DNA of 64,000 bases from the NCBI GenBank assembly GCA_024691425.1, contig JAILNQ010000123.1, positions 1 to 64,000 of the forward strand, in the 5' to 3' direction. The notes beneath the pieces are model-generated. The model did no database searches, was not told where the DNA came from, and saw nothing but the letters and a program-made list of their open reading frames with translations. The translations under genes were made by a program, and so were the position numbers. This DNA is from Lachnospiraceae bacterium (GTDB taxonomy: Bacteria > Bacillota > Clostridia > Lachnospirales > Lachnospiraceae). Position 1 is the first letter of the stretch, and each line of letters starts with the position of its first letter. This document shows positions 1 to 64,000 of this stretch, in pieces.

Positions 1-56
1 GCCAGAAAACCATTGACCTTACAAAAAACGAAGTATTAACTTCTTCGAAAGTAACG

Positions 57-86
57 AACCGGGCTATGTAAGCCCGGTTTTCTTTT
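57..86. terminator. Hairpin terminator, probably bidirectional
   Basis: A perfect 9-bp stem (AACCGGGCT / AGCCCGGTT, 57-65 and 71-79) with a 5-base loop. It is followed on the plus strand by TTTTCTTTT, so it best terminates a plus-strand gene lying before the window. It also sits 5 bases past the stop codon of the minus-strand FtsX gene, where the downstream side (TTCGTTACTTTC) is only moderately T-rich, so it could serve both sides. Bases 1-56 show no gene I can identify; at most they hold the last codons of an upstream plus-strand gene. Confidence 0.75.
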
Positions 87-2466
87 ACTCTTCCGTTATC
101 ATCTTCACCGGTTCGAGAACCTTTATCCTGCGGCCGAGGAATGCCGCGGTGACCATCGCGATCCCGCATATGATGACCGCTGTCAGCACATACGATACGG
201 GCAGCACGGTAAATATTGCCTTCCTGAACCCGAAAATCCCGAAAGCGGATTTCATGAGCGCGGCTCCGGATGAGCGCGACACGATGAGTCCTATCGTTAT
301 GCCTATAGCTATGGCCGGCATGTTCGACAGCATCGTCTGCCGGATGAGCTGTCCCGACGTGAACCCGAGCGCCTTCGACACTCCGAGGTTTCTCCACTCC
401 CTTGTTATCTGGGCGCGCACTATGAGCGATTCGACAAACGCAACGATCATGACCGTAAGTGCAGCGATGAGCACGGCTACTGCTTTCATTCCGGTCGATA
501 CGACTCCCGTCGTGCTCCTGGCCGCCTCTCTGTAATCAGTTACTTCTGCATCCGGATATGCGTCTTCGAATTCCTCTTTGAAATCAGCGAATGATTTTCC
601 CTTTTTCAGATTGACCCAGATGCTGTATTCATCTGCACGAGGTGCAACACGTTCATATCCCGCGGTCGTTATGTACGCCATCATGCCCATGTTGTTCATT
701 GTCTGACATATCCCGCAGACTTTGAACATCTCTTCTTTGCCGCTGTTCTTTATGATGACCTTATCGCCCATTCTCGCATTCAACGTATCTGCCGCGGCCG
801 ATGCGAGCATTATCTCGTTCTCAGTTTTTGGCCATCCGCCTTCTAATACGCTTCCGCCCACGATAGAGCTCGTATCGGTGAATGCCCTTGTCGTGATGCT
901 TGCCACTCTCTTTCCGACCGTATAGTTGAACGCATACCACGTGTCTCCGTAAACGGACTTGACCGTGCTCATGGCTTCGATGTTCTTCATCATCGTCTCC
1001 GAGCCGTCAACTACCGCGTCACAGTCAAACATGCCCGCCAGGCTCAGCATCGCGGCATCATCTCTTGTATAAGAGTCGACGAGTCCGAATCCGATTATGG
1101 TCGAGACAGACAGGATCGCCATGATGAAAATCGTTCCGAGCTTGCTCCTGAACCTGCCGAACGTATCTTTGCATGCCAGGTTCAGAGATACCGGAAGCGG
1201 CGAATGCTCAAACGAGAAAAGGTTCTTTCTTCCCGCCGCGGCTGCCGATCCTCCATGAAGCGCATCGAGAACCGTTGTTTTCTTGTACTCTCTTCCGAGG
1301 AAAAGAGTCAGGACGGCAACGACAAGACATACCCCGGCAAAAACCGATACAGCGATCACGGGATCGACGTTCTGGTTCCAGGAAAGGCCCAGCGTTGCAA
1401 GTATGATCGCGCCTGCCGGATCAAGAAGGACGGATCCTAAGGCAAGTCCTGCCGCACATCCAAAGCCCGCGACGAGCAGAAGCTGACACAGAAGTATGCC
1501 CACAAGTTCCCTGACCGTATAGCCGGAAGCCTCCATGATAGCCGTGTTCTTCATGTTCAGCATGATGAAATTCTTGACCGAAAAATGAATTATAACGAGC
1601 GCTATCACGAACATGATGAACGCGAATAAAAGGACTATCGCTATGAATATGAACGGCAGGATGAGCGATGCAGTCTTCATCAGATCCGCAGGCAAAAAGC
1701 TCATTGACGTTAAGCTGTAACCGGGATTGGCCCTGACGTATGCGATGTACCAGTCGTTGAATTCATTGAAGAGATCGTCCGCAAAATCATTTCCGCTCTT
1801 TCCTGTGGCGCGCCCCTTCTTTGAAATGTTTGTCTTGATATGCACACACGGTACTGCTTTTCCGGGATTCTCGAATTCGATCCTGTTGTAGATTTTTTCC
1901 GAAGTGAGTATGAAGTACGTTCCCATGTTCATCGGCGAGCAGTATATGTTATCCTCGTTGAAAGCCGCCACTTTCAGGAGATACACATTGTCTCCGACCT
2001 TGAGCTCCATCGTATCCCCTATACGGAATGTGCTTGAAAGCGAGACGGGAAGCACGGTCTGATTGCCGTGGAGCTTTCCGGTAGCGCACGAGGTTTTCTG
2101 GATCTTCCTATCTTCCTCATATGATGCGATGTGGAACGAATACTCCGTCCAGTTCTTTTCGCCCTTGCGGCGGTATTTTGAGTACGTGTTCAGATACTTA
2201 TTTGAATCATATCCGGAAACCTCAGGATTGCCCTTTATTATCTCGGCAAGCTTAGCCTCCGCCGCATCATCATGCGACAGGAGTATAAGAATATCTGCCG
2301 CATTTATCGTCTTCATGTTCGTATCAACGACGCGTCCTGTTCCTACCAGAAAAGAAGCACTGATGAAGATCAGCGCTGACGCGATGCATGTCAGGATGAA
2401 GAAAGTCAGCATGTCGCCCTTCTGTTTCCTGATGTTGTTCTTTGCCATGAAATAATAACGGTACAT
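85..2466 (-). CDS. ABC transporter permease, FtsX/MacB type
   Basis: Membrane component of an ABC system, 793 residues. A first transmembrane helix lies near residues 19-41. A large extracellular region follows, then helix clusters near 265-300, 325-350 and 375-400, a helix near 455-475, a second extracellular region, and three C-terminal helices. This is the duplicated FtsX arrangement used for antimicrobial-peptide efflux or sensing, or for lipoprotein handling. I chose the ATG at 2466, preceded by GGTGG and one base from the ATPase stop codon; a longer frame reading back into the ATPase gene has no support. It is the last gene of an adaptor-ATPase-permease operon. The substrate cannot be read from the sequence. 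Confidence 0.9.
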   Translation of the reverse strand: MYRYYFMAKNNIRKQKGDMLTFFILTCIASALIFISASFLVGTGRVVDTNMKTINAADILILLSHDDAAEAKLAEIIKGNPEVSGYDSNKYLNTYSKYRRKGEKNWTEYSFHIASYEEDRKIQKTSCATGKLHGNQTVLPVSLSSTFRIGDTMELKVGDNVYLLKVAAFNEDNIYCSPMNMGTYFILTSEKIYNRIEFENPGKAVPCVHIKTNISKKGRATGKSGNDFADDLFNEFNDWYIAYVRANPGYSLTSMSFLPADLMKTASLILPFIFIAIVLLFAFIMFVIALVIIHFSVKNFIMLNMKNTAIMEASGYTVRELVGILLCQLLLVAGFGCAAGLALGSVLLDPAGAIILATLGLSWNQNVDPVIAVSVFAGVCLVVAVLTLFLGREYKKTTVLDALHGGSAAAAGRKNLFSFEHSPLPVSLNLACKDTFGRFRSKLGTIFIMAILSVSTIIGFGLVDSYTRDDAAMLSLAGMFDCDAVVDGSETMMKNIEAMSTVKSVYGDTWYAFNYTVGKRVASITTRAFTDTSSIVGGSVLEGGWPKTENEIMLASAAADTLNARMGDKVIIKNSGKEEMFKVCGICQTMNNMGMMAYITTAGYERVAPRADEYSIWVNLKKGKSFADFKEEFEDAYPDAEVTDYREAARSTTGVVSTGMKAVAVLIAALTVMIVAFVESLIVRAQITREWRNLGVSKALGFTSGQLIRQTMLSNMPAIAIGITIGLIVSRSSGAALMKSAFGIFGFRKAIFTVLPVSYVLTAVIICGIAMVTAAFLGRRIKVLEPVKMITEE

Positions 2467-2467
2467 C

Positions 2468-3310
2468 TTACCACCCCATATCCTGCAGGAATGACTTGAG
2501 CTTCTTGTGCCTTGCCGTAGCTTTTTCCTTATCAGGATTGCCCTCGTCCCTGTAGTCGCCCGCATAAGCTCCGAGCTCCACCTCATCCGAAATGACGCCG
2601 TCTGAAAGATAGATGATGCGGTTGCCTCGTTCTGCCGCAGCAAGCGTATGAGTGACCATCACGATGCTCTGTCCCTCGGCATTTAAGTCGGAAAGAATGT
2701 TAAGGACGTTCTCTGTGTTCTGCGAATTGAGCGCTCCTGTCGGCTCATCCGCGAAAAGCACCTCGGGGCTGTTTATCACGCCGCGCACAACAGCAACACG
2801 CTGCTGCATGCCGCCCGACATCTGCGCAGGGAACTTGTCCCAGTCGCCTTCTTCTATCTCAACGCGCTTTAAAAGCTCCTTCGCCTTTTCGGCAAGCTCC
2901 CTGCGGCTCGAGTGGCGAAGCAGCCCTACGACCATGACATTATCGAGTGCGCTCATGCTGTCATTAAGGTAGTTCTGTTGAAAAACGAAGCCTACATGAT
3001 CTCTTCTGAAAGTTGCCAGACGGTTGTTGTCATAGCCTGTTATGTTCGTCATCTCTCCCTCGGGAGATTCGTAGTTTATCGCGCCCAGGCTCGGCCTGTC
3101 CATGCCGGAGAGAGCGTATAAAAGCGTGCTCTTTCCCGAGCCGGAGTTGCCCATGATAACCGTGAAATCACCCTTATATATGTCAAGGTCGAGGTTCTTC
3201 AGCACCTGCTGCTCAACGCTTCCCGCGGTGAAAGACTTGCACAGATCCTTCGTATGGATTATCCCTTTTTTCTTTTTTTCCGCTTCTTTTTCCTGTACAG
3301 TTTCTGCCAT
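2468..3310 (-). CDS. ABC transporter ATPase, MacB/LolD type
   Basis: Cytoplasmic ATPase of 280 residues that powers the adjacent FtsX permease. Visible motifs are Walker A GNSGSGKST (residues 54-62), a Q-loop in VFQQNYL, the signature MSGGMQQR (164-171) and Walker B VLFADEP (184-190), followed by the conserved TGALNS. A short lysine/glutamate-rich N-terminus and a basic C-terminal tail extend beyond the usual 225-residue core. The MSGGMQQRVA and ADEPTGAL forms are typical of the LolD/MacB/YknY subgroup. It lies 3 bases after the adaptor gene and 1 base before the permease, which indicates one transcript. Confidence 0.93.
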   Translation of the reverse strand: MAETVQEKEAEKKKKGIIHTKDLCKSFTAGSVEQQVLKNLDLDIYKGDFTVIMGNSGSGKSTLLYALSGMDRPSLGAINYESPEGEMTNITGYDNNRLATFRRDHVGFVFQQNYLNDSMSALDNVMVVGLLRHSSRRELAEKAKELLKRVEIEEGDWDKFPAQMSGGMQQRVAVVRGVINSPEVLFADEPTGALNSQNTENVLNILSDLNAEGQSIVMVTHTLAAAERGNRIIYLSDGVISDEVELGAYAGDYRDEGNPDKEKATARHKKLKSFLQDMGW

Positions 3311-3313
3311 GAT

Positions 3314-4696
3314 CTACTGAACCTTCACTTTCTGTCCGTCCGTAAGCTCGCTCGCTTCATCCCATCCAACGATCTCGCCTTCCTGAAGACCGCTTGCTAC
3401 CTCTGCCATATCATCTGTCCTTGCCCCTATCTCGACCGTGCGCTTTGATGCTCTTCCCTCATTTATGACGAAAACATAATCTCCTTCATCATCCGAGCAG
3501 ACCGCATCGGCCGGTATGAGAAGCGCATAGGCGAGCATCGCCGTCTGCACTTTCGTCTTTGCCTCTATTCCGAGTATTATCGAATCATCCGGCTCGTCGA
3601 CTGCAAGCTCAACTCTTATGCCGGGCGTTGCACCGTCCTCGCTCGTCTTCTTTTCGATCCTCGAGACATGGCACGCGTAATCCTTGTTCTTTATGTGGGC
3701 GCTCGCGCTCTGGCCTTCTTCGATGTTGATGATGTCATACTTGTTGACGTAGCAGACGACCGCTATATCTTCGAGCGACTGTATCTGTACCAGCTCCTGA
3801 CCGGAGGAGACGACGCTTCCCTCAGATACCGAGAGCTTCGTCACCACGCCGTCAAAATCCGCCTTTATTCCGTCAAGCGCTATAGCGTAATCCTTGAGTT
3901 TGGACTCATTGACAAGGTCGTCCGCAGTCTTTACCGCCTCAAGCTTGTCCTTTGCGCCCTCCGTCTGAAGATTCAGCTGGGTAGCGGCCTTCTGGCTTTC
4001 CATGACCGACTTCTTTTCCTTGTAGGATGTCATCAGATAGTTCAGGAACTGGAGCTCTTCCTGTTTCTTTATGATATCGGGATCATACTGCTGGGCATAT
4101 GAGTTCTGCGCGATCTCTTTCTGGATGTTCTGCCTCGCCCTCTCAACTTCATCAGGATCATCATCCTCATCTACTGTGCAGCAAGCGAGATCGGCCTGAA
4201 GCTGCGCTCCGCGTGCGGAAAGCTCCGACTGCCTGTCAGTCAGCGCCTTCTGAGTCATGATGATGACCGCTTCCGTCGTTTCGATCTGCTGATTGAGCTC
4301 CGCTATCGAATTCTTCGCCTCACCGTATAGCCCTGCCACGCGGCTTCCGGTCTGCTTAGAATCGTCGTAACCGCCCTGATCCGCCTCAGCGTCGAGCTGC
4401 GTAAGTGTCTGGGCCAGCGTCAGCTCCTCCAGATCGTAAGAGACCAGAAGATCTCCCTTCCTTACGAAATCGCCTTCCTTGACGTTCACGGTTCCTATCC
4501 GTCCGCCTATTCGCGAAAAATAAGTCTTCTCGCTGAGGCTTTCCGCCTTTCCGTTAAGCTCGAGCTCGCAGTCGAGCTGTCCAGTTGACGCCATCGCGGT
4601 CCTTATTACGGTTCCCGCCGATGCCGTAACCGACACTCCTCCGACTGCCGCCGCAAGCACAATGCATGTACCGATGACCAGTTTTGTGTGTTTCAT
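3314..4696 (-). CDS. HlyD/MacA-family efflux adaptor
   Basis: Membrane-anchored adaptor of 460 residues, comparable to MacA or YknX. It has an N-terminal helix (about residues 7-28), a lipoyl-like half-motif (GTVNVKEGDFVRKGDLL), and a long coiled-coil hairpin rich in Glu, Gln and Lys (about 80-255). The second lipoyl half (GVVTKLSVSEGSVVSSGQEL) and beta-barrel and membrane-proximal domains follow. In Gram-positive bacteria such adaptors work with MacB-like permeases without an outer-membrane channel. The ATG at 4696 is preceded by AAGGGGAAG. It is the first gene of the operon, downstream of a TTGACA/TATAGT promoter. The role in peptide or toxin efflux is inference. Confidence 0.9.
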   Translation of the reverse strand: MKHTKLVIGTCIVLAAAVGGVSVTASAGTVIRTAMASTGQLDCELELNGKAESLSEKTYFSRIGGRIGTVNVKEGDFVRKGDLLVSYDLEELTLAQTLTQLDAEADQGGYDDSKQTGSRVAGLYGEAKNSIAELNQQIETTEAVIIMTQKALTDRQSELSARGAQLQADLACCTVDEDDDPDEVERARQNIQKEIAQNSYAQQYDPDIIKKQEELQFLNYLMTSYKEKKSVMESQKAATQLNLQTEGAKDKLEAVKTADDLVNESKLKDYAIALDGIKADFDGVVTKLSVSEGSVVSSGQELVQIQSLEDIAVVCYVNKYDIINIEEGQSASAHIKNKDYACHVSRIEKKTSEDGATPGIRVELAVDEPDDSIILGIEAKTKVQTAMLAYALLIPADAVCSDDEGDYVFVINEGRASKRTVEIGARTDDMAEVASGLQEGEIVGWDEASELTDGQKVKVQ

Positions 4697-4746
4697 GATT
4701 TTCTTCCCCTTGCAGTATTTCCTGTTCGTTTACCTTGGAACATACA

Positions 4747-4772
4747 ATACTATATGAGATATAATATAGTAT
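4747..4772. repeat. 9-bp inverted repeat overlapping the promoter (candidate operator)
   Basis: ATACTATAT (4747-4755) and ATATAGTAT (4764-4772) are perfect complements separated by 8 bases. One arm covers the -10 hexamer and the other abuts the -35. Dyads of this size and position are used by dimeric repressors such as PadR or TetR family members. No such regulator gene is in the window, so the binding protein is unknown. Confidence 0.55.
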
Positions 4773-4777
4773 GTCAA
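4749..4777 (-). promoter_or_regulatory. Promoter of the adaptor-ATPase-permease operon
   Basis: On the minus strand, TTGACA (4772-4777) is separated by exactly 17 bases from TATAGT (4749-4754). This is close to the consensus for the housekeeping sigma factor and lies about 50 bases before the adaptor start codon. The spacer is AT-only apart from three bases and contains one arm of an inverted repeat, so repressor control is likely. Confidence 0.7.
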
Positions 4778-4842
4778 GTGATATTATATTAAAAATATAT
4801 TAAAAATTGATTAAACCCATAAAAAGCGGCGTTCCTGCATAT

Positions 4843-4884
4843 AAAAAAAGCCCCTCCTTACTGGTCTGTCCAGTAAAGAGGGGC
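4843..4884 (-). terminator. Rho-independent terminator of the lipoprotein gene
   Basis: A 15-position stem with 14 pairs (4850-4864 with 4870-4884) and loop TCTGT, followed on the minus strand by a run of seven T. It lies about 30 bases after the stop of the lipoprotein gene and before the next promoter, separating the two units. Confidence 0.92.
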
Positions 4885-4915
4885 CATGTCTGCTCGCTCC
4901 TGCTTCGGTTCAGGT

Positions 4916-6409
4916 TTATTTCTCCTCGAGATGTTCGAGTTTATATGAGCCGCCGTCGGCTCTGACTACTGCATATCCTTCTTCCACCTTCTCATACCCG
5001 GGATCGGCCATGGCCTTTTCATATGTCAGGCTGTAATCGATCTGCTCTCCTTCAAAGTACGCATCCAGGTCCTGTGAAAAAATGCTGTAACACAGTTTCA
5101 GCTTGCCGTTGCCGATATCCTCGGCTTTGGATACCACGGAAAAATACGTCCGCGCTTCACCGTCGGCGGCCGGTGCATAAAGATACCCGTTTTCATAGAA
5201 CATACCGTACGGCTCAGTTCCTGCATGCATTTTTGATGCCTCGGCGTCTGACAGCGTAAATCCCAGATATCTGTCAGTGACTTTATTTATGTTCTCCAGG
5301 CTGATCTTTTCATAATATTCTCCGGATTCATCACCGGGGCGGGGACCATATTCTATGCTTTTGTACTTGTTTATCTTGCTCCATATCTCGACCCAGAGGA
5401 ATAACATCTGCAGGTCAATATCATCCTTATCATATTCAAAAAGGCATGCCTCAGAGAAATTGCTGAGGAAGATGTTCATTTTTTTCTGAGTATCCGCATT
5501 AATGGATATTTCCTCGCCGGACGGCTCGTCATAGCCTGTCTTCTTTTCTGTCTGAGCTGAAGTCTCGCCCCTGTACTGTCCGATAGGTGTCCACGGGATC
5601 TTTACGCATCTGTCCTGGTATTGGCTCATCTTCTTGCTGAACTCATCTTCGGATATGCTGAGCTCCTCGGATTCTGCCGCAGAAAACAGACCAGTGTTAT
5701 TGTAGTAAATGCCGATCTCACCGTTTTCTTTCTCATCCGTGAAGTAAAAATCATCCCATACGATCCCGCTTCCGTCCTTGCTCAGATGATTCTCACCGAA
5801 TATCGTGATGGACGCTCCCCCAGAGCCCTGATAATATAATTGTCCATCTCCCATGCTGTTGTAACTGCTTCTTGTGCTGCCTGCGATCACACATACAGGT
5901 TTATCATCTTCTATGGTACACAGAGTGTAGATATAACTGAATGCATTCCCGTCATAATCTTCGTCAGAACCTATGAGAAGCTCGGGTACTCCGTCACCGC
6001 TCAGATCAGTAAGTACATAGCCTATGCTATTTAGCAGATCATCATCCTGGGAATACATAACCTTCTCTGAAAGTCCGCCCGACACATACCGGTATTCCCT
6101 GTCAATGTTGAAACCGTAGTCAAGAACTTCAAACACCTCGTCAAACACCGGCGCATAGAGAGCATTGTAGTCAGCTTCATCTGCTGCTGCTGCCTCTTCC
6201 TTGTTCTCATCTTTCTTCCGGTTCTTTCTCTTCTTTTCAGACTTTTCTTCGTCGTTGATGGCGACCCAGTCCTCTTCTGCCTCTTCGGTGGCGCTTGCCG
6301 GCTCTTCCTTGACCTCGTTTTCAGGCGCTCCAGCACAGCCCGCGAGGAGCATCGCACAAAGGATGCAGCAGATTACAGCAGTTAACGATTTTTTCATCTT
6401 TCTTCTCAT
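4916..6409 (-). CDS. Lipoprotein of unknown function
   Basis: Secreted lipoprotein of 497 residues. The N-terminus has basic residues, a hydrophobic stretch and a lipobox LLAGC (Cys near residue 25). A low-complexity Glu/Lys/Ala linker (about 30-75) is followed by a globular region with a motif like VLTDLSGDGVPELLIGSD (about 130-150), common in uncharacterised Clostridia lipoproteins with calcium-loop-like repeats. The C-terminal half (about 300-497) is a separate soluble domain I do not recognise. The gene is monocistronic, between the tRNA-Trp terminator and its own strong terminator. A second ATG 12 bases downstream (6397) is an alternative start. No function is assigned. Confidence 0.82.
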   Translation of the reverse strand: MRRKMKKSLTAVICCILCAMLLAGCAGAPENEVKEEPASATEEAEEDWVAINDEEKSEKKRKNRKKDENKEEAAAADEADYNALYAPVFDEVFEVLDYGFNIDREYRYVSGGLSEKVMYSQDDDLLNSIGYVLTDLSGDGVPELLIGSDEDYDGNAFSYIYTLCTIEDDKPVCVIAGSTRSSYNSMGDGQLYYQGSGGASITIFGENHLSKDGSGIVWDDFYFTDEKENGEIGIYYNNTGLFSAAESEELSISEDEFSKKMSQYQDRCVKIPWTPIGQYRGETSAQTEKKTGYDEPSGEEISINADTQKKMNIFLSNFSEACLFEYDKDDIDLQMLFLWVEIWSKINKYKSIEYGPRPGDESGEYYEKISLENINKVTDRYLGFTLSDAEASKMHAGTEPYGMFYENGYLYAPAADGEARTYFSVVSKAEDIGNGKLKLCYSIFSQDLDAYFEGEQIDYSLTYEKAMADPGYEKVEEGYAVVRADGGSYKLEHLEEK

Positions 6410-6484
6410 TTATTCTGTTCCCTTCTTTTGAACCGCTATCGGACAAACAATCATATCCCTATTAAGCGCATACCGAGTTATATA

Positions 6485-6523
6485 AAACGAAACGCCCGGA
6501 ACACCGCACATATCGGCATTCCG
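6485..6523 (-). terminator. Terminator downstream of tRNA-Trp
   Basis: On the minus strand a 10-bp stem (6514-6523 with 6497-6506, including two G-U pairs) with a 7-base loop is followed by GGCGTTTCGTTTTATATAA. It starts 14 bases past the 3' end of tRNA-Trp, so it probably ends the tRNA transcript. The bases between it and the lipoprotein start (6410-6484) hold no clear promoter by eye. Confidence 0.6.
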
Positions 6524-6536
6524 AGCAATCTCGAAA

Positions 6537-6607
6537 CAGGGGACGAGAGAATCGAACTCCCACCAAAGGTTTTGGAGACCCCTATCATACCATTTGACCA
6601 GTCCCCT
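6537..6607 (-). tRNA. tRNA-Trp (anticodon CCA)
   Basis: A 71-nt cloverleaf can be folded by hand. The acceptor stem AGGGGAC/GTCCCCT is perfect. The D stem is GTCA/TGAT with loop AATGGTA. The anticodon stem GGGGT/ACCTT (two G-U pairs) has loop CTCCAAA giving anticodon CCA. The T arm is GGGAG-TTCGATT-CTCTC. The discriminator base is G, as usual for tryptophan tRNA. The 3' CCA is not encoded. The D-loop is short (7 nt). It sits alone between the histidine kinase and lipoprotein genes with its own promoter and terminator; no other tRNA is visible nearby. Confidence 0.93.
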
Positions 6608-6655
6608 ATTTATTCTGCCGTCTTACATACGGCAGCGGCCAAAGACCGCCTAATC

Positions 6656-6684
6656 TTTATATCACAGACATATTCTCATGTCAA
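6656..6684 (-). promoter_or_regulatory. Promoter of tRNA-Trp
   Basis: On the minus strand, TTGACA (6679-6684) and TATAAA (6656-6661) are separated by 17 bases. The predicted start is near 6649, about 40 bases before the mature tRNA. The leader includes a short hairpin (TGCCGT/ACGGCA). The -35 overlaps the TGA stop codon of the histidine kinase gene. Confidence 0.78.
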
Positions 6685-7991
6685 GGATTACTGTCCTTTT
6701 TCAGAACGATCTTTATCCTCGTTCCGAGCTCTTCCCTTGACGTGATCTCGAAGTGCCCGTCGTGCTTGTCGACGATCCACTTGGCTATGGAAAGCCCGAG
6801 TCCCGTTCCCCCGAAGCTTCTTGCCTCGTCCGAGCGGTAGAATCTCTCAAACATATGCTCTACATCGGATTCCTTCATGCCGATTCCGGTATCCTGAACC
6901 TGAACATAGACCTCGTTATATCCTGCATATCCGACGGAAAGTAGTATCTCGTCCTTCGGCTTGGTATATTTTGCGGCATTGTCAACGAGTATGCGCACCG
7001 ACTGTTTCAGGAGTCCCTCATCGGCCAGAACATAAACAGGTTCAACCGGACATGAATACTTATATATATGTCCCTCGTCGATCATCAGGGATTCTTCATA
7101 TACGGTCTGCATCATCTCGCACAGATCGACCCTTACAGGATTGAGTACGGTTCTTCCCGCGTCACCCCTTGCAAGGAAAAGAAGCTGTTCGACAAGATGC
7201 TTCATATGCGCGGATTCATTCTGTATGGCTGTAATGGACTCATCAAGAACCTTCTCGTCCTCTCGTCCCCAACGTGCCAGCATGTTCGCGTATCCTTCTA
7301 TAACGGCTATGGGCGTGCGGAGCTCATGCGAAGCATCGTTTACGAATCTCGCCTGCTGCCTGTTGCTCTCACGGATCCTCGTAAGAAGGCTGTTCATCGC
7401 ACGCTCGACTCCCATCAGGTCCTCATCGCCGAATGAAAGCTTTGCCTCTTCCGTCGGCTCAAGGCTCGTGATTTTCTCCTCTATCAGATGGTATTTCTCT
7501 TCTGACAGCTCAATCCTGGAAATCGCCTCTGCCTGCGCCGCGAGCTCATCGATCGGCGCAAGGAGTCTCTTTACCCTGCGGAGTTCATGCGAATATGATA
7601 TGAGGTCACCTAACAGCTGAAGCGCAAGAAGTCCGGATGAAAACGCAACGATCAGCGCAACCGGAGCGATGATCATCTCCTGGAGTATGACAGTTCCCGC
7701 TTTTGATGTCACTGTATAGCGCAGTGTCCTGACAACGTTCACAAAATCATAGAACGAATCGACTTTTTTGATCGGCGAAGCCAGTGTCAGCGACCTGCTC
7801 CTCTCAAAGAAAGGAACGGCGACGTCAGCCATGTATTCCCGCGCCGCAAGCCATACGGCCAGCATTACAACGATCAGGAAGATGCTCTGGAAGAAATGCA
7901 TTCCCATCTTCATCCTCACGCGCTGTCCGGCAAGACGGTGTCTTATGGACGACATGCGCCCCCTGACATTGTTATTCTGATTTGATGACAT
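6681..7991 (-). CDS. Sensor histidine kinase (two-component)
   Basis: Membrane histidine kinase of 436 residues. It has a first transmembrane helix (about 33-52), a short extracellular segment (about 53-108), a second helix (about 109-128), and a HAMP-like linker. The dimerisation/phosphoacceptor motif is NDASHELRTP with His222. The HATPase_c domain has an N box (LVDNAAKYT), DTGIGM, FERFYRSDEA and GTGLGLSIAK. The start at 7991 has AGAGGTG upstream and overlaps the response regulator by 20 bases; an internal ATG (7955) is also possible. It is co-transcribed with its cognate regulator and a DUF4342 gene. The small external loop suggests sensing in or near the membrane. The signal is unknown. 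Confidence 0.92.
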   Translation of the reverse strand: MSSNQNNNVRGRMSSIRHRLAGQRVRMKMGMHFFQSIFLIVVMLAVWLAAREYMADVAVPFFERSRSLTLASPIKKVDSFYDFVNVVRTLRYTVTSKAGTVILQEMIIAPVALIVAFSSGLLALQLLGDLISYSHELRRVKRLLAPIDELAAQAEAISRIELSEEKYHLIEEKITSLEPTEEAKLSFGDEDLMGVERAMNSLLTRIRESNRQQARFVNDASHELRTPIAVIEGYANMLARWGREDEKVLDESITAIQNESAHMKHLVEQLLFLARGDAGRTVLNPVRVDLCEMMQTVYEESLMIDEGHIYKYSCPVEPVYVLADEGLLKQSVRILVDNAAKYTKPKDEILLSVGYAGYNEVYVQVQDTGIGMKESDVEHMFERFYRSDEARSFGGTGLGLSIAKWIVDKHDGHFEITSREELGTRIKIVLKKDSNP

Positions 7992-8694
7992 ATCCTACAC
8001 CTCTGACCGTTTCGATCATCTTGATATCAAAGGCCTCATCGATTTTCGAGCGTAAGAATCTGACATAAACATCAACCACATTCGTCTCTCCGACATAATC
8101 GTATCCGCAGACTTTCTCAAGAAGCGTGTCCCTCGTGAGCACTATATCCTGATTGGTAAGGAAGACCTTGAGCATTTCGAACTCCCTGTTCGTCAGCGTT
8201 ATCTCCTTGCCGTCATAAGTCACCCTGTGCTTCTTTTCGTCCAGCGCAAGGCTCTTCCACCTGTAGACTCCTTCCTCAGCGGGGGCCGCCGTTCCATCGG
8301 AAGCAGAGGATGCACTGTCTGCACCTCCGACCGGATGAAGCTTAAGCGCTACCCTTACCCTTGCAAGGAGTTCTTCTATCGCAAACGGCTTCGTGATATA
8401 GTCGACCGCGCCCGCATCGAGCCCCGATACCTTATCCATTACTGCATCCCTGGCGGTGAGCAGTATGACGGGGGTTGGATGCGAGTTGCCGAGCCTACGT
8501 AAAACTTCCAGGCCGTTAAGACCCGGAAGCATTATGTCAAGCAGGATCAGATCATATGTGTTTTCTGTTGCAAGCTCAAGCGCTTCACGTCCGTCACCGC
8601 TCTTCGTAACTTCATAACCCTCATGGATCAGTTCGAGTTCAACGAACCTAGCGAGCTTTTCTTCATCTTCTACGACCAGAATATGAGCTGCCAC
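7972..8694 (-). CDS. OmpR/PhoB-family response regulator
   Basis: Cytoplasmic DNA-binding regulator of 240 residues. The receiver domain (1-118) has acidic residues VVEDEE, phospho-acceptor Asp53 in LLDIMLPG, conserved Thr in LLTARD and Lys in ITKPF. A linker rich in Ala/Ser (about 122-140) leads to a winged-helix output domain (about 145-238) with LTNREFEML and RGVGYVIK. Partner of the kinase encoded immediately downstream, which overlaps it by 20 bases. An 11-bp tandem repeat about 115 bases upstream of the operon's first gene could be its own binding site. Confidence 0.94.
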   Translation of the reverse strand: MAAHILVVEDEEKLARFVELELIHEGYEVTKSGDGREALELATENTYDLILLDIMLPGLNGLEVLRRLGNSHPTPVILLTARDAVMDKVSGLDAGAVDYITKPFAIEELLARVRVALKLHPVGGADSASSASDGTAAPAEEGVYRWKSLALDEKKHRVTYDGKEITLTNREFEMLKVFLTNQDIVLTRDTLLEKVCGYDYVGETNVVDVYVRFLRSKIDEAFDIKMIETVRGVGYVIKSE

Positions 8695-8711
8695 TTGAAA
8701 TCCTCCTTAAA

Positions 8712-9221
8712 TCAAAGCTTGTTGTACTCTTCCTTCACTTTGTCGGCCGCTTCGTGAACCTTGTCGCACACATCATTCGCGAACTTCATCTCGGAAGCGC
8801 CCCTGAAGCTGTACCTGCATCCGAAGAAAAGAGCGACTATCATAGCTATCAGCGTAACATGCCATGTAAGCACGAGAACGATTATGAATACCCAGATAGG
8901 AATGTTCACGATCGTCTCTTCGTTGCGCTCGACCACGAAGTTGTTCTCGCAGGACTTATGCCACAGAACCTTGAGCTTGTCGGTGAAAGCATTGCCGCGC
9001 TTCTTCTCATTCTTCGTCTCGGGCTGATCAACTACGAGCACATCCGTGCCGGCTTCCTTCGTGCTGAAGCTTTCCTTATGGCTCTCAGCCTTGCCCTGCT
9101 TCTCAAGAAGAATCATCGCATCGAGCAGATCTCCGTTTGCCTCATCGAGTGCAGCCTTAGCCTCCTCGAAAGTCACGTTTGCCTTTTCCCTTAATTTCTC
9201 AACCTTTTCAAAAGTATCCAT
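8712..9221 (-). CDS. DUF4342 membrane protein with UBA-like N-terminus
   Basis: A 169-residue protein. The N-terminal 40 residues form a UBA/TS-N-like helical domain (VTFEEAKAALDEANGDLLDA), as in EF-Ts and DUF4342 proteins. A charged linker follows, then one or two close hydrophobic segments (about residues 95-130, PIWVFIIVLVLTWHVTLIAM) and an amphipathic C-terminal helix. I prefer the ATG at 9221; the in-frame TTG at 9233 abuts AAAGG too closely. It is the first gene of the operon with the response regulator and kinase. DUF4342 has no established biochemical role. Because it is co-transcribed, it may be an accessory factor of this two-component system, which is inference. Confidence 0.82.
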   Translation of the reverse strand: MDTFEKVEKLREKANVTFEEAKAALDEANGDLLDAMILLEKQGKAESHKESFSTKEAGTDVLVVDQPETKNEKKRGNAFTDKLKVLWHKSCENNFVVERNEETIVNIPIWVFIIVLVLTWHVTLIAMIVALFFGCRYSFRGASEMKFANDVCDKVHEAADKVKEEYNKL

Positions 9222-9333
9222 TCTCTTTACCAACCTTTCATAATATACTGTTTCGGAAGCACTTTGCGTTCCGTTCGTTCCTCTGAACGATTATCAATAT
9301 ACAGAAAGATTCTTAAACCGTCTTTTAGGCTTT

Positions 9334-9355
9334 ATTAAAAAATCATTAAAAGATC
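9334..9355. repeat. 11-bp tandem direct repeat (candidate response-regulator site)
   Basis: ATTAAAAAATC (9334-9344) and ATTAAAAGATC (9345-9355) are adjacent, differ at one position, and are followed by a partial third unit (ATTC). They lie just past the aspS stop and about 115 bases upstream of the DUF4342-regulator-kinase operon. OmpR-family regulators bind tandem repeats with an 11-bp period. The link to this regulator is inference. The rest of 9222-9333 shows no clear promoter by eye. Confidence 0.4.
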
Positions 9356-11111
9356 ATTCATCTTCTATTATGGCAATATGCACATCATCAAGCTGCTTCT
9401 TGTCGACTTCGGCAGGTGCTCCCATCATGACATCCATCGCCATTTTGTTCATCGGGAACGGTATGATCTCGCGGATGCTCTCCTCGCCTGCGATCAGCAT
9501 TACCATCCTGTCGACTCCCGGAGCAATTCCGGCATGAGGCGGCGCACCGTAGCAGAATGCGTTGTACATAGCAGGGAATTTCGCCTTGACGTCCTCCTCT
9601 CCGAGTCCGACAAGCGAGAATGCCTTTACCATTATCTCCGGATCATGATTTCTGACCGCGCCTGACGAAAGCTCAACGCCGTTGCAGACGAGATCGTACT
9701 GATATGCAAGTATCGAAAGCGGATCTGCTTCCTCAAGTGCCTTCATTCCGCCCTGAGGCATTGAGAACGGGTTGTGGCAGAATTCCAGCTCGCCCGATTC
9801 CTCGCCGATCTCGTACATCGGGAAATCAACGATCCAGCAGAACTCGTAGCAGTCCTTCTTCATATGCCCTTCCGAAGCAGCGCCGAGCATCTTCCTCAAC
9901 ACGCCCGCACACTTTAATGCATCGCTCTTCTTTCCTGCGGTAAGTCCGACGAAGTCCCCGTTCTTAAGAGAGAGGGCGCTTACTGTCTCCTGCTTCTTAT
10001 CCTGAAGGAATTTTGCGATTCCGCCGACTATCTCGCCGTTCTCGTCGATCCTGAACCAGTATGATTTCTGGCCGCTTATAACTTCCGTGTCGGCAATTAT
10101 CTTATCTATAACCTTTCTCGATGCATTGAATCCGTCAACAACTATCGCCTCTACCGTCTGTTTGTCGAACGGTGCGAAGCCGATTCCCTGCATCAGATCC
10201 GTAACTTCCTTAAGAGTAAGGTCGATCCTCAGATCCGGCTTATCTGAGCCGTATGTCTCCATCGCATCCTTATATGATATCCTCTTAAAAGGCGCAGGCG
10301 ATGCCGTATTGTATATTCCGTACTTCGCGAAAATCGGAGGCAGCACGTCCTCCATAACCGCGAACACATCCTCCTGATCCGCAAACGCCATCTCCATGTC
10401 GAGCTGATAGAACTCACCGGGCGACCTGTCTGCTCTCGCATCCTCATCACGGAAGCACGGTGCGATCTGGAAATATCTGTCGAATCCGCTCGTCATGAGT
10501 ATCTGCTTGAACTGCTGCGGAGCCTGCGGAAGCGCATAGAACTTGCCGGGATGATTTCTCGAAGGAACGAGATAATCCCTTGCGCCCTCCGGAGATGAAC
10601 ATGTAAGTATCGGCGTCGTGATCTCGAGAAAATCATGATCTATCATGCTTTTCCTAAGCTCAGCAACCACCTTGCTCCTCAGCACGATCTTTTCCTTGAC
10701 GGCGGGATTACGCAGATCGAGGTAGCGGTATTTAAGCCTTACTGATTCGTCCGCTTCTTTAGACCTTGCAACCTCGAACGGAAGCTCGTTGTATATGCAC
10801 TTCCCGAGCACTTCTATCTTTTCCGGAACGACCTCGATATCACCGGTCGGGATATTCGCGTTCTTGCTTGAGCGCTCCCTTACCGTACCGGTTATGGAAA
10901 GAGTCGATTCGTTGTTTACGCCCGACAGTGCATCCATCATTTCTTCTGTCTCGACAACGGCCTGAGTCACTCCGTAAAAATCCCTGAGTATCAGGAATCC
11001 CAGATTCTTGCTGACCTTTCTCATGTTGTCGTACCATCCGACGATAGTCACTTTTTCGCCGACGTTTTCGATTCTTAGTTCATTGCAGTTGTGTGTTCTT
11101 GACTGTGTCAT
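9354..11111 (-). CDS. aspS: Aspartyl-tRNA synthetase
   Basis: Charges tRNA-Asp in the cytoplasm; 585 residues, the normal bacterial length. It has an N-terminal OB-fold anticodon-binding domain (about 1-105) and class II motif 1. The active-site loop is TSSPEGARDYL-like (here TCSSPEGARDYLVPSR). A flipping-loop QAPQQFKQ, motif 2 FRDEDARADRSPGEF, a bacterial GAD insertion (about 285-420), and motif 3 with GIAPGVDRMVML near 540 are also visible. The GAD domain and PHAGIAPG form mark it as the bacterial type. GAGGT precedes the ATG. It lies downstream of trkH across a structured 124-base gap; I do not see a convincing T-box. Confidence 0.97.
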   Translation of the reverse strand: MTQSRTHNCNELRIENVGEKVTIVGWYDNMRKVSKNLGFLILRDFYGVTQAVVETEEMMDALSGVNNESTLSITGTVRERSSKNANIPTGDIEVVPEKIEVLGKCIYNELPFEVARSKEADESVRLKYRYLDLRNPAVKEKIVLRSKVVAELRKSMIDHDFLEITTPILTCSSPEGARDYLVPSRNHPGKFYALPQAPQQFKQILMTSGFDRYFQIAPCFRDEDARADRSPGEFYQLDMEMAFADQEDVFAVMEDVLPPIFAKYGIYNTASPAPFKRISYKDAMETYGSDKPDLRIDLTLKEVTDLMQGIGFAPFDKQTVEAIVVDGFNASRKVIDKIIADTEVISGQKSYWFRIDENGEIVGGIAKFLQDKKQETVSALSLKNGDFVGLTAGKKSDALKCAGVLRKMLGAASEGHMKKDCYEFCWIVDFPMYEIGEESGELEFCHNPFSMPQGGMKALEEADPLSILAYQYDLVCNGVELSSGAVRNHDPEIMVKAFSLVGLGEEDVKAKFPAMYNAFCYGAPPHAGIAPGVDRMVMLIAGEESIREIIPFPMNKMAMDVMMGAPAEVDKKQLDDVHIAIIEDE

Positions 11112-11161
11112 GGTTTACCTCATATAATAAATTTTTTTTGAAGCTTGGCCCCTTCTATCTC

Positions 11162-11248
11162 TGCCTTATCAAAGGTCGCTCGCGCAATTGAATCTGCTGT
11201 CGCAGATGGGCGCTCGCGGTGCAAAGGCAGCTTCGCTACCTTTGCCGT
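11162..11248. other. Structured intergenic element with three hairpins
   Basis: Three inverted repeats sit close together. The first is an 11-position stem with one mismatch (11221-11231/11235-11245, loop TTC). The second is a perfect 6-bp stem (11192-11197/11202-11207, loop TGTC). The third is CCTT/AAGG (11164-11167/11172-11175). A direct repeat CGCTCGCG flanks the second hairpin (11178-11185 and 11211-11218). The largest stem contains the trkH stop codon. It could be a small interspersed repeat, an RNA element in the trkH-aspS transcript, or a processing or termination site. There is no T-run after any stem except the A/T-rich stretch right before aspS. Confidence 0.5.
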
Positions 11249-12678
11249 CTCCAAGTCATCGGCATGAAGATGAGGAGCATCGGGAACAGCTCAAGTCTTC
11301 CTGCGAGCATGTCAAACATCAGCACATACTTCGCAAAGGCTGAGAACTGGGAATAGTTTCCGACAGGTCCGACCATTTCGATACCGGGCCCTATGTTGTT
11401 GAAGGTCGCGATGACCGATGTTACCGTTGTCGCAAAGTCCTTGCCGTCAAGTGCGACAAGAAGCAGGGATACGACGAATATCGTTATATAAGTAAGAAAG
11501 TATACGTTGATACCGCGCAGAACCGCATGCTCTATCGGCTTTCCTTCGAACTTGAGGATCTTCACGCTCCTCGGATGCACGAGAAGCTCGAGCTCTTTGC
11601 GGATGGTCTTGAATCCGATGACGATACGGCTCACCTTTATACCGCCGGCCGTAGATCCGGCACAGCCTCCTATGAACATTGCCGCGAGTAGCAGTACCTT
11701 CGAAAACATCGGCCAGGTGTCAAAGTCCGCGGACGCGAACCCTGTCGTCGTCATAACTGAGGCCACGTTGAACAGGCCGTGATGTATCGCCTCGCCGATC
11801 GTCGGGAACATATTTCTCATATTGATCGTTACAGCGATCACGATAGCCGCATATATGGAAAGATAAGAAATGACTTCCTCCGATGTGAAGGCATCCTTGA
11901 ATCTTTTCGCTACAAGAAGGAAATACACATTGAAATTCGCACCGCACACGATCATGAAGAACGTTATCACTCCCTGCTGAATGGAGTTATATGCCATGCA
12001 TCCGTTATCTGTTACGGCAAATCCGCCCGTTCCGACAGTTCCGAACGTTATGACCGCCGCCTCATATAAAGACATGCCGGTTACCATGAGCGCGATTATT
12101 TCCGTTACGGTTATTCCGAGATAAATAAGATAGAGAATCTTCGCGGTCTGTTTTACCCTCGGTACAAGCTTTCCGACTGACGGGCCCGGGCTTTCCGCGC
12201 GCATCAGATAGATGTTGTCTCCGCTTGCTTCGGGAAGAAGTGCAAGCACGAACACGAGCACTCCCATTCCGCCTACCCAGTGGGTAAAACTTCTCCAGAA
12301 AAGCAATCCTTTCGGAAGCGATTCAACCTCCGTCAGGATGCTGGCTCCCGTAGTCGTGAAACCGGAAATCGTCTCGAAAAGCGCATCGGTAAATCCGATA
12401 TGTGAAACAGCATGCCACATCGGAATAGCTCCGAACACTGACATCATTATCCAGCTGAGGGCAACCGCCGTTATTCCTTCACGCGTATAGAATGACATAT
12501 TTTTCGGTTTTCTGAAGCTCATCAGCCAACCGATAAGAAAGCTGAGGGCCGCAGCAACCGCTATGTATATCCACTCTTCTTCACGGTATAATAATGAAAC
12601 TATTGTAGGCAATATCATCAGAGCCGCTTCTATCCGAAGAACCGACCCGACAAAATACGCTACTACCCTTCTGTTCAT
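11236..12678 (-). CDS. trkH: Trk-type potassium uptake channel subunit
   Basis: Integral membrane K+ transporter of 480 residues, the usual length for TrkH/KtrB. Repeated M1-P-M2 units carry selectivity-filter segments around FTTTGASIL, FGTVGTGGFAV, VMTTTGFASAD and ATFNNIGPGIE. A positively charged GGCAGSTAGGIKVSR segment follows the third unit, as in TrkH. It overlaps the TrkA gene by 4 bases (ATGA), so the gating subunit and channel are translated together. The last residues (RRQR) and the stop lie in the stem of a downstream hairpin element. Confidence 0.95.
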   Translation of the reverse strand: MNRRVVAYFVGSVLRIEAALMILPTIVSLLYREEEWIYIAVAAALSFLIGWLMSFRKPKNMSFYTREGITAVALSWIMMSVFGAIPMWHAVSHIGFTDALFETISGFTTTGASILTEVESLPKGLLFWRSFTHWVGGMGVLVFVLALLPEASGDNIYLMRAESPGPSVGKLVPRVKQTAKILYLIYLGITVTEIIALMVTGMSLYEAAVITFGTVGTGGFAVTDNGCMAYNSIQQGVITFFMIVCGANFNVYFLLVAKRFKDAFTSEEVISYLSIYAAIVIAVTINMRNMFPTIGEAIHHGLFNVASVMTTTGFASADFDTWPMFSKVLLLAAMFIGGCAGSTAGGIKVSRIVIGFKTIRKELELLVHPRSVKILKFEGKPIEHAVLRGINVYFLTYITIFVVSLLLVALDGKDFATTVTSVIATFNNIGPGIEMVGPVGNYSQFSAFAKYVLMFDMLAGRLELFPMLLIFMPMTWRRQR

Positions 12679-14033
12679 GCGAGAATGTCCTCCAGATCTT
12701 TAAGACCTCTCTCGGCACTCACGACCACTACAAGATCTTCTTTCTCGATAACGCTCTGTCCGTTAGGTATGACCACCTTGTTTCCTTTTATGATGCAGGC
12801 GATGATAACGTCATGCTTGAGCTTAAGTTCCATGAGCGGCTTTCCTGTGACCTTCGACTCATTCCTTACACGGAATTCAAGAGCCTCAGCTCTGCCCTGC
12901 GCAATCTTGTAGAGCGTCTCCACATTGCTCCCGCGGCTGTTGTTCAGTGCGCGCACGAATCTTACGATATTGTCGCTCGTGATGCTGTTCGGGTTGATTA
13001 TGCTGCCGATATTAAGACCGGCTATGACTTCTTCGAACGTTATTCTGTTAATCTTCGTGAGAAGCTTCGCTTTGCTCATCTCTTTCTCATAAAGAGACAG
13101 CAGTATGTTCTCCTCGTCTATTCCTGTGAAGTTGCCGACTGCATCGACCACTCCGATGCCTTCCTCGTCAAGCAGCTGCTTGTCCGTGCCGTCCCCGTTT
13201 ATTATCACTGCCTGGGGAAGAACCTCGGAAAGGCTCTGGCACTTCTCGAAATCCTGCTCAATGATCTTTACGCTGATCTTCGTCTCTTCAAGCATCTTTG
13301 CCACATAGTAGCTGATCTTTCCGCCGCCTATCAGCATTATGGACTTGATGGAGTTCGTAAGCTTCGCACCGCTCGCCTTGAAGAACGTAAGCGCTACAGA
13401 ATGCGGCGCTATGAATGATACGATATCACCGGCCTGCAGCTGAAAATCACCGTGAGGTATAAAAAGCTCCTCACCGCGCTCTACGGTGCATATGAGTACT
13501 TTGCAGTGAAGCTTTGAATCTATTTCAGAAAGCCTTATCCCGTCAAGCGCCGAGCCCTCCGGAACGTTTATCTTTATGAGCTCGACTCTTCCTCTTGCAA
13601 AAGTGTCTACCTTCATAGCAGAAGGAAATTTAATGATCCTTGCGACTTCAGCGGCAGCTGCCTGTTCGGGGTTTATTACCATGGACAGGTTCAGCTCGTC
13701 CCTTATATATCGCATCTCATTGTAGTACTCGGGGTCACGGATCCTCGCGATCGTCTGGCAGTTACCCGCTTTCTTAGCAATGAGGCAGCACAAGAGGTTA
13801 AGCTCATCCGAATTCGTCGTCGCGATCAGTATGTCAGAACCGGAAACACCGGCTTCCTTCTGCGTCGCCACGCTGGCACCGTTTCCCTCGATCCCGAGGA
13901 CGTCGATCCTGTCCGCGAGGTACCTGAGCTTCTCCGCATGCCTGTCGATTATCGTTATATCGTGGCCTTCCTGATTAAGATGCTCTGCCAGCGTTGAACC
14001 GACCTTTCCGCATCCAACAATGATTATCTTCAT
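12675..14033 (-). CDS. trkA: Trk system regulatory subunit TrkA
   Basis: Cytoplasmic NAD-binding gating subunit of 452 residues. It has two tandem RCK units, each with an N-terminal Rossmann fold and an RCK_C domain. The first Rossmann motif is VGCGKVGSTLAEHL (about 6-19) with the acidic end-strand IIDRH. The second is LIGGGKISYYVAKML (about 232-246); its GGGKIS form departs slightly from GxGxxG. Duplicated TrkA of this length pairs with TrkH. It is the first gene of the trkA-trkH unit, preceded by GAGGT, and starts about 40 bases after the terminator of the previous gene. Confidence 0.95.
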   Translation of the reverse strand: MKIIIVGCGKVGSTLAEHLNQEGHDITIIDRHAEKLRYLADRIDVLGIEGNGASVATQKEAGVSGSDILIATTNSDELNLLCCLIAKKAGNCQTIARIRDPEYYNEMRYIRDELNLSMVINPEQAAAAEVARIIKFPSAMKVDTFARGRVELIKINVPEGSALDGIRLSEIDSKLHCKVLICTVERGEELFIPHGDFQLQAGDIVSFIAPHSVALTFFKASGAKLTNSIKSIMLIGGGKISYYVAKMLEETKISVKIIEQDFEKCQSLSEVLPQAVIINGDGTDKQLLDEEGIGVVDAVGNFTGIDEENILLSLYEKEMSKAKLLTKINRITFEEVIAGLNIGSIINPNSITSDNIVRFVRALNNSRGSNVETLYKIAQGRAEALEFRVRNESKVTGKPLMELKLKHDVIIACIIKGNKVVIPNGQSVIEKEDLVVVVSAERGLKDLEDILA

Positions 14034-14062
14034 TTTGTGACCTCTTTATATTGCTTCTCCTT

Positions 14063-14100
14063 CAAAAGTAAAGGAGCCGGAACATGAAATGTCCCGACTC
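14063..14100 (-). terminator. Terminator after the DUF5067-like gene
   Basis: A 12-bp stem (14089-14100 with 14074-14085, including G-U pairs) with a 3-base loop, followed on the minus strand by CTTTACTTTTG. It starts 22 bases after the stop at 14123 and separates this gene from trkA. Confidence 0.8.
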
Positions 14101-14122
14101 TTAATACCGTATGAACTTATTG

Positions 14123-14770
14123 TCAGCTGATCGGTATCTCCGTCGATCCGATATCCGTGAATGTCGAATAATTGTCATGTATCGTCAGCGTAAGCGGGCT
14201 TGTCTGGTCTGAAAGCTTGAATGCATAGCAGCATTCAACGGACTGTCCGCCTGAAACCTGCATATCTTTGTTTGCGATCTCTGCAGGCGTCTCTGACAGG
14301 TTCGTATCCTCCGGACAGTCAGCACCGTTCTGCTTGACGCTTGCCGGGAATACTGCGCTCATTGCAAGCGGCTCGTCAGTCTTGTTCACGAATGTGAAGA
14401 ATACGAGCGCCGCCGTTTCGTTATCAGCATCCATCACAAGCTGCACCTTCGTACATGTCAGCGTGAAATCTTCGCTTTCAACATTGACACCGTTCGATGC
14501 GGAAGCAGCTTCCTGTGAAGCTTCGGAGCTCTTGGATGAGCCTGTGTCATCAACGAGCTTTCCTTTAAGGAATATGAAAAGACCGATGAGCGCGATGAAG
14601 ACTACAATCTCAACAATGAGTATTATGATGCTCGTTGTATCATTCTTCCTGCGCCTTGAAGCCGAACCTCCTCTGGGCGGAACCCTGCCGGGCTCACGTC
14701 TGGGCTGACGCGGACGTTCGCGGACTTCTTCATCCTGAAACTGAAAATCCAGATCTAAATCTCTAGGCAT
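14123..14770 (-). CDS. Single-pass membrane protein with DUF5067/DUF4352-like domain
   Basis: 215 residues. The first 45 are cytoplasmic, rich in Arg, Pro, Asp and Glu. A transmembrane helix follows (about 47-69, TSIIILIVEIVVFIALIGLF). After a Ser/Ala-rich linker comes an extracellular beta-sandwich-like domain (about 95-215). It has a strand pattern like VFFTFVNKTDEPLAMS and ends in LTLTIHD, which resembles DUF5067/DUF4352 immunoprotective-type domains. The assignment is by pattern only. It has its own promoter and terminator, so it is probably monocistronic. Function unknown. Confidence 0.78.
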   Translation of the reverse strand: MPRDLDLDFQFQDEEVRERPRQPRREPGRVPPRGGSASRRRKNDTTSIIILIVEIVVFIALIGLFIFLKGKLVDDTGSSKSSEASQEAASASNGVNVESEDFTLTCTKVQLVMDADNETAALVFFTFVNKTDEPLAMSAVFPASVKQNGADCPEDTNLSETPAEIANKDMQVSGGQSVECCYAFKLSDQTSPLTLTIHDNYSTFTDIGSTEIPIS

Positions 14771-14814
14771 AGTCTGACTCCTTTATATTGATGATAAAAA
14801 AATCACTTCAATAT

Positions 14815-14843
14815 ATTTTATTATCATCACTGGGAAAATTCAA
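14815..14843 (-). promoter_or_regulatory. Promoter of the DUF5067-like gene
   Basis: On the minus strand, TTGAAT (14838-14843) and TAAAAT (14815-14820) are separated by 17 bases, about 45 bases before the start codon. An 8-bp inverted repeat, GATGATAA (14790-14797) and TTATCATC (14821-14828), flanks the predicted start site and may be an operator. Confidence 0.5.
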
Positions 14844-14855
14844 GTAAAACCTTTA

Positions 14856-15665
14856 TTAAAGACCGAATGAGACTACCGTGCACTGCCTTCCGTTGCACTT
14901 GAAGCTCGATGCTCCTATGGATTGATACTTGGTCGTAAATATGAGATTTCTTGATACCGGATCCATTTTGATCATTGTATCTACGGCATCTTCCGCCTTC
15001 TGGTTGTTTATGATGAGCATCTCCGCCTTGAAATATTCCGGCGCGAGACTGTAGAACGGCAGTCCGTTAGGCCTTGTATGGTTCAGATCGGCCGCTATCT
15101 CCCTCGTCCGTCTGTCGGCACAGGTAGAAAGACCGGTATTTGTAACGAGCGGCTTGTAGCCGAGATCAGTCCTGGCCTTATTGATGGCAGTCATGACTTC
15201 AGTCCCGTATGCGCTGTCAGTTTCACCGTTTATGTATATGCAGCACGTTCCGACGTCGAATTCATCCGGCGTGATATACGGCGTCGGGGTCGGTGTCGGT
15301 GAGCCGTCCGCTTCGGCATCATCTGTCGGCGTCGGGGTAGCTGTTAAGTCATCCGAGCTGAACGGATCCTGAGTATCCGGGTTTTCCATGGACGATACGT
15401 AAAAATCATCATCCGTTCCGGTCTGAGTCGGCAGCGGCTCGGTTATCTGCTCAGGCGTTGCGGTCTTGGCGGCTTCTGAGGGGCTTTTGCCGTTCACTGA
15501 CTCAAGCTCCGAACGGATGTACTGTTCATATTCATCCTTCGGCGCGGCATCGCCGGATTCCTCCGCCGCCGCATCTTCAGCGTCCTCACTGCTGTCGCAC
15601 CCTATGAACGCAAATGATGTCATCAGACAGAACATTAAAATGAAAAGAAGATGTTTTCTTCTCAT
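14856..15665 (-). CDS. CAP/SCP-domain lipoprotein
   Basis: Secreted lipoprotein of 269 residues. I chose the ATG at 15665, with AGGT 8 bases upstream, over an in-frame GTG at 15680. The signal sequence ends in a lipobox (FAFIGC, Cys23). A low-complexity acidic and Thr/Pro-rich linker (about 25-140, with TPTPT motifs) precedes a C-terminal CAP (cysteine-rich secretory, SCP-like) domain (about 150-269). Visible CAP features are INKARTDLGYKPL, CADRRTREIA and HTRPNG with the conserved His. CAP domains in Firmicutes are common on secreted proteins but have no agreed enzymatic role. It lies directly after the aldo/keto reductase, whose stop codon it almost touches. Confidence 0.88.
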   Translation of the reverse strand: MRRKHLLFILMFCLMTSFAFIGCDSSEDAEDAAAEESGDAAPKDEYEQYIRSELESVNGKSPSEAAKTATPEQITEPLPTQTGTDDDFYVSSMENPDTQDPFSSDDLTATPTPTDDAEADGSPTPTPTPYITPDEFDVGTCCIYINGETDSAYGTEVMTAINKARTDLGYKPLVTNTGLSTCADRRTREIAADLNHTRPNGLPFYSLAPEYFKAEMLIINNQKAEDAVDTMIKMDPVSRNLIFTTKYQSIGASSFKCNGRQCTVVSFGL

Positions 15666-15676
15666 CTGTGCATACC

Positions 15677-16855
15677 TCACTTCTTCTTGATATGTCCGGG
15701 AGCAAAGAACAGTCCGATCTTGAATATCGGGTTTTCGAACCTTCTCTTTACCTTAACAAGTTCATCTCTTATCTGTATTCCCTGCGGGCAGTGCTTCTCG
15801 CACTTGCCGCACTTCCTGCACTGCGATGCCAGTGCTCTTTCATTCTTCATTCCCGCGCACATGAAGTATTCACGTATTCCTGACGCATAGTTTTCGACAT
15901 AAGACGTATTGTATGTCTTGAAGCAGCCGGGTATGTCGACACCTGCCGGACAGGGCATGCAGTAGCCGCATCCCGTGCATCTGACCCTGACTTTCTTCTC
16001 GATCTCTTCTACGACCTTCTCATACGTGCGCATATTATCCTCGGTCAGGGAGTTCTCCTCCGTTTCCGAAGCTATCCTGATGTTCTCCTCGACCATGGCC
16101 ATGGAATTCATCCCTGACAGAACGGTCGTGACCTCCGGCTGGTTCCAGAGCCAGCGGAGCCCGAACTCAGCGTTCGACATGCCGGTGCTTTCCTTTATGA
16201 GCTGCGTCGCCTTCTCCGGTATGCCGCTGACAAGCCTTCCGCCTCGCAGCGGCTCCATAATGATGACAGGCACCCCGAGGCTTGCCGCCTCCTTGAGCCC
16301 TTTAGCGCCGGCCTGCGTATTCTCGTCCAGATAATTGTACTGGATCTGCGCGAAATCCCACTTCCGCTCATGAAGAAGCTTTATGAACATATCGGAAGAC
16401 CCGTGGAACGAAAATCCTATCCGCTTGATAAGGCCGTCCGCTTTCTTCTTCTCGAGCCACTCGTCGATCCCTCTCTCACACAGGGCATGCCATGATACGA
16501 CATCCGGAAGCATGTGCATGAGATAGTAGTCAACGTGATCGGTCCGAAGCCTCGTCAGCTGCTCTTTGAAGCGCTTTTCCGCATCCTCGACGCTCTTCAT
16601 GAAATAATGCGGCATCTTCGTCGCGATGAATATCTTTGAGCGAAGTCCTAATTTATCAACGGCTCTTCCGAACTCTTCCTCATTGCCCGGATAAAGATAT
16701 GCGGTGTCAAAGTAGTTGACACCGTTCTCAACCGCATACTTTATTTCCCTTTCAATCTCCTCGTGGTTGAATCCGTTCCCCTTCTTCGGAAATCTCATGC
16801 ATCCGAACCCGAGAGCCGAAAGGCCGTCCTGATTGTTAAGCTTTCTGTACTGCAT
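15677..16855 (-). CDS. Aldo/keto reductase with C-terminal 4Fe-4S domain
   Basis: Cytoplasmic oxidoreductase of 392 residues. The AKR barrel (about 1-280) shows the catalytic Asp and Tyr in YFDTAYLYPGNEE, Lys in IFIATKM and His in DYYLMHML. The C-terminal region has two cysteine clusters: CTGCGYCMPCPAGVDIP and CRKCGKCEKHCPQGI, typical for binding two [4Fe-4S] clusters. This fused architecture is frequent in anaerobic Clostridia and suggests electron supply from ferredoxin rather than only NAD(P)H. Substrate unknown. AAAGGTG precedes the ATG. It follows the surface protein gene across a hairpin. Confidence 0.93.
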   Translation of the reverse strand: MQYRKLNNQDGLSALGFGCMRFPKKGNGFNHEEIEREIKYAVENGVNYFDTAYLYPGNEEEFGRAVDKLGLRSKIFIATKMPHYFMKSVEDAEKRFKEQLTRLRTDHVDYYLMHMLPDVVSWHALCERGIDEWLEKKKADGLIKRIGFSFHGSSDMFIKLLHERKWDFAQIQYNYLDENTQAGAKGLKEAASLGVPVIIMEPLRGGRLVSGIPEKATQLIKESTGMSNAEFGLRWLWNQPEVTTVLSGMNSMAMVEENIRIASETEENSLTEDNMRTYEKVVEEIEKKVRVRCTGCGYCMPCPAGVDIPGCFKTYNTSYVENYASGIREYFMCAGMKNERALASQCRKCGKCEKHCPQGIQIRDELVKVKRRFENPIFKIGLFFAPGHIKKK

Positions 16856-16872
16856 TTTTCACCTTTACAACT

Positions 16873-16902
16873 GCCTCTCCGGGTTATATCACCCGAAGAG
16901 GC
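16873..16902. terminator. Strong hairpin between surface-protein and reductase genes
   Basis: A 12-position stem with one mismatch (16873-16884 with 16891-16902) and a 6-base loop lies 8 bases after the surface-protein stop codon. No T-run follows on either strand (AGTTGTAAAGG on the minus strand). It may therefore attenuate or stabilise mRNA rather than act as a full terminator. Confidence 0.5.
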
Positions 16903-16910
16903 ATGTTCTA

Positions 16911-19900
16911 TTACGTATAAGCTTTCTTATGTCTCTGCCTTCTCATCCTGCGGTGATGCTCAATAAGTATCAGCAGGCATGTCAGGGCTACTCCGAGCGC
17001 GATTACCGCTCCGGCAACAAGCCAGGCAACGAGTCCGTTCGCGGTGGTTACATCCTGTGCGATCGCATAGACGGAGAATCTGTCAGTCCTGAAGGTGATC
17101 GTCTCCGGATCGTCATCAAGGTCCGGAAGTACTTTGAGCTCTCCGTTATGAACTCTCAGCACCGAATAGGTCTTGCCGGACTTATAAATATCCTTCGGTA
17201 TCTGCATTATGACTTCCATCGTCGTCGGAAGCTCTGTGACTTTTTCCGTTAAGCCGTCAACGCTCTTCAGCATCGTTATGTCAAAATACTGCATAGGCTT
17301 CTTGCCGATCGCATTCTTCATGATCTTCACGGAAGGCTCATCCGGCTCGTCCTGGCTCGTGATGCTTACTGAAACATCCAGGTGGCCGCCCTTTACGAGC
17401 TTGGCAACATCATCATTCGAAAGCATCTTCTGGACAACGATATCAAGATCGGGGAGACTCGGGTTGATCTCTGAATCAGGCGTCTGCATGAGCTCATCGG
17501 GAGTCATGTTGTTGTAATCAACGCTCAGCATGCTTTCCGGCTCGAATTTATTGTATACGTATGCCCCGAGGTGGCCGGTATAGAACGCCGCATCCAGTAT
17601 CGTCATCGTATCTCCGTCCCTGACCATGTCGTTTACTTCATCGATAGTCTTTCCGAGGTATATGACAACATCCGACTCCGGCTCTGCTTCCGTCACCTCG
17701 GTTATTCCGAGCTGTTCATCGGTTGGAATCTCAATGTCCGAAAGGTCCATTTCCTCAACGAAGTTATCTCCGCCTTCTCCGTTCGCCGCCTCGTCAAGAT
17801 CAACGGTCGAGTTGTTCGTAGCGGTATTGTTGAGCGTCTTCTCGAGAGGCTTAACCTTATCGGCCTGAGTGACCTTGCCGGATGCTGCCGCTGCCGCTTT
17901 TCCGGCATCAGTCTGAACAAAAGCTGCAGCTATCATATGATTTGCATCAATGTTGCTGAATGTATAAGCAGAAACAGGTCCGACCTGGGCACCGTCTACT
18001 GCAACCGCAAGAATGGCAAATCCTGACTTCGGAGTGATCGTGTAAGTAACCGACTGGCCCTTCACAACCGTAAGCTTGCCTGAAGGGCTTATCGAACCGC
18101 CCGTCGTGGCAACGCCCGAAGACAGTTCATATGTGATCGCGCTGTTCTGAATGAAGACGCCGGTGATCGTGTAATCCTGTGAAACCTTATCTATAACATA
18201 TTGAGGGTTGCGACTTACATACTGTCCATTAGCCTGCCATCCGAGGAACGTATAACCGCTGGCCGGTGACGCGTTGATCGTGGTGCCTTCATTGAGCTTG
18301 AACGTTCCTCCTCCGGATACCGTTCCGCCCTCGCTCGGGTATGCAACGACCGTCAGCGTATGACTCGTCTTTTCGAAAGCAGCCGTGAACTTCCTGTCAA
18401 CCGTAAGATTCGTAAGCTTTACGGTAGCATCCTTGCTGACTATCGCATGTCCTTCCACCCATCCGGAGAATACGTATCCGTCACATGCTTTGGCGGATAT
18501 CGTCGTGCTTCCGCCGTACGGTATAGATCCGCCTCCTGCAACGACTCCTCCGTTAGGATTGTTCGAGCCGACGGATACAGTGACGTAATTCTGGCCGAAT
18601 ACGGCAGTGACATCCATGTTAGTCCTTACGTTCGTGATAGTGTAGTTTGTCGCGGTCGATACTGTCTTTCCGCCGATGACCCATCCGCCGAAGTAGAAAT
18701 TCTTATTCGGGATGGCCGAAAGCGTGACACTTCCGCCTTCCGCAACCGCACCGCCCCCGGTGACCTTACCGCCGTTTAAGGGGTTAGCATAGGCGTTGAC
18801 GTTATAGCTGCCGCTCTGTACGGAAACAACCGCCGTTCCCTTGACAGAAGGATCTACAGTAGTCGTGGCGAACACATTAATTGTCGATGAAGTCTCATTG
18901 CTCGCTATCATCAGGACACCGTCTTTCGAGATGGACGTTCCCGTTGAACTGTTTCCATTGATCGTCCAGATTATTTCATATATAAGATCGGCATTTCCGT
19001 TGACTTCCGCGTGGAAGCGTGCAGAAGCACCTTTTGCAAGAGCTATCCTTGCAGGTGTCACAGTTACGCTCGTGACCACTTCCTTCCTCGGTGTAACTGT
19101 TCCTGTTACGGTGAGCGTTAACGCTCTTGAGAAGTTCGGATCGTTATCATCGGCGAATTTCACGTACGCCGTGTACTCTCCCACTCCGAGACTTGAACTC
19201 ATGGAGATATTGAACTTTGTCGATTCTCCGGGATCTAAGCTCGTTGCATCACCGTGAAGCGTCATCGAGAACGCATTGTCCGCATCATTCGTCTTGGCGT
19301 ATATGAGATCTACATGAGTATTCCCTGTGTTAGTGATCACAACAGGGAAGTAGTCCCTCTGTTCACCGACCATGGCAGACCCGAAGCTCAGTCTTGAAAC
19401 TGTTCCGGCCCCGACTGTAGCAACAAGCGAGTAATTCTCTCCCTGCGCCGCTTTCTCCTTCTCTTCGGCCTTTGCGGCATCGGCTGCCTCCTGAGCTGCT
19501 TTCTTTGCTGCCTCTTCAGCAAGGCGCTGCGCTTCCTGAGCGGCTGCATCCGCTTCAGCCTTTTCCTGAGCTTCCTGAGCTTCCCTTGCGGCCTTCTCTG
19601 CCGCTTCCTGCCTTGCTGCCTCTTCAGCTGCCCTTCTTGCTTCCTCTTCAGGGTCCGGCTGAGGCGGAAGTACCGGAGGCATAGGGTCCGGAACTACAGG
19701 ATCGGGATCCACAGGTGCCGGTTCAACAGGCGCCGGATCATCCTGGGGATCATCCACCGGCATGTCGGGAACTTCCGGTTCAATCTGCGGCTCTTCATAT
19801 GACGGCTCCTCATAATCTCCGTCATCCGAGTAATCTTCCGCATGTACGATCATTGTGATGCCCGCTATATCGGAAACGAAAATCGTGACCGACAGAAGAA

Positions 19901-19931
19901 TCGCCATGATAAGTGCAATTGTTTTCTTCAT
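16911..19931 (-). CDS. Large membrane-anchored surface protein with Ig-like and InlB-type repeats
   Basis: 1006 residues. It has a signal-like N-terminus, an acidic Pro-rich stretch (about 32-95), and an Ala/Glu/Lys-rich helix, probably coiled coil (about 96-170). An ASH/choice-of-anchor-like beta domain (about 175-290) and a bacterial Ig-like domain (about 293-385) follow. About four glycine-rich beta repeats (about 390-690) with motifs such as GGKVTGGGAVAEGGSVTLSA and FxGW resemble divergent InlB B-repeats. A unique region (about 740-960) leads to a C-terminal helix with a basic tail (RRMRRQRHKK). No LPXTG motif is visible, so anchoring is by the helix. ATG 19931 has AAGGAGGAG upstream. Likely adhesion or structural; function unproven. 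Confidence 0.85.
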   Translation of the reverse strand: MKKTIALIMAILLSVTIFVSDIAGITMIVHAEDYSDDGDYEEPSYEEPQIEPEVPDMPVDDPQDDPAPVEPAPVDPDPVVPDPMPPVLPPQPDPEEEARRAAEEAARQEAAEKAAREAQEAQEKAEADAAAQEAQRLAEEAAKKAAQEAADAAKAEEKEKAAQGENYSLVATVGAGTVSRLSFGSAMVGEQRDYFPVVITNTGNTHVDLIYAKTNDADNAFSMTLHGDATSLDPGESTKFNISMSSSLGVGEYTAYVKFADDNDPNFSRALTLTVTGTVTPRKEVVTSVTVTPARIALAKGASARFHAEVNGNADLIYEIIWTINGNSSTGTSISKDGVLMIASNETSSTINVFATTTVDPSVKGTAVVSVQSGSYNVNAYANPLNGGKVTGGGAVAEGGSVTLSAIPNKNFYFGGWVIGGKTVSTATNYTITNVRTNMDVTAVFGQNYVTVSVGSNNPNGGVVAGGGSIPYGGSTTISAKACDGYVFSGWVEGHAIVSKDATVKLTNLTVDRKFTAAFEKTSHTLTVVAYPSEGGTVSGGGTFKLNEGTTINASPASGYTFLGWQANGQYVSRNPQYVIDKVSQDYTITGVFIQNSAITYELSSGVATTGGSISPSGKLTVVKGQSVTYTITPKSGFAILAVAVDGAQVGPVSAYTFSNIDANHMIAAAFVQTDAGKAAAAASGKVTQADKVKPLEKTLNNTATNNSTVDLDEAANGEGGDNFVEEMDLSDIEIPTDEQLGITEVTEAEPESDVVIYLGKTIDEVNDMVRDGDTMTILDAAFYTGHLGAYVYNKFEPESMLSVDYNNMTPDELMQTPDSEINPSLPDLDIVVQKMLSNDDVAKLVKGGHLDVSVSITSQDEPDEPSVKIMKNAIGKKPMQYFDITMLKSVDGLTEKVTELPTTMEVIMQIPKDIYKSGKTYSVLRVHNGELKVLPDLDDDPETITFRTDRFSVYAIAQDVTTANGLVAWLVAGAVIALGVALTCLLILIEHHRRMRRQRHKKAYT

Positions 19932-20068
19932 AAGTATGCTCCTCCTTATGAACATCGGCCCATCAGCCAATGCAGCATGTCCTGCCCGACGTATCCACTG
20001 GGATATGCTCTTGAAATATTACATATATCAAAGAATGTTATGTATCTACGACATTCCTATCCATAATA

Positions 20069-20097
20069 TACATACTATATATTGTATGTTTTGTCAA
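20069..20097 (-). promoter_or_regulatory. Promoter of the surface protein gene with a palindrome in the spacer
   Basis: On the minus strand, TTGACA (20092-20097) is followed after 17 bases by TATGTA (20069-20074), a weak -10; TATATT or TATTAT a few bases on are alternatives. A palindrome ACATAC-N8-GTATGT (20070-20089) fills the spacer. The dyad could bind a regulator. Confidence 0.45.
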
Positions 20098-20182
20098 AGA
20101 AGAATACCATAATTCTGTCCTTTTTCCAAGTTTTTCATCACATCATCTGCAAAATGTCACCATCTTCCGATCATCCTCTTGC

Positions 20183-20211
20183 TTGTTACTATTTTCACAA
20201 TTTGATATAAT
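20183..20211 (+). promoter_or_regulatory. Promoter of the hydrogenase operon
   Basis: TTGTTA (20183-20188) and TATAAT (20206-20211) are separated by 17 bases. The predicted start near 20218 gives a leader of about 22 bases before the start codon at 20240, which has AGGAGG 5 bases upstream. Confidence 0.7.
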
Positions 20212-20239
20212 GTACATTATCACACGAACAGGAGGCGCT

Positions 20240-20719
20240 ATGCTGGACAGATCATTTTTTGAAAAAGCGGATGAGTTCATCGCCGCTCACGGAAAAGGGA
20301 AGGAATCCCTTATTCCGATAATGCAGGATATCCAAGCGGAATACCGCTATATTCCGCCCGAGCTTCTGACCTATGTGGCAAAAAACATAGGCATTACAGA
20401 GGCAAAGGCTTATTCTGTAGCGACTTTCTACGAGAATTTCTCTTTCGACAGCAAGGGGAAATACGTCATCAAAGTATGCGACGGAACGGCCTGTCACGTC
20501 AGGAAGAGCACTCTCATACTCGAGCGCCTTCGCAAAGAGCTCGGACTTTCTGAGAAAAAGAACACGACCGACGACATGATGTTCACGGTAGAGACAGTGT
20601 CATGCTTAGGAGCATGCGGCCTTGCGCCCGTCATGACTGTTAACGACGTCGTTCATCCCGCCATGACTCCCGACAAGGTTTCCGAGACCATCAAGAAGAT
20701 CAAGGAGGACGAGGCATGA
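20240..20719 (+). CDS. NAD-linked hydrogenase subunit, NuoE-like
   Basis: Thioredoxin-like [2Fe-2S] subunit of 159 residues, comparable to HndA/HydC and NuoE. The four cluster ligands are Cys80 and Cys85 (CDGTACH) and Cys122 and Cys126 (CLGACG). The N-terminal helical region includes IMQDIQAEYRYIPPELL, characteristic of the family. The start at 20240 has AGGAGG 5 bases upstream and a promoter just before. It passes electrons between the NuoF-like subunit and the complex. It overlaps the next gene by 4 bases (ATGA). Confidence 0.93.
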   Translation: MLDRSFFEKADEFIAAHGKGKESLIPIMQDIQAEYRYIPPELLTYVAKNIGITEAKAYSVATFYENFSFDSKGKYVIKVCDGTACHVRKSTLILERLRKELGLSEKKNTTDDMMFTVETVSCLGACGLAPVMTVNDVVHPAMTPDKVSETIKKIKEDEA

Positions 20720-22596
20720 ACAGACTGAAATCACGCGAAGACCTGTCGGAAGTCCGCCGGCTTTCCGAAGAACGAGTCGAGGGGATGCGCTGCCGCATAC
20801 TCATCTGTGCCGGAACAGGCTGTCTTGCCGGAGGTTCCCAGAAGATATACGAGAAAATGTGCAGCCTCTGCGGCAATGACCCTGACGCAGAAATAGTATT
20901 CGGACCGGAAGCGGCCCACAAAGACGGCATTGACGTAGAGAAAAGCGGATGTCACGGCTTCTGTGAGATGGGGCCGCTCGTTCGCATCGAGCCGTACAAC
21001 TACCTGTACATAAAAGTTAAGCCTGAAGACTGCGACGAGATATACAATACGACCGTTCTTAACGGAAAACCTGTTGAAAGGCTTCTTTACAGCATGAACG
21101 GAGTGACCTATCCCGCTCAGGAGGAGATACCCTTCTATGCGAAGCAGATGAGGCTCGTCCTCAAGAACTGCGGTCACATCGGCGCCGAGCATATAGAGGA
21201 ATCCCTTGCTTTCGACGGATACAAGGCTCTCGAAAAAGCTCTTTTTGAAATGACTCCCGATGAAGTCATCGATGTCATCTACGATTCGAACCTCAGAGGG
21301 CGCGGAGGCGGCGGCTTCCAGACCGGGTATAAGTGGAAACAGGTCGCAAGACAGGCAGAAACCACGAGATACATCGTCTGCAACGGCGATGAGGGCGATC
21401 CCGGTGCTTTCATGGACAGAAGCGTCATGGAAGGCGATCCCCATAAAATGATAGAAGGCATGCTGATCGCGGCATATGCAGTATCTGCACATGAAGGCTA
21501 CATATACGTGCGTGCTGAATACCCGCTTGCAGTGTCAAGGCTTAAGATCGCCATAGCTCAGGCGGAGGACGCCGGACTCATCGGTGACGACATACTCGGC
21601 TCCGGATTTTCGTTCAGGCTTCATATAAATAAGGGAGCCGGCGCTTTCGTATGCGGTGAGGGAAGCGCGTTGACCGCATCAATAGAAGGCGAGCGCGGAA
21701 TGCCGAGGACAAAGCCGCCCCGTACGGTTGAGCAGGGCCTGTTCGGCAAGCCCACAGTTCTCAACAACGTTGAAACATATGCGAACGTTCCTATGATAAT
21801 AATGAACGGTTCCGACTGGTATCACACGATCGGCACCGAGAAGAGCCCGGGAACGAAAGCATTCGCGGTTACCGGAAGCATAAACAACACCGGACTTATA
21901 GAGGTTCCGATGGGAACGACATTGCGTGAGATAATTTACGACATAGGCGGAGGCATAAAAGGCGGCAAAAACTTCAAGGCCGTGCAGATCGGAGGTCCTT
22001 CCGGAGGATGCCTGATCTCCTCGGATCTCGATGTTCCGCTTGATTTTGACTCCCTTAAGGCAAAAGGCGCCATGATAGGCTCGGGCGGTCTCGTCATCAT
22101 GGACGAGGACACCTGCATGGTCGAAGTGGCAAGGTTCTTCATGAACTTCACACAGAACGAGAGCTGCGGCAAATGCGTTCCATGCCGTGAAGGCACGATG
22201 CGCATGCTCGAGATTCTCGAAGATATTGTGGGTGGACGGGGCACCATGGAGCAGCTCGACCTTCTCGAAGAGCTCGGCCTTGCCATAACCGATACCGCTC
22301 TGTGCGGTCTCGGAAAATCGGCCGCCCTTCCCGTGTTATCCACTCTCAGGGTATTCCGTGATGAATACGAGGAGCACGTCAAGGAAAAGAAATGCCGGAC
22401 CGGCACATGCAAAGCTCTGTCCAGCTTTACCATTTCACCGGATCTGTGCAAAGGATGCAGCAAATGCGCAAGGAACTGCCCGGTAGGTGCTATCAGCGGA
22501 GAGCTTAAATCGCCGTTTACGATAGATCAGAGCAAATGCATAAAATGCGGCGCCTGCGCAGACAACTGTCCTTTCGGGGCAATATCGCGAGGATAA
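20716..22596 (+). CDS. NAD-linked hydrogenase flavoprotein subunit, NuoF-like
   Basis: 626 residues, the HndC/HydB type. It has an N-terminal [2Fe-2S] thioredoxin-like domain (about 20-115, CAGTGCLAGG then CHGFCEMGP). The NuoF core binds FMN and NAD(H) (GRGGGGFQTGYKW near 196-208, GDEGDPGAFMDR, GAGAFVCGEGSAL). The SLBB domain and the cluster motif SCGKCVPCREG follow. Two C-terminal ferredoxin clusters (CKGCSKCARNCP and CIKCGACADNCP) complete it. The cytoplasmic trimer with the flanking genes is the electron-bifurcating or confurcating type. Whether it bifurcates between NAD and ferredoxin is family knowledge, not shown here. Confidence 0.95.
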   Translation: MNRLKSREDLSEVRRLSEERVEGMRCRILICAGTGCLAGGSQKIYEKMCSLCGNDPDAEIVFGPEAAHKDGIDVEKSGCHGFCEMGPLVRIEPYNYLYIKVKPEDCDEIYNTTVLNGKPVERLLYSMNGVTYPAQEEIPFYAKQMRLVLKNCGHIGAEHIEESLAFDGYKALEKALFEMTPDEVIDVIYDSNLRGRGGGGFQTGYKWKQVARQAETTRYIVCNGDEGDPGAFMDRSVMEGDPHKMIEGMLIAAYAVSAHEGYIYVRAEYPLAVSRLKIAIAQAEDAGLIGDDILGSGFSFRLHINKGAGAFVCGEGSALTASIEGERGMPRTKPPRTVEQGLFGKPTVLNNVETYANVPMIIMNGSDWYHTIGTEKSPGTKAFAVTGSINNTGLIEVPMGTTLREIIYDIGGGIKGGKNFKAVQIGGPSGGCLISSDLDVPLDFDSLKAKGAMIGSGGLVIMDEDTCMVEVARFFMNFTQNESCGKCVPCREGTMRMLEILEDIVGGRGTMEQLDLLEELGLAITDTALCGLGKSAALPVLSTLRVFRDEYEEHVKEKKCRTGTCKALSSFTISPDLCKGCSKCARNCPVGAISGELKSPFTIDQSKCIKCGACADNCPFGAISRG

Positions 22597-22614
22597 CGGT
22601 TTTTGGAGGATACT

Positions 22615-24300
22615 ATGGAATATATGACAATAGACGGCATCAAGGTGCCGATAGAGGATGAAAAGAACATCCTTTCACTTATAAGAAAAGCCGGAATAGA
22701 CATTCCCACATTCTGCTACCACTCGGATCTGTCCATATACGGCGCATGCAGGATGTGCATGGTCGAAGACGACAGAGGCAGGATGTTCGCTTCCTGCTCG
22801 GAGCAGCCGCGTCCCGGAATGGTCATCCATACGAACACGAAAAAGCTCCAGCAGTACAGAAAGCTCATCATAGAGCTTCTTCTGTCGGCGCACTGCAGGG
22901 ACTGTACTACCTGCACGAAAAACGGAATGTGCGAACTCCAGAGCCTTGCGTACCGCGTCGGCGTCCATGCCGTCAGGTTCACAAACAATAAAGAAGAGCT
23001 TCCTATCGATATGAGCTCGAACTGCATAGTACGCGACCCGAACAAATGCATACTCTGCGGCGACTGTGTCAGAACGTGCTCCGAAAATCAGGGGATCGGT
23101 GCTATCGATTTTGCCCACAGAGGCTCAAAGATGCAGATCACTCCGGCCTTCGGCGCCAACCTGTGCGACACGGACTGCGTAGGATGCGGACAGTGCGCGG
23201 TCGTATGCCCGACTGCCGCGATATCCATAAGAACGAACGTTACTGAGGTATGGGATGCGATAGAGGATCCGAAGAAGCGTGTCGTTGCTCAGATAGCTCC
23301 TGCGGTAAGAATAGCGGTCGGCGACAAATTCGGTCTTCCGAAGGGCGTCAACGCCATGGGTAAGCTCGTCAAAGCGCTCAGGATCATGGGATTTGATGAA
23401 GTATATGACACGAACTTCGGAGCGGACCTTACTGTAATGGAAGAATCAAAGGAATTCGCCGAAAGACTCAAGTCCGGCGAGAACCTTCCTCTTTTCACAT
23501 CATGCTGTCCCGCATGGGTGAAATTCTGCGAGAACAGATACCCTGAGTTTACTAAGAACATCAGCACCTGCCGTTCACCGATGAGCATGTTCTCGCCTGT
23601 CATAAAGGAATATTTTGCTGAGAAGGACAAGGAAGAAGGCAAGGAGACTTATAATGTTGCAATTATGCCCTGCACGGCCAAGAAGGCAGAGATTCTGCGT
23701 ACCGATAACTGCACTGGGGACAGGCAGGATACCGATATCGTAATAACCACTCAGGAAATAATCCGGATGATCCGTCAGGTCGGAATAAAGTTCGAGAACC
23801 TCGAGAGCGAGGCATGTGACATGCCGTTCTCGATGGCATCGGGCGGCGCTTCGATCTTCGGTATAACCGGCGGCGTTACCGAAGCGGTTCTTCGGTATAT
23901 GTCACCCGAGAAGGATCATACCGCCATTGAGAACATCAAATATTCGGGAATCCGCGGAAAAGCCGGATTCAAGGAAGCTTCCGTGACGTTCGGTGACAGG
24001 ACGCTCAACATCGCAGTCGTCCACGGACTTAAGAACGCTTCGGATCTCATTGAGGACATAAAAGCAGGGAAGGCACATTACGATTTCGTTGAAGTGATGG
24101 CCTGCAGGAGAGGCTGCATACTCGGTGGCGGACAGCCCGTTCCTATGGGGCCTGCCACGAGAACCGCTAGAATGGACGGAATATATCAGGTCGACCAGCT
24201 CTCAAGCATACGCTATACAGACGAGAATCCGCTTATCGACCATATATGGAATGACATCATAAAAGGCAGGGAGCATGAGCTTCTTCACAGGAACATGTGA
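22615..24300 (+). CDS. [FeFe]-hydrogenase catalytic subunit (NADH-dependent, group A)
   Basis: 561 residues. The N-terminal [2Fe-2S] ferredoxin domain has CYHSDLSIYGACRMC. A His/Cys cluster segment HCRDCTTCTKNGMC (about 93-106) and two [4Fe-4S] clusters (CILCGDCVRTC near 145-155; CVGCGQCAVVC near 188-198) follow. The H-cluster domain has all three signatures: TSCCPAW (295-301), MPCTAKKAE (351-359) and EVMACRRGCILGGGQP (493-508). Cys298 is the expected proton-transfer residue. I chose ATG 22615, preceded by GGAGG, over an in-frame TTG at 22603. Maturases HydE, HydF and HydG are not in this window. The gene ends 3 bases from the convergent clpX stop. Confidence 0.96.
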   Translation: MEYMTIDGIKVPIEDEKNILSLIRKAGIDIPTFCYHSDLSIYGACRMCMVEDDRGRMFASCSEQPRPGMVIHTNTKKLQQYRKLIIELLLSAHCRDCTTCTKNGMCELQSLAYRVGVHAVRFTNNKEELPIDMSSNCIVRDPNKCILCGDCVRTCSENQGIGAIDFAHRGSKMQITPAFGANLCDTDCVGCGQCAVVCPTAAISIRTNVTEVWDAIEDPKKRVVAQIAPAVRIAVGDKFGLPKGVNAMGKLVKALRIMGFDEVYDTNFGADLTVMEESKEFAERLKSGENLPLFTSCCPAWVKFCENRYPEFTKNISTCRSPMSMFSPVIKEYFAEKDKEEGKETYNVAIMPCTAKKAEILRTDNCTGDRQDTDIVITTQEIIRMIRQVGIKFENLESEACDMPFSMASGGASIFGITGGVTEAVLRYMSPEKDHTAIENIKYSGIRGKAGFKEASVTFGDRTLNIAVVHGLKNASDLIEDIKAGKAHYDFVEVMACRRGCILGGGQPVPMGPATRTARMDGIYQVDQLSSIRYTDENPLIDHIWNDIIKGREHELLHRNM

Positions 24301-24303
24301 TAA

Positions 24304-25824
24304 CTAGCCTCTTGTTTCGATGACAGGAGCACCTTTTCCTTCAAGGTAATCCGCGGTGATGGTCACACGTCCTATGTTGTCATCTTTCGGAATCTCATAC
24401 ATGATATCGAGCATGATATCTTCTATTATGGACCGGAGCGCTCGCGCTCCGGTATCCTTTTCCTGGGCCTTCTTTGCGATGGAAAGAAGGGCGTCATCCG
24501 TGAAGACAAGGTCGACCTCATCCATCGAAAGAAGCTTCTGATACTGCTTGATTATCGCATTCTTAGGCTCCTTCAGGATATCCACGAGCATTTCATCGGT
24601 AAGACCCTGCATCGTGCAGATCACAGGAAGCCTGCCGACGAACTCTGGAATCATGCCGAATTTCTTTATATCCTCAACGGTAACCTCCGAAAGGATGTCC
24701 TTACGCTTGTCTAAAACATCCTTCAGCTCGGCGTTAAAGCCTATCGAAGTCTGCTTCCGAAGGCGTCTTTTGATTATCTCATCAAGATCCGGGAAAGCTC
24801 CGCCGCATACGAACAGTATGTTTCTCGTGTCAACGGTCGCGAGCGGCACCATAGCGTTCTTCGAGTTCGCCCCGATCGGAACCTCGACCTCGGCGCCCTC
24901 AAGGATCTTCAGCATGCCCTGCTGTACGCTCTCTCCCGAGACATCTCTTGAATGGGAATTCTTCTTCTTTGCTATCTTATCTATCTCATCGATGAATATT
25001 ATGCCGGTTTCGGCCTTTTCGACGTCATTGTCTGCCGCCGCAAGGAGCTTCGATACGACCGATTCGATGTCATCGCCTATATAGCCGGCCTCCGTGAGGC
25101 TTGTAGCATCGGTGATGGCAAGCGGCACATCAAGCAGCTTCGCGAGCGTCTTAACCAGATAGGTCTTGCCGCAGCCGGTCGGTCCGATGAGCAGCATGTT
25201 CGACTTCTCTATCTCAACATCCCTTAAACGCTCTTCAAAGTCCTCAGGCTTCATCGTCTCCGCCGCAACGCGCTTGTAATGATTGTATACAGCAACGGAC
25301 ATGACCTTTTTTGCCTGTTCCTGCCCTATCACGTACTCATCCAGCAGCTCTTTGATCTTATGAGGCAGGGGAATGTTCTTAATATCGATAACAGGTGTCT
25401 TTTTATTCTCGCCGCTCTTTTTTTTGACGTTCTGGCCTCCGAACATCATGTTCTGGAGGTCCGCCATGTTCAGAAAACCGACATTCGGAAGTCCGAAACC
25501 GCCCGCAAATCTGACGGATCCGCCTTTGCCTGGCTTATCATTCTGTTCACCCTCTTCAGGCTCATCTCCCTTTCCAGGCTCAGCCTTTTCTCCGTCATGT
25601 TCAGGGGTGTTATTTTTTTCTTCGGATTTAACAGCGGGTGTTATTCCCGCCGTAAAGCTTGCTATGTTGTCCGAATTTCTTGTGATGGCCGTCAGCTTCT
25701 CGGCCATCTTCATCGCATTGTCAAGGCAGCTGCCGCAGACCTTGAGTCCTCCTCCGACCGGTATAAGCTCTCCAGTCTCCTCCTCAGGTCTTCCGCAGAG
25801 GCTGCAGTATTTACTGTCACTCAT
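24304..25824 (-). CDS. clpX: ATP-dependent Clp protease ATP-binding subunit ClpX
   Basis: AAA+ unfoldase of 506 residues that feeds substrates to ClpP. It has a four-Cys zinc domain (Cys7, Cys10, Cys30, Cys33), Walker A GPTGCGKT (214-221), pore loop GYIG (247-250), Walker B IIFIDEID (275-282) and the ClpP-docking IGF loop (361-363). ClpX is usually about 420 residues. The excess is a charged then glycine-rich linker (about 65-145) between the zinc domain and AAA+ core. The pore loop has Ile for the usual Val. clpP is not adjacent. It lies 3 bases after a glycosyltransferase gene, as the last gene of the polysaccharide run. Confidence 0.92.
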   Translation of the reverse strand: MSDSKYCSLCGRPEEETGELIPVGGGLKVCGSCLDNAMKMAEKLTAITRNSDNIASFTAGITPAVKSEEKNNTPEHDGEKAEPGKGDEPEEGEQNDKPGKGGSVRFAGGFGLPNVGFLNMADLQNMMFGGQNVKKKSGENKKTPVIDIKNIPLPHKIKELLDEYVIGQEQAKKVMSVAVYNHYKRVAAETMKPEDFEERLRDVEIEKSNMLLIGPTGCGKTYLVKTLAKLLDVPLAITDATSLTEAGYIGDDIESVVSKLLAAADNDVEKAETGIIFIDEIDKIAKKKNSHSRDVSGESVQQGMLKILEGAEVEVPIGANSKNAMVPLATVDTRNILFVCGGAFPDLDEIIKRRLRKQTSIGFNAELKDVLDKRKDILSEVTVEDIKKFGMIPEFVGRLPVICTMQGLTDEMLVDILKEPKNAIIKQYQKLLSMDEVDLVFTDDALLSIAKKAQEKDTGARALRSIIEDIMLDIMYEIPKDDNIGRVTITADYLEGKGAPVIETRG

Positions 25825-25827
25825 ATC

Positions 25828-26763
25828 CTAACTCCAATGCCTGAAAAAATAATTAGGGCTGGCCGTGCATTTAAGTATCATCCTTCTCGGAAGCTTGGTA
25901 TAGTTCTTTCCGAGTTTGAAACCCGCCAGCCTGAATGCGCACGTTACCGCAAACGGAATGAAATAGAGCGGCTTGCCCTCATTTCTGAAGTATGCCGATG
26001 CGGCCTTTGCGTACGATTTTCCCTCTGATTCCGATGATATGCCGCCAAAGACCTCAGGATGCATGGCCTGCGAAACCGCCAGGTCGAAATTCCTGCGGAA
26101 CTGCTGCATGTTCGTATAGTTATGCGAATGGTACACTGCGGCAGAAGATGCATAAGCTATGCTGTAGCCCCTGTCTATCAGTCTGCGGGCAAATACCATG
26201 TCCTCGTTGAATATCATGTCCTTCGGGAACTTGCCGAGGCTTTCGAACACTTTCCTGTCATACATGGCACAGGCGTTCGAGCAGAAGAACGTCTTGATCC
26301 CGAGCCGGTCGAGATCATCCTTTGATTTTACGCTAGGTTCCTCGGGGTAATTGAACTGTCTCGAGAACTTTTCCTGAAGCGAGGCGCCTTCATAGGGAAG
26401 CTGTCTTGCATAAACGGCAGCGATTTCCGGCCTGTCGAACGCTTTTTGCATCTTTTCTATGAGCTCGTCGTCCGCCGGCATCGCATCCATCGTCATATAC
26501 AGAAGATAGTCGGCCGTACTTCCCTTCGCTCCGTCGTTTCTCGTGCCGCCGTGGTCGAATTCCCTCTTTGAGACGTTGATCACCTCAAAATTCTTGCCGG
26601 CGCTGTCATATCTTCTGCCTCTTAGAAGATTGTCGAGATACTTCTGCTCGGTATTTACGAGCACTATCCTTGCGGGCTTTACCGTCTGCTCCCTGAGCTT
26701 GTTTATTATCTCAAGCAGCTTCTCATCCGGCTTATAGGTTGGAATTATCACATCTACCTGCAT
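25828..26763 (-). CDS. GT2 glycosyltransferase (rhamnosyltransferase-like)
   Basis: 311 residues, cytoplasmic GT-A fold. The N-terminus VDVIIPTYKPDEKLLEII is the family 2 nucleotide-sugar strand. Later motifs are FDHGGTRNDGA, LYMTMDAMP (degenerate DxD region) and NEDMVFARRLIDRGY, which together resemble rhamnosyltransferases of O-antigen clusters. The donor and acceptor cannot be read from sequence; dTDP-rhamnose is possible since rfbA, rfbB and rfbC are in the locus. It lies between the initiating transferase and clpX with short gaps. Confidence 0.88.
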   Translation of the reverse strand: MQVDVIIPTYKPDEKLLEIINKLREQTVKPARIVLVNTEQKYLDNLLRGRRYDSAGKNFEVINVSKREFDHGGTRNDGAKGSTADYLLYMTMDAMPADDELIEKMQKAFDRPEIAAVYARQLPYEGASLQEKFSRQFNYPEEPSVKSKDDLDRLGIKTFFCSNACAMYDRKVFESLGKFPKDMIFNEDMVFARRLIDRGYSIAYASSAAVYHSHNYTNMQQFRRNFDLAVSQAMHPEVFGGISSESEGKSYAKAASAYFRNEGKPLYFIPFAVTCAFRLAGFKLGKNYTKLPRRMILKCTASPNYFFRHWS

Positions 26764-26773
26764 AGTTTTCGCC

Positions 26774-28174
26774 CTAATACGCGTTTTTGTTGATGAATCC
26801 GCGGAATACCGTAAGAATCAGTATCTTTATGTCGAACTCGAACGTCCAGTTCTCTATGTAGTACAGGTCATGCTCTATCCTCTTTTCAATCGAGGTATCG
26901 CCGCGCAGTCCGTTGATCTGCGCCCATCCGGTAAGTCCCGGACGTACCTGGTGTTTTATCATATATCTGGGAATCTCTTCCCTGAATTTCTCAACAAACT
27001 GCGGTCTTTCAGGCCTCGGGCCGACAAGCGACATCTGGCCGACAAGTATGTTGAAAAGCTGAGGAAGCTCGTCAAGGCTTGTCCTTCTTAAGAATTTCCC
27101 TACTTTCGTGACTCTCGGGTCATCCTTCGTTGTCCATCCCTTTGCCTCTTCCGCTTCAGTCTGCTCTATCATCGTCCTGAATTTGTACATCTGGAACGGC
27201 TTATTATGAAGCCCGACGCGCTCCTGCGCGAAAATCACGGGGCCATCGCTCGTGGCCTTTATGAGTATCGCGGACACTATCATGAAAGGAGATGCGACGA
27301 CGATCCCCGCTATTGAGCCCAAAATATCCCCGAAACGCTTTATTACGCTGTTTATCGTATTGTTGAGCGGTACTCGGCGGATGTTTATGACCGGAAGTCC
27401 CTGTATATCCTCGGTATACGGACGGTTAGGTATGATGCCGTCGTAATCAGGGATGAACTTCGTGTGAACACCTGATTTTTCGCACAGATTGACTATTTCC
27501 TTAAGTCTTCCGTACTGCCCCAGAGGAAGGGTGATGGTTATTTCATCGAGCTTGTTCTCAGGAAGGATCAACGGAAGGTTGTCTATTGTGCCGAGAACCC
27601 TGATTCCCTTGTACTCAGTGCCTCTTTCGACTTTGTCATCGAGTATTCCCCGGATAACGTATCCCCACTGGGGGTTCAGCAGCACTTTGTTTATATAGCT
27701 TTCGGCAGATCCCGAATAGCCGACAAGAAGGACGTATTTCAGGTTATATCCCTTTCTCCACCAGAACATCATGAGGGCTCTCATCATGTTCCTTACGGCG
27801 GTTTCAAGGCATATGCAAACTCCCCAGAAAATGAAGATCATCTGTCTTGAAAAGTCGGGCTGGTTTATCAGATAGAGGATGACCATGAAGATCAGGGCAC
27901 CCAGCGAATTAGCCTTGATAACGTTAAGCAGTTCCCTCTTTCTTCCCGAAGCCCTTCTCGTATTGTAAAGATCGAGCTTGGAATAGAGAATAAGGTAGCC
28001 GGGTACAAGGAAATACAGTGCAGTCATGTATGTCTGCATCGTAAGCCCCTCGTCATACAGCAGAAGCCCGCTCTCGAATTTCATGAAATATGCGAAAACG
28101 TAGCTCGCGGCAATGACAAAGGCATCTATTACCAGTGTAAGCCTGTTTATCAGTCTCTGATTGTCCCTGATCAT
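26774..28174 (-). CDS. Undecaprenyl-phosphate sugar phosphotransferase (WcaJ-like)
   Basis: Initiates lipid-linked repeat-unit synthesis by moving a sugar-1-phosphate from a nucleotide sugar to undecaprenyl phosphate. 466 residues. Four N-terminal transmembrane helices (about 10-135) precede a Rossmann-like CoA-binding-type domain (about 140-265). A membrane re-entrant helix (about 290-310) and the C-terminal catalytic domain follow, with KFRTM, DELPQLFNIL, MSLVGPRPE and PGLTGWAQI. These are the hallmarks of the poly/hexosyl-1-phosphate transferase family. Glucose or galactose is the usual substrate; this one is not known. It is one of two initiating enzymes in the window (the other is at 59849-61231). 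Confidence 0.93.
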   Translation of the reverse strand: MIRDNQRLINRLTLVIDAFVIAASYVFAYFMKFESGLLLYDEGLTMQTYMTALYFLVPGYLILYSKLDLYNTRRASGRKRELLNVIKANSLGALIFMVILYLINQPDFSRQMIFIFWGVCICLETAVRNMMRALMMFWWRKGYNLKYVLLVGYSGSAESYINKVLLNPQWGYVIRGILDDKVERGTEYKGIRVLGTIDNLPLILPENKLDEITITLPLGQYGRLKEIVNLCEKSGVHTKFIPDYDGIIPNRPYTEDIQGLPVINIRRVPLNNTINSVIKRFGDILGSIAGIVVASPFMIVSAILIKATSDGPVIFAQERVGLHNKPFQMYKFRTMIEQTEAEEAKGWTTKDDPRVTKVGKFLRRTSLDELPQLFNILVGQMSLVGPRPERPQFVEKFREEIPRYMIKHQVRPGLTGWAQINGLRGDTSIEKRIEHDLYYIENWTFEFDIKILILTVFRGFINKNAY

Positions 28175-28190
28175 AATAACCTCGCTTGCT

Positions 28191-29141
28191 CTAACCTGTT
28201 ATCCGCCTCAGCATGTTGAGCCACAGCTCAAGCTGAATGCGGCAGTAATTCTTTATGAACCTCCTGTCGTACGGATATTTCCTGCCCGCGACGCACATGA
28301 GGTAACCCCTCTTCATACCCGAAAGATACTCACGTCCGAAGCCTTTCAGTATGAAGAACACAGCCTTAAGACCGAATCCTATTATAAAAAACGGCAGATT
28401 GAGCAGTATCTGGAGCGCGGGCATGTTCTTATATATGACATACCAGCTGTTCCTTGACGCAAGCCTCACCTTGAACGGGTTGTAACGCGAGCCGGTAGTC
28501 CCGCTCCCTGCATGATATACGACGGCCTTCGGCGTATATCGGTTTACATAACCCATGATTCTGGCTCTGTATCCGACATCAACGTCCTCAAGATATGTGA
28601 AATGAAGCTCGTCAAAATACCCTATCTGTTCAAAAAGGGCTCTTCTGTATATGGCCGCGCCTCCGCATGCGGAGAAAATGACGGATTCCTTCTCGTACCC
28701 GGCCCTGCTCCTGTCCTTTCCGAGCGAGAAAGCCCATCCGAGCGCGCAGTACAGGTCCCCGGCCGAATCGATCTTCTCCGGAGCGTTCATCTGAAGCATC
28801 TTAGCGGCGACCGAGAACGTATCATCATGCGCGTCAATGGCTTTATACAGTTCCTCAACGAACTCTGGCTCCGCCTTCGTATCGTTATTGAGCAGGATGA
28901 CGTACTTCGTCTTAGTCACCCTGATGCCCTCATTGACGGCACGGCAGAACCCGAAGTTCTGCTCGAGCTCGATAAGCCGGACATTGTCATAATTCCTGAC
29001 AACTTCCCTCGATCCGTCCTCGGAAGCGTTATCTACGACTATTATATCCGCTTCCATAGTCTGGGCCGCAAGGGAATCCAGGCAGTCCTTTATATACTTT
29101 ATCCCGTTGTAGTTCGGTATGATTACGGTTACTTCACTCAT
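28191..29141 (-). CDS. GT2 glycosyltransferase (RfbF/rhamnosyltransferase-like)
   Basis: 316 residues. It opens with VTVIIPNYNGIKYIKDCLDSL and continues with VDNASEDGS, LLNNDTKAEPEF (DxD-like), and a C-terminal segment with DVDVGYRARIMGY. A hydrophobic segment near 245-265 and a basic tail suggest membrane association. This pattern is shared by rhamnosyl- and other GT2 transferases of surface polysaccharide loci. It overlaps the upstream gene by 4 bases, so the two are translationally coupled. Confidence 0.88.
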   Translation of the reverse strand: MSEVTVIIPNYNGIKYIKDCLDSLAAQTMEADIIVVDNASEDGSREVVRNYDNVRLIELEQNFGFCRAVNEGIRVTKTKYVILLNNDTKAEPEFVEELYKAIDAHDDTFSVAAKMLQMNAPEKIDSAGDLYCALGWAFSLGKDRSRAGYEKESVIFSACGGAAIYRRALFEQIGYFDELHFTYLEDVDVGYRARIMGYVNRYTPKAVVYHAGSGTTGSRYNPFKVRLASRNSWYVIYKNMPALQILLNLPFFIIGFGLKAVFFILKGFGREYLSGMKRGYLMCVAGRKYPYDRRFIKNYCRIQLELWLNMLRRITG

Positions 29142-30592
29142 CTTATCTTTCTTACAAACTCCGCTTCAGGCCTGAAATATGTTCTGTATCCGCCTTTCAG
29201 CACGATCTCCGGGGCAAACGAGCTCACTGCATCGACCCGAAGAAGCACGCAATCCTGCGAAAATCCGTCAACGAGCTGGTCCGTGACTGCCCTGTGCATG
29301 TATCCCGAAAAGTTCCTCTTAAGTCCGGAAAACCTCGGAACTGCATTCTGGTTCTCATCTATGTCATAGCCTGCGCTCTCAACCTTCCTGTTTCGGCCGA
29401 TCAGCCTGCCCGTTACGGCACCGGCGCAGTCAAACTGCATGCAGGGCAGCATCTCATCAATATAATCTGCCGTCTTAGGCTCAAGCGAGGGCGATAAGAC
29501 CATGATATACTCCCTGCCGCTGAACGATTCACGCTTTCCGGCCATTTTGGCAAGCTCTTCGGGCGTTACCGTAAGGACATCCGCCTCGGTTTTAGCGTAT
29601 CTTATGTCAAAAAACCCCATGTGGGCGCTGTCTTCTATCTCGGCGTCGATCCCGGCCCTTTTCAGCCGTTCGCTTACCGCACGCTTCCCCGCCTCGTATG
29701 CATAGAGCTTCGAATCAGGGTTTCCGGACGTTGAGCCTTCTGCGGTCCTCCAGTGATAGAGCACCTTCGGCACATGCAGTATCTGGCTGCTCTTCAGCTC
29801 TTCAGTGCATCTGATTATGAAATCATGATCCTGAGCTCCGTCATAGGCGCTCCTAAATCCCCCGGTGCCTTTTGCGAGGGTGGCATCCACAACGAAGAAA
29901 TGGCATATATAGTTGTTCGTGCACAGCATCACCGGATCGAAATCAGGCTTATAGTTCGGCTCGAAGAAACTGCTGCCGTCCTCGCTCACCTTATCCTCAT
30001 CGGTATATACCGCCATGACTCTTGTAATGCGCTCGCTCGTCCTTCCTTTGGACTCTTTTTCCTCTATAGCGCACATTATATCAAAGAGCGCCGTGTTTTC
30101 CAAAAGATCGTCATGATCAAGGAGCCCTACGTAGTCTCCGCTCGCGTGCTTCATGGCCTCATTTGTATTGCCGGAAATGCCGAGATTGCTCGTAAGCCGC
30201 TCATATCTTACCTTGTCATATATACTTCCGAAGGCATCCTTGCAGTTCAGATTGTAGTCCTCGGTAAAGCTTCTTACGATATTTCGCCTCAAATCATCCG
30301 AGCTCGCATCCGCAAGTATGAGCTCCCAGTTTCCGTATGTCTGGTCTCCGACGCTGTCGAGCATGCTGCGGAGCATCACGGGGTCCGTTTCATATACGGG
30401 AACAAGTATACTGAATTTGTAGGGATTTTCAAAAACATGCTCCCTCTGGGCCGCAAGCATCTCCTCCGAAGCCGGACTCCTTACGTAGCCGCTGTCTGCG
30501 GAAAGCTTTTCCGCGCATGCGGACAGAGTGTTTCCTATGCCGTTCCTTTTAAGATAGCTGATCCCTCTTTTTATGTAATGTCTGTTGCTCAT
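29138..30592 (-). CDS. GT2 glycosyltransferase, large
   Basis: 484 residues from the ATG at 30592, which has TGAGGATC upstream; a longer frame would run into the preceding nucleotidyltransferase gene. The GT2 domain (about 70-300) has FSILVPVYETDPVML, a Ser/Asp-rich ADASSDD, GLLDHDDLL as the metal motif, and a conserved DGAQDHDFIIR. The C-terminal 170 residues look like a partial second GT2 domain without an obvious active-site motif. Same family as the large enzymes at 39221-43256. Sugar specificity unknown. Confidence 0.86.
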   Translation of the reverse strand: MSNRHYIKRGISYLKRNGIGNTLSACAEKLSADSGYVRSPASEEMLAAQREHVFENPYKFSILVPVYETDPVMLRSMLDSVGDQTYGNWELILADASSDDLRRNIVRSFTEDYNLNCKDAFGSIYDKVRYERLTSNLGISGNTNEAMKHASGDYVGLLDHDDLLENTALFDIMCAIEEKESKGRTSERITRVMAVYTDEDKVSEDGSSFFEPNYKPDFDPVMLCTNNYICHFFVVDATLAKGTGGFRSAYDGAQDHDFIIRCTEELKSSQILHVPKVLYHWRTAEGSTSGNPDSKLYAYEAGKRAVSERLKRAGIDAEIEDSAHMGFFDIRYAKTEADVLTVTPEELAKMAGKRESFSGREYIMVLSPSLEPKTADYIDEMLPCMQFDCAGAVTGRLIGRNRKVESAGYDIDENQNAVPRFSGLKRNFSGYMHRAVTDQLVDGFSQDCVLLRVDAVSSFAPEIVLKGGYRTYFRPEAEFVRKIR

Positions 30593-30599
30593 CAGATCC

Positions 30600-31328
30600 T
30601 CAGATTTTCTCTTTCCTGAATATCTCAAGTTCCTCCGGAGTGCCGAGAACATGCACGCACTTACTGTCTACGCTGCATATTCTGACCTTCATTCCGAGCC
30701 CTATCATGTGATTATACAGCGGCGCGACGTATTTCTCGCCCTTCTCAAGGTTGCCACCGTCCTTATAGTAGCTTTCGTACATATCCTCGTAGAGACTGCA
30801 GGTCCTGAAATAGTATGCCCCAAGCGTGCAGTTGTCGGAAATCCTCTCTTTCTCGCGTACAGCAGTCGCATCACCGTTCTCATCCACGGCAACGAAGCTC
30901 CAGTGGTCGCCTTCGGCCGAAAAACACGGAATGAACCCGTCGCCCTCTATATCTTCTGCCTTCATTGCCCAGGCCTCGACGTATGTATCGATGTTATATA
31001 TAAGAAGCGCATCGTCCCCTTTCCAGTACGGGGCCGCCAGCATAGCGGTCGTGGCCTGTCCGTCGGTCATCTCATCAATCTCGATGACTTTCGCGCTTTT
31101 CCCGGCTTCGGCTATGCTCTCCCACTCCTTAAGTATGAAATCCTTTGCTCCATCGGCGCTCCTTACTATGAAATAATAGTCGTTGTCCGGGGCAAAATAC
31201 CCTTTCAGGCTTTCCATCGACCAGGAAAAGAGCGTTCTGCCGTGCACCTCGATCTCATACTTGGGCAGGTCGTAGCCGGCTTTTTTAAACCTCGTGCCGA
31301 GTCCGGCCATCGTTATCACGATCTGCAT
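30600..31328 (-). CDS. Sugar/alcohol-phosphate nucleotidyltransferase
   Basis: 242 residues with the GT-A nucleotidyltransferase fold. The N-terminal signature MAGLGTRFKKAGYDLPKYEI is the NTP-binding loop and conserved Lys region. YNIDTYV supplies the metal-binding Asp. It is shorter than RfbA or GalU and resembles cytidylyl/nucleotidyltransferases found beside small HAD enzymes and kinases in capsule loci. It follows a HAD-like gene (13-base overlap), which itself follows a kinase-domain gene. This suggests activation of a phosphorylated compound to an NDP derivative. The compound is unknown. Confidence 0.82.
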   Translation of the reverse strand: MQIVITMAGLGTRFKKAGYDLPKYEIEVHGRTLFSWSMESLKGYFAPDNDYYFIVRSADGAKDFILKEWESIAEAGKSAKVIEIDEMTDGQATTAMLAAPYWKGDDALLIYNIDTYVEAWAMKAEDIEGDGFIPCFSAEGDHWSFVAVDENGDATAVREKERISDNCTLGAYYFRTCSLYEDMYESYYKDGGNLEKGEKYVAPLYNHMIGLGMKVRICSVDSKCVHVLGTPEELEIFRKEKI

Positions 31329-31711
31329 CTGTCTCTCCTTACTATCTCGTCGAGCTCTTCAACGCTCTTTGAAAGGAACTCGGATGGCCTCACCGTCCTG
31401 TCATCCACGTAGAACCCGTGGCTTCCGGGCCAGGGCTTGCCGTAGATTATCTCATCATAAGGAATTTCCCATTTATCGAGCCATGCCAGAAGAACCTTCG
31501 CTGTATTCGCGTTAATGAGCCCTATGTTTCCGTTGTAGGAGTTCATGTTCCTGCTGGTCAGAAGTATTATCTTAGCTCCTCCCGCCTTGTACTCGCGGAT
31601 CTTTTCGACCATCTCGGCATAAGGAACGACGTCCTCGTATCTCTCATCTTCCTTTTTTATCGGGCACAGTGTCCCGTCCACATCAAAAACAAAAGTAAGT
31701 TGTTCGTACAT
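31316..31711 (-). CDS. Small HAD-like protein of a capsule-type cassette
   Basis: 131 residues from the ATG at 31711, which has GGAGA 6 bases upstream; an earlier frame start would overlap the kinase gene. Motif I FVFDVDGTL, motif II LLTSRN and a late VDDRT (motif IV) fit the HAD phosphatase family. The conserved GKPWPG is seen in capsular biosynthesis HAD proteins. Size suggests a stand-alone core HAD, C0 type. It sits between the kinase and nucleotidyltransferase and may dephosphorylate or edit the intermediate. That role is inference. Confidence 0.82.
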   Translation of the reverse strand: MYEQLTFVFDVDGTLCPIKKEDERYEDVVPYAEMVEKIREYKAGGAKIILLTSRNMNSYNGNIGLINANTAKVLLAWLDKWEIPYDEIIYGKPWPGSHGFYVDDRTVRPSEFLSKSVEELDEIVRRDRCRS

Positions 31712-31712
31712 C

Positions 31713-33104
31713 TCATTTCTCCAGACTGTCAAGTATCGCAATGGCATTCAGCACGAAACCGAACACCTTTTTCGGCCTGTCCATATGAAGAGGCAGCATC
31801 GACAGGAAAAGCGAGGCTTCATAAAGCCTGACCAGCCCAAAATCCATGCCGTGCTCTTCAAGGCATTCCCGGAACATGGCAACGAACTGCCTGTTGTCCG
31901 CATCAACCCTTATGTGCGCCTTCATATCTTCATCAACAATTATCTCATAAAGATCGCTGTTGAAATAATCATAGTGTCCGCATATCGAATGAGAAAGCTT
32001 CGCGATATCATAATACGGGTCCATATAAAGCTCATCGCTCGTTACGGCTCCCTTCGGATCGATGAGAATCATGAGGGAGTCGGGATTCGAATAGAGTATG
32101 TTGGAAAAGCACAGATCTCCGTGACTTATCGTCTTTTTGTGTTCAAAATGCACTCCTGAGCAGATTCTGTCATAAAGTCCTGCATATCTTCTGACGATGT
32201 CATCAATCCCCGATCCGCATGTGCTTTCTATGTAAGATGCAAGAGCGTCATACCCTTCGGTTTCCTTGAGCTGCTTTATCCTGTCATATACTTTCGTTAT
32301 ATACAGACGCTTTGCCTCGGCTTCATATTCTATTGCGGTAACGTCCTCGCTCCTGCGGTGGCTGAGAAAATAGAACAGCTGCTTTAATATGTCCCTGAAC
32401 TCTTCAGTGCTTATCGAGGAATGGACGTATCTAATGGCAAGATCCGTCATATGGTAGCGCTGCATCCTGTAGCTCGCACCGCTCTCGTCTTCCTTATAGT
32501 CAAAAGGCCGGACAAACCACTGCTTCATATCATCCGGAAGCAGGCCGTAGAACATGTACTCAGCCTTGATTTTCTGCTTCTTTGAGGATGCCTTCACAAC
32601 TGTGTATTCATCACCTTTGAGCGAATTAAAGAACCTTGAATCGAATCCGCCGGTTATGAACGACCTGAAATTTCCGGCATCCGACAGGTCGATGAACGCA
32701 TCGCTGACGATTTCGGTATACTTTTCAAGGTCCGAAGGGGCTGCCATGAAGAAAGCGTTCTCATCTTTAAAGATAACGCACGCTATTCTATTCATATGTG
32801 TTATTTTATAATTCTCGTGAGCATACCCCGCTTTGTATACAATTGTCTCTAAAGCCTTTAAATCCGCTATTCCAAAGTCCGAGAAGAATAGGATAACATT
32901 CGTATTTTTAAGCTCGGACATTTCCTTTGATCCTGCCTCATAAAAAGCTGTTACCCCTATCCCGGCAAATGCTTCGGCAACTCTTTCCCTGAATGTCTGC
33001 CTCTTGTAGATGGTCTGTCCGAAGCTCTTGTGTCCGGTTATGGCAGCTATCTCTCTTCCCGGTTTTCTCGTATCGTCATAAACGACGGCAACGTTTCTCA
33101 TCAT
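31713..33104 (-). CDS. Phosphotransferase with APH/choline-kinase-like domain
   Basis: 463 residues. The N-terminal part (about 1-150) is an alpha/beta domain I do not recognise; it could be a degenerate nucleotidyltransferase. The rest is an aminoglycoside/choline kinase-type fold with nucleotide Lys171 (VVKASSKK), catalytic motif SHGDLCFSN (His328, Asp330, Asn335) and metal Asp349 in LIDPKGA. The DPKG form instead of the usual DWE/DFD is typical of capsule-locus members rather than antibiotic kinases. It probably phosphorylates a small polar alcohol or sugar before the HAD and nucleotidyltransferase steps. It overlaps the flippase-like gene by 4 bases. Confidence 0.8.
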   Translation of the reverse strand: MMRNVAVVYDDTRKPGREIAAITGHKSFGQTIYKRQTFRERVAEAFAGIGVTAFYEAGSKEMSELKNTNVILFFSDFGIADLKALETIVYKAGYAHENYKITHMNRIACVIFKDENAFFMAAPSDLEKYTEIVSDAFIDLSDAGNFRSFITGGFDSRFFNSLKGDEYTVVKASSKKQKIKAEYMFYGLLPDDMKQWFVRPFDYKEDESGASYRMQRYHMTDLAIRYVHSSISTEEFRDILKQLFYFLSHRRSEDVTAIEYEAEAKRLYITKVYDRIKQLKETEGYDALASYIESTCGSGIDDIVRRYAGLYDRICSGVHFEHKKTISHGDLCFSNILYSNPDSLMILIDPKGAVTSDELYMDPYYDIAKLSHSICGHYDYFNSDLYEIIVDEDMKAHIRVDADNRQFVAMFRECLEEHGMDFGLVRLYEASLFLSMLPLHMDRPKKVFGFVLNAIAILDSLEK

Positions 33105-33856
33105 TTCTTATTTTTCTTCCCTGCTATATATTTGATCGTGAATATAACGGTAAGCACTGCAACAACCGCAGCGGATACCAGGGTATATATCCTCTTTATC
33201 TCATAGCTTTTCCCGGATACGATCGATTCGATGTAAACGCCGAAATCCGACACGGAAAAGTCTACATTGCACAAATGAGAAAATCCTGCAAGAACTGCTA
33301 TCTCCATTATCCATGCCGCAAGCGAAAAAAGCAGGAGTATTCCGTATCTTCCCGTAACCAGGTCGCGCGCATATTCATACCATCCGTTCACATGCTCAAG
33401 CGCCGAAAGAGCCATCATCGATCTTTTTGATTCCCTCTGGGTGATTATGTACCTGTTAAGGAAGGCATATGTCGGCGGAAAGACCCTGTAAGCCGCAAGA
33501 ACGGCTATTTCAAACACCGCCAGCAGCAGCGTCGGGACAGTGACTTTCCCCGAAATGAGCAGCTGATACGGCAGAAGGATCAGAACGAGCGCTAACGTAT
33601 CAAAGAATCGGTCTATGAGCACCGAAAAGAATCCGGTCCTGAATCCGCCCGATATTCTGTAGAACACGCCGATCCTGTATATTTCCCCGAGTTTATAAGG
33701 TACGATAAGGTTCACGAGAGTAGTGCGCAGATAGGCGGGCACAAACCTGTCAAATGCTATCTTTCTGTCAAGAACAATGAGATAGAGCCTCATCATCTTT
33801 ATAAGATGCACGCACAGGAAGCCTATGAGAACTGCCGCGCCGACTGCTATCTTCAT
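33101..33856 (-). CDS. Flippase-like membrane protein (LPG synthase TM family)
   Basis: 251 residues, about six to seven transmembrane helices. The segment LRTTLVNLIVPYKLGEIYRIG near 43-63 and DRFFDTLALVLILLP near 85-100 match the lysylphosphatidylglycerol-synthase transmembrane region (AglD/UPF0104), a family found with lipid-linked sugar transferases. It overlaps the upstream DPM-like transferase gene by 4 bases, so it may flip or help use the lipid-phosphate sugar that enzyme makes. Direct function unproven. Confidence 0.82.
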   Translation of the reverse strand: MKIAVGAAVLIGFLCVHLIKMMRLYLIVLDRKIAFDRFVPAYLRTTLVNLIVPYKLGEIYRIGVFYRISGGFRTGFFSVLIDRFFDTLALVLILLPYQLLISGKVTVPTLLLAVFEIAVLAAYRVFPPTYAFLNRYIITQRESKRSMMALSALEHVNGWYEYARDLVTGRYGILLLFSLAAWIMEIAVLAGFSHLCNVDFSVSDFGVYIESIVSGKSYEIKRIYTLVSAAVVAVLTVIFTIKYIAGKKNKK

Positions 33857-34635
33857 ACGGGATCCGCCTCATAGCTTTCTATAACCTTATCCCTGTATTC
33901 TCCGGTTATCACCGAAGGATCCCGGTAATATTCCGCAAGCATCTTCAGCACTTTTGTCGCCTGGCTTGCCATCTTAACATTCGATACCTGATCGTCCTCC
34001 CTCCAGCTTATAGGGTAGAACTTTATGTCATGGCCGTAATATTCCGCCGCCATGACCATGAGGTAGTTGAACATCAGATTGTCCGGGAACTTCTTGTAGA
34101 ACTCATCCTCAAACATCTTCACATTATATATGTTGAGTCCCGAACCGAGATCGTAAATCCGCCTGTGAGTAACATATGCGAAAAGGAAATCGTATACTAT
34201 ATTCCCGAACGTCCTTATGAGCGAATACCCCTCAAGATGCGACCCGGGCATGAATCTGGCTCCGAGCACGCAGTCATGCTTCCTGTAATAGCCTTTCGAG
34301 AGCACCGGCAGAAAATCCGATACACATCCCTGATCATCACCATGAAGGACCATCACATAGTCATAACCGTGTTCCTTCGCATACTTGAACGCCACCTTGT
34401 GCGAACCCCCGAGTCCGTAGTTCTCGCGGTTACGAAGAAGCGTTATCGGAAGAAGGGCGTGAGCATGCATGTAATCAAGTACGGCTTCTTCCGTACCGTC
34501 CGTACTCCGGTTATTTACTACGATGACCTTCGAAACGAACGCCATTATGGCCGGCGTCAGCTGATCGAGAACGCGCACTATCTGCTTTTCGCAGTTATAT
34601 GCGGGTATGAACAGAAGAATCTTATCGGTCTGCAT
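33853..34635 (-). CDS. GT2, polyprenyl-phosphate sugar transferase (DPM1-like)
   Basis: 260 residues, no C-terminal transmembrane helices. FIPAYNCEKQIVRVLDQL, VNNRSTDGTEEA, and MVLHGDDQG (DxD-like) fit dolichyl-phosphate mannose synthase-type GT2. LGARFMPGSHLEGY and a late WREDDQVSN fit the same subgroup. It likely loads a sugar onto undecaprenyl phosphate. GtrB enzymes of O-antigen modification usually carry two helices at the end; this one lacks them and is followed by a flippase-like gene. AGGAAG precedes the ATG. Confidence 0.86.
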   Translation of the reverse strand: MQTDKILLFIPAYNCEKQIVRVLDQLTPAIMAFVSKVIVVNNRSTDGTEEAVLDYMHAHALLPITLLRNRENYGLGGSHKVAFKYAKEHGYDYVMVLHGDDQGCVSDFLPVLSKGYYRKHDCVLGARFMPGSHLEGYSLIRTFGNIVYDFLFAYVTHRRIYDLGSGLNIYNVKMFEDEFYKKFPDNLMFNYLMVMAAEYYGHDIKFYPISWREDDQVSNVKMASQATKVLKMLAEYYRDPSVITGEYRDKVIESYEADPV

Positions 34636-34660
34636 ATCTTCCTTCCTTTCTGTTTCCGTA

Positions 34661-35803
34661 TTAGTAAACTTCGTTTATGTTGATCTCTGACAGGTGGATG
34701 TGGTCCTCCTTCTCCTGTGAATCCGGGTCCACTCCGTCGGGAACGATATCCTTTCCTTCCCTGTAGTCATATACTATTTTCTCTTCCCTGTGCTCCGTAT
34801 AGTATGCGGCGGCCTTTGCCGCTTCTATGCCGACCATGTTAAGGACATGCTGGTTATAATGGTACATGTCCGTCATATATTCCGTGCTTACTTTCGTGAG
34901 CACCGTGGTCGCCATCGCGTAATATCCGCTTTCCGCACAGATTTTCTTCTGCATGTTGATTATGTCAAGGAAAATGTCCTTATAGTCGATCGTCCTTCCA
35001 GGTGCGATAATGAACACCTTCTGCAGGCCCTTAATGAAAAGAGGCCGCATGATATTGTCAAGATCCGTCCTGTAAACCTCAGGATCGGTCCCCTTTATCG
35101 CATCCGACTCGCCGTGAAGCCATACTGCGTATATATGGCCGATAGTGTATCCGTTATTATTCAGGAACGAAACTGCCGAATCATACCGTCCGCCGACATC
35201 CGCGATAACGCCCGGCGTCATCCACGTTTCCATATCGGTAGCACCCATTGAGACTGAAACGGCGACTACCCTGCGCCCTGTCAGTTCGTGATACTCATTC
35301 ACAAAAGCCGACACAAGAGAGCCTTTCTTCGCGCCCGGATATTCGGTAAGCCCCGTAGGATTGTTCTCATTAATGCCGAACGGCTCGGTAAGAGGATAGA
35401 GCTTCGTAGGATCCGAAACCGCCCGGAATTCCATCCCGGCATCTTCCGATACATGCGGCGCGAGCGAGGCATCTCCGGCTGCACCTGACATATTAGACTG
35501 ACCCATGAAGAAGATCAGGTCGACATCCTTGTTCTCAATGACTTCAGACTCTTCAGTATCTCCGATGAACGTATCGCCGAGCCCATCAGTATAGTCATCC
35601 TCATCAGTCTCTTCTATCTCTTCGGTCTCCTCCGGCTCCTGGGTCGGCTCCGGCGTAACCTCCGCCTCTTGTTCAGATTCCTTATCCGCCTCGGCTGAAA
35701 TCGTAAGTTCATCAGTTCCATCGTCTGCAGCGCACCCGCCAAACATCAGCATGCAGGTCATCATTAATATGAGTACTGTCGCATATCTGCGTAAAACTGG
35801 CAT
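34661..35803 (-). CDS. Lipoprotein with sialate O-acetylesterase-like (SASA/CE6) domain
   Basis: 380 residues. The signal sequence ends in a lipobox (MFGGC, Cys24). A Glu/Asp/Thr-rich linker follows (about 28-85). The catalytic domain begins with LIFFMGQSNMSGAAG, where the Ser of GQSN is the expected nucleophile. Later WLHGESDAIKGTD resembles block motifs of the SGNH/SASA family. It is probably an extracellular esterase that removes O-acetyl groups from sugars. Being inside the polysaccharide locus, it may edit the product made here. AGGTAGGA precedes the ATG. Confidence 0.85.
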   Translation of the reverse strand: MPVLRRYATVLILMMTCMLMFGGCAADDGTDELTISAEADKESEQEAEVTPEPTQEPEETEEIEETDEDDYTDGLGDTFIGDTEESEVIENKDVDLIFFMGQSNMSGAAGDASLAPHVSEDAGMEFRAVSDPTKLYPLTEPFGINENNPTGLTEYPGAKKGSLVSAFVNEYHELTGRRVVAVSVSMGATDMETWMTPGVIADVGGRYDSAVSFLNNNGYTIGHIYAVWLHGESDAIKGTDPEVYRTDLDNIMRPLFIKGLQKVFIIAPGRTIDYKDIFLDIINMQKKICAESGYYAMATTVLTKVSTEYMTDMYHYNQHVLNMVGIEAAKAAAYYTEHREEKIVYDYREGKDIVPDGVDPDSQEKEDHIHLSEININEVY

Positions 35804-35811
35804 TTCCTACC

Positions 35812-36279
35812 TCATTTCTTTTCTAGCGTAAGCTTTCTTGATATAAAGTTATAGACCATAACGACGCCCGTGGCGACCATCTTGACGCCGGCCGTGACGA
35901 CCGACGGATGCTCATCTACTATGGATGGAATAACTCCCTCGCATATCCTGACGCCGAAATACAGTATCAGCTCATTAAGTCCGAGTCCTATCGCGGACAG
36001 TACCGCAAAGATCAGGAATTCCGCTCCCCTGTTGATATCATCTCTGCGCTCGAACACAAATTTCATGCTCATGAAATAATTGAACACGAGAGATATGCAG
36101 AACCCGAAAAAGCCGCCTACAGTCGCCGAGGCAGCAACCTCCATGCCTGCTGCTCGGCATATTGCGGATACTATCATCGTTATGACGAAATCTATCACGA
36201 ATGACAGTCCGCCGACGACACCGAACTTCAGTATCTGCGCGAGAAGTTTTTTCCGTTTATTATCACTGTTATCACTCAT
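35812..36279 (-). CDS. GtrA-family membrane protein
   Basis: 155 residues with four transmembrane helices; the first begins at FGVVGGLSFVIDFVITMIV. The N-terminal FGVVGG...D pattern and the late YNFISRKLTLEKK basic end are typical of GtrA. Members help move undecaprenyl-phosphate-linked sugars across the membrane for side-branch addition. Its neighbours are a polytopic GT87-like transferase and, two genes on, a DPM-like transferase, which together form a Gtr-like set. Confidence 0.9.
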   Translation of the reverse strand: MSDNSDNKRKKLLAQILKFGVVGGLSFVIDFVITMIVSAICRAAGMEVAASATVGGFFGFCISLVFNYFMSMKFVFERRDDINRGAEFLIFAVLSAIGLGLNELILYFGVRICEGVIPSIVDEHPSVVTAGVKMVATGVVMVYNFISRKLTLEKK

Positions 36280-36288
36280 TTTTATCCC

Positions 36289-37491
36289 TTATCCCCTGCC
36301 AAATACTAAGGCACATACCGTGATCGCTATTGCGAGGCCGTAATATATTATCCCGGTGACCGCCATCGAAAAAGAATTTTCTCTGAATACTCTCAGTCCG
36401 AAATAAACGGCCGCTATAACCACCCAGTACCAGCACACAAGAATATCCGATTTCTTCTCATCTGTGCATTTTTTAATGCCCTGGTCTCCGATAAATGCCG
36501 TTGCGGCTGCCGAAAGCACGAACATATCATACGTTCTGTGGTAAACGATCACCATCGACCAGAGTATCAGCATGGCAAAGAGCACTCTGTCCATTCCCTT
36601 AGGCATTCTGATGGCCGCATACAGAAGAACTGCGACAGTTATTGCCGCAGCTGCCGGCCACGCATGACCCAGAAAGGTTCCGAAATCGATCCCGCCTTCG
36701 GATTCTAGCGCCGATGCCACTTTAAGGGGCGCGGTGATCATGTACATGAAGCTTTTTTTGAGCCAGAGTGCCGCCGCTCCGGTAAGAAGCACGTGAACTC
36801 CGACAGACACTGCGATTTCCTTATATCTCTTCCTGTACAGAAAATAGAGCGCTAGCACGCCTGTCAGTGTGTATTTGAAATACGATATGAACAGGCACAG
36901 GGTGATCAGCACGCTGCCGGTAATATCAGCCCGCCTAGGACGCTTCTTATCAATGTAAACCGCCAGCAAGAAGAAGAAGAACGAAAACAGCGTATGCTGT
37001 CCTACCCCGAGCTGGTTCCGAAACGGCGTACCCGCGAGCATAAGAAGCATGATCACGGCGAATTCATACGGCTTCGTATCCTCAAAGAACGTCTTCGCAA
37101 GAAGGAAGATGATCCCCGCCGCAAACACAATGTTAAGCCCTATCCATACAAGCCTTGCAGTATACGGCGGCAGCGCCGCTATCGGGAAAAGAAGCGCAAG
37201 CAGTGACGGAAACTGGTTCGCTTCCATCTTCTGCGTAAGCCCCTTGTCCGTGAACAGTCTGTAGAATTCAGCAAGATACGGATAGTCGAGCGCACGGTTT
37301 TGATCCATTGACAGTTCATACGGATCGAGCCTCATCGCGAGCGCCTTTGACGCATCCCACTGAAGATCCTGCGAAAACTCAACGGCATTCCTTATTCCCT
37401 GATAAACGGAAACCGCGGCAAGAACTGCCAGTATGACAAGAAATGCCGCACGTACCGCTCTGTTATCCTTCAAGCGCCTTAACAACTGCAT
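36289..37491 (-). CDS. Polytopic glycosyltransferase, GT87/DUF2029-like
   Basis: 400 residues and about ten transmembrane helices. A first helix (about 14-32) is followed by an extracellular loop with SQDLQWDASKALAMRLDPY, which contains the conserved acidic residues of the GT-C active site. The family (DUF2029) includes mannosyltransferases that use polyprenyl-phosphate sugars. Its start overlaps the phosphoglucomutase gene by 29 bases, and the ribosome site is weak. It probably transfers the sugar made lipid-linked by the DPM-like enzyme. Confidence 0.8.
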   Translation of the reverse strand: MQLLRRLKDNRAVRAAFLVILAVLAAVSVYQGIRNAVEFSQDLQWDASKALAMRLDPYELSMDQNRALDYPYLAEFYRLFTDKGLTQKMEANQFPSLLALLFPIAALPPYTARLVWIGLNIVFAAGIIFLLAKTFFEDTKPYEFAVIMLLMLAGTPFRNQLGVGQHTLFSFFFFLLAVYIDKKRPRRADITGSVLITLCLFISYFKYTLTGVLALYFLYRKRYKEIAVSVGVHVLLTGAAALWLKKSFMYMITAPLKVASALESEGGIDFGTFLGHAWPAAAAITVAVLLYAAIRMPKGMDRVLFAMLILWSMVIVYHRTYDMFVLSAAATAFIGDQGIKKCTDEKKSDILVCWYWVVIAAVYFGLRVFRENSFSMAVTGIIYYGLAIAITVCALVFGRG

Positions 37492-39190
37492 CTTTAAAGC
37501 TCTCTAGCTTGCTTTTTGCGTCTTCCATGTTCTTGCCTTTTATGCCCATGTAGAACTTGATCTTGGGCTCAGTTCCCGAAGGCCTTGCACAGCACCAGCT
37601 GTCATTCTCTATATCAAAATAGAGAACGTTGGACTCCGGAAGGCCTGTAGGACTGACTTCGCCGGTTGCAAGGTCAGTTACCGTATCCTTCTTGTAATCC
37701 CTGAACTTCAGGACCTTGAGGCCGTCGAATTCCTTCGGAGGGTTAGCGCGGAGCTTATCCATCATCGACTGTATCTTCTCGGCACCGTCAATGCCCTTGA
37801 GGGTTATCGTATGAATGCCTTCCATGTAATATCCGAATCTTTCGTATATCTTCTGCATCTGATCCCATACGGTGATGCCTTTGCTCTTGCACCATGCGGC
37901 AACTTCGCACAGGCACATTACGGCTACGATCGCATCCTTGTCACGGGCATGCGTTCCTGCAAGGCATCCGTAGCTCTCCTCGAGTCCGAACACATACTCA
38001 TAGTTGTGGTTCTGCTCGAACAGCTTTATCTGCTCGCCTATATACTTGAATCCGGTAAGAACTTCTATGAGCTTTACAGAATAAGCATCGGTTATCGCAT
38101 CGGCGAGGTTCGTTGTAACTATAGTCTTGATCAGTGCCGCATTTTCAGGAAGCGTTCCCATTGCCTTCTTTTCCCTGAGGATGTATTCGGCGATCAGCAT
38201 TCCCGACATGTTTCCGGTGAACGGTATGTATTCTCCGGTTGCCGCATCCTTTGCATATATTCCGAGACGGTCCGCATCGGGGTCAGTAGCAAGAACAATG
38301 TCTGCATCCTTTTCCTTCGCAAGCTTCAGCGCTAACGTAAAAGCCTTAGGATCCTCAGGATTCGGATATTCGAGCGTAGTAAAATCGGGATCGGGCAGTT
38401 CCTGCTCGGGCACGATATAGACATGCTTGAATCCGAGCTCTGAAAGTATCCTTCTTACCGGGATGTTTCCGGTTCCATGGAACGGCGTGTAAACGATCTT
38501 TATGGAGTCCGCGACTTCCTTTATGATCTCGGGATGTATTATCTGCTTTTTGAGCTCGGCCATGTATCTGTCATCGATATCTGCGCCGATTATGTTGTAG
38601 AGCCTTTTCGAGATCGCCTCTTCCTTGCTCATGGTACGTACTTCATTGTAGTCAGTTACCGCGAGCACTTCTGAAATGATGTCCTTATCACGCGGTGATG
38701 TAACCTGCGCGCCGTCTTCCCAGTAAACTTTGTATCCGTTGTATTCAGGCGGGTTATGGCTTGCCGTGACAACTATTCCGGCTATGCATCCGAGTGTCCT
38801 TACTGCGAATGAAAGCTCAGGAGTAGGACGGAGACTTTCGAAAACATATGCCTTGATCCCGTTAGCAGCAAGGCAGAGTGCGGCTTCGTCGGCGAACTGC
38901 GGTGACATCCTTCTTGAATCGTATGCGATCGCAACTCCTTTCTCTTTAGCATTCTGCTTTATGATATAATTCGCCAGTCCCTGTGTCGCCCTGCGGACTG
39001 TATAGATGTTCATCCTGTTAGTTCCGGCTCCGATCACGCCCCGAAGGCCTCCCGTACCGAATTCAAGATCCTTGTAGAACCTGTCCTGTATCTGCGCGTC
39101 ATCATCGCTGATCGAAGCAAGTTCCGCCTTGGTGGCATCATCAAAATAATCATCCTCGCACCAATACCTGTACTGTTCCAAGTAACCCAT
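37463..39190 (-). CDS. Phosphoglucomutase/phosphomannomutase
   Basis: 575 residues from the ATG at 39190, where AGGAGG is 6 bases upstream; the ATG at 39196 abuts the ribosome site. It interconverts hexose-6-phosphate and hexose-1-phosphate. Active-site Ser is in TASHNPPEYNGYK, the metal loop is ATDPDADRLG, the sugar loop GLEESYGC, and the phosphate loop RPSGTEPK. The N-terminal FGTGGLRG is conserved. Length matches the PgcA-like alpha-D-phosphohexomutases of Firmicutes. It supplies glucose-1-phosphate for the RfbA step and other nucleotide sugars of this locus. Confidence 0.94.
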   Translation of the reverse strand: MGYLEQYRYWCEDDYFDDATKAELASISDDDAQIQDRFYKDLEFGTGGLRGVIGAGTNRMNIYTVRRATQGLANYIIKQNAKEKGVAIAYDSRRMSPQFADEAALCLAANGIKAYVFESLRPTPELSFAVRTLGCIAGIVVTASHNPPEYNGYKVYWEDGAQVTSPRDKDIISEVLAVTDYNEVRTMSKEEAISKRLYNIIGADIDDRYMAELKKQIIHPEIIKEVADSIKIVYTPFHGTGNIPVRRILSELGFKHVYIVPEQELPDPDFTTLEYPNPEDPKAFTLALKLAKEKDADIVLATDPDADRLGIYAKDAATGEYIPFTGNMSGMLIAEYILREKKAMGTLPENAALIKTIVTTNLADAITDAYSVKLIEVLTGFKYIGEQIKLFEQNHNYEYVFGLEESYGCLAGTHARDKDAIVAVMCLCEVAAWCKSKGITVWDQMQKIYERFGYYMEGIHTITLKGIDGAEKIQSMMDKLRANPPKEFDGLKVLKFRDYKKDTVTDLATGEVSPTGLPESNVLYFDIENDSWCCARPSGTEPKIKFYMGIKGKNMEDAKSKLESFKDAVVKALEG

Positions 39191-39220
39191 GTTCATCCTC
39201 CTTTTATCATTTAGTGTCAG

Positions 39221-41227
39221 CTATCCGACCATGCTTTTTTTATTTCCTGCCAGAACGTAATTCGAGTGATCAAGTGAAAAGTTCGGGTTAAAATACGGAT
39301 CCCCGGCAGATAACACATCTTTCCACTTCTGTCTGAAAATCCCGCATTCCTTCTCGTAACGCTCGGCCTTGCTCTTTTCGGCGCTGCCGTCCACATCGCT
39401 TCCCCGCGACGCCGATTCATAGTGGAAAAGCTCTGCGAACGGCGTGAACACATTAAGAAGTCCCTTTTCGCGGAGCTTCAGGCAGAAATCTACGTCATTC
39501 AGCGCTATAGCAAGATCCTCGCTGAGTCCTCCGACCTCTTCGAACAGTGATTTTCTGACCATGAGGCATGCCCCGGTGACCGCGGAGACGTTCTGTGCAT
39601 AGCAGAGCCTGCCCATATAACCGAGATTCTCTTTCTCAAGCTTATAATGGGAATGGCCTGCCGTTCTGTGAGCGCCCATTCCGAGCACTATTCCGGCATG
39701 CTGTATCGTATAATCCGGATAATAGAGCATGCAGCCCGTTGCTCCGACATCGCTCCTTTGTGCATACATGAGAAGCTCTTCAATCCAGTTCCTCGTTATT
39801 ACCTCAGTATCATTGTTAAGAAGCAGAAGATACTCGCCCTCAGCAAAGCGCGCACCGTAGTTGTTCACTGCCGAATAATTGAATTCTCCTTCATACTCAA
39901 CAATCTTTACGCGCGGGTGCTTTGCAAGCGTCTCGTAGTAATTCCTGATCTCATCGGTCGTTGAATTGTTCTCTATCACTATTATCTCATAATTCTCATA
40001 TGAGCTTCTGTTCATTATCGATTCTATGCATCTCGTAAGGTCCGCTGCGTGATCCCTGTTAGGAATGAGTATGGATACGAGCGGCTCCCCGATCAGGGCA
40101 TACCTTATCCTGAATATAGTCTCGAACGCTCTCGTGCTCTCAATCCGAAAATCCTTAAATCCGCAGGCCGTAAGGTGTGCGGCTACCGCGCCTTTTGCCG
40201 CATCAATCGCATAGCTCTTGGCATTGATGTCAGAAGCAACAGACCCTGCATGAGAACGCCAGTAATACAGTATTTTCGGAACGTGCACGATATGCTCTGC
40301 AGCCTGTGTCAGCCGCAGTATCATGTCATGGTCCTGGCTGCCGTCGAATTCAGGACGGAACGTCCCGCACTTTTTAACTAATTCCCTGGAAAAGACTGAG
40401 AAATGACAGATATAGTTGTTCGCCCGCAGATTGTCCGGCGCAAAGTCCGGCTTAAAATGGAGCGTTATCATATGGTCTATGGATCTGCCTGAGAACGTCG
40501 TTTCATCGCAGTATATATAGTCCGCTCCCTCAGCGCATATGACTTTCATATACTCGTAGAGCACGGTCGGATGAATAATGTCATCATGGTCGAACAGTCC
40601 GATGTAATCGCCTGTAGCCATATCGAAACACTTATTGGTATTGCCGGAGATTCCGAGGTTTTCGGTCAGATGCTCGTATCTGATGCGCTCATCGCCGTAA
40701 GCTTTTACAACCTGTCCGACATACGCATGGGCATCATCCGAACCGTCCGCAAGGCAGAGCTCCCAGTTCGTATACGTCTGCGCGATGACCGAATCTATCA
40801 TTTCGCGCAGAAACTTCTCAGGCGTGTTGTATAGAGGCACGAGGATGCTGAACTTTATATCCTTTGCAAACTTCTCGGCGCGCTGTCCTGCCGCCTCTTC
40901 GGGGGTCGGCATCGAAAGCGTGCCGTAGCTCTTGTACGCCTTTATCTCTATGATCTTGCTCTTTATCTTTTCCTTTATGCCGGAAATGCTCCCATATCTC
41001 CTGACGCGGACGATGATGTTCTTGATATGGCTCCACACCAGCCTGAACGGATAAATGAGCTTCCATATCATTGACCCGCGGAGCTTGTCCATCTTGTAGT
41101 TCAGGTCTGCGATCTTAGCTTCCGCATCCGTAAGCTTTTCGGTCAGGTCCGCGTTCTTCCTGCGTTCCCTCTCGTACAGATCCCTGTAGTATTCATTCGT
41201 CTTTGACAATTCCTCTTCGCGGTTCAT
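39221..41227 (-). CDS. Two-domain GT2 glycosyltransferase
   Basis: 668 residues from ATG 41227 (GGGTG upstream; an in-frame GTG at 41236 is less likely). An N-terminal charged coiled coil (about 2-50) and a basic hydrophobic stretch lead to a first GT2 domain (about 125-370; FSILVPLYNTPEKFL, GLFDHDDIIH). A second follows (about 395-640; VSILIPNRDHAADL, LLNNDTEV, ALNDVDFCLKLREKG). Twin GT2 enzymes often add two sugars in turn and extend rhamnan or similar chains. It overlaps the next large GT2 gene and is in the ABC-exporter half of the locus. Confidence 0.9.
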   Translation of the reverse strand: MNREEELSKTNEYYRDLYERERRKNADLTEKLTDAEAKIADLNYKMDKLRGSMIWKLIYPFRLVWSHIKNIIVRVRRYGSISGIKEKIKSKIIEIKAYKSYGTLSMPTPEEAAGQRAEKFAKDIKFSILVPLYNTPEKFLREMIDSVIAQTYTNWELCLADGSDDAHAYVGQVVKAYGDERIRYEHLTENLGISGNTNKCFDMATGDYIGLFDHDDIIHPTVLYEYMKVICAEGADYIYCDETTFSGRSIDHMITLHFKPDFAPDNLRANNYICHFSVFSRELVKKCGTFRPEFDGSQDHDMILRLTQAAEHIVHVPKILYYWRSHAGSVASDINAKSYAIDAAKGAVAAHLTACGFKDFRIESTRAFETIFRIRYALIGEPLVSILIPNRDHAADLTRCIESIMNRSSYENYEIIVIENNSTTDEIRNYYETLAKHPRVKIVEYEGEFNYSAVNNYGARFAEGEYLLLLNNDTEVITRNWIEELLMYAQRSDVGATGCMLYYPDYTIQHAGIVLGMGAHRTAGHSHYKLEKENLGYMGRLCYAQNVSAVTGACLMVRKSLFEEVGGLSEDLAIALNDVDFCLKLREKGLLNVFTPFAELFHYESASRGSDVDGSAEKSKAERYEKECGIFRQKWKDVLSAGDPYFNPNFSLDHSNYVLAGNKKSMVG

Positions 41228-43256
41228 ATATATCACCCAGAGCCGCCCGGCAGCTCTTCAATCCAGTTTTTTTGCGGAGCATCACGCCGATCCTGTACCG
41301 CCGGTTCTCATCGATCGCATCGAACGGTATGGCGCATACGAATCCGGCCAGACTGACGTTTACGGCATCCGGAAAAGTTTCTGCCACGTCTTCTCTGTAC
41401 TTCGGGCTCGTTGCCGCGATTATGTACTCATTCGTTTCTGCTCCGTCATCATCGAGAGGTATGAGAACAATGAATTTTCGAACAAGTGCATTGTCCCATG
41501 AAAGCGAAATCCCCCATCCCTCGATGGTATACGCGTCCCCGGCATTCTCTGCGATCCCGCGCTCTATGCCGCAGCGGTCGATCGACATCATGACTTTCTT
41601 CGATTCCCTGCCGGGAGGCTTATTTGTAACCTTCACCTTATTGCGGAAGTCTGTCACCTGGTAGTCCGGAACTATGCCGCAGCCGATATTGACCGTATCC
41701 CGATCCAGCATGTATCCGTAAAACGGGTCCGTATGCTGCATGAGCCACGGATGCATCGAATACAGAAGGTCGCGCTCTGTCGAAAGCCTCTCCGACTTCA
41801 GATCGCTCATCGCGTCGGTGCCGCGCGCAAGCGACTCATGATGAGTCATCACACAGTCATTATCGACTACATTGTAATAGCCTGCCTCGAATAGGCGGAC
41901 GCACAGTTCAACGTCATTATAGCCGACCTTTATTCTATCACAAAACCCGCCTGTTTGATAGTATTTTTCCCTGCTGACCATGAGGCATGCGCCTGTTACT
42001 GCAAGCACATTCCATGCGAATCTGTTCCTGCAGTAGTAGTGCACCTTTCTGTCATCCGCTCCGGCAAGCTTGTGAGTCGGGCCTCGGTCTATCTCGGTCA
42101 CTCCGATATGCTGAATGCTCCTGTCATCGGGAAAAAGCAGCTTCGCGCCTACTGCCCCAACGTAACTCCTGTTTGCATATATGAGAAGCCTTTCGAGAAA
42201 TGAGTCCGATATCGCATCAACATCATCATTCATGAACAGAAGAAAACTGCCCTTCGCCCTGTCGGCTCCGGTATTGCACATCATGGAGAAATTGAATTCC
42301 ATCGGTTCGTAGATGTATGTTCCTCTTCCCCCGGGAAGCTGAGTCACGTATTTTTCGGCGATATCACGGTTTTCCTCGTTGCTGCCGTTATCGACAACAA
42401 TGATTTCATACGGCACATTTCCCGCATTCAGCCTTATGTTCCTGATGCATTCCTTCAGCACCCTCGGCTGATCTTTTGACGGAATGATGATCGAAACGAC
42501 ACATTCCTTTTCTTTATCTTTTCCTCTTCCCTTTACCGTTGCCTCGGGGATCACGTTTATCCCGCGCCTGTTCTCTGCGGCCTCACGGCACAGAACGTAC
42601 CCCGGGCGCTGATATTTCTCGTAAAGCGCCGCGAATATCTCATTGTCGCTCACTTCACCTTCTTTTTCGATCAGCTTCCTAAGGTCCCTGTGATACAGTA
42701 TCTGAGGCGTATGCACTATGCTTCTCGCGCGCTCCATGGCACGCAGGAGAAAATCATAGCACCTCACGCTGTCTCCGATCTCCGGCGACTGCTTTATTGC
42801 AAGAACGCTCCTCGCGAATGACGTTTTTATGGCAAAGCATGTTTCTATGTAGGGAAATGATACGATCGTATCAGGTGAATACTCGGGTTTTCTCCACGGC
42901 GTGCGAAGCGTCCTTATCCTGACGTTGATATCGGAAAGGTCTGCGTTCACATCCTCGGTAAAATCCTCATCGCAGTATATTATGTCCGCACCATCGGCGC
43001 TGCCGATGAGTCTTTCTATAAGATCAGGCTCGTACACTCCGTCACGGTGGACAAAGACCACGTACTCTTCTGTTATTCCGTCAAAATTGAGTACGTTGGC
43101 GCCATCGTCAGGAAACAGTACTATGGCTCCCGATGCATTTGGTGCGGATGCCGCCGGGATTTTCGTGCCGTATACTATTTCATAGCCGTATGGCATCGTC
43201 TGCTTGAACAGCTCTTTTTTATATGCGGATATACACTTGTCTTTGGAAACACTCAT
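41193..43256 (-). CDS. Large GT2 glycosyltransferase with C-terminal extension
   Basis: 687 residues. The N-terminal 240 look like a degenerate GT2 domain (FPDDGANVLNF, YVVFVHRDGVYEPDL, YCDEDF). The active GT2 domain (about 250-500) has SIIIPSKDQPRVLKECI, VVDNGSNEENRD, LFMNDDVDAI and VGYNDVELCVRLFEAGY. The last 120 residues are a beta-rich tail I do not recognise. It overlaps the methyltransferase-kinase gene by 4 bases, so it is coupled to chain termination. Specificity unknown. Confidence 0.87.
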   Translation of the reverse strand: MSVSKDKCISAYKKELFKQTMPYGYEIVYGTKIPAASAPNASGAIVLFPDDGANVLNFDGITEEYVVFVHRDGVYEPDLIERLIGSADGADIIYCDEDFTEDVNADLSDINVRIRTLRTPWRKPEYSPDTIVSFPYIETCFAIKTSFARSVLAIKQSPEIGDSVRCYDFLLRAMERARSIVHTPQILYHRDLRKLIEKEGEVSDNEIFAALYEKYQRPGYVLCREAAENRRGINVIPEATVKGRGKDKEKECVVSIIIPSKDQPRVLKECIRNIRLNAGNVPYEIIVVDNGSNEENRDIAEKYVTQLPGGRGTYIYEPMEFNFSMMCNTGADRAKGSFLLFMNDDVDAISDSFLERLLIYANRSYVGAVGAKLLFPDDRSIQHIGVTEIDRGPTHKLAGADDRKVHYYCRNRFAWNVLAVTGACLMVSREKYYQTGGFCDRIKVGYNDVELCVRLFEAGYYNVVDNDCVMTHHESLARGTDAMSDLKSERLSTERDLLYSMHPWLMQHTDPFYGYMLDRDTVNIGCGIVPDYQVTDFRNKVKVTNKPPGRESKKVMMSIDRCGIERGIAENAGDAYTIEGWGISLSWDNALVRKFIVLIPLDDDGAETNEYIIAATSPKYREDVAETFPDAVNVSLAGFVCAIPFDAIDENRRYRIGVMLRKKTGLKSCRAALGDIYEPRRGIVKDE

Positions 43257-45601
43257 TTTTCTTCCGAAATCTCCTGCTGTCCGGGATAAGCCCTTACAAA
43301 TCCCTCCGGCAGGATATCTTCCTTAATGATCCCGATCTTTCTCTTAAGGCGGTACATGAACTTACGCTTTTCCTGAAGTTTCTCCTCTTCGATCTTCTTT
43401 AAGACAGAAAGCATGCTGTCATAGAAAGGCTTCTCGATCATCGATACCTGATACTTGACTTCTATCGATCTGGCATTCTGCGGAATGCCGACGATCACGA
43501 TCTGGGCATCATTCGTATCAAAGATGTACGTTTTCTCTGAAAGCTTATGCCCGTTGACTATGACATCGATAACATCACATTTTGCCCCATTATCGAGCGT
43601 ATATGTCAATGTTTCTATCGATACAAGGCACGGATACTCGGTAGGGTCCACCCTCAGCGAATGTATGAAACGTTCGAACGGTATGAGAAGGGATACATGG
43701 CCTTCGCTCACCTTTGCGGTAACCCCTATCTGATTTTCGGAAGTGAAGTTCTTGCCCCTCGAGAAATATATCTTCGGTGTATCGAGATTTTTCAGGTATG
43801 CACCGTGCTTAACGATGTTATCGATCATTATCGTCGATGTGGGCATCATGACACGCATCACTTCAAGCGATGCCGCTCCGCCTATGATATACATCTGGAA
43901 TGAATGCTCCATCTCCGCGAACAGCATCCTCTCGCCTATGTCTATGGAACACAGACTGTAGACATCGAGACCTTTGCGGGAAAGATACATCAGGAATCCG
44001 TCATCCTCGCAGTTGCGGAAGTGATAGAAAAGAGCCCTGTATATGATGAATTTGATCGGGACCGAAAAATCCCACACCCATTCATAGTCGAGCATCGTCC
44101 ACTCGCCCTCTTCCCTCTCGGCCTCATCAAGAACGATGTTGGAAAATATCATGTCGTAGTTGCACGGCGAAAGGGCAAGATATTTCTTCTTGAAATCCCT
44201 TCTTCCGAATATCTCATCGAACTTGGCCGAGCGCTTGAACTCGGAAATTCCCGAACACGAATTGAGCCTGCTGCAGTATTCGAGTATGACAGCTTCCATC
44301 CGGGAATACTTTCCGTCATTCTCGAGCTCCTTCAGATGATCCTCGAGAGTTATGCCCGAAATATAATCGAACTTGACCGAATCCTTTGCCTTCGAAGCAA
44401 CTCCGGCGAGCAGCATGCCTCTCTCCCTGCCCTTTATGAGTTCGCAGTTAACGGGCTTAAGACCGGTATTTGCGAACTGCTCGGAAAGTATCTCGAAGCT
44501 GCCCTTCATCTTATCGATATGGGGATTTGCATGCGTAGAAAGTGCACTCTTGTGAACTGTCAGCTCACCCTCGGCAGTTCTGCCTATGACCGTGCACACT
44601 CTGTAGTTCTCGGTCCTCTCGTTGCTGTACTTAGCGAACAGCGGAAGGCTGGTCAGCTTCTGCCATCCCTCCTGCGGCGATGCTATCACGATGAACGAGT
44701 TTGCGAATTCAGGGAAGCGGTCTTCCTCTATCATCGCGTCAAACGCTTTCGTCTCATCAAAAAGCACCATTCTGTCCGAATCGTAATTCCGGATGTTCGT
44801 GTTAAGCTCTCCGACCCCGGGAAGTCTTTCATCGGAATAAATCGTATGTGCGAGTTTGTAATCAGGATACGGATAATAGAATCTGTTATCACCGAGGCCT
44901 TCTTCGGCAAGAAGCCGCTCAAGCGCTTCCTTAGAAAACGTCCTGACTCCCGCCTCGGGAGGATATCCGACGATTCCTCCGAAATATTCCCCGAGATGAT
45001 CCTCCTTGCATCCTGCAAAATACTTAAGCCCTAAACGGTTCTCTATGGCAATTACTATTTTCCCGTCCGGCTTCAGATGCTGCTTGAGTATGTCGAGCAT
45101 GCGGTTATACGGCTTTTCACCCTTGATGTAGGACTGGGCGTATTCAAGCACGCCGATCAGCGTGATATAGTCATATTTTTCGGTAAGGCCGGACTCGACA
45201 TCCTCGAAATTTCCGACCATTATCGTCAGGTTTGCATATTCCTTGTTCCTGTATGCGTTGATGAGGCTCCGTTTCTTTGAAAGCTCTACACATGTCACTT
45301 TTCCGGCAAGCCTCGCGAGCATCCCTGTCACTGCACCGCAGCCGCTGCCTATCTCAAGAACGCTGTCTTCCGCCTTTATCGGAAGCCATCCGATGACATT
45401 CTCCCTTATGTAGGACAGGTGGTACATGACCGACCATGATTTTGACTCCTCGATATATTTCTCATATTCAAGGGACGTATGGGATCTGACAAAATCAAGC
45501 AGCCTGTCTTCCGCAGCTCCCTCGGAATACAGGTCTTCCCCGCCGTAATATGTATAGTCGAGAACGACATTTCCTATGCTTTCGCGTATTTTACCGGACA
45601 T
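43253..45601 (-). CDS. Methyltransferase with a predicted kinase domain (WbdD-like)
   Basis: 782 residues. The N-terminal SAM methyltransferase (about 55-270) has motif I VLEIGSGCGAVTGML (81-95) and post-I VELSKK. The middle (about 330-530) has features of a protein-kinase-like fold: a possible nucleotide Lys351 in TVHKSAL, a hinge-like DYISGITLEDHL (412-423), a catalytic-loop-like NYDMIFSNIV (Asp483, Asn488), and a metal-site-like LDYEW (Asp505). A beta region (about 600-725) and a C-terminal coiled coil (about 730-760) follow. E. coli WbdD caps O-antigen with the same domain order. The kinase call is my motif reading and needs a fold check. It overlaps the Wzt-like gene by 11 bases. Confidence 0.75.
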   Translation of the reverse strand: MSGKIRESIGNVVLDYTYYGGEDLYSEGAAEDRLLDFVRSHTSLEYEKYIEESKSWSVMYHLSYIRENVIGWLPIKAEDSVLEIGSGCGAVTGMLARLAGKVTCVELSKKRSLINAYRNKEYANLTIMVGNFEDVESGLTEKYDYITLIGVLEYAQSYIKGEKPYNRMLDILKQHLKPDGKIVIAIENRLGLKYFAGCKEDHLGEYFGGIVGYPPEAGVRTFSKEALERLLAEEGLGDNRFYYPYPDYKLAHTIYSDERLPGVGELNTNIRNYDSDRMVLFDETKAFDAMIEEDRFPEFANSFIVIASPQEGWQKLTSLPLFAKYSNERTENYRVCTVIGRTAEGELTVHKSALSTHANPHIDKMKGSFEILSEQFANTGLKPVNCELIKGRERGMLLAGVASKAKDSVKFDYISGITLEDHLKELENDGKYSRMEAVILEYCSRLNSCSGISEFKRSAKFDEIFGRRDFKKKYLALSPCNYDMIFSNIVLDEAEREEGEWTMLDYEWVWDFSVPIKFIIYRALFYHFRNCEDDGFLMYLSRKGLDVYSLCSIDIGERMLFAEMEHSFQMYIIGGAASLEVMRVMMPTSTIMIDNIVKHGAYLKNLDTPKIYFSRGKNFTSENQIGVTAKVSEGHVSLLIPFERFIHSLRVDPTEYPCLVSIETLTYTLDNGAKCDVIDVIVNGHKLSEKTYIFDTNDAQIVIVGIPQNARSIEVKYQVSMIEKPFYDSMLSVLKKIEEEKLQEKRKFMYRLKRKIGIIKEDILPEGFVRAYPGQQEISEEK

Positions 45602-46955
45602 CGCTTACCTCTTGCCCTGTTTCAGTGTTAACTGTGACTATTGAATTCATGTCGTAGAACCCTGTCGTGTTCTTCGATGAAATGACCGTCAGGTTGAATA
45701 TATCATACAGTCTGTGATAGACGGTGAATTCTCCGTCCCTGTAGCCTACGCAGCCGAGCGACACAAGGTATTCTCCTCCCTGCAGTGACATGTTCTGTGT
45801 AAAAGTCACCGTACATACATCGCCTTTTGAGCGCTTGCCCGTGGTGATCTTTTCGAACATCGTATTGGTCCCGGTTATCTCGGTGCCCTGCATGTTCTTG
45901 AAAGATACCGCGAATATCGGATCCTGCACCGTATCGTTGAACTTGACCTTCACCCTTACCGTAAAATCATCGCCTTTGATGATCGTGTTGGTTATCGTGC
46001 CTCCGTCGTCATAGGCGCAGAAGTCCACGAACTCGGCGAGATTGCTGCCGTATTCATCGGCATTCGGGTTCAGCTGCATCAGATCCTTCCACTTTGTCCC
46101 GCCGGCGCCGCCCGTATCTTTCATTATCTGCGGCTGCGAATCGAGCTGTCCGACGAGCACTTTCTTGTACATGTCGATTATCTCTTTCGGCTCGCCTTCT
46201 CCGAGCTTGTGACCCTTTTCAAGAAGGATAACCCTGTCGCAGTATTTGCTGATGCTTCCGAGGTCATGGCTTACGAACAGTATAGTCTTGCCCTGCTTTT
46301 TGAAATCCTCGAACTTCCTGTAGCACTTGTTCTGGAAGAACACATCTCCGACCGACAGAGCTTCATCGACAATGAGTATCTCCGGGTCGATGTTTATCGC
46401 GACCGCGAATGCAAGGCGCACGAACATTCCGCTCGAATACGTCTTGACCTTCTGGTTCACGAATTCTCCGATGTCAGCGAACTCAAGTATCGACTCAAGC
46501 TTATCGTCTATTTCTTTCTCCGAGAATCCGAGCATCGTTCCGTTCAGATAGATGTTCTCCATCCCAGTGAATTCCATGTTAAAGCCCGCACCGAGCTCAA
46601 GCAGGGCAGAAATGCGCCCGTTTATCTTAAGTTCCCCCGCAGTCGGGGACAGCACTCCGGTAATGATTTTCAGTATCGTGGACTTACCGGAGCCGTTCGT
46701 ACCGATTATGCCGACGGTCTCGCCCTTATGTACATCAAAGCTTACGCAGTCCAAGGCAAAATGCTCTCTTGAGCGGATGTTCCTTCCGATGTGGAGAGCT
46801 TCTTTGAGCCTGTCACGGTTCCTGTCGTAAAGCTTGTACACTTTCGAAACATTCTTTACGCTTATCGCCAGCTCATCGCTTATCCTTCCGGCGCTCACAT
46901 GGTCCGTATGTCCTGCAGTATCCTTTTGTCTGATCGCATCTAGAAAATCAGTCAT
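45591..46955 (-). CDS. Polysaccharide ABC exporter ATPase with C-terminal beta domain (Wzt-like)
   Basis: 454 residues. The ATPase domain (about 30-275) has Walker A GTNGSGKST (85-93), signature YSSGMFVRLAFA and Walker B LIVDEALSVGD, the form of the Wzt/TagH/RfbE subfamily. The C-terminal domain (about 290-454) is beta-rich, with KGDDFTVRVKVKF, GGEYLVSLGCVG and a late VYHRLYDIFNLTV. This matches the Wzt C-terminal carbohydrate-binding domain that reads the chain's terminal modification before export. It is followed by the putative capping methyltransferase-kinase. Confidence 0.92.
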   Translation of the reverse strand: MTDFLDAIRQKDTAGHTDHVSAGRISDELAISVKNVSKVYKLYDRNRDRLKEALHIGRNIRSREHFALDCVSFDVHKGETVGIIGTNGSGKSTILKIITGVLSPTAGELKINGRISALLELGAGFNMEFTGMENIYLNGTMLGFSEKEIDDKLESILEFADIGEFVNQKVKTYSSGMFVRLAFAVAINIDPEILIVDEALSVGDVFFQNKCYRKFEDFKKQGKTILFVSHDLGSISKYCDRVILLEKGHKLGEGEPKEIIDMYKKVLVGQLDSQPQIMKDTGGAGGTKWKDLMQLNPNADEYGSNLAEFVDFCAYDDGGTITNTIIKGDDFTVRVKVKFNDTVQDPIFAVSFKNMQGTEITGTNTMFEKITTGKRSKGDVCTVTFTQNMSLQGGEYLVSLGCVGYRDGEFTVYHRLYDIFNLTVISSKNTTGFYDMNSIVTVNTETGQEVSDVR

Positions 46956-46964
46956 GTCCCATCC

Positions 46965-47951
46965 TTATAAAACATCAGCGAAGTGCACCTTCAGGCGTTT
47001 GAAGATGATAGCTCCGAACGCGAAAACGCACATCGTGAGAATCCAGAAATAAGCCGTGGAATAAAAGTTCTCCCAGAACCAGACTTTATCTATGAAAGCA
47101 TCCCTGTAGCCCTCAACGATATAGTTCATAGGGTTCAGCTTGAACACTATCCGAAGCCTCGGCGGAAGCGTCGTGATATTCCACAGAATAGGCGTCGCCC
47201 ATATGCCGACCTGAAGAAGTATCGAGATTATCTGTCCGAGGTCCCTGAAAAAAACGATTATCGAGCAAGTAATGTAGCACAGCCCCAGCACGAATATGAA
47301 CATGCAGCCTGTGTAATAGAATATCTGAAGCGTATAAAGGTCGGGGTAATACCCGTAGCATGAGAACAGTATTATGGTAAATGCAACGAAGAAAACATGG
47401 ACGAATACCGCCGAGATGATCTTGATGATCGGAAGTATGCTTATTTTGAACACTACCTTTTTGACGAGGTAATTGTATTCAAGAAGCGCTCCCGTTCCGT
47501 TTGACAACGCCTCGGAAAAGAAGAACCACGGCACTATTCCGGCGATGAGCCAGAGTATGTAAGGTATCGTGATGTCACCCTTTACCGCAACTGCCCTTGA
47601 GGGAAGCGCCACTGAAAAGACGAACCAGTACAGAAGCACCGTGATGACAGGCTGTACGAATGCCCAGACGATACCGAGGTATGACCCGGCGTATCTCGTT
47701 TTGAAATCATTCTTCGAAAGCTTCCAGATAAGCTGCCTGTTCTGGAAAAGCTCAACCGGAAGAATGACTATCTTGTCATATTTCAACAGGAATACCGTAT
47801 AGATCGCGACAAGAATGATGCAGGAAATGACCTTTTTGATCATTTCCTCCTTAGGGTCCGCAAACGGGTTATGATGAAAAATGATATATGCGAGAAGCGC
47901 CGCTACGAGCACAGTGACGACGGCAACCACCGGTTTTTTTTTCGTCATCAC
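46965..47951 (-). CDS. Polysaccharide ABC exporter permease (Wzm-like)
   Basis: 328 residues. The typical ABC-2 permease core begins near residue 70 with QLIWKLSKNDFKTRYAGSYLG and has six helices, including the conserved LNPMNYIVEGYRDAF near the end. About 70 extra N-terminal residues carry two additional helices (about 8-26 and 38-57), beyond the usual 260-residue Wzm. It moves lipid-linked polysaccharide across the membrane with the adjacent ATPase. It overlaps rfbC by 4 bases. Confidence 0.92.
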   Translation of the reverse strand: MMTKKKPVVAVVTVLVAALLAYIIFHHNPFADPKEEMIKKVISCIILVAIYTVFLLKYDKIVILPVELFQNRQLIWKLSKNDFKTRYAGSYLGIVWAFVQPVITVLLYWFVFSVALPSRAVAVKGDITIPYILWLIAGIVPWFFFSEALSNGTGALLEYNYLVKKVVFKISILPIIKIISAVFVHVFFVAFTIILFSCYGYYPDLYTLQIFYYTGCMFIFVLGLCYITCSIIVFFRDLGQIISILLQVGIWATPILWNITTLPPRLRIVFKLNPMNYIVEGYRDAFIDKVWFWENFYSTAYFWILTMCVFAFGAIIFKRLKVHFADVL

Positions 47952-48493
47952 AGCTCCTTAAGCCTAGGCCATTTTTTATCCTTCTCAGAGAATATGAGCT
48001 CCATGTCATCCGCAACGGGCCAGTCGATTCCTATGTCAGGATCGTTGTAGATTATCCCGCCCTCATCATTCGGATGATAAAGATCCGTGCATTTGTATGT
48101 GAATTCTGCATAGTCTGAAAGCACGAGGAATCCGTGCGCGAAGTTCTTCGGGATGAAGAACATTTTCTTGTTCTCTTCGGAAAGCCTGATCCCGAACCAT
48201 TTCCCGTATGTTTCCGAGCCCGGGCGCATGTCGACCGCGACGTCGAATACTTCGCCTTTTATGACACGCACAAGCTTATCCTGCGGATGGGCTATCTGGA
48301 AATGAAGGCCGCGGAGCACGCCCCTTTTCGAAGCCGACTGATTATCCTGCACGAAAGCGCATGTAATCCCTGCCTCCTCAAAATCAGCTATATTGTACGT
48401 TTCCATGAAGTATCCCCTCTCATCCGAAAACACCTTCGGGGTTATTACGAGAAGACCCTCTATGGGCGTGGTCTCAACGGCTATCTTTCCCAT
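47948..48493 (-). CDS. rfbC: dTDP-4-dehydrorhamnose 3,5-epimerase
   Basis: 181 residues from ATG 48493, which has AAGGAG upstream (the ATG at 48499 touches the ribosome site). It is a cupin enzyme that epimerises dTDP-4-keto-6-deoxyglucose. Visible are DERGYFMETYN, QDNQSASKRGVLRGLHFQ with the catalytic His, and FIPKNFAHGFLVLSDYAEF. It works with RfbA and RfbB encoded just upstream. No dTDP-4-dehydrorhamnose reductase (RfbD) gene is present in the window. Confidence 0.95.
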   Translation of the reverse strand: MGKIAVETTPIEGLLVITPKVFSDERGYFMETYNIADFEEAGITCAFVQDNQSASKRGVLRGLHFQIAHPQDKLVRVIKGEVFDVAVDMRPGSETYGKWFGIRLSEENKKMFFIPKNFAHGFLVLSDYAEFTYKCTDLYHPNDEGGIIYNDPDIGIDWPVADDMELIFSEKDKKWPRLKEL

Positions 48494-48509
48494 TGCCATT
48501 CTCCTTATA

Positions 48510-51131
48510 TCAGTATCTTAAAAAGCTCTTGTTCATGTCCACGTTACCGCTTATACCGCTAACGCTTCCCTTTGATGTATACTGCCATATATCATAGCGT
48601 CCGCTGTATGTCGGACCTTCGGCTCTGTACTGTGCGAGCCAGATCTTGCATGACAGTGATGAAGTGTTGATCTTCTCAGTAAGCCATGTCTTGTTCGCAT
48701 AAAGTCCGGGCGTATATCCGGCAGATGCTATCGTCTTGCAGAATGCCTGTATGTTCTCCGTGCGCTGGCTTGCGGATAATGTGTTATATCCAGGTCTTGA
48801 TGATGACTCTACGTCAAGGAATACCGGATAGTTGAGTCCGTATCCTCCGCACAGTGCTGCGCACATACTTGCCTCTTCAACCGCTTCGGCCTCATTCAGC
48901 GCCGTGGAGAAGAAGTATACACCGACCTTGAGCCCTGCACTCTTTGCGCCCTTGATATGGCTCTTGAAGTAAGGATCCTCAATGAGCGCTCCGGTCGAAG
49001 CACCGCGGTATCCGCATCTTATGATGACAAAATCGATTCCCGAAGCTTTAACCGAACCCCAGTTGATGCTCGGCTGATATTTGGATACGTCTATTCCGAG
49101 CACGCCGGAGCCTGTATCGAGTGTACCGTCGGAATTGAAGTGGTACGAAACTCCGCCGATAACCTGATCTCCCGTAACAAACTCATGATCCTTCGTGTAG
49201 TAATATGTCTTGCCGTCTATGTTCTGCCAGCCGGTGTATATGAATCCGGCGATCCTTCTGTAGAACACGCTGAAGTTTCCGCTCCTTAAATCCGCGATCT
49301 TGGCAAGCCTGTATGTTCCGTCCTCGTTGACGTAGAGCTTGTTCTTGTTCGAATCGAAAAGCTGTGCTTCGGGCTTGTATTTATCTATCTCACTCGGAGG
49401 AGTAAGGTCGACCGGCGTCGGTGTCGGTGATTCCGTCGGCGTAGGTGTCGGCGTCGGTGTATCCGTAGGCGTCGGCGTCGGTGTGGGGGTAGGTGTATCC
49501 GTCGGTGTCGGGGTCGGTGTAGGCGTCGGCGTATCCGTAGGTGTCGGCGTCGGTGTATCCGTAGGCGTCGGCGTCGGATCATCCGTATCATCCGTCGGTG
49601 TATCTGAAGTCTCGTTCAGCTGCACTTCCGTTGCAACAAGCCTTCCTGCCGGCGCAAGTCCGATGTTCGCCATCGTAGCTCCCGATGAAAAACCGACCGA
49701 ATCGGCCACCTTTCCGAGTGCGGCAAACAATCTGCTGAATATCGATGCTATTATCTCTGTCTTGGACAGATCGACCGTAGCTTCCTCGTACGATTCTCCG
49801 ACTTCCTCGACTGTTGATTCGACGAACTCGACAGTATCCTTCGGTGCGGTTCCCGTCTCGACATCGGCATGCTTATTGCCGTTATCCTCGACGGCCGCGT
49901 TGACTTCGCTCTCCTTCTTGATCTCGTCCTTTATGTTCGCGATGACCTTGTATTCAACCTTGGCTTTTACGCTGACCTTCTGTCCTACTGTCGGATAAAC
50001 ATAACCGCTCAATGAATCGGATTCCGTTATGGTAACTGAGTAATCGCCTGCGCTCATACCCGTCAGGTGGATTATTCCGTCCTCATCCTCATCCTCGTAG
50101 CTGCTTTCCTTATCATCCTTATCAGTGACGGTTATTCCCCATTCCAGTCCTTTGACAAGGGTGTCATCCTCATCAACGAGCTTGACCTTTAAGTCCTTCT
50201 CAACGCTCGTGAGTATCAGCGAGAGCATCTTTCCTTCGCTGTCCGTCATCTGCTCGGCGGCTTCTTCCATTTCCACTTCCTCGGATAAAGCCTCCGTATC
50301 ATCATATGCAATGAGCGAGGCATCATCCACGAAATAAGGAAGATTGGCCATAGCCATCGCTTTATTCTGCTCGCCGCGGTAGTCTGCGTATACCGTAGTG
50401 GTCATTACGGATGTGATGACGATAACTGCTGCCATCGCAACCGCGCCCCACTGTACGGGAGTGAGCTTTTTCAGCCTGTCCGTTAAGCTCTCTTCTTCCG
50501 TATCAGGCGCATTGTCGTCCATCTCGGCCTTCGGAACACTATCATATCTCCACTTTGCTGATTCTTTTCTGAACTCGGACGGACCGTCTTTTTTCGTAGG
50601 AAGAATTCCGGCCTTCCTGTACTTCTCAAGACCTTTTTTGTGTCTGAATGAATCGCTCTGATGTGTGGGGCCTGCGTGCTTTTTCTTCTTCTTTACCGAA
50701 GAAGGCTCATGCGTGCTCTTTGCCGCAGTCTTCCCCGCAGATTTGCGTTTTTTCTTCAGTTCCTCGGATCTGATGATGATCTTCTCATCAACGGATCTGC
50801 GTATAGCCGCCTCGGGATCATCCGCCGGCATTTCAGGCTCTTCTGCCGCAACAGGCACAGGATTCTTTTTCTTCTTCGGCCTATCATAAGCGTAGAAGGC
50901 ATCTACTGCATCTTTTACGCCGTCGAGATCGGACGTGTCGACCTTGAGTCCTTCGGAAACGATCTGAGAGATCGTCTCGTTCACGATATCATCCGAGCCG
51001 GGCTCATTTCTGCCTGCCGGATATCCGGAACGCTTTTTACCTTCGCTTCTGTCCATCTGCTCGGACAGCTGCACCCAGTCCATCTGAGTGTTCTGTTCAG
51101 CTCCCCTGCCGTCGTACCTGGTTTTTTTCAT
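48510..51131 (-). CDS. Membrane-anchored GH25 muramidase with long cytoplasmic N-terminus
   Basis: 873 residues. Residues 1-226 are hydrophilic, Lys/Glu/Ser-rich and probably cytoplasmic. A transmembrane helix follows at about 227-249. The outside part has a SpaA/Cna-like beta domain with LKVKLVDEDDTLVKG (about 310-400), a Thr/Pro repeat (about 520-580), and choline-binding-type repeats (GWQNIDGKTYYYT). The C-terminal GH25 domain (676-873) has catalytic motifs GIDVSKYQ and VFLDVESS. It likely cuts or remodels peptidoglycan at the cell surface. The cytoplasmic half suggests signalling or a partner inside. It sits between rfbA and rfbC; AAGGGGA precedes the ATG. Confidence 0.88.
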   Translation of the reverse strand: MKKTRYDGRGAEQNTQMDWVQLSEQMDRSEGKKRSGYPAGRNEPGSDDIVNETISQIVSEGLKVDTSDLDGVKDAVDAFYAYDRPKKKKNPVPVAAEEPEMPADDPEAAIRRSVDEKIIIRSEELKKKRKSAGKTAAKSTHEPSSVKKKKKHAGPTHQSDSFRHKKGLEKYRKAGILPTKKDGPSEFRKESAKWRYDSVPKAEMDDNAPDTEEESLTDRLKKLTPVQWGAVAMAAVIVITSVMTTTVYADYRGEQNKAMAMANLPYFVDDASLIAYDDTEALSEEVEMEEAAEQMTDSEGKMLSLILTSVEKDLKVKLVDEDDTLVKGLEWGITVTDKDDKESSYEDEDEDGIIHLTGMSAGDYSVTITESDSLSGYVYPTVGQKVSVKAKVEYKVIANIKDEIKKESEVNAAVEDNGNKHADVETGTAPKDTVEFVESTVEEVGESYEEATVDLSKTEIIASIFSRLFAALGKVADSVGFSSGATMANIGLAPAGRLVATEVQLNETSDTPTDDTDDPTPTPTDTPTPTPTDTPTPTPTPTPTDTPTPTPTPTPTDTPTPTPTPTESPTPTPVDLTPPSEIDKYKPEAQLFDSNKNKLYVNEDGTYRLAKIADLRSGNFSVFYRRIAGFIYTGWQNIDGKTYYYTKDHEFVTGDQVIGGVSYHFNSDGTLDTGSGVLGIDVSKYQPSINWGSVKASGIDFVIIRCGYRGASTGALIEDPYFKSHIKGAKSAGLKVGVYFFSTALNEAEAVEEASMCAALCGGYGLNYPVFLDVESSSRPGYNTLSASQRTENIQAFCKTIASAGYTPGLYANKTWLTEKINTSSLSCKIWLAQYRAEGPTYSGRYDIWQYTSKGSVSGISGNVDMNKSFLRY
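49411..49577. repeat. Thr-Pro coding repeat inside the muramidase gene
   Basis: A run of imperfect short repeats (GGCGTCGGTGT and relatives) encodes the TPTPTPTD spacer between the membrane-proximal and wall-binding domains. Such tracts can change in length by slippage, so this stretch may vary between strains. It is a coding repeat, not a CRISPR array. Confidence 0.85.
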
Positions 51132-51191
51132 ATTCTTCCCCTTATTCCTCTCATCCTTTCCATCATCCGGCCCCCTCCGGCATGACAGTTT

Positions 51192-52061
51192 CTACAGTCC
51201 GTTCGCTACATCGACGAGATACTTTCCGTAGTCCGTCTTCAGCAGCGGTTCAGCCAGCTTCAGCAGCTGCTGCCTGTCTATAAAATTCCTTCTGAATGCT
51301 ATTTCCTCTATGCACGAAATGTACATTCCCTGACGCTTCTGCACGGTCCTTATGAAGTCTGCCGCATCAAGGAGCATGTCGTGATTTCCGGTATCGAGCC
51401 ATGCAAATCCTCGCCCCAGCGTCTCGACGAAAAGCTCGCCGCGCTCAAGGTATGCATTGTTGACCGATGTTATCTCTATCTCGCCTCTTGCCGAGGGCTT
51501 AACGTCTTTTGCTATCTTAACTACGTCATTGTCGTAGAAATACAGTCCGGGAACCGCATAGTTCGACTTGGGATTTTCGGGCTTCTCCTCGATTGATATG
51601 GCCTTTCCGTTCTCATCGAATTCAACGACTCCGTATTCCTTCGGGTCTCTTACATAGTAACCGAAAATCGTTGCGCCCTTCTCTCTTTCCGCTGCGGTGC
51701 GCAATACCTTTGAGAAGCTCTGTCCGTAAAAGATGTTGTCACCGAGTATCAGGGCAACCCTGTCCGAACCTATGAATTCCTCGCCGATGATGAACGCATC
51801 CGCAAGTCCTCTCGGCGTTTCCTGCACTGCATACGACATTGAAAGCCCTAACTGGCTTCCGTCTCCGAAAAGCTCCCTGAACGTCGGCAGATCTCTCGGT
51901 GTTGATATTATGAGGATCTCCCTTATATGCGCAAGCATCAGTATCGAGAGCGGATAATATATCATCGGCTTGTCATACACAGGCATCATCTGCTTGGACA
52001 TCGCCTTTGTCAGAGGGTAGAGTCTCGTTCCCGAACCTCCGGCAAGAATTATACCTTTCAT
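51192..52061 (-). CDS. rfbA: Glucose-1-phosphate thymidylyltransferase
   Basis: 289 residues, the usual RmlA length. It makes dTDP-glucose. The N-terminal [20 protein letters not shown] is the NTP loop, followed by [25 protein letters not shown] and [16 protein letters not shown]. It overlaps rfbB by 4 bases and receives glucose-1-phosphate from the phosphoglucomutase encoded further on. It is followed by the GH25 gene after about 60 bases. Confidence 0.97.
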
Positions 52062-53131
52062 TTGTACATTTCCTCGTAGTATTTCTGATAATCGCCGCTA
52101 GTTACATGCTCCATCCACTCGGTATTGTCAAAATACCAGCGGATAGTCTTCCTGATGCCTTCAGGGAACATCGTCTCGGGTTCCCATCCGATCTCGGCTC
52201 TTATCTTATCCGGTGCGATCGCATATCTCCTGTCGTGGCCTTTTCTGTCCTCAACATATGTTATGAGGTCATAGTTTATATGATCCTGTCTAGGATCATC
52301 CGCAGGAAGCATTTCCTTGATCGTATCGATGATGATCTTGACGATCTCGATGTTCTGCTTCTCGTTGTGACCGCCGATATTGTACTTCTCTCCGAAACGT
52401 CCCTTCTCTATAACCATGTCTATTGCCTTGGCATGATCCATGACATAGAGCCAGTCGCGGACGTTTTTGCCGTCACCGTAGACCGGAAGCTTCTTTCCCG
52501 AAAGCACGTTGTTGATAATGAGCGGGATCAGCTTTTCAGGGAACTGATAAGGCCCGTAGTTATTGCTGCAGTTAGTGATAAGCGCCGGGAAATGATAAGT
52601 ATCAACGTACGCCTTCACCATGAAATCCGAAGAAGCCTTGCTCGCCGAATAAGGACTGTGCGGATCATAAGGAGTCGTCTCATAGAAATAAGTCCCTTCA
52701 TCCGTGAGCGAACCGTACACCTCGTCAGTTGATACATGAAGGAACTTCTTTCCTTCCTTGAATCCTTCTCCGTCCGCCCAGGCGCACCTAGCGCAGTTCA
52801 GCATATTAAGAGTTCCGATGACGTTCGTCCTCGCAAATATGCCGGGATCGCGTATGCTTCTGTCAACATGTGATTCCGCGGCAAAATGAACGACTATGTC
52901 CACATCATTCTTGGCAAAAATATCCGATATCGCTTCAGTATCACATATATCGGCTTTTATGAATGTATAATCGGGATTGTCCTTAAGGTCCGACAGGTTC
53001 TCGAGATTGCCTGCATAAGTCAGGAGATCCACGTTTATGATCCTGACGGAGCCGGCATGCTTTTCAAACATGTAGTGAATGAAGTTAGAGCCTATAAAAC
53101 CTGCCCCTCCGGTCACAAGATAAGTTTTCAT
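52058..53131 (-). CDS. rfbB: dTDP-glucose 4,6-dehydratase
   Basis: 357 residues, an extended short-chain dehydrogenase. NAD-binding [15 protein letters not shown] (about 7-21) and active-site Thr in [10 protein letters not shown] fit RmlB, as do the [10 protein letters not shown] catalytic Tyr/Lys and [18 protein letters not shown]. It converts dTDP-glucose to dTDP-4-keto-6-deoxyglucose for RfbC. It is the first gene after the 53.2-kb terminator, so a promoter should lie in 53132-53190, but none is clear by eye. Confidence 0.97.
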
Positions 53132-53190
53132 TTATCGCTTGTTCCTTCCGTTACTGCATAAATACCCATAATCATCAGAAATGATAACAT

Positions 53191-53225
53191 AAATGCCCCC
53201 GAAAAACAACCTTTCGGGGGCATTT
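53191..53225. terminator. Strong bidirectional-looking terminator between the two polysaccharide sub-operons
   Basis: A perfect 14-bp stem (AAATGCCCCCGAAA at 53191-53204 with 53212-53225) and 7-base loop. On the minus strand it is followed by ATGTTATCATTT; on the plus strand by TGTTTAC. It lies 22 bases after the stop of the deacetylase gene and 60 bases before rfbB, so it most likely ends the upstream operon. Confidence 0.9.
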
Positions 53226-53247
53226 TGTTTACATAACTTTATATAAT

Positions 53248-53979
53248 TCAGTGCAGCCTTGCTAACTCCTTGTATGTGCCCGAGCATTTATCACTGAGCT
53301 TTCCGCTGTCGTCATAAACGGGGTGGACCATGACTTCAATGGCAGATCGGACGGCATCCGGTTTATGAGCGATAAATGAGGCGTAATCTTCGGCTGATCC
53401 GAAATAATCCTGCCTGATCCGGCTTCTTCGCTTTACTGATAAGTTGTACAGCGATTTGTACAGACGAAACAGCACGTTGCCGCCAATGTACATGTTTCTT
53501 CCGAGCCTTATCGAAACTACCGGATAGTCCGGAAGCACCTTTTTAAGTATTCTCCATATCGACGGGTCTGTATGCACGTGATGATGCGAATCGATATGCC
53601 AGAGCGTCCCACCGAGCCTTCTGTATTCGTCAAGCTGCGCGCGTATTTCCTTCTCGATCCGCTTTGAAGTTCCTGACGGAAGGAAAAACCTTGTCTTCAT
53701 GCTCCTTGCAAAGTCGGCGCTGAACTCTCCCGAAGGTCCGCAGATCAGAGGATCTGCTGCGATATCCTCCGTTAGCGGCTTTCCGGATGTAAGGTTTAGG
53801 TGGAGTCCGACAGATCCCGCGAAACCTTTATCTTCCGCAAGCTCCATCGCATCGGCCGCAGACGGCATGTTGACCATCATCGTTGTCCTGTCGATGAGAT
53901 GAAGCTCAAAAGCATCGGCTATCGCGGCATTTACGCTCTTATTCATTCCGAAATCATCGGCATTCACTATAAGCGCCAA
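53248..53979 (-). CDS. ChbG/HpnK-family carbohydrate deacetylase (YdjC-like)
   Basis: 243 residues. Metal-binding motifs NADDFGMNKSVN (first Asp-Asp) and HIDSHHHVHTD and the early VGLHLNLTSGKPL match the YdjC/ChbG/HpnK family, which removes N-acetyl groups from sugars such as chitooligosaccharides or hopanoid precursors. Here it could deacetylate an amino sugar in the polysaccharide; this is inference. It overlaps the dehydrogenase gene by 13 bases and precedes a terminator. Confidence 0.9.
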   Translation of the reverse strand: MALIVNADDFGMNKSVNAAIADAFELHLIDRTTMMVNMPSAADAMELAEDKGFAGSVGLHLNLTSGKPLTEDIAADPLICGPSGEFSADFARSMKTRFFLPSGTSKRIEKEIRAQLDEYRRLGGTLWHIDSHHHVHTDPSIWRILKKVLPDYPVVSIRLGRNMYIGGNVLFRLYKSLYNLSVKRRSRIRQDYFGSAEDYASFIAHKPDAVRSAIEVMVHPVYDDSGKLSDKCSGTYKELARLH

Positions 53980-55286
53980 TATCTGTACCCCGCTTTGGTA
54001 ACCTCATTGTTATCAAGGATACCCTTTATGTCTATTATCACTTTGCTGCTGTTGTCACCGCTCTTAAAGTATGAATCCCAATCGGCAATCGTCTTTTTTC
54101 TGTACTCATCGTGGGCTACCGCAAGCACTATGCAGTCCGCATCCTTGAGTTTATCTTCTCCGCTTAAGTCGTATCCGTAAGCTTTCTTCACTTCCGCCGG
54201 ATCTGCCCATGCATCCGCAAGGACTGGTTTCATTTCGTACTGCTGGAGGTGGCTCAATATCTCCATGATCTTCGAATTGCGCACGTCCGGGCAGTTTTCC
54301 TTGAAAGTCGCCCCAAAGAAAACGATTTTCGCATCCCTTACCTGCTTGCCCGCGAGCACGAGCTGTTTTACTATCTGGTCTCCGACGTATCCGGGCATGT
54401 CATCGTTTATCTGGCGTCCCGCAGAGATTATCCTCGAATGATATCCGAGCCTCTCGGCCTCATAAACGAAATAGTACGGATCGACGCCTATGCAGTGTCC
54501 TCCGACGAGTCCCGGACGGAAGCCGAGCGCGTTCCACTTCGTGTTCATCGCATCTATGACTTCGTTCGTGTCTATTCCCATCTTGTCGAATGCCATCGCA
54601 AGCTCGTTGATGAAGGCGATGTTTATATCCCTCTGCGAGTTCTCGACGACCTTCGCGGCTTCCGCTACTTTTATGCAGCTTGCCCTGTGAACGCCCGCCT
54701 CGATGACGAGTTCATAAACGTTCGCTATCTCTTCAAGCGTCTCGGCATCCATTCCCGATACGATCTTTTTGATGTTCTCAAGTCGGTGCACCTTATCGCC
54801 CGGATTGATCCTCTCAGGCGAATATCCGACCTTAAAATCAGTTCCGCACTTCAGACCTGATTCCCTCTCGAGTATCGGGACGCATATATCCTCGGTAACT
54901 CCGGGATACACCGTTGATTCATATACAACGATAGAGCCCGCCGTCAGGTTCTTTCCGAGTATCTCGCTCGCGGATTCAACAGGATAGAGGTCAGGCGTTT
55001 TATCCTGATTTATAGGCGTCGGAACGGCAACTATGTGGAACTTTGCACTCTTAAGGTCCGCGGGATCCGATGTGAACTCGACAGTTGACTTTGCGATAGC
55101 TTCGTCACCTACTTCTTTCGTCGCATCTTTACCGGACTTATATGCCTCTATCTTTTCGGCGTTAAGGTCAAACCCGACAACCTTGACTTTCTTCGCAAAA
55201 GCTACCGCTATAGGCATCCCGACATATCCGAGGCCTACGAGCGATATCTTTTCCTTCCCGTTTTTTATGTCTTCATAAAGACTCAT
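53967..55286 (-). CDS. UDP-sugar 6-dehydrogenase (WbpA/TviB-like)
   Basis: 439 residues, UDP-glucose/GDP-mannose dehydrogenase family. Rossmann GLGYVGMPIAVAFA near 18-31, a central helical domain, catalytic Cys in VGGHCIGVDPYYF (near 266), and the C-terminal FGATFKENCPDVRNSK. The sequence fits the VipA/TviB and WbpO group that oxidises UDP-N-acetylhexosamines to uronic acids rather than the UDP-glucose group, but this cannot be fixed by eye. It supplies an acidic sugar to the flippase-dependent part of the locus. It overlaps the Wzx-like gene by 4 bases. Confidence 0.9.
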   Translation of the reverse strand: MSLYEDIKNGKEKISLVGLGYVGMPIAVAFAKKVKVVGFDLNAEKIEAYKSGKDATKEVGDEAIAKSTVEFTSDPADLKSAKFHIVAVPTPINQDKTPDLYPVESASEILGKNLTAGSIVVYESTVYPGVTEDICVPILERESGLKCGTDFKVGYSPERINPGDKVHRLENIKKIVSGMDAETLEEIANVYELVIEAGVHRASCIKVAEAAKVVENSQRDINIAFINELAMAFDKMGIDTNEVIDAMNTKWNALGFRPGLVGGHCIGVDPYYFVYEAERLGYHSRIISAGRQINDDMPGYVGDQIVKQLVLAGKQVRDAKIVFFGATFKENCPDVRNSKIMEILSHLQQYEMKPVLADAWADPAEVKKAYGYDLSGEDKLKDADCIVLAVAHDEYRKKTIADWDSYFKSGDNSSKVIIDIKGILDNNEVTKAGYRYWRL

Positions 55287-56764
55287 TGTCTTTTCCTCCG
55301 TTTCGTGCGGAAATCATTTATCGTCTGCATCGCGTATCCCCAGAGGGATGCGGCTGATTTTCGGTTGATAGCAGTCACCATGATGATAAGTATAACACCG
55401 ATTGCCATATTCATCCATTCATTGCCCGTAAATGTCGCATACAGAGCATAAGCCATGTACAACACAAGGGAAATGATGAAATTGCGGTATTTATAGGCGA
55501 CAGGGTAGCACTTGTGCGCAAAATATGTTCCGATCGCAAAGTAGACTATGTAGGTTGCGGCCGTGGCAAATGCAGCGCCTACGCCTTTGTATCTCGGAAC
55601 GAGAAGAAGGTTGCCCGTCAGGTTTATGACTATCGCGCATGCGCTCGCATAATTGAAATACACCGTCTTCTTCTTGAACTTGATCCCCTGGCCGGTCATC
55701 TCGAACAGTATCGAGAGCACGGGCATAAGAGACAGGAACGGAATGATAGACGACGCTGCCCTGTACTTCTCTCCGAGGATCAGAACGATGATGCTCCGAA
55801 AAGCCGTAAGACCGAATGCGGCTAGCATGCACAGGAACTGGACTTTCTGGAATATGTCCGCGAAAAACTCCTTCGCTGTCTTCTCATCCTCCTGTTCATA
55901 TTTCTTCATGGCTATCGGAGACCAGAATGCAACGTAAGTGATCTTCAGCGTCAGCAGTATCGTCATGATCTGCATCGCGGAAGAATACACGCCCGTCTCG
56001 GAAAAGTCGTTCAGGAAACGGATCGACCACTTGTCCATGGACGATAAGAGCCATTCCATCAGAAGCATCGGAATGAACGGAATGCCGTAATGCAGCAGTT
56101 CTTTTTCCGTAAGGTCGTGGGGAGTGCTCACATATCCCCTTCCCTTCAGAACAAAGCATATGAGAAGATACGCAGTCACGACGATCAGAGGAAGCGTCTG
56201 CGAATACAGGCCTACTCTGAAATCATTGCCGAGGATATAGACAAAGATCACGATGAACAGTATGTTCAGAACTTTCGTGATAATGTTCAGATTCGAATAA
56301 AGCTTCCCCTTCTGCTGCATTCTTATGTTCAGGAAAAGGAACCTTTCAAACACCGAAGCGAGCGTATATAAAATCACAAGAAGCGTGATGTCGACTCCGG
56401 TCCTGTCAAAGAGCAGGTTGTTGAATGCGTCCGAGAAAACAAAATAGATGACGGTAAGTACGGCTATGAGTACGAGCGGAGGCCGCAGGCACTGCATGAA
56501 GAGCTTGCGGGGATCGACATTTTCCCTGTAGAAATATCTTATGTATGACTGATCGAGGCCAAGGATCGCAAAAATGTATATGACCGATACCGCTGACAGA
56601 AAAAGCGACGATCTGCCGTATTCATCGGTAGAAAGAAGCCTCGTCATCAGCGGGAGCGTTACGAATCCTAAAAGGAGAACGACAAAATTCCCGTAGAAGA
56701 ACTCCAGGAAAGATGACAGAGTACCAGTCTGCTGTTTTTTTTCTTCGTTATCCGTTCCGCTCAT
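55283..56764 (-). CDS. Wzx-type polysaccharide flippase (MATE/MOP superfamily)
   Basis: 493 residues and about 14 transmembrane helices. The start (SFLEFFYGNFVVLLLGFVTLPLM, about 18-40) is the usual first-helix pattern of RfbX/Wzx proteins. It flips undecaprenyl-diphosphate repeat units across the membrane. A Wzy-type polymerase is not evident in the window; one may lie past its end. The short basic tail (KRRKRQ) agrees with a cytoplasmic C-terminus. Confidence 0.9.
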   Translation of the reverse strand: MSGTDNEEKKQQTGTLSSFLEFFYGNFVVLLLGFVTLPLMTRLLSTDEYGRSSLFLSAVSVIYIFAILGLDQSYIRYFYRENVDPRKLFMQCLRPPLVLIAVLTVIYFVFSDAFNNLLFDRTGVDITLLVILYTLASVFERFLFLNIRMQQKGKLYSNLNIITKVLNILFIVIFVYILGNDFRVGLYSQTLPLIVVTAYLLICFVLKGRGYVSTPHDLTEKELLHYGIPFIPMLLMEWLLSSMDKWSIRFLNDFSETGVYSSAMQIMTILLTLKITYVAFWSPIAMKKYEQEDEKTAKEFFADIFQKVQFLCMLAAFGLTAFRSIIVLILGEKYRAASSIIPFLSLMPVLSILFEMTGQGIKFKKKTVYFNYASACAIVINLTGNLLLVPRYKGVGAAFATAATYIVYFAIGTYFAHKCYPVAYKYRNFIISLVLYMAYALYATFTGNEWMNMAIGVILIIMVTAINRKSAASLWGYAMQTINDFRTKRRKRQ

Positions 56765-56767
56765 GTC

Positions 56768-57931
56768 TTATCTTCCGAGTATTTCCCTGTAAACCTTCGC
56801 ATGACCTTCAATGTTTTTATCCGTCGTATAGTTATCCTTGTAACGTCTGTAGAACATCTCTCTTTCAGCATCAAGCGCTGTCTTATCACCTGCAAGCTGT
56901 CTGACCCTTGCAGCAAGCTTATCGAGATCGTTCATATCATAAAGATCATCGCTGTTTCCTATAACTTCCGTAAGTCCTCCGACTGACGTCGAAAGAACCG
57001 CGCATTTCCTGCTCATAGCTTCAACGGCGGCTTTTCCGAACGATTCGAAACTGCTCGTCATGATGAATATGTCAACGAGATAATAGTAGCGCGACATCTC
57101 AGTCTGGTTAAGATCCTGCATGTATATGAGGTTCTCCTGCCCGATGACTGCCGTTATCCTGCTCTTTACATCATCTGCGATCCCTCTGTCTCTTTCCTCA
57201 TAAAGAGACATGACGAGAGCGACTTTGAATTTAATTCCTGCATCCGCTATTGCCTTAACGACGGACGGAACCTTGGGCCAATCCTTTTCTTCAGAGATTC
57301 TTCCGGCAAATCCTATGACGAGTTCATCTCCAACGCCGTATTTTTTTCTCATCTGCTCTCTTGCATCCGGATCATACTCGGCAAACGCCGTGCTTATCGT
57401 ATTCGGTATGACAGTAACCGGAGTCTTAATGACGCTTCGCCAGAGCTTTGCATTGAACTCGGTCGTCGTGAGCATCCTCGCGGCCTTCTTCATCGTTGCT
57501 TTTATGCAGAGCATCGAGTGCTTCCTGTAACCGGTGCGAAGTCCCCTGTCGGTATAAACGAACGGGATTTTCGCGAAAAATCCCGGTACACGCAAGAAGC
57601 CGAACGTTATCAGCGATTCTGACATGGATACGTGGATCATGTCCGGTCTGACCTCTTTGATTATCTTCTTAAAGCTCGATATGCGCGAAAAGAAATTCGT
57701 AAGCCTCTTTGTCTTCGAAAGCTCCCTGTTCTCGTCGGATCTGTAGGTTACGATCCTGAAAGGATAGCTTGATGCCGATGCCGAAAGAAGCGTAGGACAC
57801 GCAACTACCGGCTCGAACTCACCTGAAGAAGCAAGTCCTTCGCATAATGTCCTTGTTGACTCCTGTCCTCCGCCCGGAAGGTCGATCGGGTATTCCATGA
57901 GATATAGAATTGTCTTCCTGCTGTCGCTCAT
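56768..57931 (-). CDS. GT4 glycosyltransferase
   Basis: 387 residues, GT-B fold. Donor-site features are GFAGRISEEKDW, IFIMTSSFESFGKAAVEAM (the E-x7-E pattern), and VGGLTEVIG. The N-terminal LMEYPIDLPGGGQESTRTL is the acceptor-side glycine-rich loop. The stop of the upstream GT4 gene overlaps its start codon by one base (TGATG), so the two are coupled. Donor unknown. Confidence 0.92.
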   Translation of the reverse strand: MSDSRKTILYLMEYPIDLPGGGQESTRTLCEGLASSGEFEPVVACPTLLSASASSYPFRIVTYRSDENRELSKTKRLTNFFSRISSFKKIIKEVRPDMIHVSMSESLITFGFLRVPGFFAKIPFVYTDRGLRTGYRKHSMLCIKATMKKAARMLTTTEFNAKLWRSVIKTPVTVIPNTISTAFAEYDPDAREQMRKKYGVGDELVIGFAGRISEEKDWPKVPSVVKAIADAGIKFKVALVMSLYEERDRGIADDVKSRITAVIGQENLIYMQDLNQTEMSRYYYLVDIFIMTSSFESFGKAAVEAMSRKCAVLSTSVGGLTEVIGNSDDLYDMNDLDKLAARVRQLAGDKTALDAEREMFYRRYKDNYTTDKNIEGHAKVYREILGR

Positions 57932-59118
57932 CAGTCTCTGTCTTCAAACCATCCGTTATCAAGAATTTCTGCCGGAGAGCACGGGCCCTCTTCATATGGG
58001 CTGTCTTTCTTCGAAGAAAGCGCCTCATAAAGTCCTATCACTCTTCTTGCCGCTTCCTCGGGATTCCATTCGCTCTTCATCTGTTCATATGCGCTTATTC
58101 CGAGCCTCTGGCGCAGATCTTTGTCGGTAAGCACTCTCTCAAGCTTATCAGCAAGACTTTTTACGCTTCCCGATCTAAATACAAATCCTGTCTTACCATG
58201 TTTTACGAGCCACGGAGTTGCACCGCACGCATGACTTGCAATTACCGCGCAGCCCGCGTTGCAAGCCTCATATATAACGGAGCCCCATCCCTCAAGGAAG
58301 TTGCTCGTCATGACGTATATCTCGGCATCCGCCATTTTCTCTCTCGCCTCATCGGGCTTTAAGAATCCCTCAAACTCTGTGATGTCACTGAGTCCGAGCT
58401 TTTCGGAAAGAGCGATCAGGTTCTTCTTCTCATCGCCGTCGCCTACAAGCTTGAGCCTGAAATCAAGACCTTTTTTCCGAAGCTCGGCCGCTGCTTTTAT
58501 GAGAAGATCTGCCCGCTTCAGCCTTATCATGCGCCCTTCCCATAAGATCGTCGGCGCGCCTGCTGCATCCGCAATCTTCTGCTTGCGGGATAAGAGCTCG
58601 TCTGTTTCATAGCTTATATGTTTCGGAAAATACGCGAATTTATAACACTTGCCCGGGTAGCTGTCAAACATCTTCTTAAAATCATATGCGGTATACGCGC
58701 TCGCAGCGAGTATGTATATGTTCTTCTTCCTGTTGCGCACGTGCAGATGGATGTACTTTTTCGTAAGGCGCGGGATGAAGAATTTTATGAAGCCCTCCTT
58801 AAGCGGCCTCTCCGAATACCTGAACACTATCCGGTTCTCATCAAGTCTCTCCTCGATATAGTATTCCGGCGCCGTACCCATGATGACAAGATCTGATGAT
58901 AATCCAAGCTCTCTCGCTCGCTTTTCATTCTCTTCGCTCTCATAGGTCTTCAGGACATAATCCGGACAGTCCGTGCCCCATCCCATTCCCTGACGGAATT
59001 CTTCCATCGGCATTGTCTCAACAAAAGTAAAGCCCTCTTTCAGCAGGTCATAAAATGCGTCACAAAGAGCTTTCTGATGGTGATTGAAATAATTTGAATA
59101 GAACGTGAGTGTTTTCAT
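57931..59118 (-). CDS. GT4 glycosyltransferase
   Basis: 395 residues, GT-B fold. Donor-side motifs are LWEGRMIRLKRADLLIKAA, LVGDGDEKKNL, and IYVMTSNFLEGWGSVIYEA, the latter bearing the conserved glutamates. The N-terminus (LTFYSNYFNHHQKALCDAF) is seen in GT4 enzymes of capsule loci. It is directly adjacent to the GT2 gene at 59119, with no gap. Donor unknown. Confidence 0.9.
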   Translation of the reverse strand: MKTLTFYSNYFNHHQKALCDAFYDLLKEGFTFVETMPMEEFRQGMGWGTDCPDYVLKTYESEENEKRARELGLSSDLVIMGTAPEYYIEERLDENRIVFRYSERPLKEGFIKFFIPRLTKKYIHLHVRNRKKNIYILAASAYTAYDFKKMFDSYPGKCYKFAYFPKHISYETDELLSRKQKIADAAGAPTILWEGRMIRLKRADLLIKAAAELRKKGLDFRLKLVGDGDEKKNLIALSEKLGLSDITEFEGFLKPDEAREKMADAEIYVMTSNFLEGWGSVIYEACNAGCAVIASHACGATPWLVKHGKTGFVFRSGSVKSLADKLERVLTDKDLRQRLGISAYEQMKSEWNPEEAARRVIGLYEALSSKKDSPYEEGPCSPAEILDNGWFEDRD

Positions 59119-59871
59119 TTATCCGATGATGAGCTTTCCGGCCTCAACGAGCAGACATTCGAAAATGTAAAACCGCGAGTACCCGTTTCTCCTGTATATG
59201 CCGTACTTTATCCTGATGCTAGACAGCGCGGACCTTATCGACCTTCTGTGGCTTACGCCGTTCATCCGAAAATCAGCCAGGACAACGTTTCTGACCACGG
59301 TCTTTACCTTATCCTTTTTAAGACGCAGTATCAGGTCGTAGTCATCATGTATCGTATCATTTCTGTACTGGTACTTATCGTATACGCTTTTTGCGATGAA
59401 CGTCGTCGGATGGTTCCAGTCGCGGCTCGTTGCATACGCGCGGTCCCTTGAGTGCTTTACAAAAGTCCTCCCCGACGGCTCCACCATACGCACATCCGCA
59501 TAGAAAAGCCCGAATCCTTCTTTCTCGTATGCCTCGGCAACTGTTGCAAGAGCGCAGTCCTCATAATAGTCATCGCTGTTTATGATTCCTATGACGTCCC
59601 CCGTTGCAAGCCTTATGCCCTTGTTCATGGCATCATATATGCCCTCGTCAGGCTCGCACACAACGGTGAGCTTTATTCCCTTTTCCTCGAAGCGCCGCCT
59701 GTATCTTTCTACGATCTCAAGAGTCGCATCCTTCGAGCATCCGTCAATAATGATGTACTCACTTGGAGCATATGTCTGAGACAGGACCGAGCGCAGAGTA
59801 TCCTCAACCGTGCTTTCCGAATTCAGGGTGACGGTAACTATCGATATTTCAGGCTTCTTTGTCTGTGTCAT
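59119..59871 (-). CDS. GT2 glycosyltransferase (WcaA-like)
   Basis: 250 residues from ATG 59871, which has AGGGTGG upstream; an ATG at 59889 has a poorer site. SIVTVTLNSESTVEDTLRS, IIDGCSKDATLE, DEGIYDAMNKGIRLATGDV and INSDDYY (DxD-like) match the colanic-acid WcaA/EpsE-type subgroup. It overlaps the initiating transferase gene by 23 bases, so it likely adds the second sugar. Confidence 0.9.
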   Translation of the reverse strand: MTQTKKPEISIVTVTLNSESTVEDTLRSVLSQTYAPSEYIIIDGCSKDATLEIVERYRRRFEEKGIKLTVVCEPDEGIYDAMNKGIRLATGDVIGIINSDDYYEDCALATVAEAYEKEGFGLFYADVRMVEPSGRTFVKHSRDRAYATSRDWNHPTTFIAKSVYDKYQYRNDTIHDDYDLILRLKKDKVKTVVRNVVLADFRMNGVSHRRSIRSALSSIRIKYGIYRRNGYSRFYIFECLLVEAGKLIIG

Positions 59872-61231
59872 TTCCCACCCTGCCATCATTCTTGAACGCC
59901 TCAGTGCTGTCCTCGGCCTTGAAAAGAACGAGGATAGTCTGGAACAGAAGCTGCAGATCCCTTACAAGGCTGTAGTTCTCTATGTACATCAGATCGAGCA
60001 TGAGCTTATCACGTGATGTCGTATTGTACTTGCCGTATATCTGCGCATATCCGGTAAGTCCCGCTTTCATCCTGAGCCTGTAGCGGAATTCCGGAAGTTC
60101 CTTCTCATAATCGGCAACGTTCTCTAGCATTTCAGGGCGCGGTCCGACAAGGCTCATATCGCCTTTTAATATATTAACGAACTGCGGCAGCTCATCTATC
60201 CTGTATTTCCTGAGGATCCTTCCGACTTTCGTTATGCGTCCGTCCCCTTCCGTCGAAGAGAAGTTCTCAACGTTTTCCTTCATCGTACGGAACTTTATGA
60301 TCTCAAAAACCCTGCCGTGAACAGTAGCTCTTTTCTGCTTGAAGAAAACGCTTCCGCCGTCCTGTTTCTTAATGCATATCGCGGAAACCAGCAGTATCGG
60401 GCTCGTGATGATCAGAGCGATCAGCGAGATGAAAGTATCCATGAATCTTTTGACGAGTCTTTCCTCGAACGTGATCATATGGTATCTCGTTGAAAAGAGC
60501 GCAATATCATCGACTATGACCGGATGGGAATTCTGCTCGAGTATATCGGCTATGTGCGGATTGAAATAGATGTTCTTCAGGTTCTGATAGCAGAAATTGA
60601 TTATCCCGTATCTCTCGCTTACAGGAAGCTCATAGAGAACTATGGTATCCGCCGCGACCATTTTGTTCTCAAGGTCGGGATCCTTATATGAGACTATATC
60701 GGAAACGCCGTATTTCCTGTCGAATGAAGACATCGCCATCGCAACACGCGCGGCATCGGTTTCGTCTCCGGTTATGACAAGGCACTTTTCCTTAGGGTTG
60801 ATCCAGAAATAGAAAGCCTCTCCGGCGGCCGATACAGCAACTATCACGATTATCTGGATGATGAATACGAGGAAGAGTATTCCTATGTTCTCGAGCTTGA
60901 ACGTCGTATTGTTCGCCTCGTTCGTCTTCATGATCGAAAGCTCTAAGTAAGTTATAAGATCGGTGATTATTAAAGTGATCGAAACGGAAAGAGCGACCTG
61001 TCCCCATTTTCTGTGTCCGATGTCGTATTTTCCGTACATGAAAGTCAGAAGGAAGAGCATTATGACAAAAGTCGACAGCGTTACGGCCGCCGTTCTCGAC
61101 ATAACTATGATCTCAGGATTGTCTATTGCGAACATGAGAAAGAACGTCGCAAGACATGCGGCGTACAGTATGATCTCAAAAAGGAACACTATGGAATGCT
61201 GAAATTTTGAGCAGAAATCATGTAATTTCAT
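59849..61231 (-). CDS. Initiating sugar transferase (polyprenyl glycosylphosphotransferase)
   Basis: 460 residues. Four or five N-terminal helices (about 12-135), a Rossmann-like region (about 150-235), then the catalytic domain with FKQKRATVHGRVFEIIKFRTM, DELPQFVNILKGDMSLVGPRPE and KAGLTGYAQIYG. It starts the repeat unit of the flippase-dependent pathway by moving a sugar-phosphate to undecaprenyl phosphate. Its substrate may differ from the WcaJ-like enzyme at 26774. The gene starts one base from the stop of the GT4 gene at 61232. Confidence 0.93.
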   Translation of the reverse strand: MKLHDFCSKFQHSIVFLFEIILYAACLATFFLMFAIDNPEIIVMSRTAAVTLSTFVIMLFLLTFMYGKYDIGHRKWGQVALSVSITLIITDLITYLELSIMKTNEANNTTFKLENIGILFLVFIIQIIVIVAVSAAGEAFYFWINPKEKCLVITGDETDAARVAMAMSSFDRKYGVSDIVSYKDPDLENKMVAADTIVLYELPVSERYGIINFCYQNLKNIYFNPHIADILEQNSHPVIVDDIALFSTRYHMITFEERLVKRFMDTFISLIALIITSPILLVSAICIKKQDGGSVFFKQKRATVHGRVFEIIKFRTMKENVENFSSTEGDGRITKVGRILRKYRIDELPQFVNILKGDMSLVGPRPEMLENVADYEKELPEFRYRLRMKAGLTGYAQIYGKYNTTSRDKLMLDLMYIENYSLVRDLQLLFQTILVLFKAEDSTEAFKNDGRVGNDTDKEA

Positions 61232-62695
61232 TTACATTCCCTCATAAACTTCGCGTATATACTCTTCGAACCTCGTTTCCTTGTCATACAGCATGGCGTG
61301 CCTTACGCAGTCATCCGCCGTATAGGCGATGCCCTTCTGCGAAAGGATCGTGTCTATAGCCGCGACGACACCCTGTACGGAATTGCGCTCTACGGCAATG
61401 CCGCATGTGTCATCGATCGACTCCGCGCTGCCGCCGGACCTGTAGGTGATGACCGGCGTTCCGCATGCGAGCGCTTCGATGTTCGTCGTCGGGAACGTGT
61501 CCTCGAGCGTTAGGTTCACATAGATGTCGGCCATGGAATAAAGCGCCGCAAGCTCATATACGCTGTCAGTATGCCCGATTCCGATTATCGACTCGGGAAG
61601 CGAAGATATCTGATCGTCATCAAGCCCGACAAGGACAATAACGCACCTTTCATTTATGAGCTTTGACAGGCTTACGAACTGCATTATGCCTTTTCTCGTC
61701 CTCCACGGATTCGCAACTCCGAGAAGCACGTTCTTATTGCGCAGGTTCAGGCTGTTCCTGAGCCTGAACACAAGGTTGTCATCCTTCCTCTCTTCCGCTA
61801 TCGGATGAAATACCGATGTATCTATCCCGGTCGGAACAACAACCGTATGATACTCGCCCATGAACGACTGCTCCACGCGCGACTTGAGCCACTGCGACGG
61901 CGTGACTATCGTCAGGTCATCAAATCCCGTGAACAGTTCCTTCTTGTCGGCATAGTTCCTCTGCGAATTATCCTTGCCGACCGACTTCGGATATTCCGAA
62001 AGTTGTTCGCACGAATAGCATCCGGTCGTCCATTTCATGCATCCTATGTATTCAAAATGCGAGCAGTGTCCCGTGAACGTCCAGCAGTCATGCAATGTCC
62101 AGATCACCCTGATCCCGCTGGTTTTCAAGTATTCAAAAAGAACACGGATATTAAGATAATACCCGTGAACATTGTGCAGATGTATTATATCGGGCGAAAA
62201 TTCCTCTATTACGTTTATGAACTCGAGTGTCGCTCTTTTCGAATAGAATCCGTGCCTGTCAGTGAGCCTTGAAAGTGCGCCGTGGATATAGACGTCGATA
62301 TCCTGGCCGATGCGGTACGCATTCATTCCTTCCGGATGCGTATCCCTTCCGTAAGCCACCATGCATTCATAGCCGTTTGCCGTAAGAGTGTTGTACAGGC
62401 CTTCAACAAGCCTTCCGACAGAGCCCGTTCCGACAACGGTATTAACGAGCATGACCCGCCTTGTCTCAAGATGGTTGAGTGAACGGACTACCCTCTTTGC
62501 CTCTTTCGTGTAGAGCACTTCGGGCTCCCGTTCGGTCATGCCCTGTCCGATATAAGAATTCTCTATGTTGTTGTCAAGCGAGATGACGGAAATGTCATTC
62601 TGCGCCATGATCATTTCCTGCCGTTCGCGCTCAAGACGCTCCTGCTCAAGCCGTCTTGCCTCGGCAAGAGGATCCGATATATGTCTTTTCTTCAT
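61232..62695 (-). CDS. GT4 glycosyltransferase with N-terminal coiled extension
   Basis: 487 residues. An N-terminal Glu/Arg-rich helix (about 8-30) precedes the GT-B fold. Early motifs are VNTVVGTGSVGRLVEGLYN, LHNVHGYYLNI and WTLHDCWTFTGHC; donor-side motifs are GVANPWRTRKGI and VNLTLEDTFPTTNIEAL. The His/Trp/Cys segment THDCWxFTGHC is common in WcaC-like enzymes of colanic-acid type clusters. Donor unknown. It lies 12 bases after the fusion gene. Confidence 0.92.
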   Translation of the reverse strand: MKKRHISDPLAEARRLEQERLERERQEMIMAQNDISVISLDNNIENSYIGQGMTEREPEVLYTKEAKRVVRSLNHLETRRVMLVNTVVGTGSVGRLVEGLYNTLTANGYECMVAYGRDTHPEGMNAYRIGQDIDVYIHGALSRLTDRHGFYSKRATLEFINVIEEFSPDIIHLHNVHGYYLNIRVLFEYLKTSGIRVIWTLHDCWTFTGHCSHFEYIGCMKWTTGCYSCEQLSEYPKSVGKDNSQRNYADKKELFTGFDDLTIVTPSQWLKSRVEQSFMGEYHTVVVPTGIDTSVFHPIAEERKDDNLVFRLRNSLNLRNKNVLLGVANPWRTRKGIMQFVSLSKLINERCVIVLVGLDDDQISSLPESIIGIGHTDSVYELAALYSMADIYVNLTLEDTFPTTNIEALACGTPVITYRSGGSAESIDDTCGIAVERNSVQGVVAAIDTILSQKGIAYTADDCVRHAMLYDKETRFEEYIREVYEGM

Positions 62696-62707
62696 TTAAC
62701 CGCCGGT

Positions 62708-64000
62708 TCAGTTGTCCGTGTTCTCATCATCGTCATCATCGTCGAGTATGAGTTTGATGACGCGTTCATGTCCTTTTGAAAAGTCCTTCTGAAGCTGAAG
62801 CTTTCTCATTTCCCTTCGTACGTTCGGTGTCGACAGGAGCCATCCTATCGTCGATATAACGGTATCATCATCAGTCTCTGTTCCGATTCCGAGATTGATG
62901 AATCCGTTCTGAATTCCTGCGAAAACATGTTTTGCCTCACGGTCATTCTGAGCGAGCACTATAGCCGGAACGCCCATGCTGGCAAGCTCGTATACGGTTC
63001 TTCCCTGGCTCGTTATCGCAAGGTCCATCCTGCTCATGTATGCGCTGACACGTTTTGCATCCTTATGCACGAACACATTGCATTCCTCGCACGTAACTAC
63101 CCTGTCGGCGTACGGATATGCAAAACCCAACAGGAAGTGGAACTTAACGTCAGGATAGTCCTTGTGCAGTTTTTTGCATATGCCGTAAAGCCTTCCGGTA
63201 AGGTCTGACGGGTCGGCTCCGCCGAAAATCACGAGCACGTTCTCCGCCTTTTCGCAAAACTCCTTCGGATGCTCCTCAAGGAACTCATCCCTTATGCAGA
63301 AGTATTTGCTGCCGTAATACTCGTTGTGAAGCTTCTCACCCTTCTCATAAAGGGCATTTATTACCGCATCCGCATATTTCGCGCCGCTTCCGACATCCTC
63401 GAAGTTCACCGTACGCTTGACGTACTTCGTTACCATCTTCATGTAATCGCTGGTGGTGTCGAGTATGTCGTTTATGAGTATGTCAGGCTTCTCCTCGGAA
63501 AGGATCTTCTCGAAATGAGCATCATCCTTTATCCTGATGACATTGAAATTCGATTCTGTTATCTTCTCGATTCCGATATCGGAATCCTCAGATGCCGCGA
63601 ACACCACCTCATGCCCGGTAAGCTTGTATGCGAGCGTAAGGCACCTGTACACATGCCCCATTCCGACCGATCTTTTACCGACGGTACGGAACATTATCTT
63701 CTTACGCTTTAATATGTTCTCGCAAAGAACCCAGTCGGAGTATGTATCGATGTCTACTGCCTCATCCTCCGATATCTCGAATATGCTGACGCTCTTCCCT
63801 ATTCTTCCCTGCTCGGTAACGCATTCCCTTCTCGTAATGAGAAAGCCGCCGGTCTCAAGATAGTTCGGCGGAAGCTCCTGGGAATTAAGACGTTTTTCAT
63901 AGTTCTTGACGTACTCACCGTCTGCGTTCACTCCCCATGAAAGATGGGGCTTGTTCGTCGCGGAAAGGACGGTGTCATAATCATGCTCCTCAAAGTAGAG
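62708..64000 (-). CDS. CMP-sugar synthetase/PseG-like fusion (5' end outside window)
   Basis: Partial gene; the frame is open to the window edge (430 codons visible), so the apparent start at 63931 is not real. The first 100 visible residues are the C-terminal half of a CMP-nonulosonate synthetase (NeuA/PseF): SATNKPHLSWGVN, the KRLNSQELPPNYLETGGFLI stretch and VDIDTYSDW. From about residue 100 a PseG-like GT-B hydrolase begins with FRTVGKRSVGMGHVYRCLTLA and continues with VIFGGADPSDLTGR and AITSQGRTVYELASMG. It would activate a nonulosonic acid and release UDP in an earlier step. The tail is an acidic Asp run (DDDDDDENTDN). Confidence 0.85.
   Translation of the reverse strand, partial: LYFEEHDYDTVLSATNKPHLSWGVNADGEYVKNYEKRLNSQELPPNYLETGGFLITRRECVTEQGRIGKSVSIFEISEDEAVDIDTYSDWVLCENILKRKKIMFRTVGKRSVGMGHVYRCLTLAYKLTGHEVVFAASEDSDIGIEKITESNFNVIRIKDDAHFEKILSEEKPDILINDILDTTSDYMKMVTKYVKRTVNFEDVGSGAKYADAVINALYEKGEKLHNEYYGSKYFCIRDEFLEEHPKEFCEKAENVLVIFGGADPSDLTGRLYGICKKLHKDYPDVKFHFLLGFAYPYADRVVTCEECNVFVHKDAKRVSAYMSRMDLAITSQGRTVYELASMGVPAIVLAQNDREAKHVFAGIQNGFINLGIGTETDDDTVISTIGWLLSTPNVRREMRKLQLQKDFSKGHERVIKLILDDDDDDENTDN

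Follow-up and report, generated by a model that had tools for sequence, protein, structure and literature searches.

The window, by which we mean the whole 64,000-nucleotide stretch analysed here from a Lachnospiraceae bacterium (contig JAILNQ010000123.1), carries a gene for a 782-aa protein in which a SAM methyltransferase domain is followed by a kinase fold, flanked by genes for an ABC exporter, glycosyltransferases and rhamnose-type sugar enzymes. The features of the locus are:

39221..41236, minus strand: twin-GT2 protein, predicted polymerase, with an N-terminal heptad stretch (aa 22-60)
41193..43256, minus strand: GT2 glycosyltransferase; its start and the end of the kinase gene share 4 bases
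43253..45601, minus strand: methyltransferase-kinase, predicted chain terminator, 782 aa
43337..43432, minus strand: short C-terminal helices/coiled-coil stretch of the 782-aa protein (aa 724-755), not conserved in the family (model and heptad score)
43436..43780, minus strand: domain of beta strands by the secondary structure of the model, at aa about 608-722; it probably corresponds to the Ig-like domain, a putative CBM, of ORF6^O7
43790..44647, minus strand: APH-like kinase domain (aa 319-604) with K351, D483, N488, D505, E507 and W508 (residues, profile, AlphaFold2/Foldseek)
44672..45601, minus strand: class I SAM methyltransferase domain (aa 1-310; Pfam Methyltransf_23 match at aa 75-236 and SAM-site residues)
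45591..46955, minus strand: Wzt, an ABC ATPase with a C-terminal Wzt_C domain (45648-46061), 454 aa (Pfam)
46965..47951, minus strand: Wzm-type ABC-2 permease
47948..48499, minus strand: rfbC, dTDP-4-dehydrorhamnose 3,5-epimerase
51192..52061, minus strand: rfbA-type nucleotidyl transferase
52058..53131, minus strand: rfbB-type dehydratase

The sizes that an earlier note on this DNA had given for the two central reading frames (782 aa for 43253-45601 and 454 aa for 45591-46955, both minus strand) were correct. The Wzt gene and the start of the methyltransferase-kinase gene share 11 bases. That note's description of the Wzt as an ABC ATPase with a Wzt-C-like domain was borne out by Pfam, which matched ABC_tran at 2e-23 and, over residues 299-436, Wzt_C at 1.5e-40 (138.9 bits, the cut-off being 30.4). 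The best solved relatives of this Wzt were 8dku and 7k2t, which we take to be the Aquifex aeolicus WzmWzt transporter; they matched across residues 31-425, including the C-terminal domain. A single rmlD match above the cut-off was found outside the window on the same contig (G000:C98:89940-90797).

The methyltransferase part of the 782-aa protein was recognised by Pfam (Methyltransf_23, residues 75-236, 2.8e-10), and alignment via a Pseudomonas homologue placed Y25, Y60, G85, G87, E106 and Y154 where ORF6^O7 has its SAM-site residues; 39 of the 71 aligned homologues have Asp at position 106. No kinase was recognised in the protein by Pfam, the APH family matching the kinase region in just 2 of the 71 aligned sequences (best 0.018), so the kinase call required other evidence. 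A PDB sequence search with the 782-aa protein gave neither a kinase nor WbdD among its 22 matches, which, apart from one RNA polymerase subunit (0.31), were methyltransferases or small methyltransferase-like proteins. When a profile of the kinase region was used in hmmsearch of the PDB, JAK1 was matched at 2.3e-5, with K351 placed over the Lys of that kinase and D483 to N488 over its RDLAARN loop, and kinases were also matched by the full-alignment profile (best 60 of 188 matches). Structure prediction and a fold search of the kinase region, the check that the earlier note had suggested, returned a kinase fold: the AlphaFold2 model of residues 314-604 alone had a mean pLDDT of 88.5, and its top Foldseek match was APH(3')-Ia (6.7e-6); the best 50 of 1605 matches included macrolide kinases, Lck and Src as well. 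The resemblance of this model to APH is a distant one, with TM values of about 0.4-0.5.

We collected 105 related loci, all by similarity to the whole 782-aa protein. Alignment A1 has 71 rows, the window protein and 70 of these loci, near-duplicates and truncated, split or fused ORFs having been removed by hand; a separate residue check covered nine split or fused ORFs, and all 105 loci were checked for the catalytic set. K351, D483 and D505 were invariant in the 71 aligned proteins, at identities down to 35%, and each was kept in 104 of the 105 loci (101 distinct sequences), the exceptions being a broken gene without K351 (L043) and a gene cut at a contig end without D483 and D505 (L100). Across the 105 loci Lys351, Asp483, Asn488, Asp505, Glu507 and Trp508 were conserved wherever present, and the catalytic set was also retained where the kinase is a separate ORF. 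The JAK1 profile match, the APH-like predicted fold and the three conserved residues uphold the claim of a kinase-like domain; with a kinase fold found and K351, D483 and D505 retained, neither of the findings that the earlier note had named as telling against its kinase call was obtained. The order of a SAM methyltransferase and then a kinase in one protein is confirmed.

The protein groups with ORF6^O7-N of Klebsiella pneumoniae O7 rather than with WbdD, the link being made via a Pseudomonas plasmid protein. ORF6^O7-N has the same parts in identical order, a methyltransferase, an APH/AmiN-like kinase that was likewise missed by annotation and, as the probable counterpart of the beta strands here, a beta domain, and its system shares with the window a rhamnose setting, an ABC transporter and a linked twin-GT2 polymerase. 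The homology was traced by proxy, through Pseudomonas and Citrobacter relatives. In the Pseudomonas asturiensis protein all six published SAM residues of ORF6^O7 (Y28, Y66, G91, G93, E112, Y158; PMC11231755) occur at identical numbers, and its catalytic Asp, with which D483 aligns, is at 443, not 441; the Citrobacter relative, in which the numbering is shifted, has none of the six by number. In hhalign comparisons with two Gram-negative O7-type proteins the kinase and beta domain were matched at 97.1% (E 5.5e-11, residues 321-666 of the 782-aa protein), and the kinase region alone at 96.8% (2.8e-10). The Pseudomonas cluster parallels the window module by module, with identities of 28% for Wzm, 36% for Wzt (residues 26-451), 34% for the methyltransferase-kinase (16-383) and 40% for the twin GT2 (6e-121), in which residues 129-663 match the C-terminal GT part of a Pseudomonas terminator-polymerase fusion. 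BLAST identities to the Gram-negative proteins (33-34%) covered the methyltransferase and N-lobe only, so the kinase here could act on another substrate than ORF6^O7 does. Since the K351 column holds Arg and His in two proteobacterial relatives and the D505 column holds Glu in Citrobacter, the active site is not the same in every detail. Unlike ORF6^O7, the window locus has a Gram-positive host, and most Lachnospiraceae loci have a separate GT2 polymerase gene that appears to carry the coiled coil. The words 'Firmicutes' and 'Gram-positive' do not occur in the main text of PMC11231755.

Gene order was similar throughout the collection. Wzt_C lay directly upstream of the methyltransferase-kinase in 99 of the 105 loci (median gap 14 bases), and Wzm was upstream in all 71 loci with more than 2.6 kb of upstream sequence (within 2.6 kb in 54, at 2.8-4.4 kb in 17). 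Where the upstream sequence exceeded 7.5 kb, rfbA/C was found in 57 of 60 loci, and where the downstream sequence exceeded 6 kb, a GT2x2-like ORF was present in all 58. In Lachnospiraceae loci the terminator and twin-GT2 polymerase genes are often separated by another GT2 gene. Of 200 genomes from the host's family, 164 matched the whole protein at the default threshold, many weakly, and 95 did so at E <= 1e-20 (92 with Wzt_C and 3 without it, against 29 with Wzt_C only and 76 with neither). Because whole-protein matches can be methyltransferase only, co-occurrence was recounted from matches to the kinase profile (E <= 1e-10). The profile was found in 104 and Wzt_C in 121 of the 200 genomes: 100 had both, 4 the kinase only, 21 Wzt_C only and 75 neither (Fisher p 3e-30). 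Two named relatives, Acetatifactor muris DSM 23669 (L066) and Lachnospiraceae bacterium GAM79 (L062), had one match each. Outside the family 8 of 398 genomes of a phylum sample matched the whole protein at 1e-20, chiefly over the methyltransferase part.

Between the kinase and the C-terminal helix the model has beta strands at about residues 608-722, a domain that the earlier note had missed. Its D652-P653 is invariant in the aligned homologues, and the hhalign match to O7-type proteins runs past the kinase into it, to residue 666; judged from the model, it is probably the Ig-like domain of ORF6^O7. The C-terminal coiled coil announced in the earlier note does exist here, in a short form of about 30 residues (helices 724-746 and 748-755 in the model, heptad stretch 736-764), but is not a family feature: by a simple custom heptad score, a stretch after residue 550 was present in just 9 of 71 homologues. 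Among partner GT2x2 proteins 56 of 67 had a heptad stretch, compared with 269 of 1340 in the shuffled control. To judge from these sequences, the terminator in Lachnospiraceae would usually end before the coiled coil, which appears to sit on the twin-GT2 polymerase. In a natural fusion from a Lachnospiraceae MAG (L069:8008-12105) the methyltransferase, kinase and twin GT2 are joined in one protein, and the coiled-coil stretch lies between modules.

The likeness to WbdD of E. coli O9a and K. pneumoniae O3 (PMC3482155) that the earlier note had drawn holds for the kind of protein and for domain order. WbdD too has the methyltransferase before the kinase in one protein, a Wzt with a cap-binding module and a presumed methyl-phosphate cap; it does not appear to be the closest relative, since the kinase here looks APH-like, as in ORF6^O7. 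The window protein also differs in its extra beta domain, in its rhamnose genes as against a mannose polymer, and in its short, unconserved coiled coil, that of WbdD being long (C-terminal, residues 460-708). That it is a true orthologue, a WbdD-type kinase and methyltransferase acting on a mannose polymer, is most improbable. WbdD (4azt) did rank second in Foldseek with the whole model (3.8e-9, 534 alignment columns), and the domain order is shared, but superposition of the whole model was poor (TM 0.17/0.28), and WbdD was absent from the best 50 of 1605 matches of the kinase-only search, which APH enzymes led, from the 22 sequence matches and from the best 60 of 188 profile matches. We lowered this candidate on the APH-led fold search and the poor superposition; the dTDP-rhamnose type of the nearby sugar genes and the clear profile homology to O7-type proteins also speak against it.

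It is very unlikely that capping depends on the methyltransferase alone, as in O8-like or Geobacillus-like systems, with the kinase domain a degenerate acceptor-binding module. Such a reading would suit a kinase that Pfam does not recognise, the two proteobacterial relatives that have not kept K351, and matches outside the family that span the methyltransferase alone, such as that in G418 (residues 13-307, in a 300-aa frame). Yet at each catalytic position 104 of the 105 loci have the residue, the exceptions lying in incomplete genes; the set is intact in stand-alone kinase ORFs as well, and ORF6^O7 cannot do without its equivalent Asp, the D441A mutant being inactive (PMC11231755). Internal decoration of the polymer with methyl-phosphate, the Wzt domain recognising another feature, we regard as unlikely. 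The cluster has other modification-type genes at 30600-33104 (HAD-like, nucleotidyl-transferase-like and a second APH-like kinase, all weak Pfam matches), but the characterised relative ORF6^O7 acts on a terminal sugar, phosphorylating and then methylating position 3 of the terminal rhamnose (PMC11231755), and the adjacency and co-occurrence of Wzt_C fit a cap reader.

We therefore favour, as the likely reading, an O7-type methyltransferase-kinase chain terminator for a rhamnose-rich, ABC-exported glycan whose cap is read by Wzt. It rests on what this analysis observed: the domains and predicted fold, the conservation of catalytic residues, the order and co-occurrence of the genes, and the homology to O7-type proteins. 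In the cytoplasm the twin-GT2 protein (39221-41236) and other glycosyltransferases would extend a glycan that is lipid-linked and probably rich in rhamnose. Phosphorylation of a hydroxyl on the last sugar by the APH-like kinase domain would then stop elongation, and the N-terminal domain would next add a methyl group to the phosphate; the beta domain that follows the kinase may serve to hold the glycan. Wzt_C of the adjacent exporter would read the cap, so that only finished chains leave via Wzm. The N-terminal coiled coil of the polymerase may set chain length, which would require its pairing with the terminator or docking there. Substrate, glycan, cap chemistry, cap reading and ruler are what we infer. 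Of the methyltransferase-kinase/Wzt-C partnership put forward in the earlier note, a chain-terminating pair is the best explanation on sequence grounds, and its capping and chain-length control remain predictions. Counting against a terminator are the 4 of 104 kinase-bearing genomes with no Wzt_C match, the lack in most homologues of the coiled coil expected on terminators (present in 9 of 71), the remote APH likeness, the non-uniform active site and the sparse matches outside the family.

The Gram-positive setting is less exceptional than the earlier note had implied. In the excerpts of PMC2943079 the WsaE methyltransferase domain of Geobacillus stearothermophilus, which is fused to glycosyltransferases, is thought to cap an S-layer glycan exported by Wzm/Wzt, and the methyl cap is predicted to be read by Wzt. 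That system, like the window, is Gram-positive, with a rhamnose glycan and ABC export; it differs in its 2-O-methyl cap and S-layer glycan, and no kinase is mentioned in those excerpts. Given this precedent for methyl capping with ABC export, the window system would be a widespread variant and not wholly novel. Cap reading by Aquifex aeolicus WzmWzt was demonstrated with 3-O-methyl-mannose, according to the excerpts of PMC9445017; that system is Gram-negative, and its methyl cap is without phosphate. Among the matches listed from the open-access literature on Gram-positives or Lachnospiraceae, Geobacillus came up and there was no methyltransferase-kinase in Bacillota.

More tentatively, about half of Lachnospiraceae may make a rhamnose-rich surface glycan with a methyl-phosphate cap that licenses its length and export, by a split machine whose ruler coiled coil is on the polymerase and not on the terminator, and whose terminator, kinase and polymerase modules have repeatedly been fused and split. 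A methyltransferase-kinase trick known from some Gram-negatives appears common in a large gut Gram-positive family, with a Pfam-invisible kinase domain as a standard component of these gene clusters. This predicts a single defined end-group, methyl-phosphate, on the surface glycans of many gut Clostridia, and with the enzyme, the reader and the likely polymerase named, chain-length control becomes testable in a large, mostly uncharacterised Gram-positive group. Rhamnose-rich glycans of Lachnospiraceae are biologically relevant, to go by the excerpts of PMC12413058, in which glucorhamnans of the family member Ruminococcus gnavus stimulate immune cells.

The 782-residue protein (43253-45601, minus strand) matched 13 Pfam families, all of them methyltransferase types and none a kinase, and the best 25 of its 34 NCBIfam matches were likewise methyltransferases only. 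The earlier note had nevertheless placed kinase-like elements after the methyltransferase, and these were borne out by invariant residues, a profile match and a fold match. We aligned 71 hand-picked homologues (the window protein and those of 70 of the 105 related loci), from which we had dropped near-duplicates as well as ORFs that were incomplete, split or fused, and found K351, D483, N488, D505, E507 and W508 invariant (71/71). Each of the six was present in 104 of the 105 loci (101 distinct sequences), so that the loss of Lys351, Asp483 or Asp505, which the same note had named as contrary evidence, was not seen; the sole gaps fell in incomplete genes, at K351 in the broken gene of L043 and at the other five residues in L100, whose ORF is cut at a contig end. 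D483 and N488, with four residues between them and D505 following, have the spacing of a kinase catalytic loop and metal site. A profile of the kinase region matched JAK1 in hmmsearch (2.3e-5), with K351 and D483/N488 falling on the corresponding kinase residues. The proposed check by structure prediction and Foldseek also gave a kinase fold: the AlphaFold2 models were confident (pLDDT 91.3 for the whole protein, 88.5 for the kinase domain alone) and the kinase model alone matched APH(3')-Ia (6.7e-6); the best 50 matches further included macrolide kinases, Lck and Src. With the whole-protein model WbdD, the terminator of Escherichia coli O9a and Klebsiella pneumoniae O3, came second (3.8e-9), with a poor global superposition (TM 0.17/0.28).

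According to the JBC paper on K. pneumoniae O4 and O7 (PMC11231755), the O7 terminator, ORF6^O7, consists of a methyltransferase, an unannotated 223-residue AmiN-kinase-like domain, an Ig-like domain, a coiled coil and a pair of GT2 modules. It adds phosphate, and in part also methyl, at position 3 of the terminal rhamnose, a reaction lost in D441A. Our comparison to ORF6^O7 was made through a proxy, a Pseudomonas plasmid protein matching the window protein at 4e-40. The proxy is laid out in a matching way, as a terminator part followed by heptad stretches at 721-788 and then by two GT2-like parts, and carries the six published ORF6^O7 SAM residues at identical numbers, with its catalytic Asp at 443 as against 441; the numbering of a Citrobacter relative is shifted. 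Module by module, the Pseudomonas cluster matched the window genes at 28% (Wzm), 36% (Wzt), 34% (terminator) and 40% (twin-GT2). When the 71-homologue profile was compared with the kinase of the Pseudomonas and Citrobacter proteins and what follows it, the probability was 97.1% (E 5.5e-11, window residues 321-666); for the kinase alone it was 96.8% (2.8e-10). Both proteins keep D483, N488, E507 and W508; the K351 column holds Arg and His, and Citrobacter has Glu at D505. Because of the cluster matches, the profile homology and the residues kept, we file the window protein with the O7-type terminators, probably working like WbdD: of the earlier description as WbdD-like, the proposed mode of working is supported and the family is not supported. 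As a separate observation, an O7-type terminator shares the Citrobacter braakii plasmid pF217-3 (L108), typed as conjugative, with a cluster of dTDP-rhamnose genes, Wzm and Wzt.

The assembly totals 2.56 Mb in 127 contigs, of which contig 98 carries the window. The closest relatives of the window in the named genome collection are mostly Lachnospiraceae MAGs from rumen and gut, and the host is accordingly taken to belong to that family. The genes form a compact minus-strand run of rfbB, rfbA, a GH25 protein, rfbC, Wzm, Wzt, the 782-residue protein, a GT2 and the twin-GT2, with overlaps of 11 bases between the Wzt and 782-residue genes and of 4 bases between the latter and the next GT gene. The single rmlD match above cut-off was on the same contig, and therefore the dTDP-rhamnose pathway is nearby. 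Other features of the cluster and its surroundings are as follows.

48510-51131, minus strand: long GH25 muramidase that carries a choline-binding-like repeat and a SpaA-like domain, encoded within the glycan operon between rfbA and rfbC
55283-56764 and 59849-61231, minus strand: Wzx-type flippase and bacterial sugar transferase, adjoining the ABC system
30600-33104, minus strand: a further, separate APH-like kinase (Pfam APH 0.013, under cut-off), beside a HAD-like gene and a nucleotidyl-transferase-like gene

The flippase and sugar transferase suggest that the cluster also holds a second glycan pathway, of the Wzx type. The group around the second kinase presumably resembles a LicA/LicC-style decoration module.

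An adjoining Wzt-type exporter with a carbohydrate-reading domain, as also claimed before, recurred across the related loci: a Wzt_C-matching Wzt lay directly upstream of the terminator in 99 of 105 (median gap 14 bases), the remaining six being L081, without a Wzt_C match, and five with a match beyond the distance limits. Twin-GT2-like ORFs were found in 58/58 loci with >6 kb downstream, rfbA or rfbC in 57/60 with >7.5 kb upstream, and Wzm in all 71 having enough upstream DNA, 54 of them within 2.6 kb. In the other 17 (e.g. L031, L033 and L062) Wzm lay further upstream, 2.8-4.4 kb from the terminator gene, and did not adjoin Wzt, and therefore an extra stretch of DNA separates the two.

Among 200 genomes of the host family Lachnospiraceae, the window's own included, the kinase profile was found in 104 (E <= 1e-10); 121 had a Wzt_C match (E <= 0.001), 118 of these above cut-off. 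Both occurred in 100 genomes, the kinase only in 4 (G076, G090, G186 and G188), Wzt_C only in 21 and neither in 75 (Fisher p 3e-30, a value inflated by shared ancestry of the genomes). The Wzt_C match was weaker (2.3e-34 or worse, a split noticed post hoc) in 20 of the 21 Wzt_C-only genomes; in the last, G170, the methyltransferase match is cut at a contig end. In the phylum sample the whole protein matched at 1e-20 in 12/398 genomes; 8 of the 12 lie outside the family and align mostly through the methyltransferase part.

The solved structure 8dku, whose organism we take to be A. aeolicus, matched the window Wzt at 2.6e-79 (residues 31-425) and was taken as its best solved relative. The A. aeolicus transporter is described as reading a glycan cap (PMC9445017, in part). 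By analogy with it and with ORF6^O7, the glycan, with its sugar, modified position and cap all predicted, would likely be polymerised first, then phosphorylated and next methylated as in ORF6^O7, and finally its cap would be read by Wzt and the chain exported. Capping of glycans that leave through ABC exporters is well established, and terminal modification has already been described in Gram-positives, with a methyl cap in Geobacillus and glyceric acid phosphate in Paenibacillus alvei (PMC2943079, in part).

Nine loci with unusual layout were inspected, and all retained the six catalytic residues. Methyltransferase and kinase were separate ORFs in seven, in two of which (L080 and L087) the kinase ORF runs on into a GT2x2-like part; L069 and L085 have all modules in one ORF. 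In L069:8008-12105, from a Lachnospiraceae MAG, methyltransferase, kinase, heptad/coiled-coil stretch and twin GT2 are fused in the K. pneumoniae O7 order in a Gram-positive. By eye, the stretch inspected in L085:1-3144 has no obvious coiled coil after the kinase region. By a simple heptad score of our own, a heptad stretch preceded the GT domain in 56/67 twin-GT2 proteins, against 269/1340 in a shuffled control made for that set only, and followed residue 550 in 9/71 terminators. From these counts and the L069 order, the linear module order seems to be kept across the family, with the gene mostly cut ahead of the coiled coil. Whereas the coiled coil sits on the terminator in WbdD and ORF6^O7 (PMC3482155 and PMC11231755, each in part), it appears to be on the twin-GT2 protein in most Lachnospiraceae loci, where it may act as a ruler. 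Among the papers listed in searches of the open-access literature, none described a methyltransferase-kinase of this type from Bacillota; its breadth in Lachnospiraceae and the apparently shifted coiled coil set it apart from the known forms.
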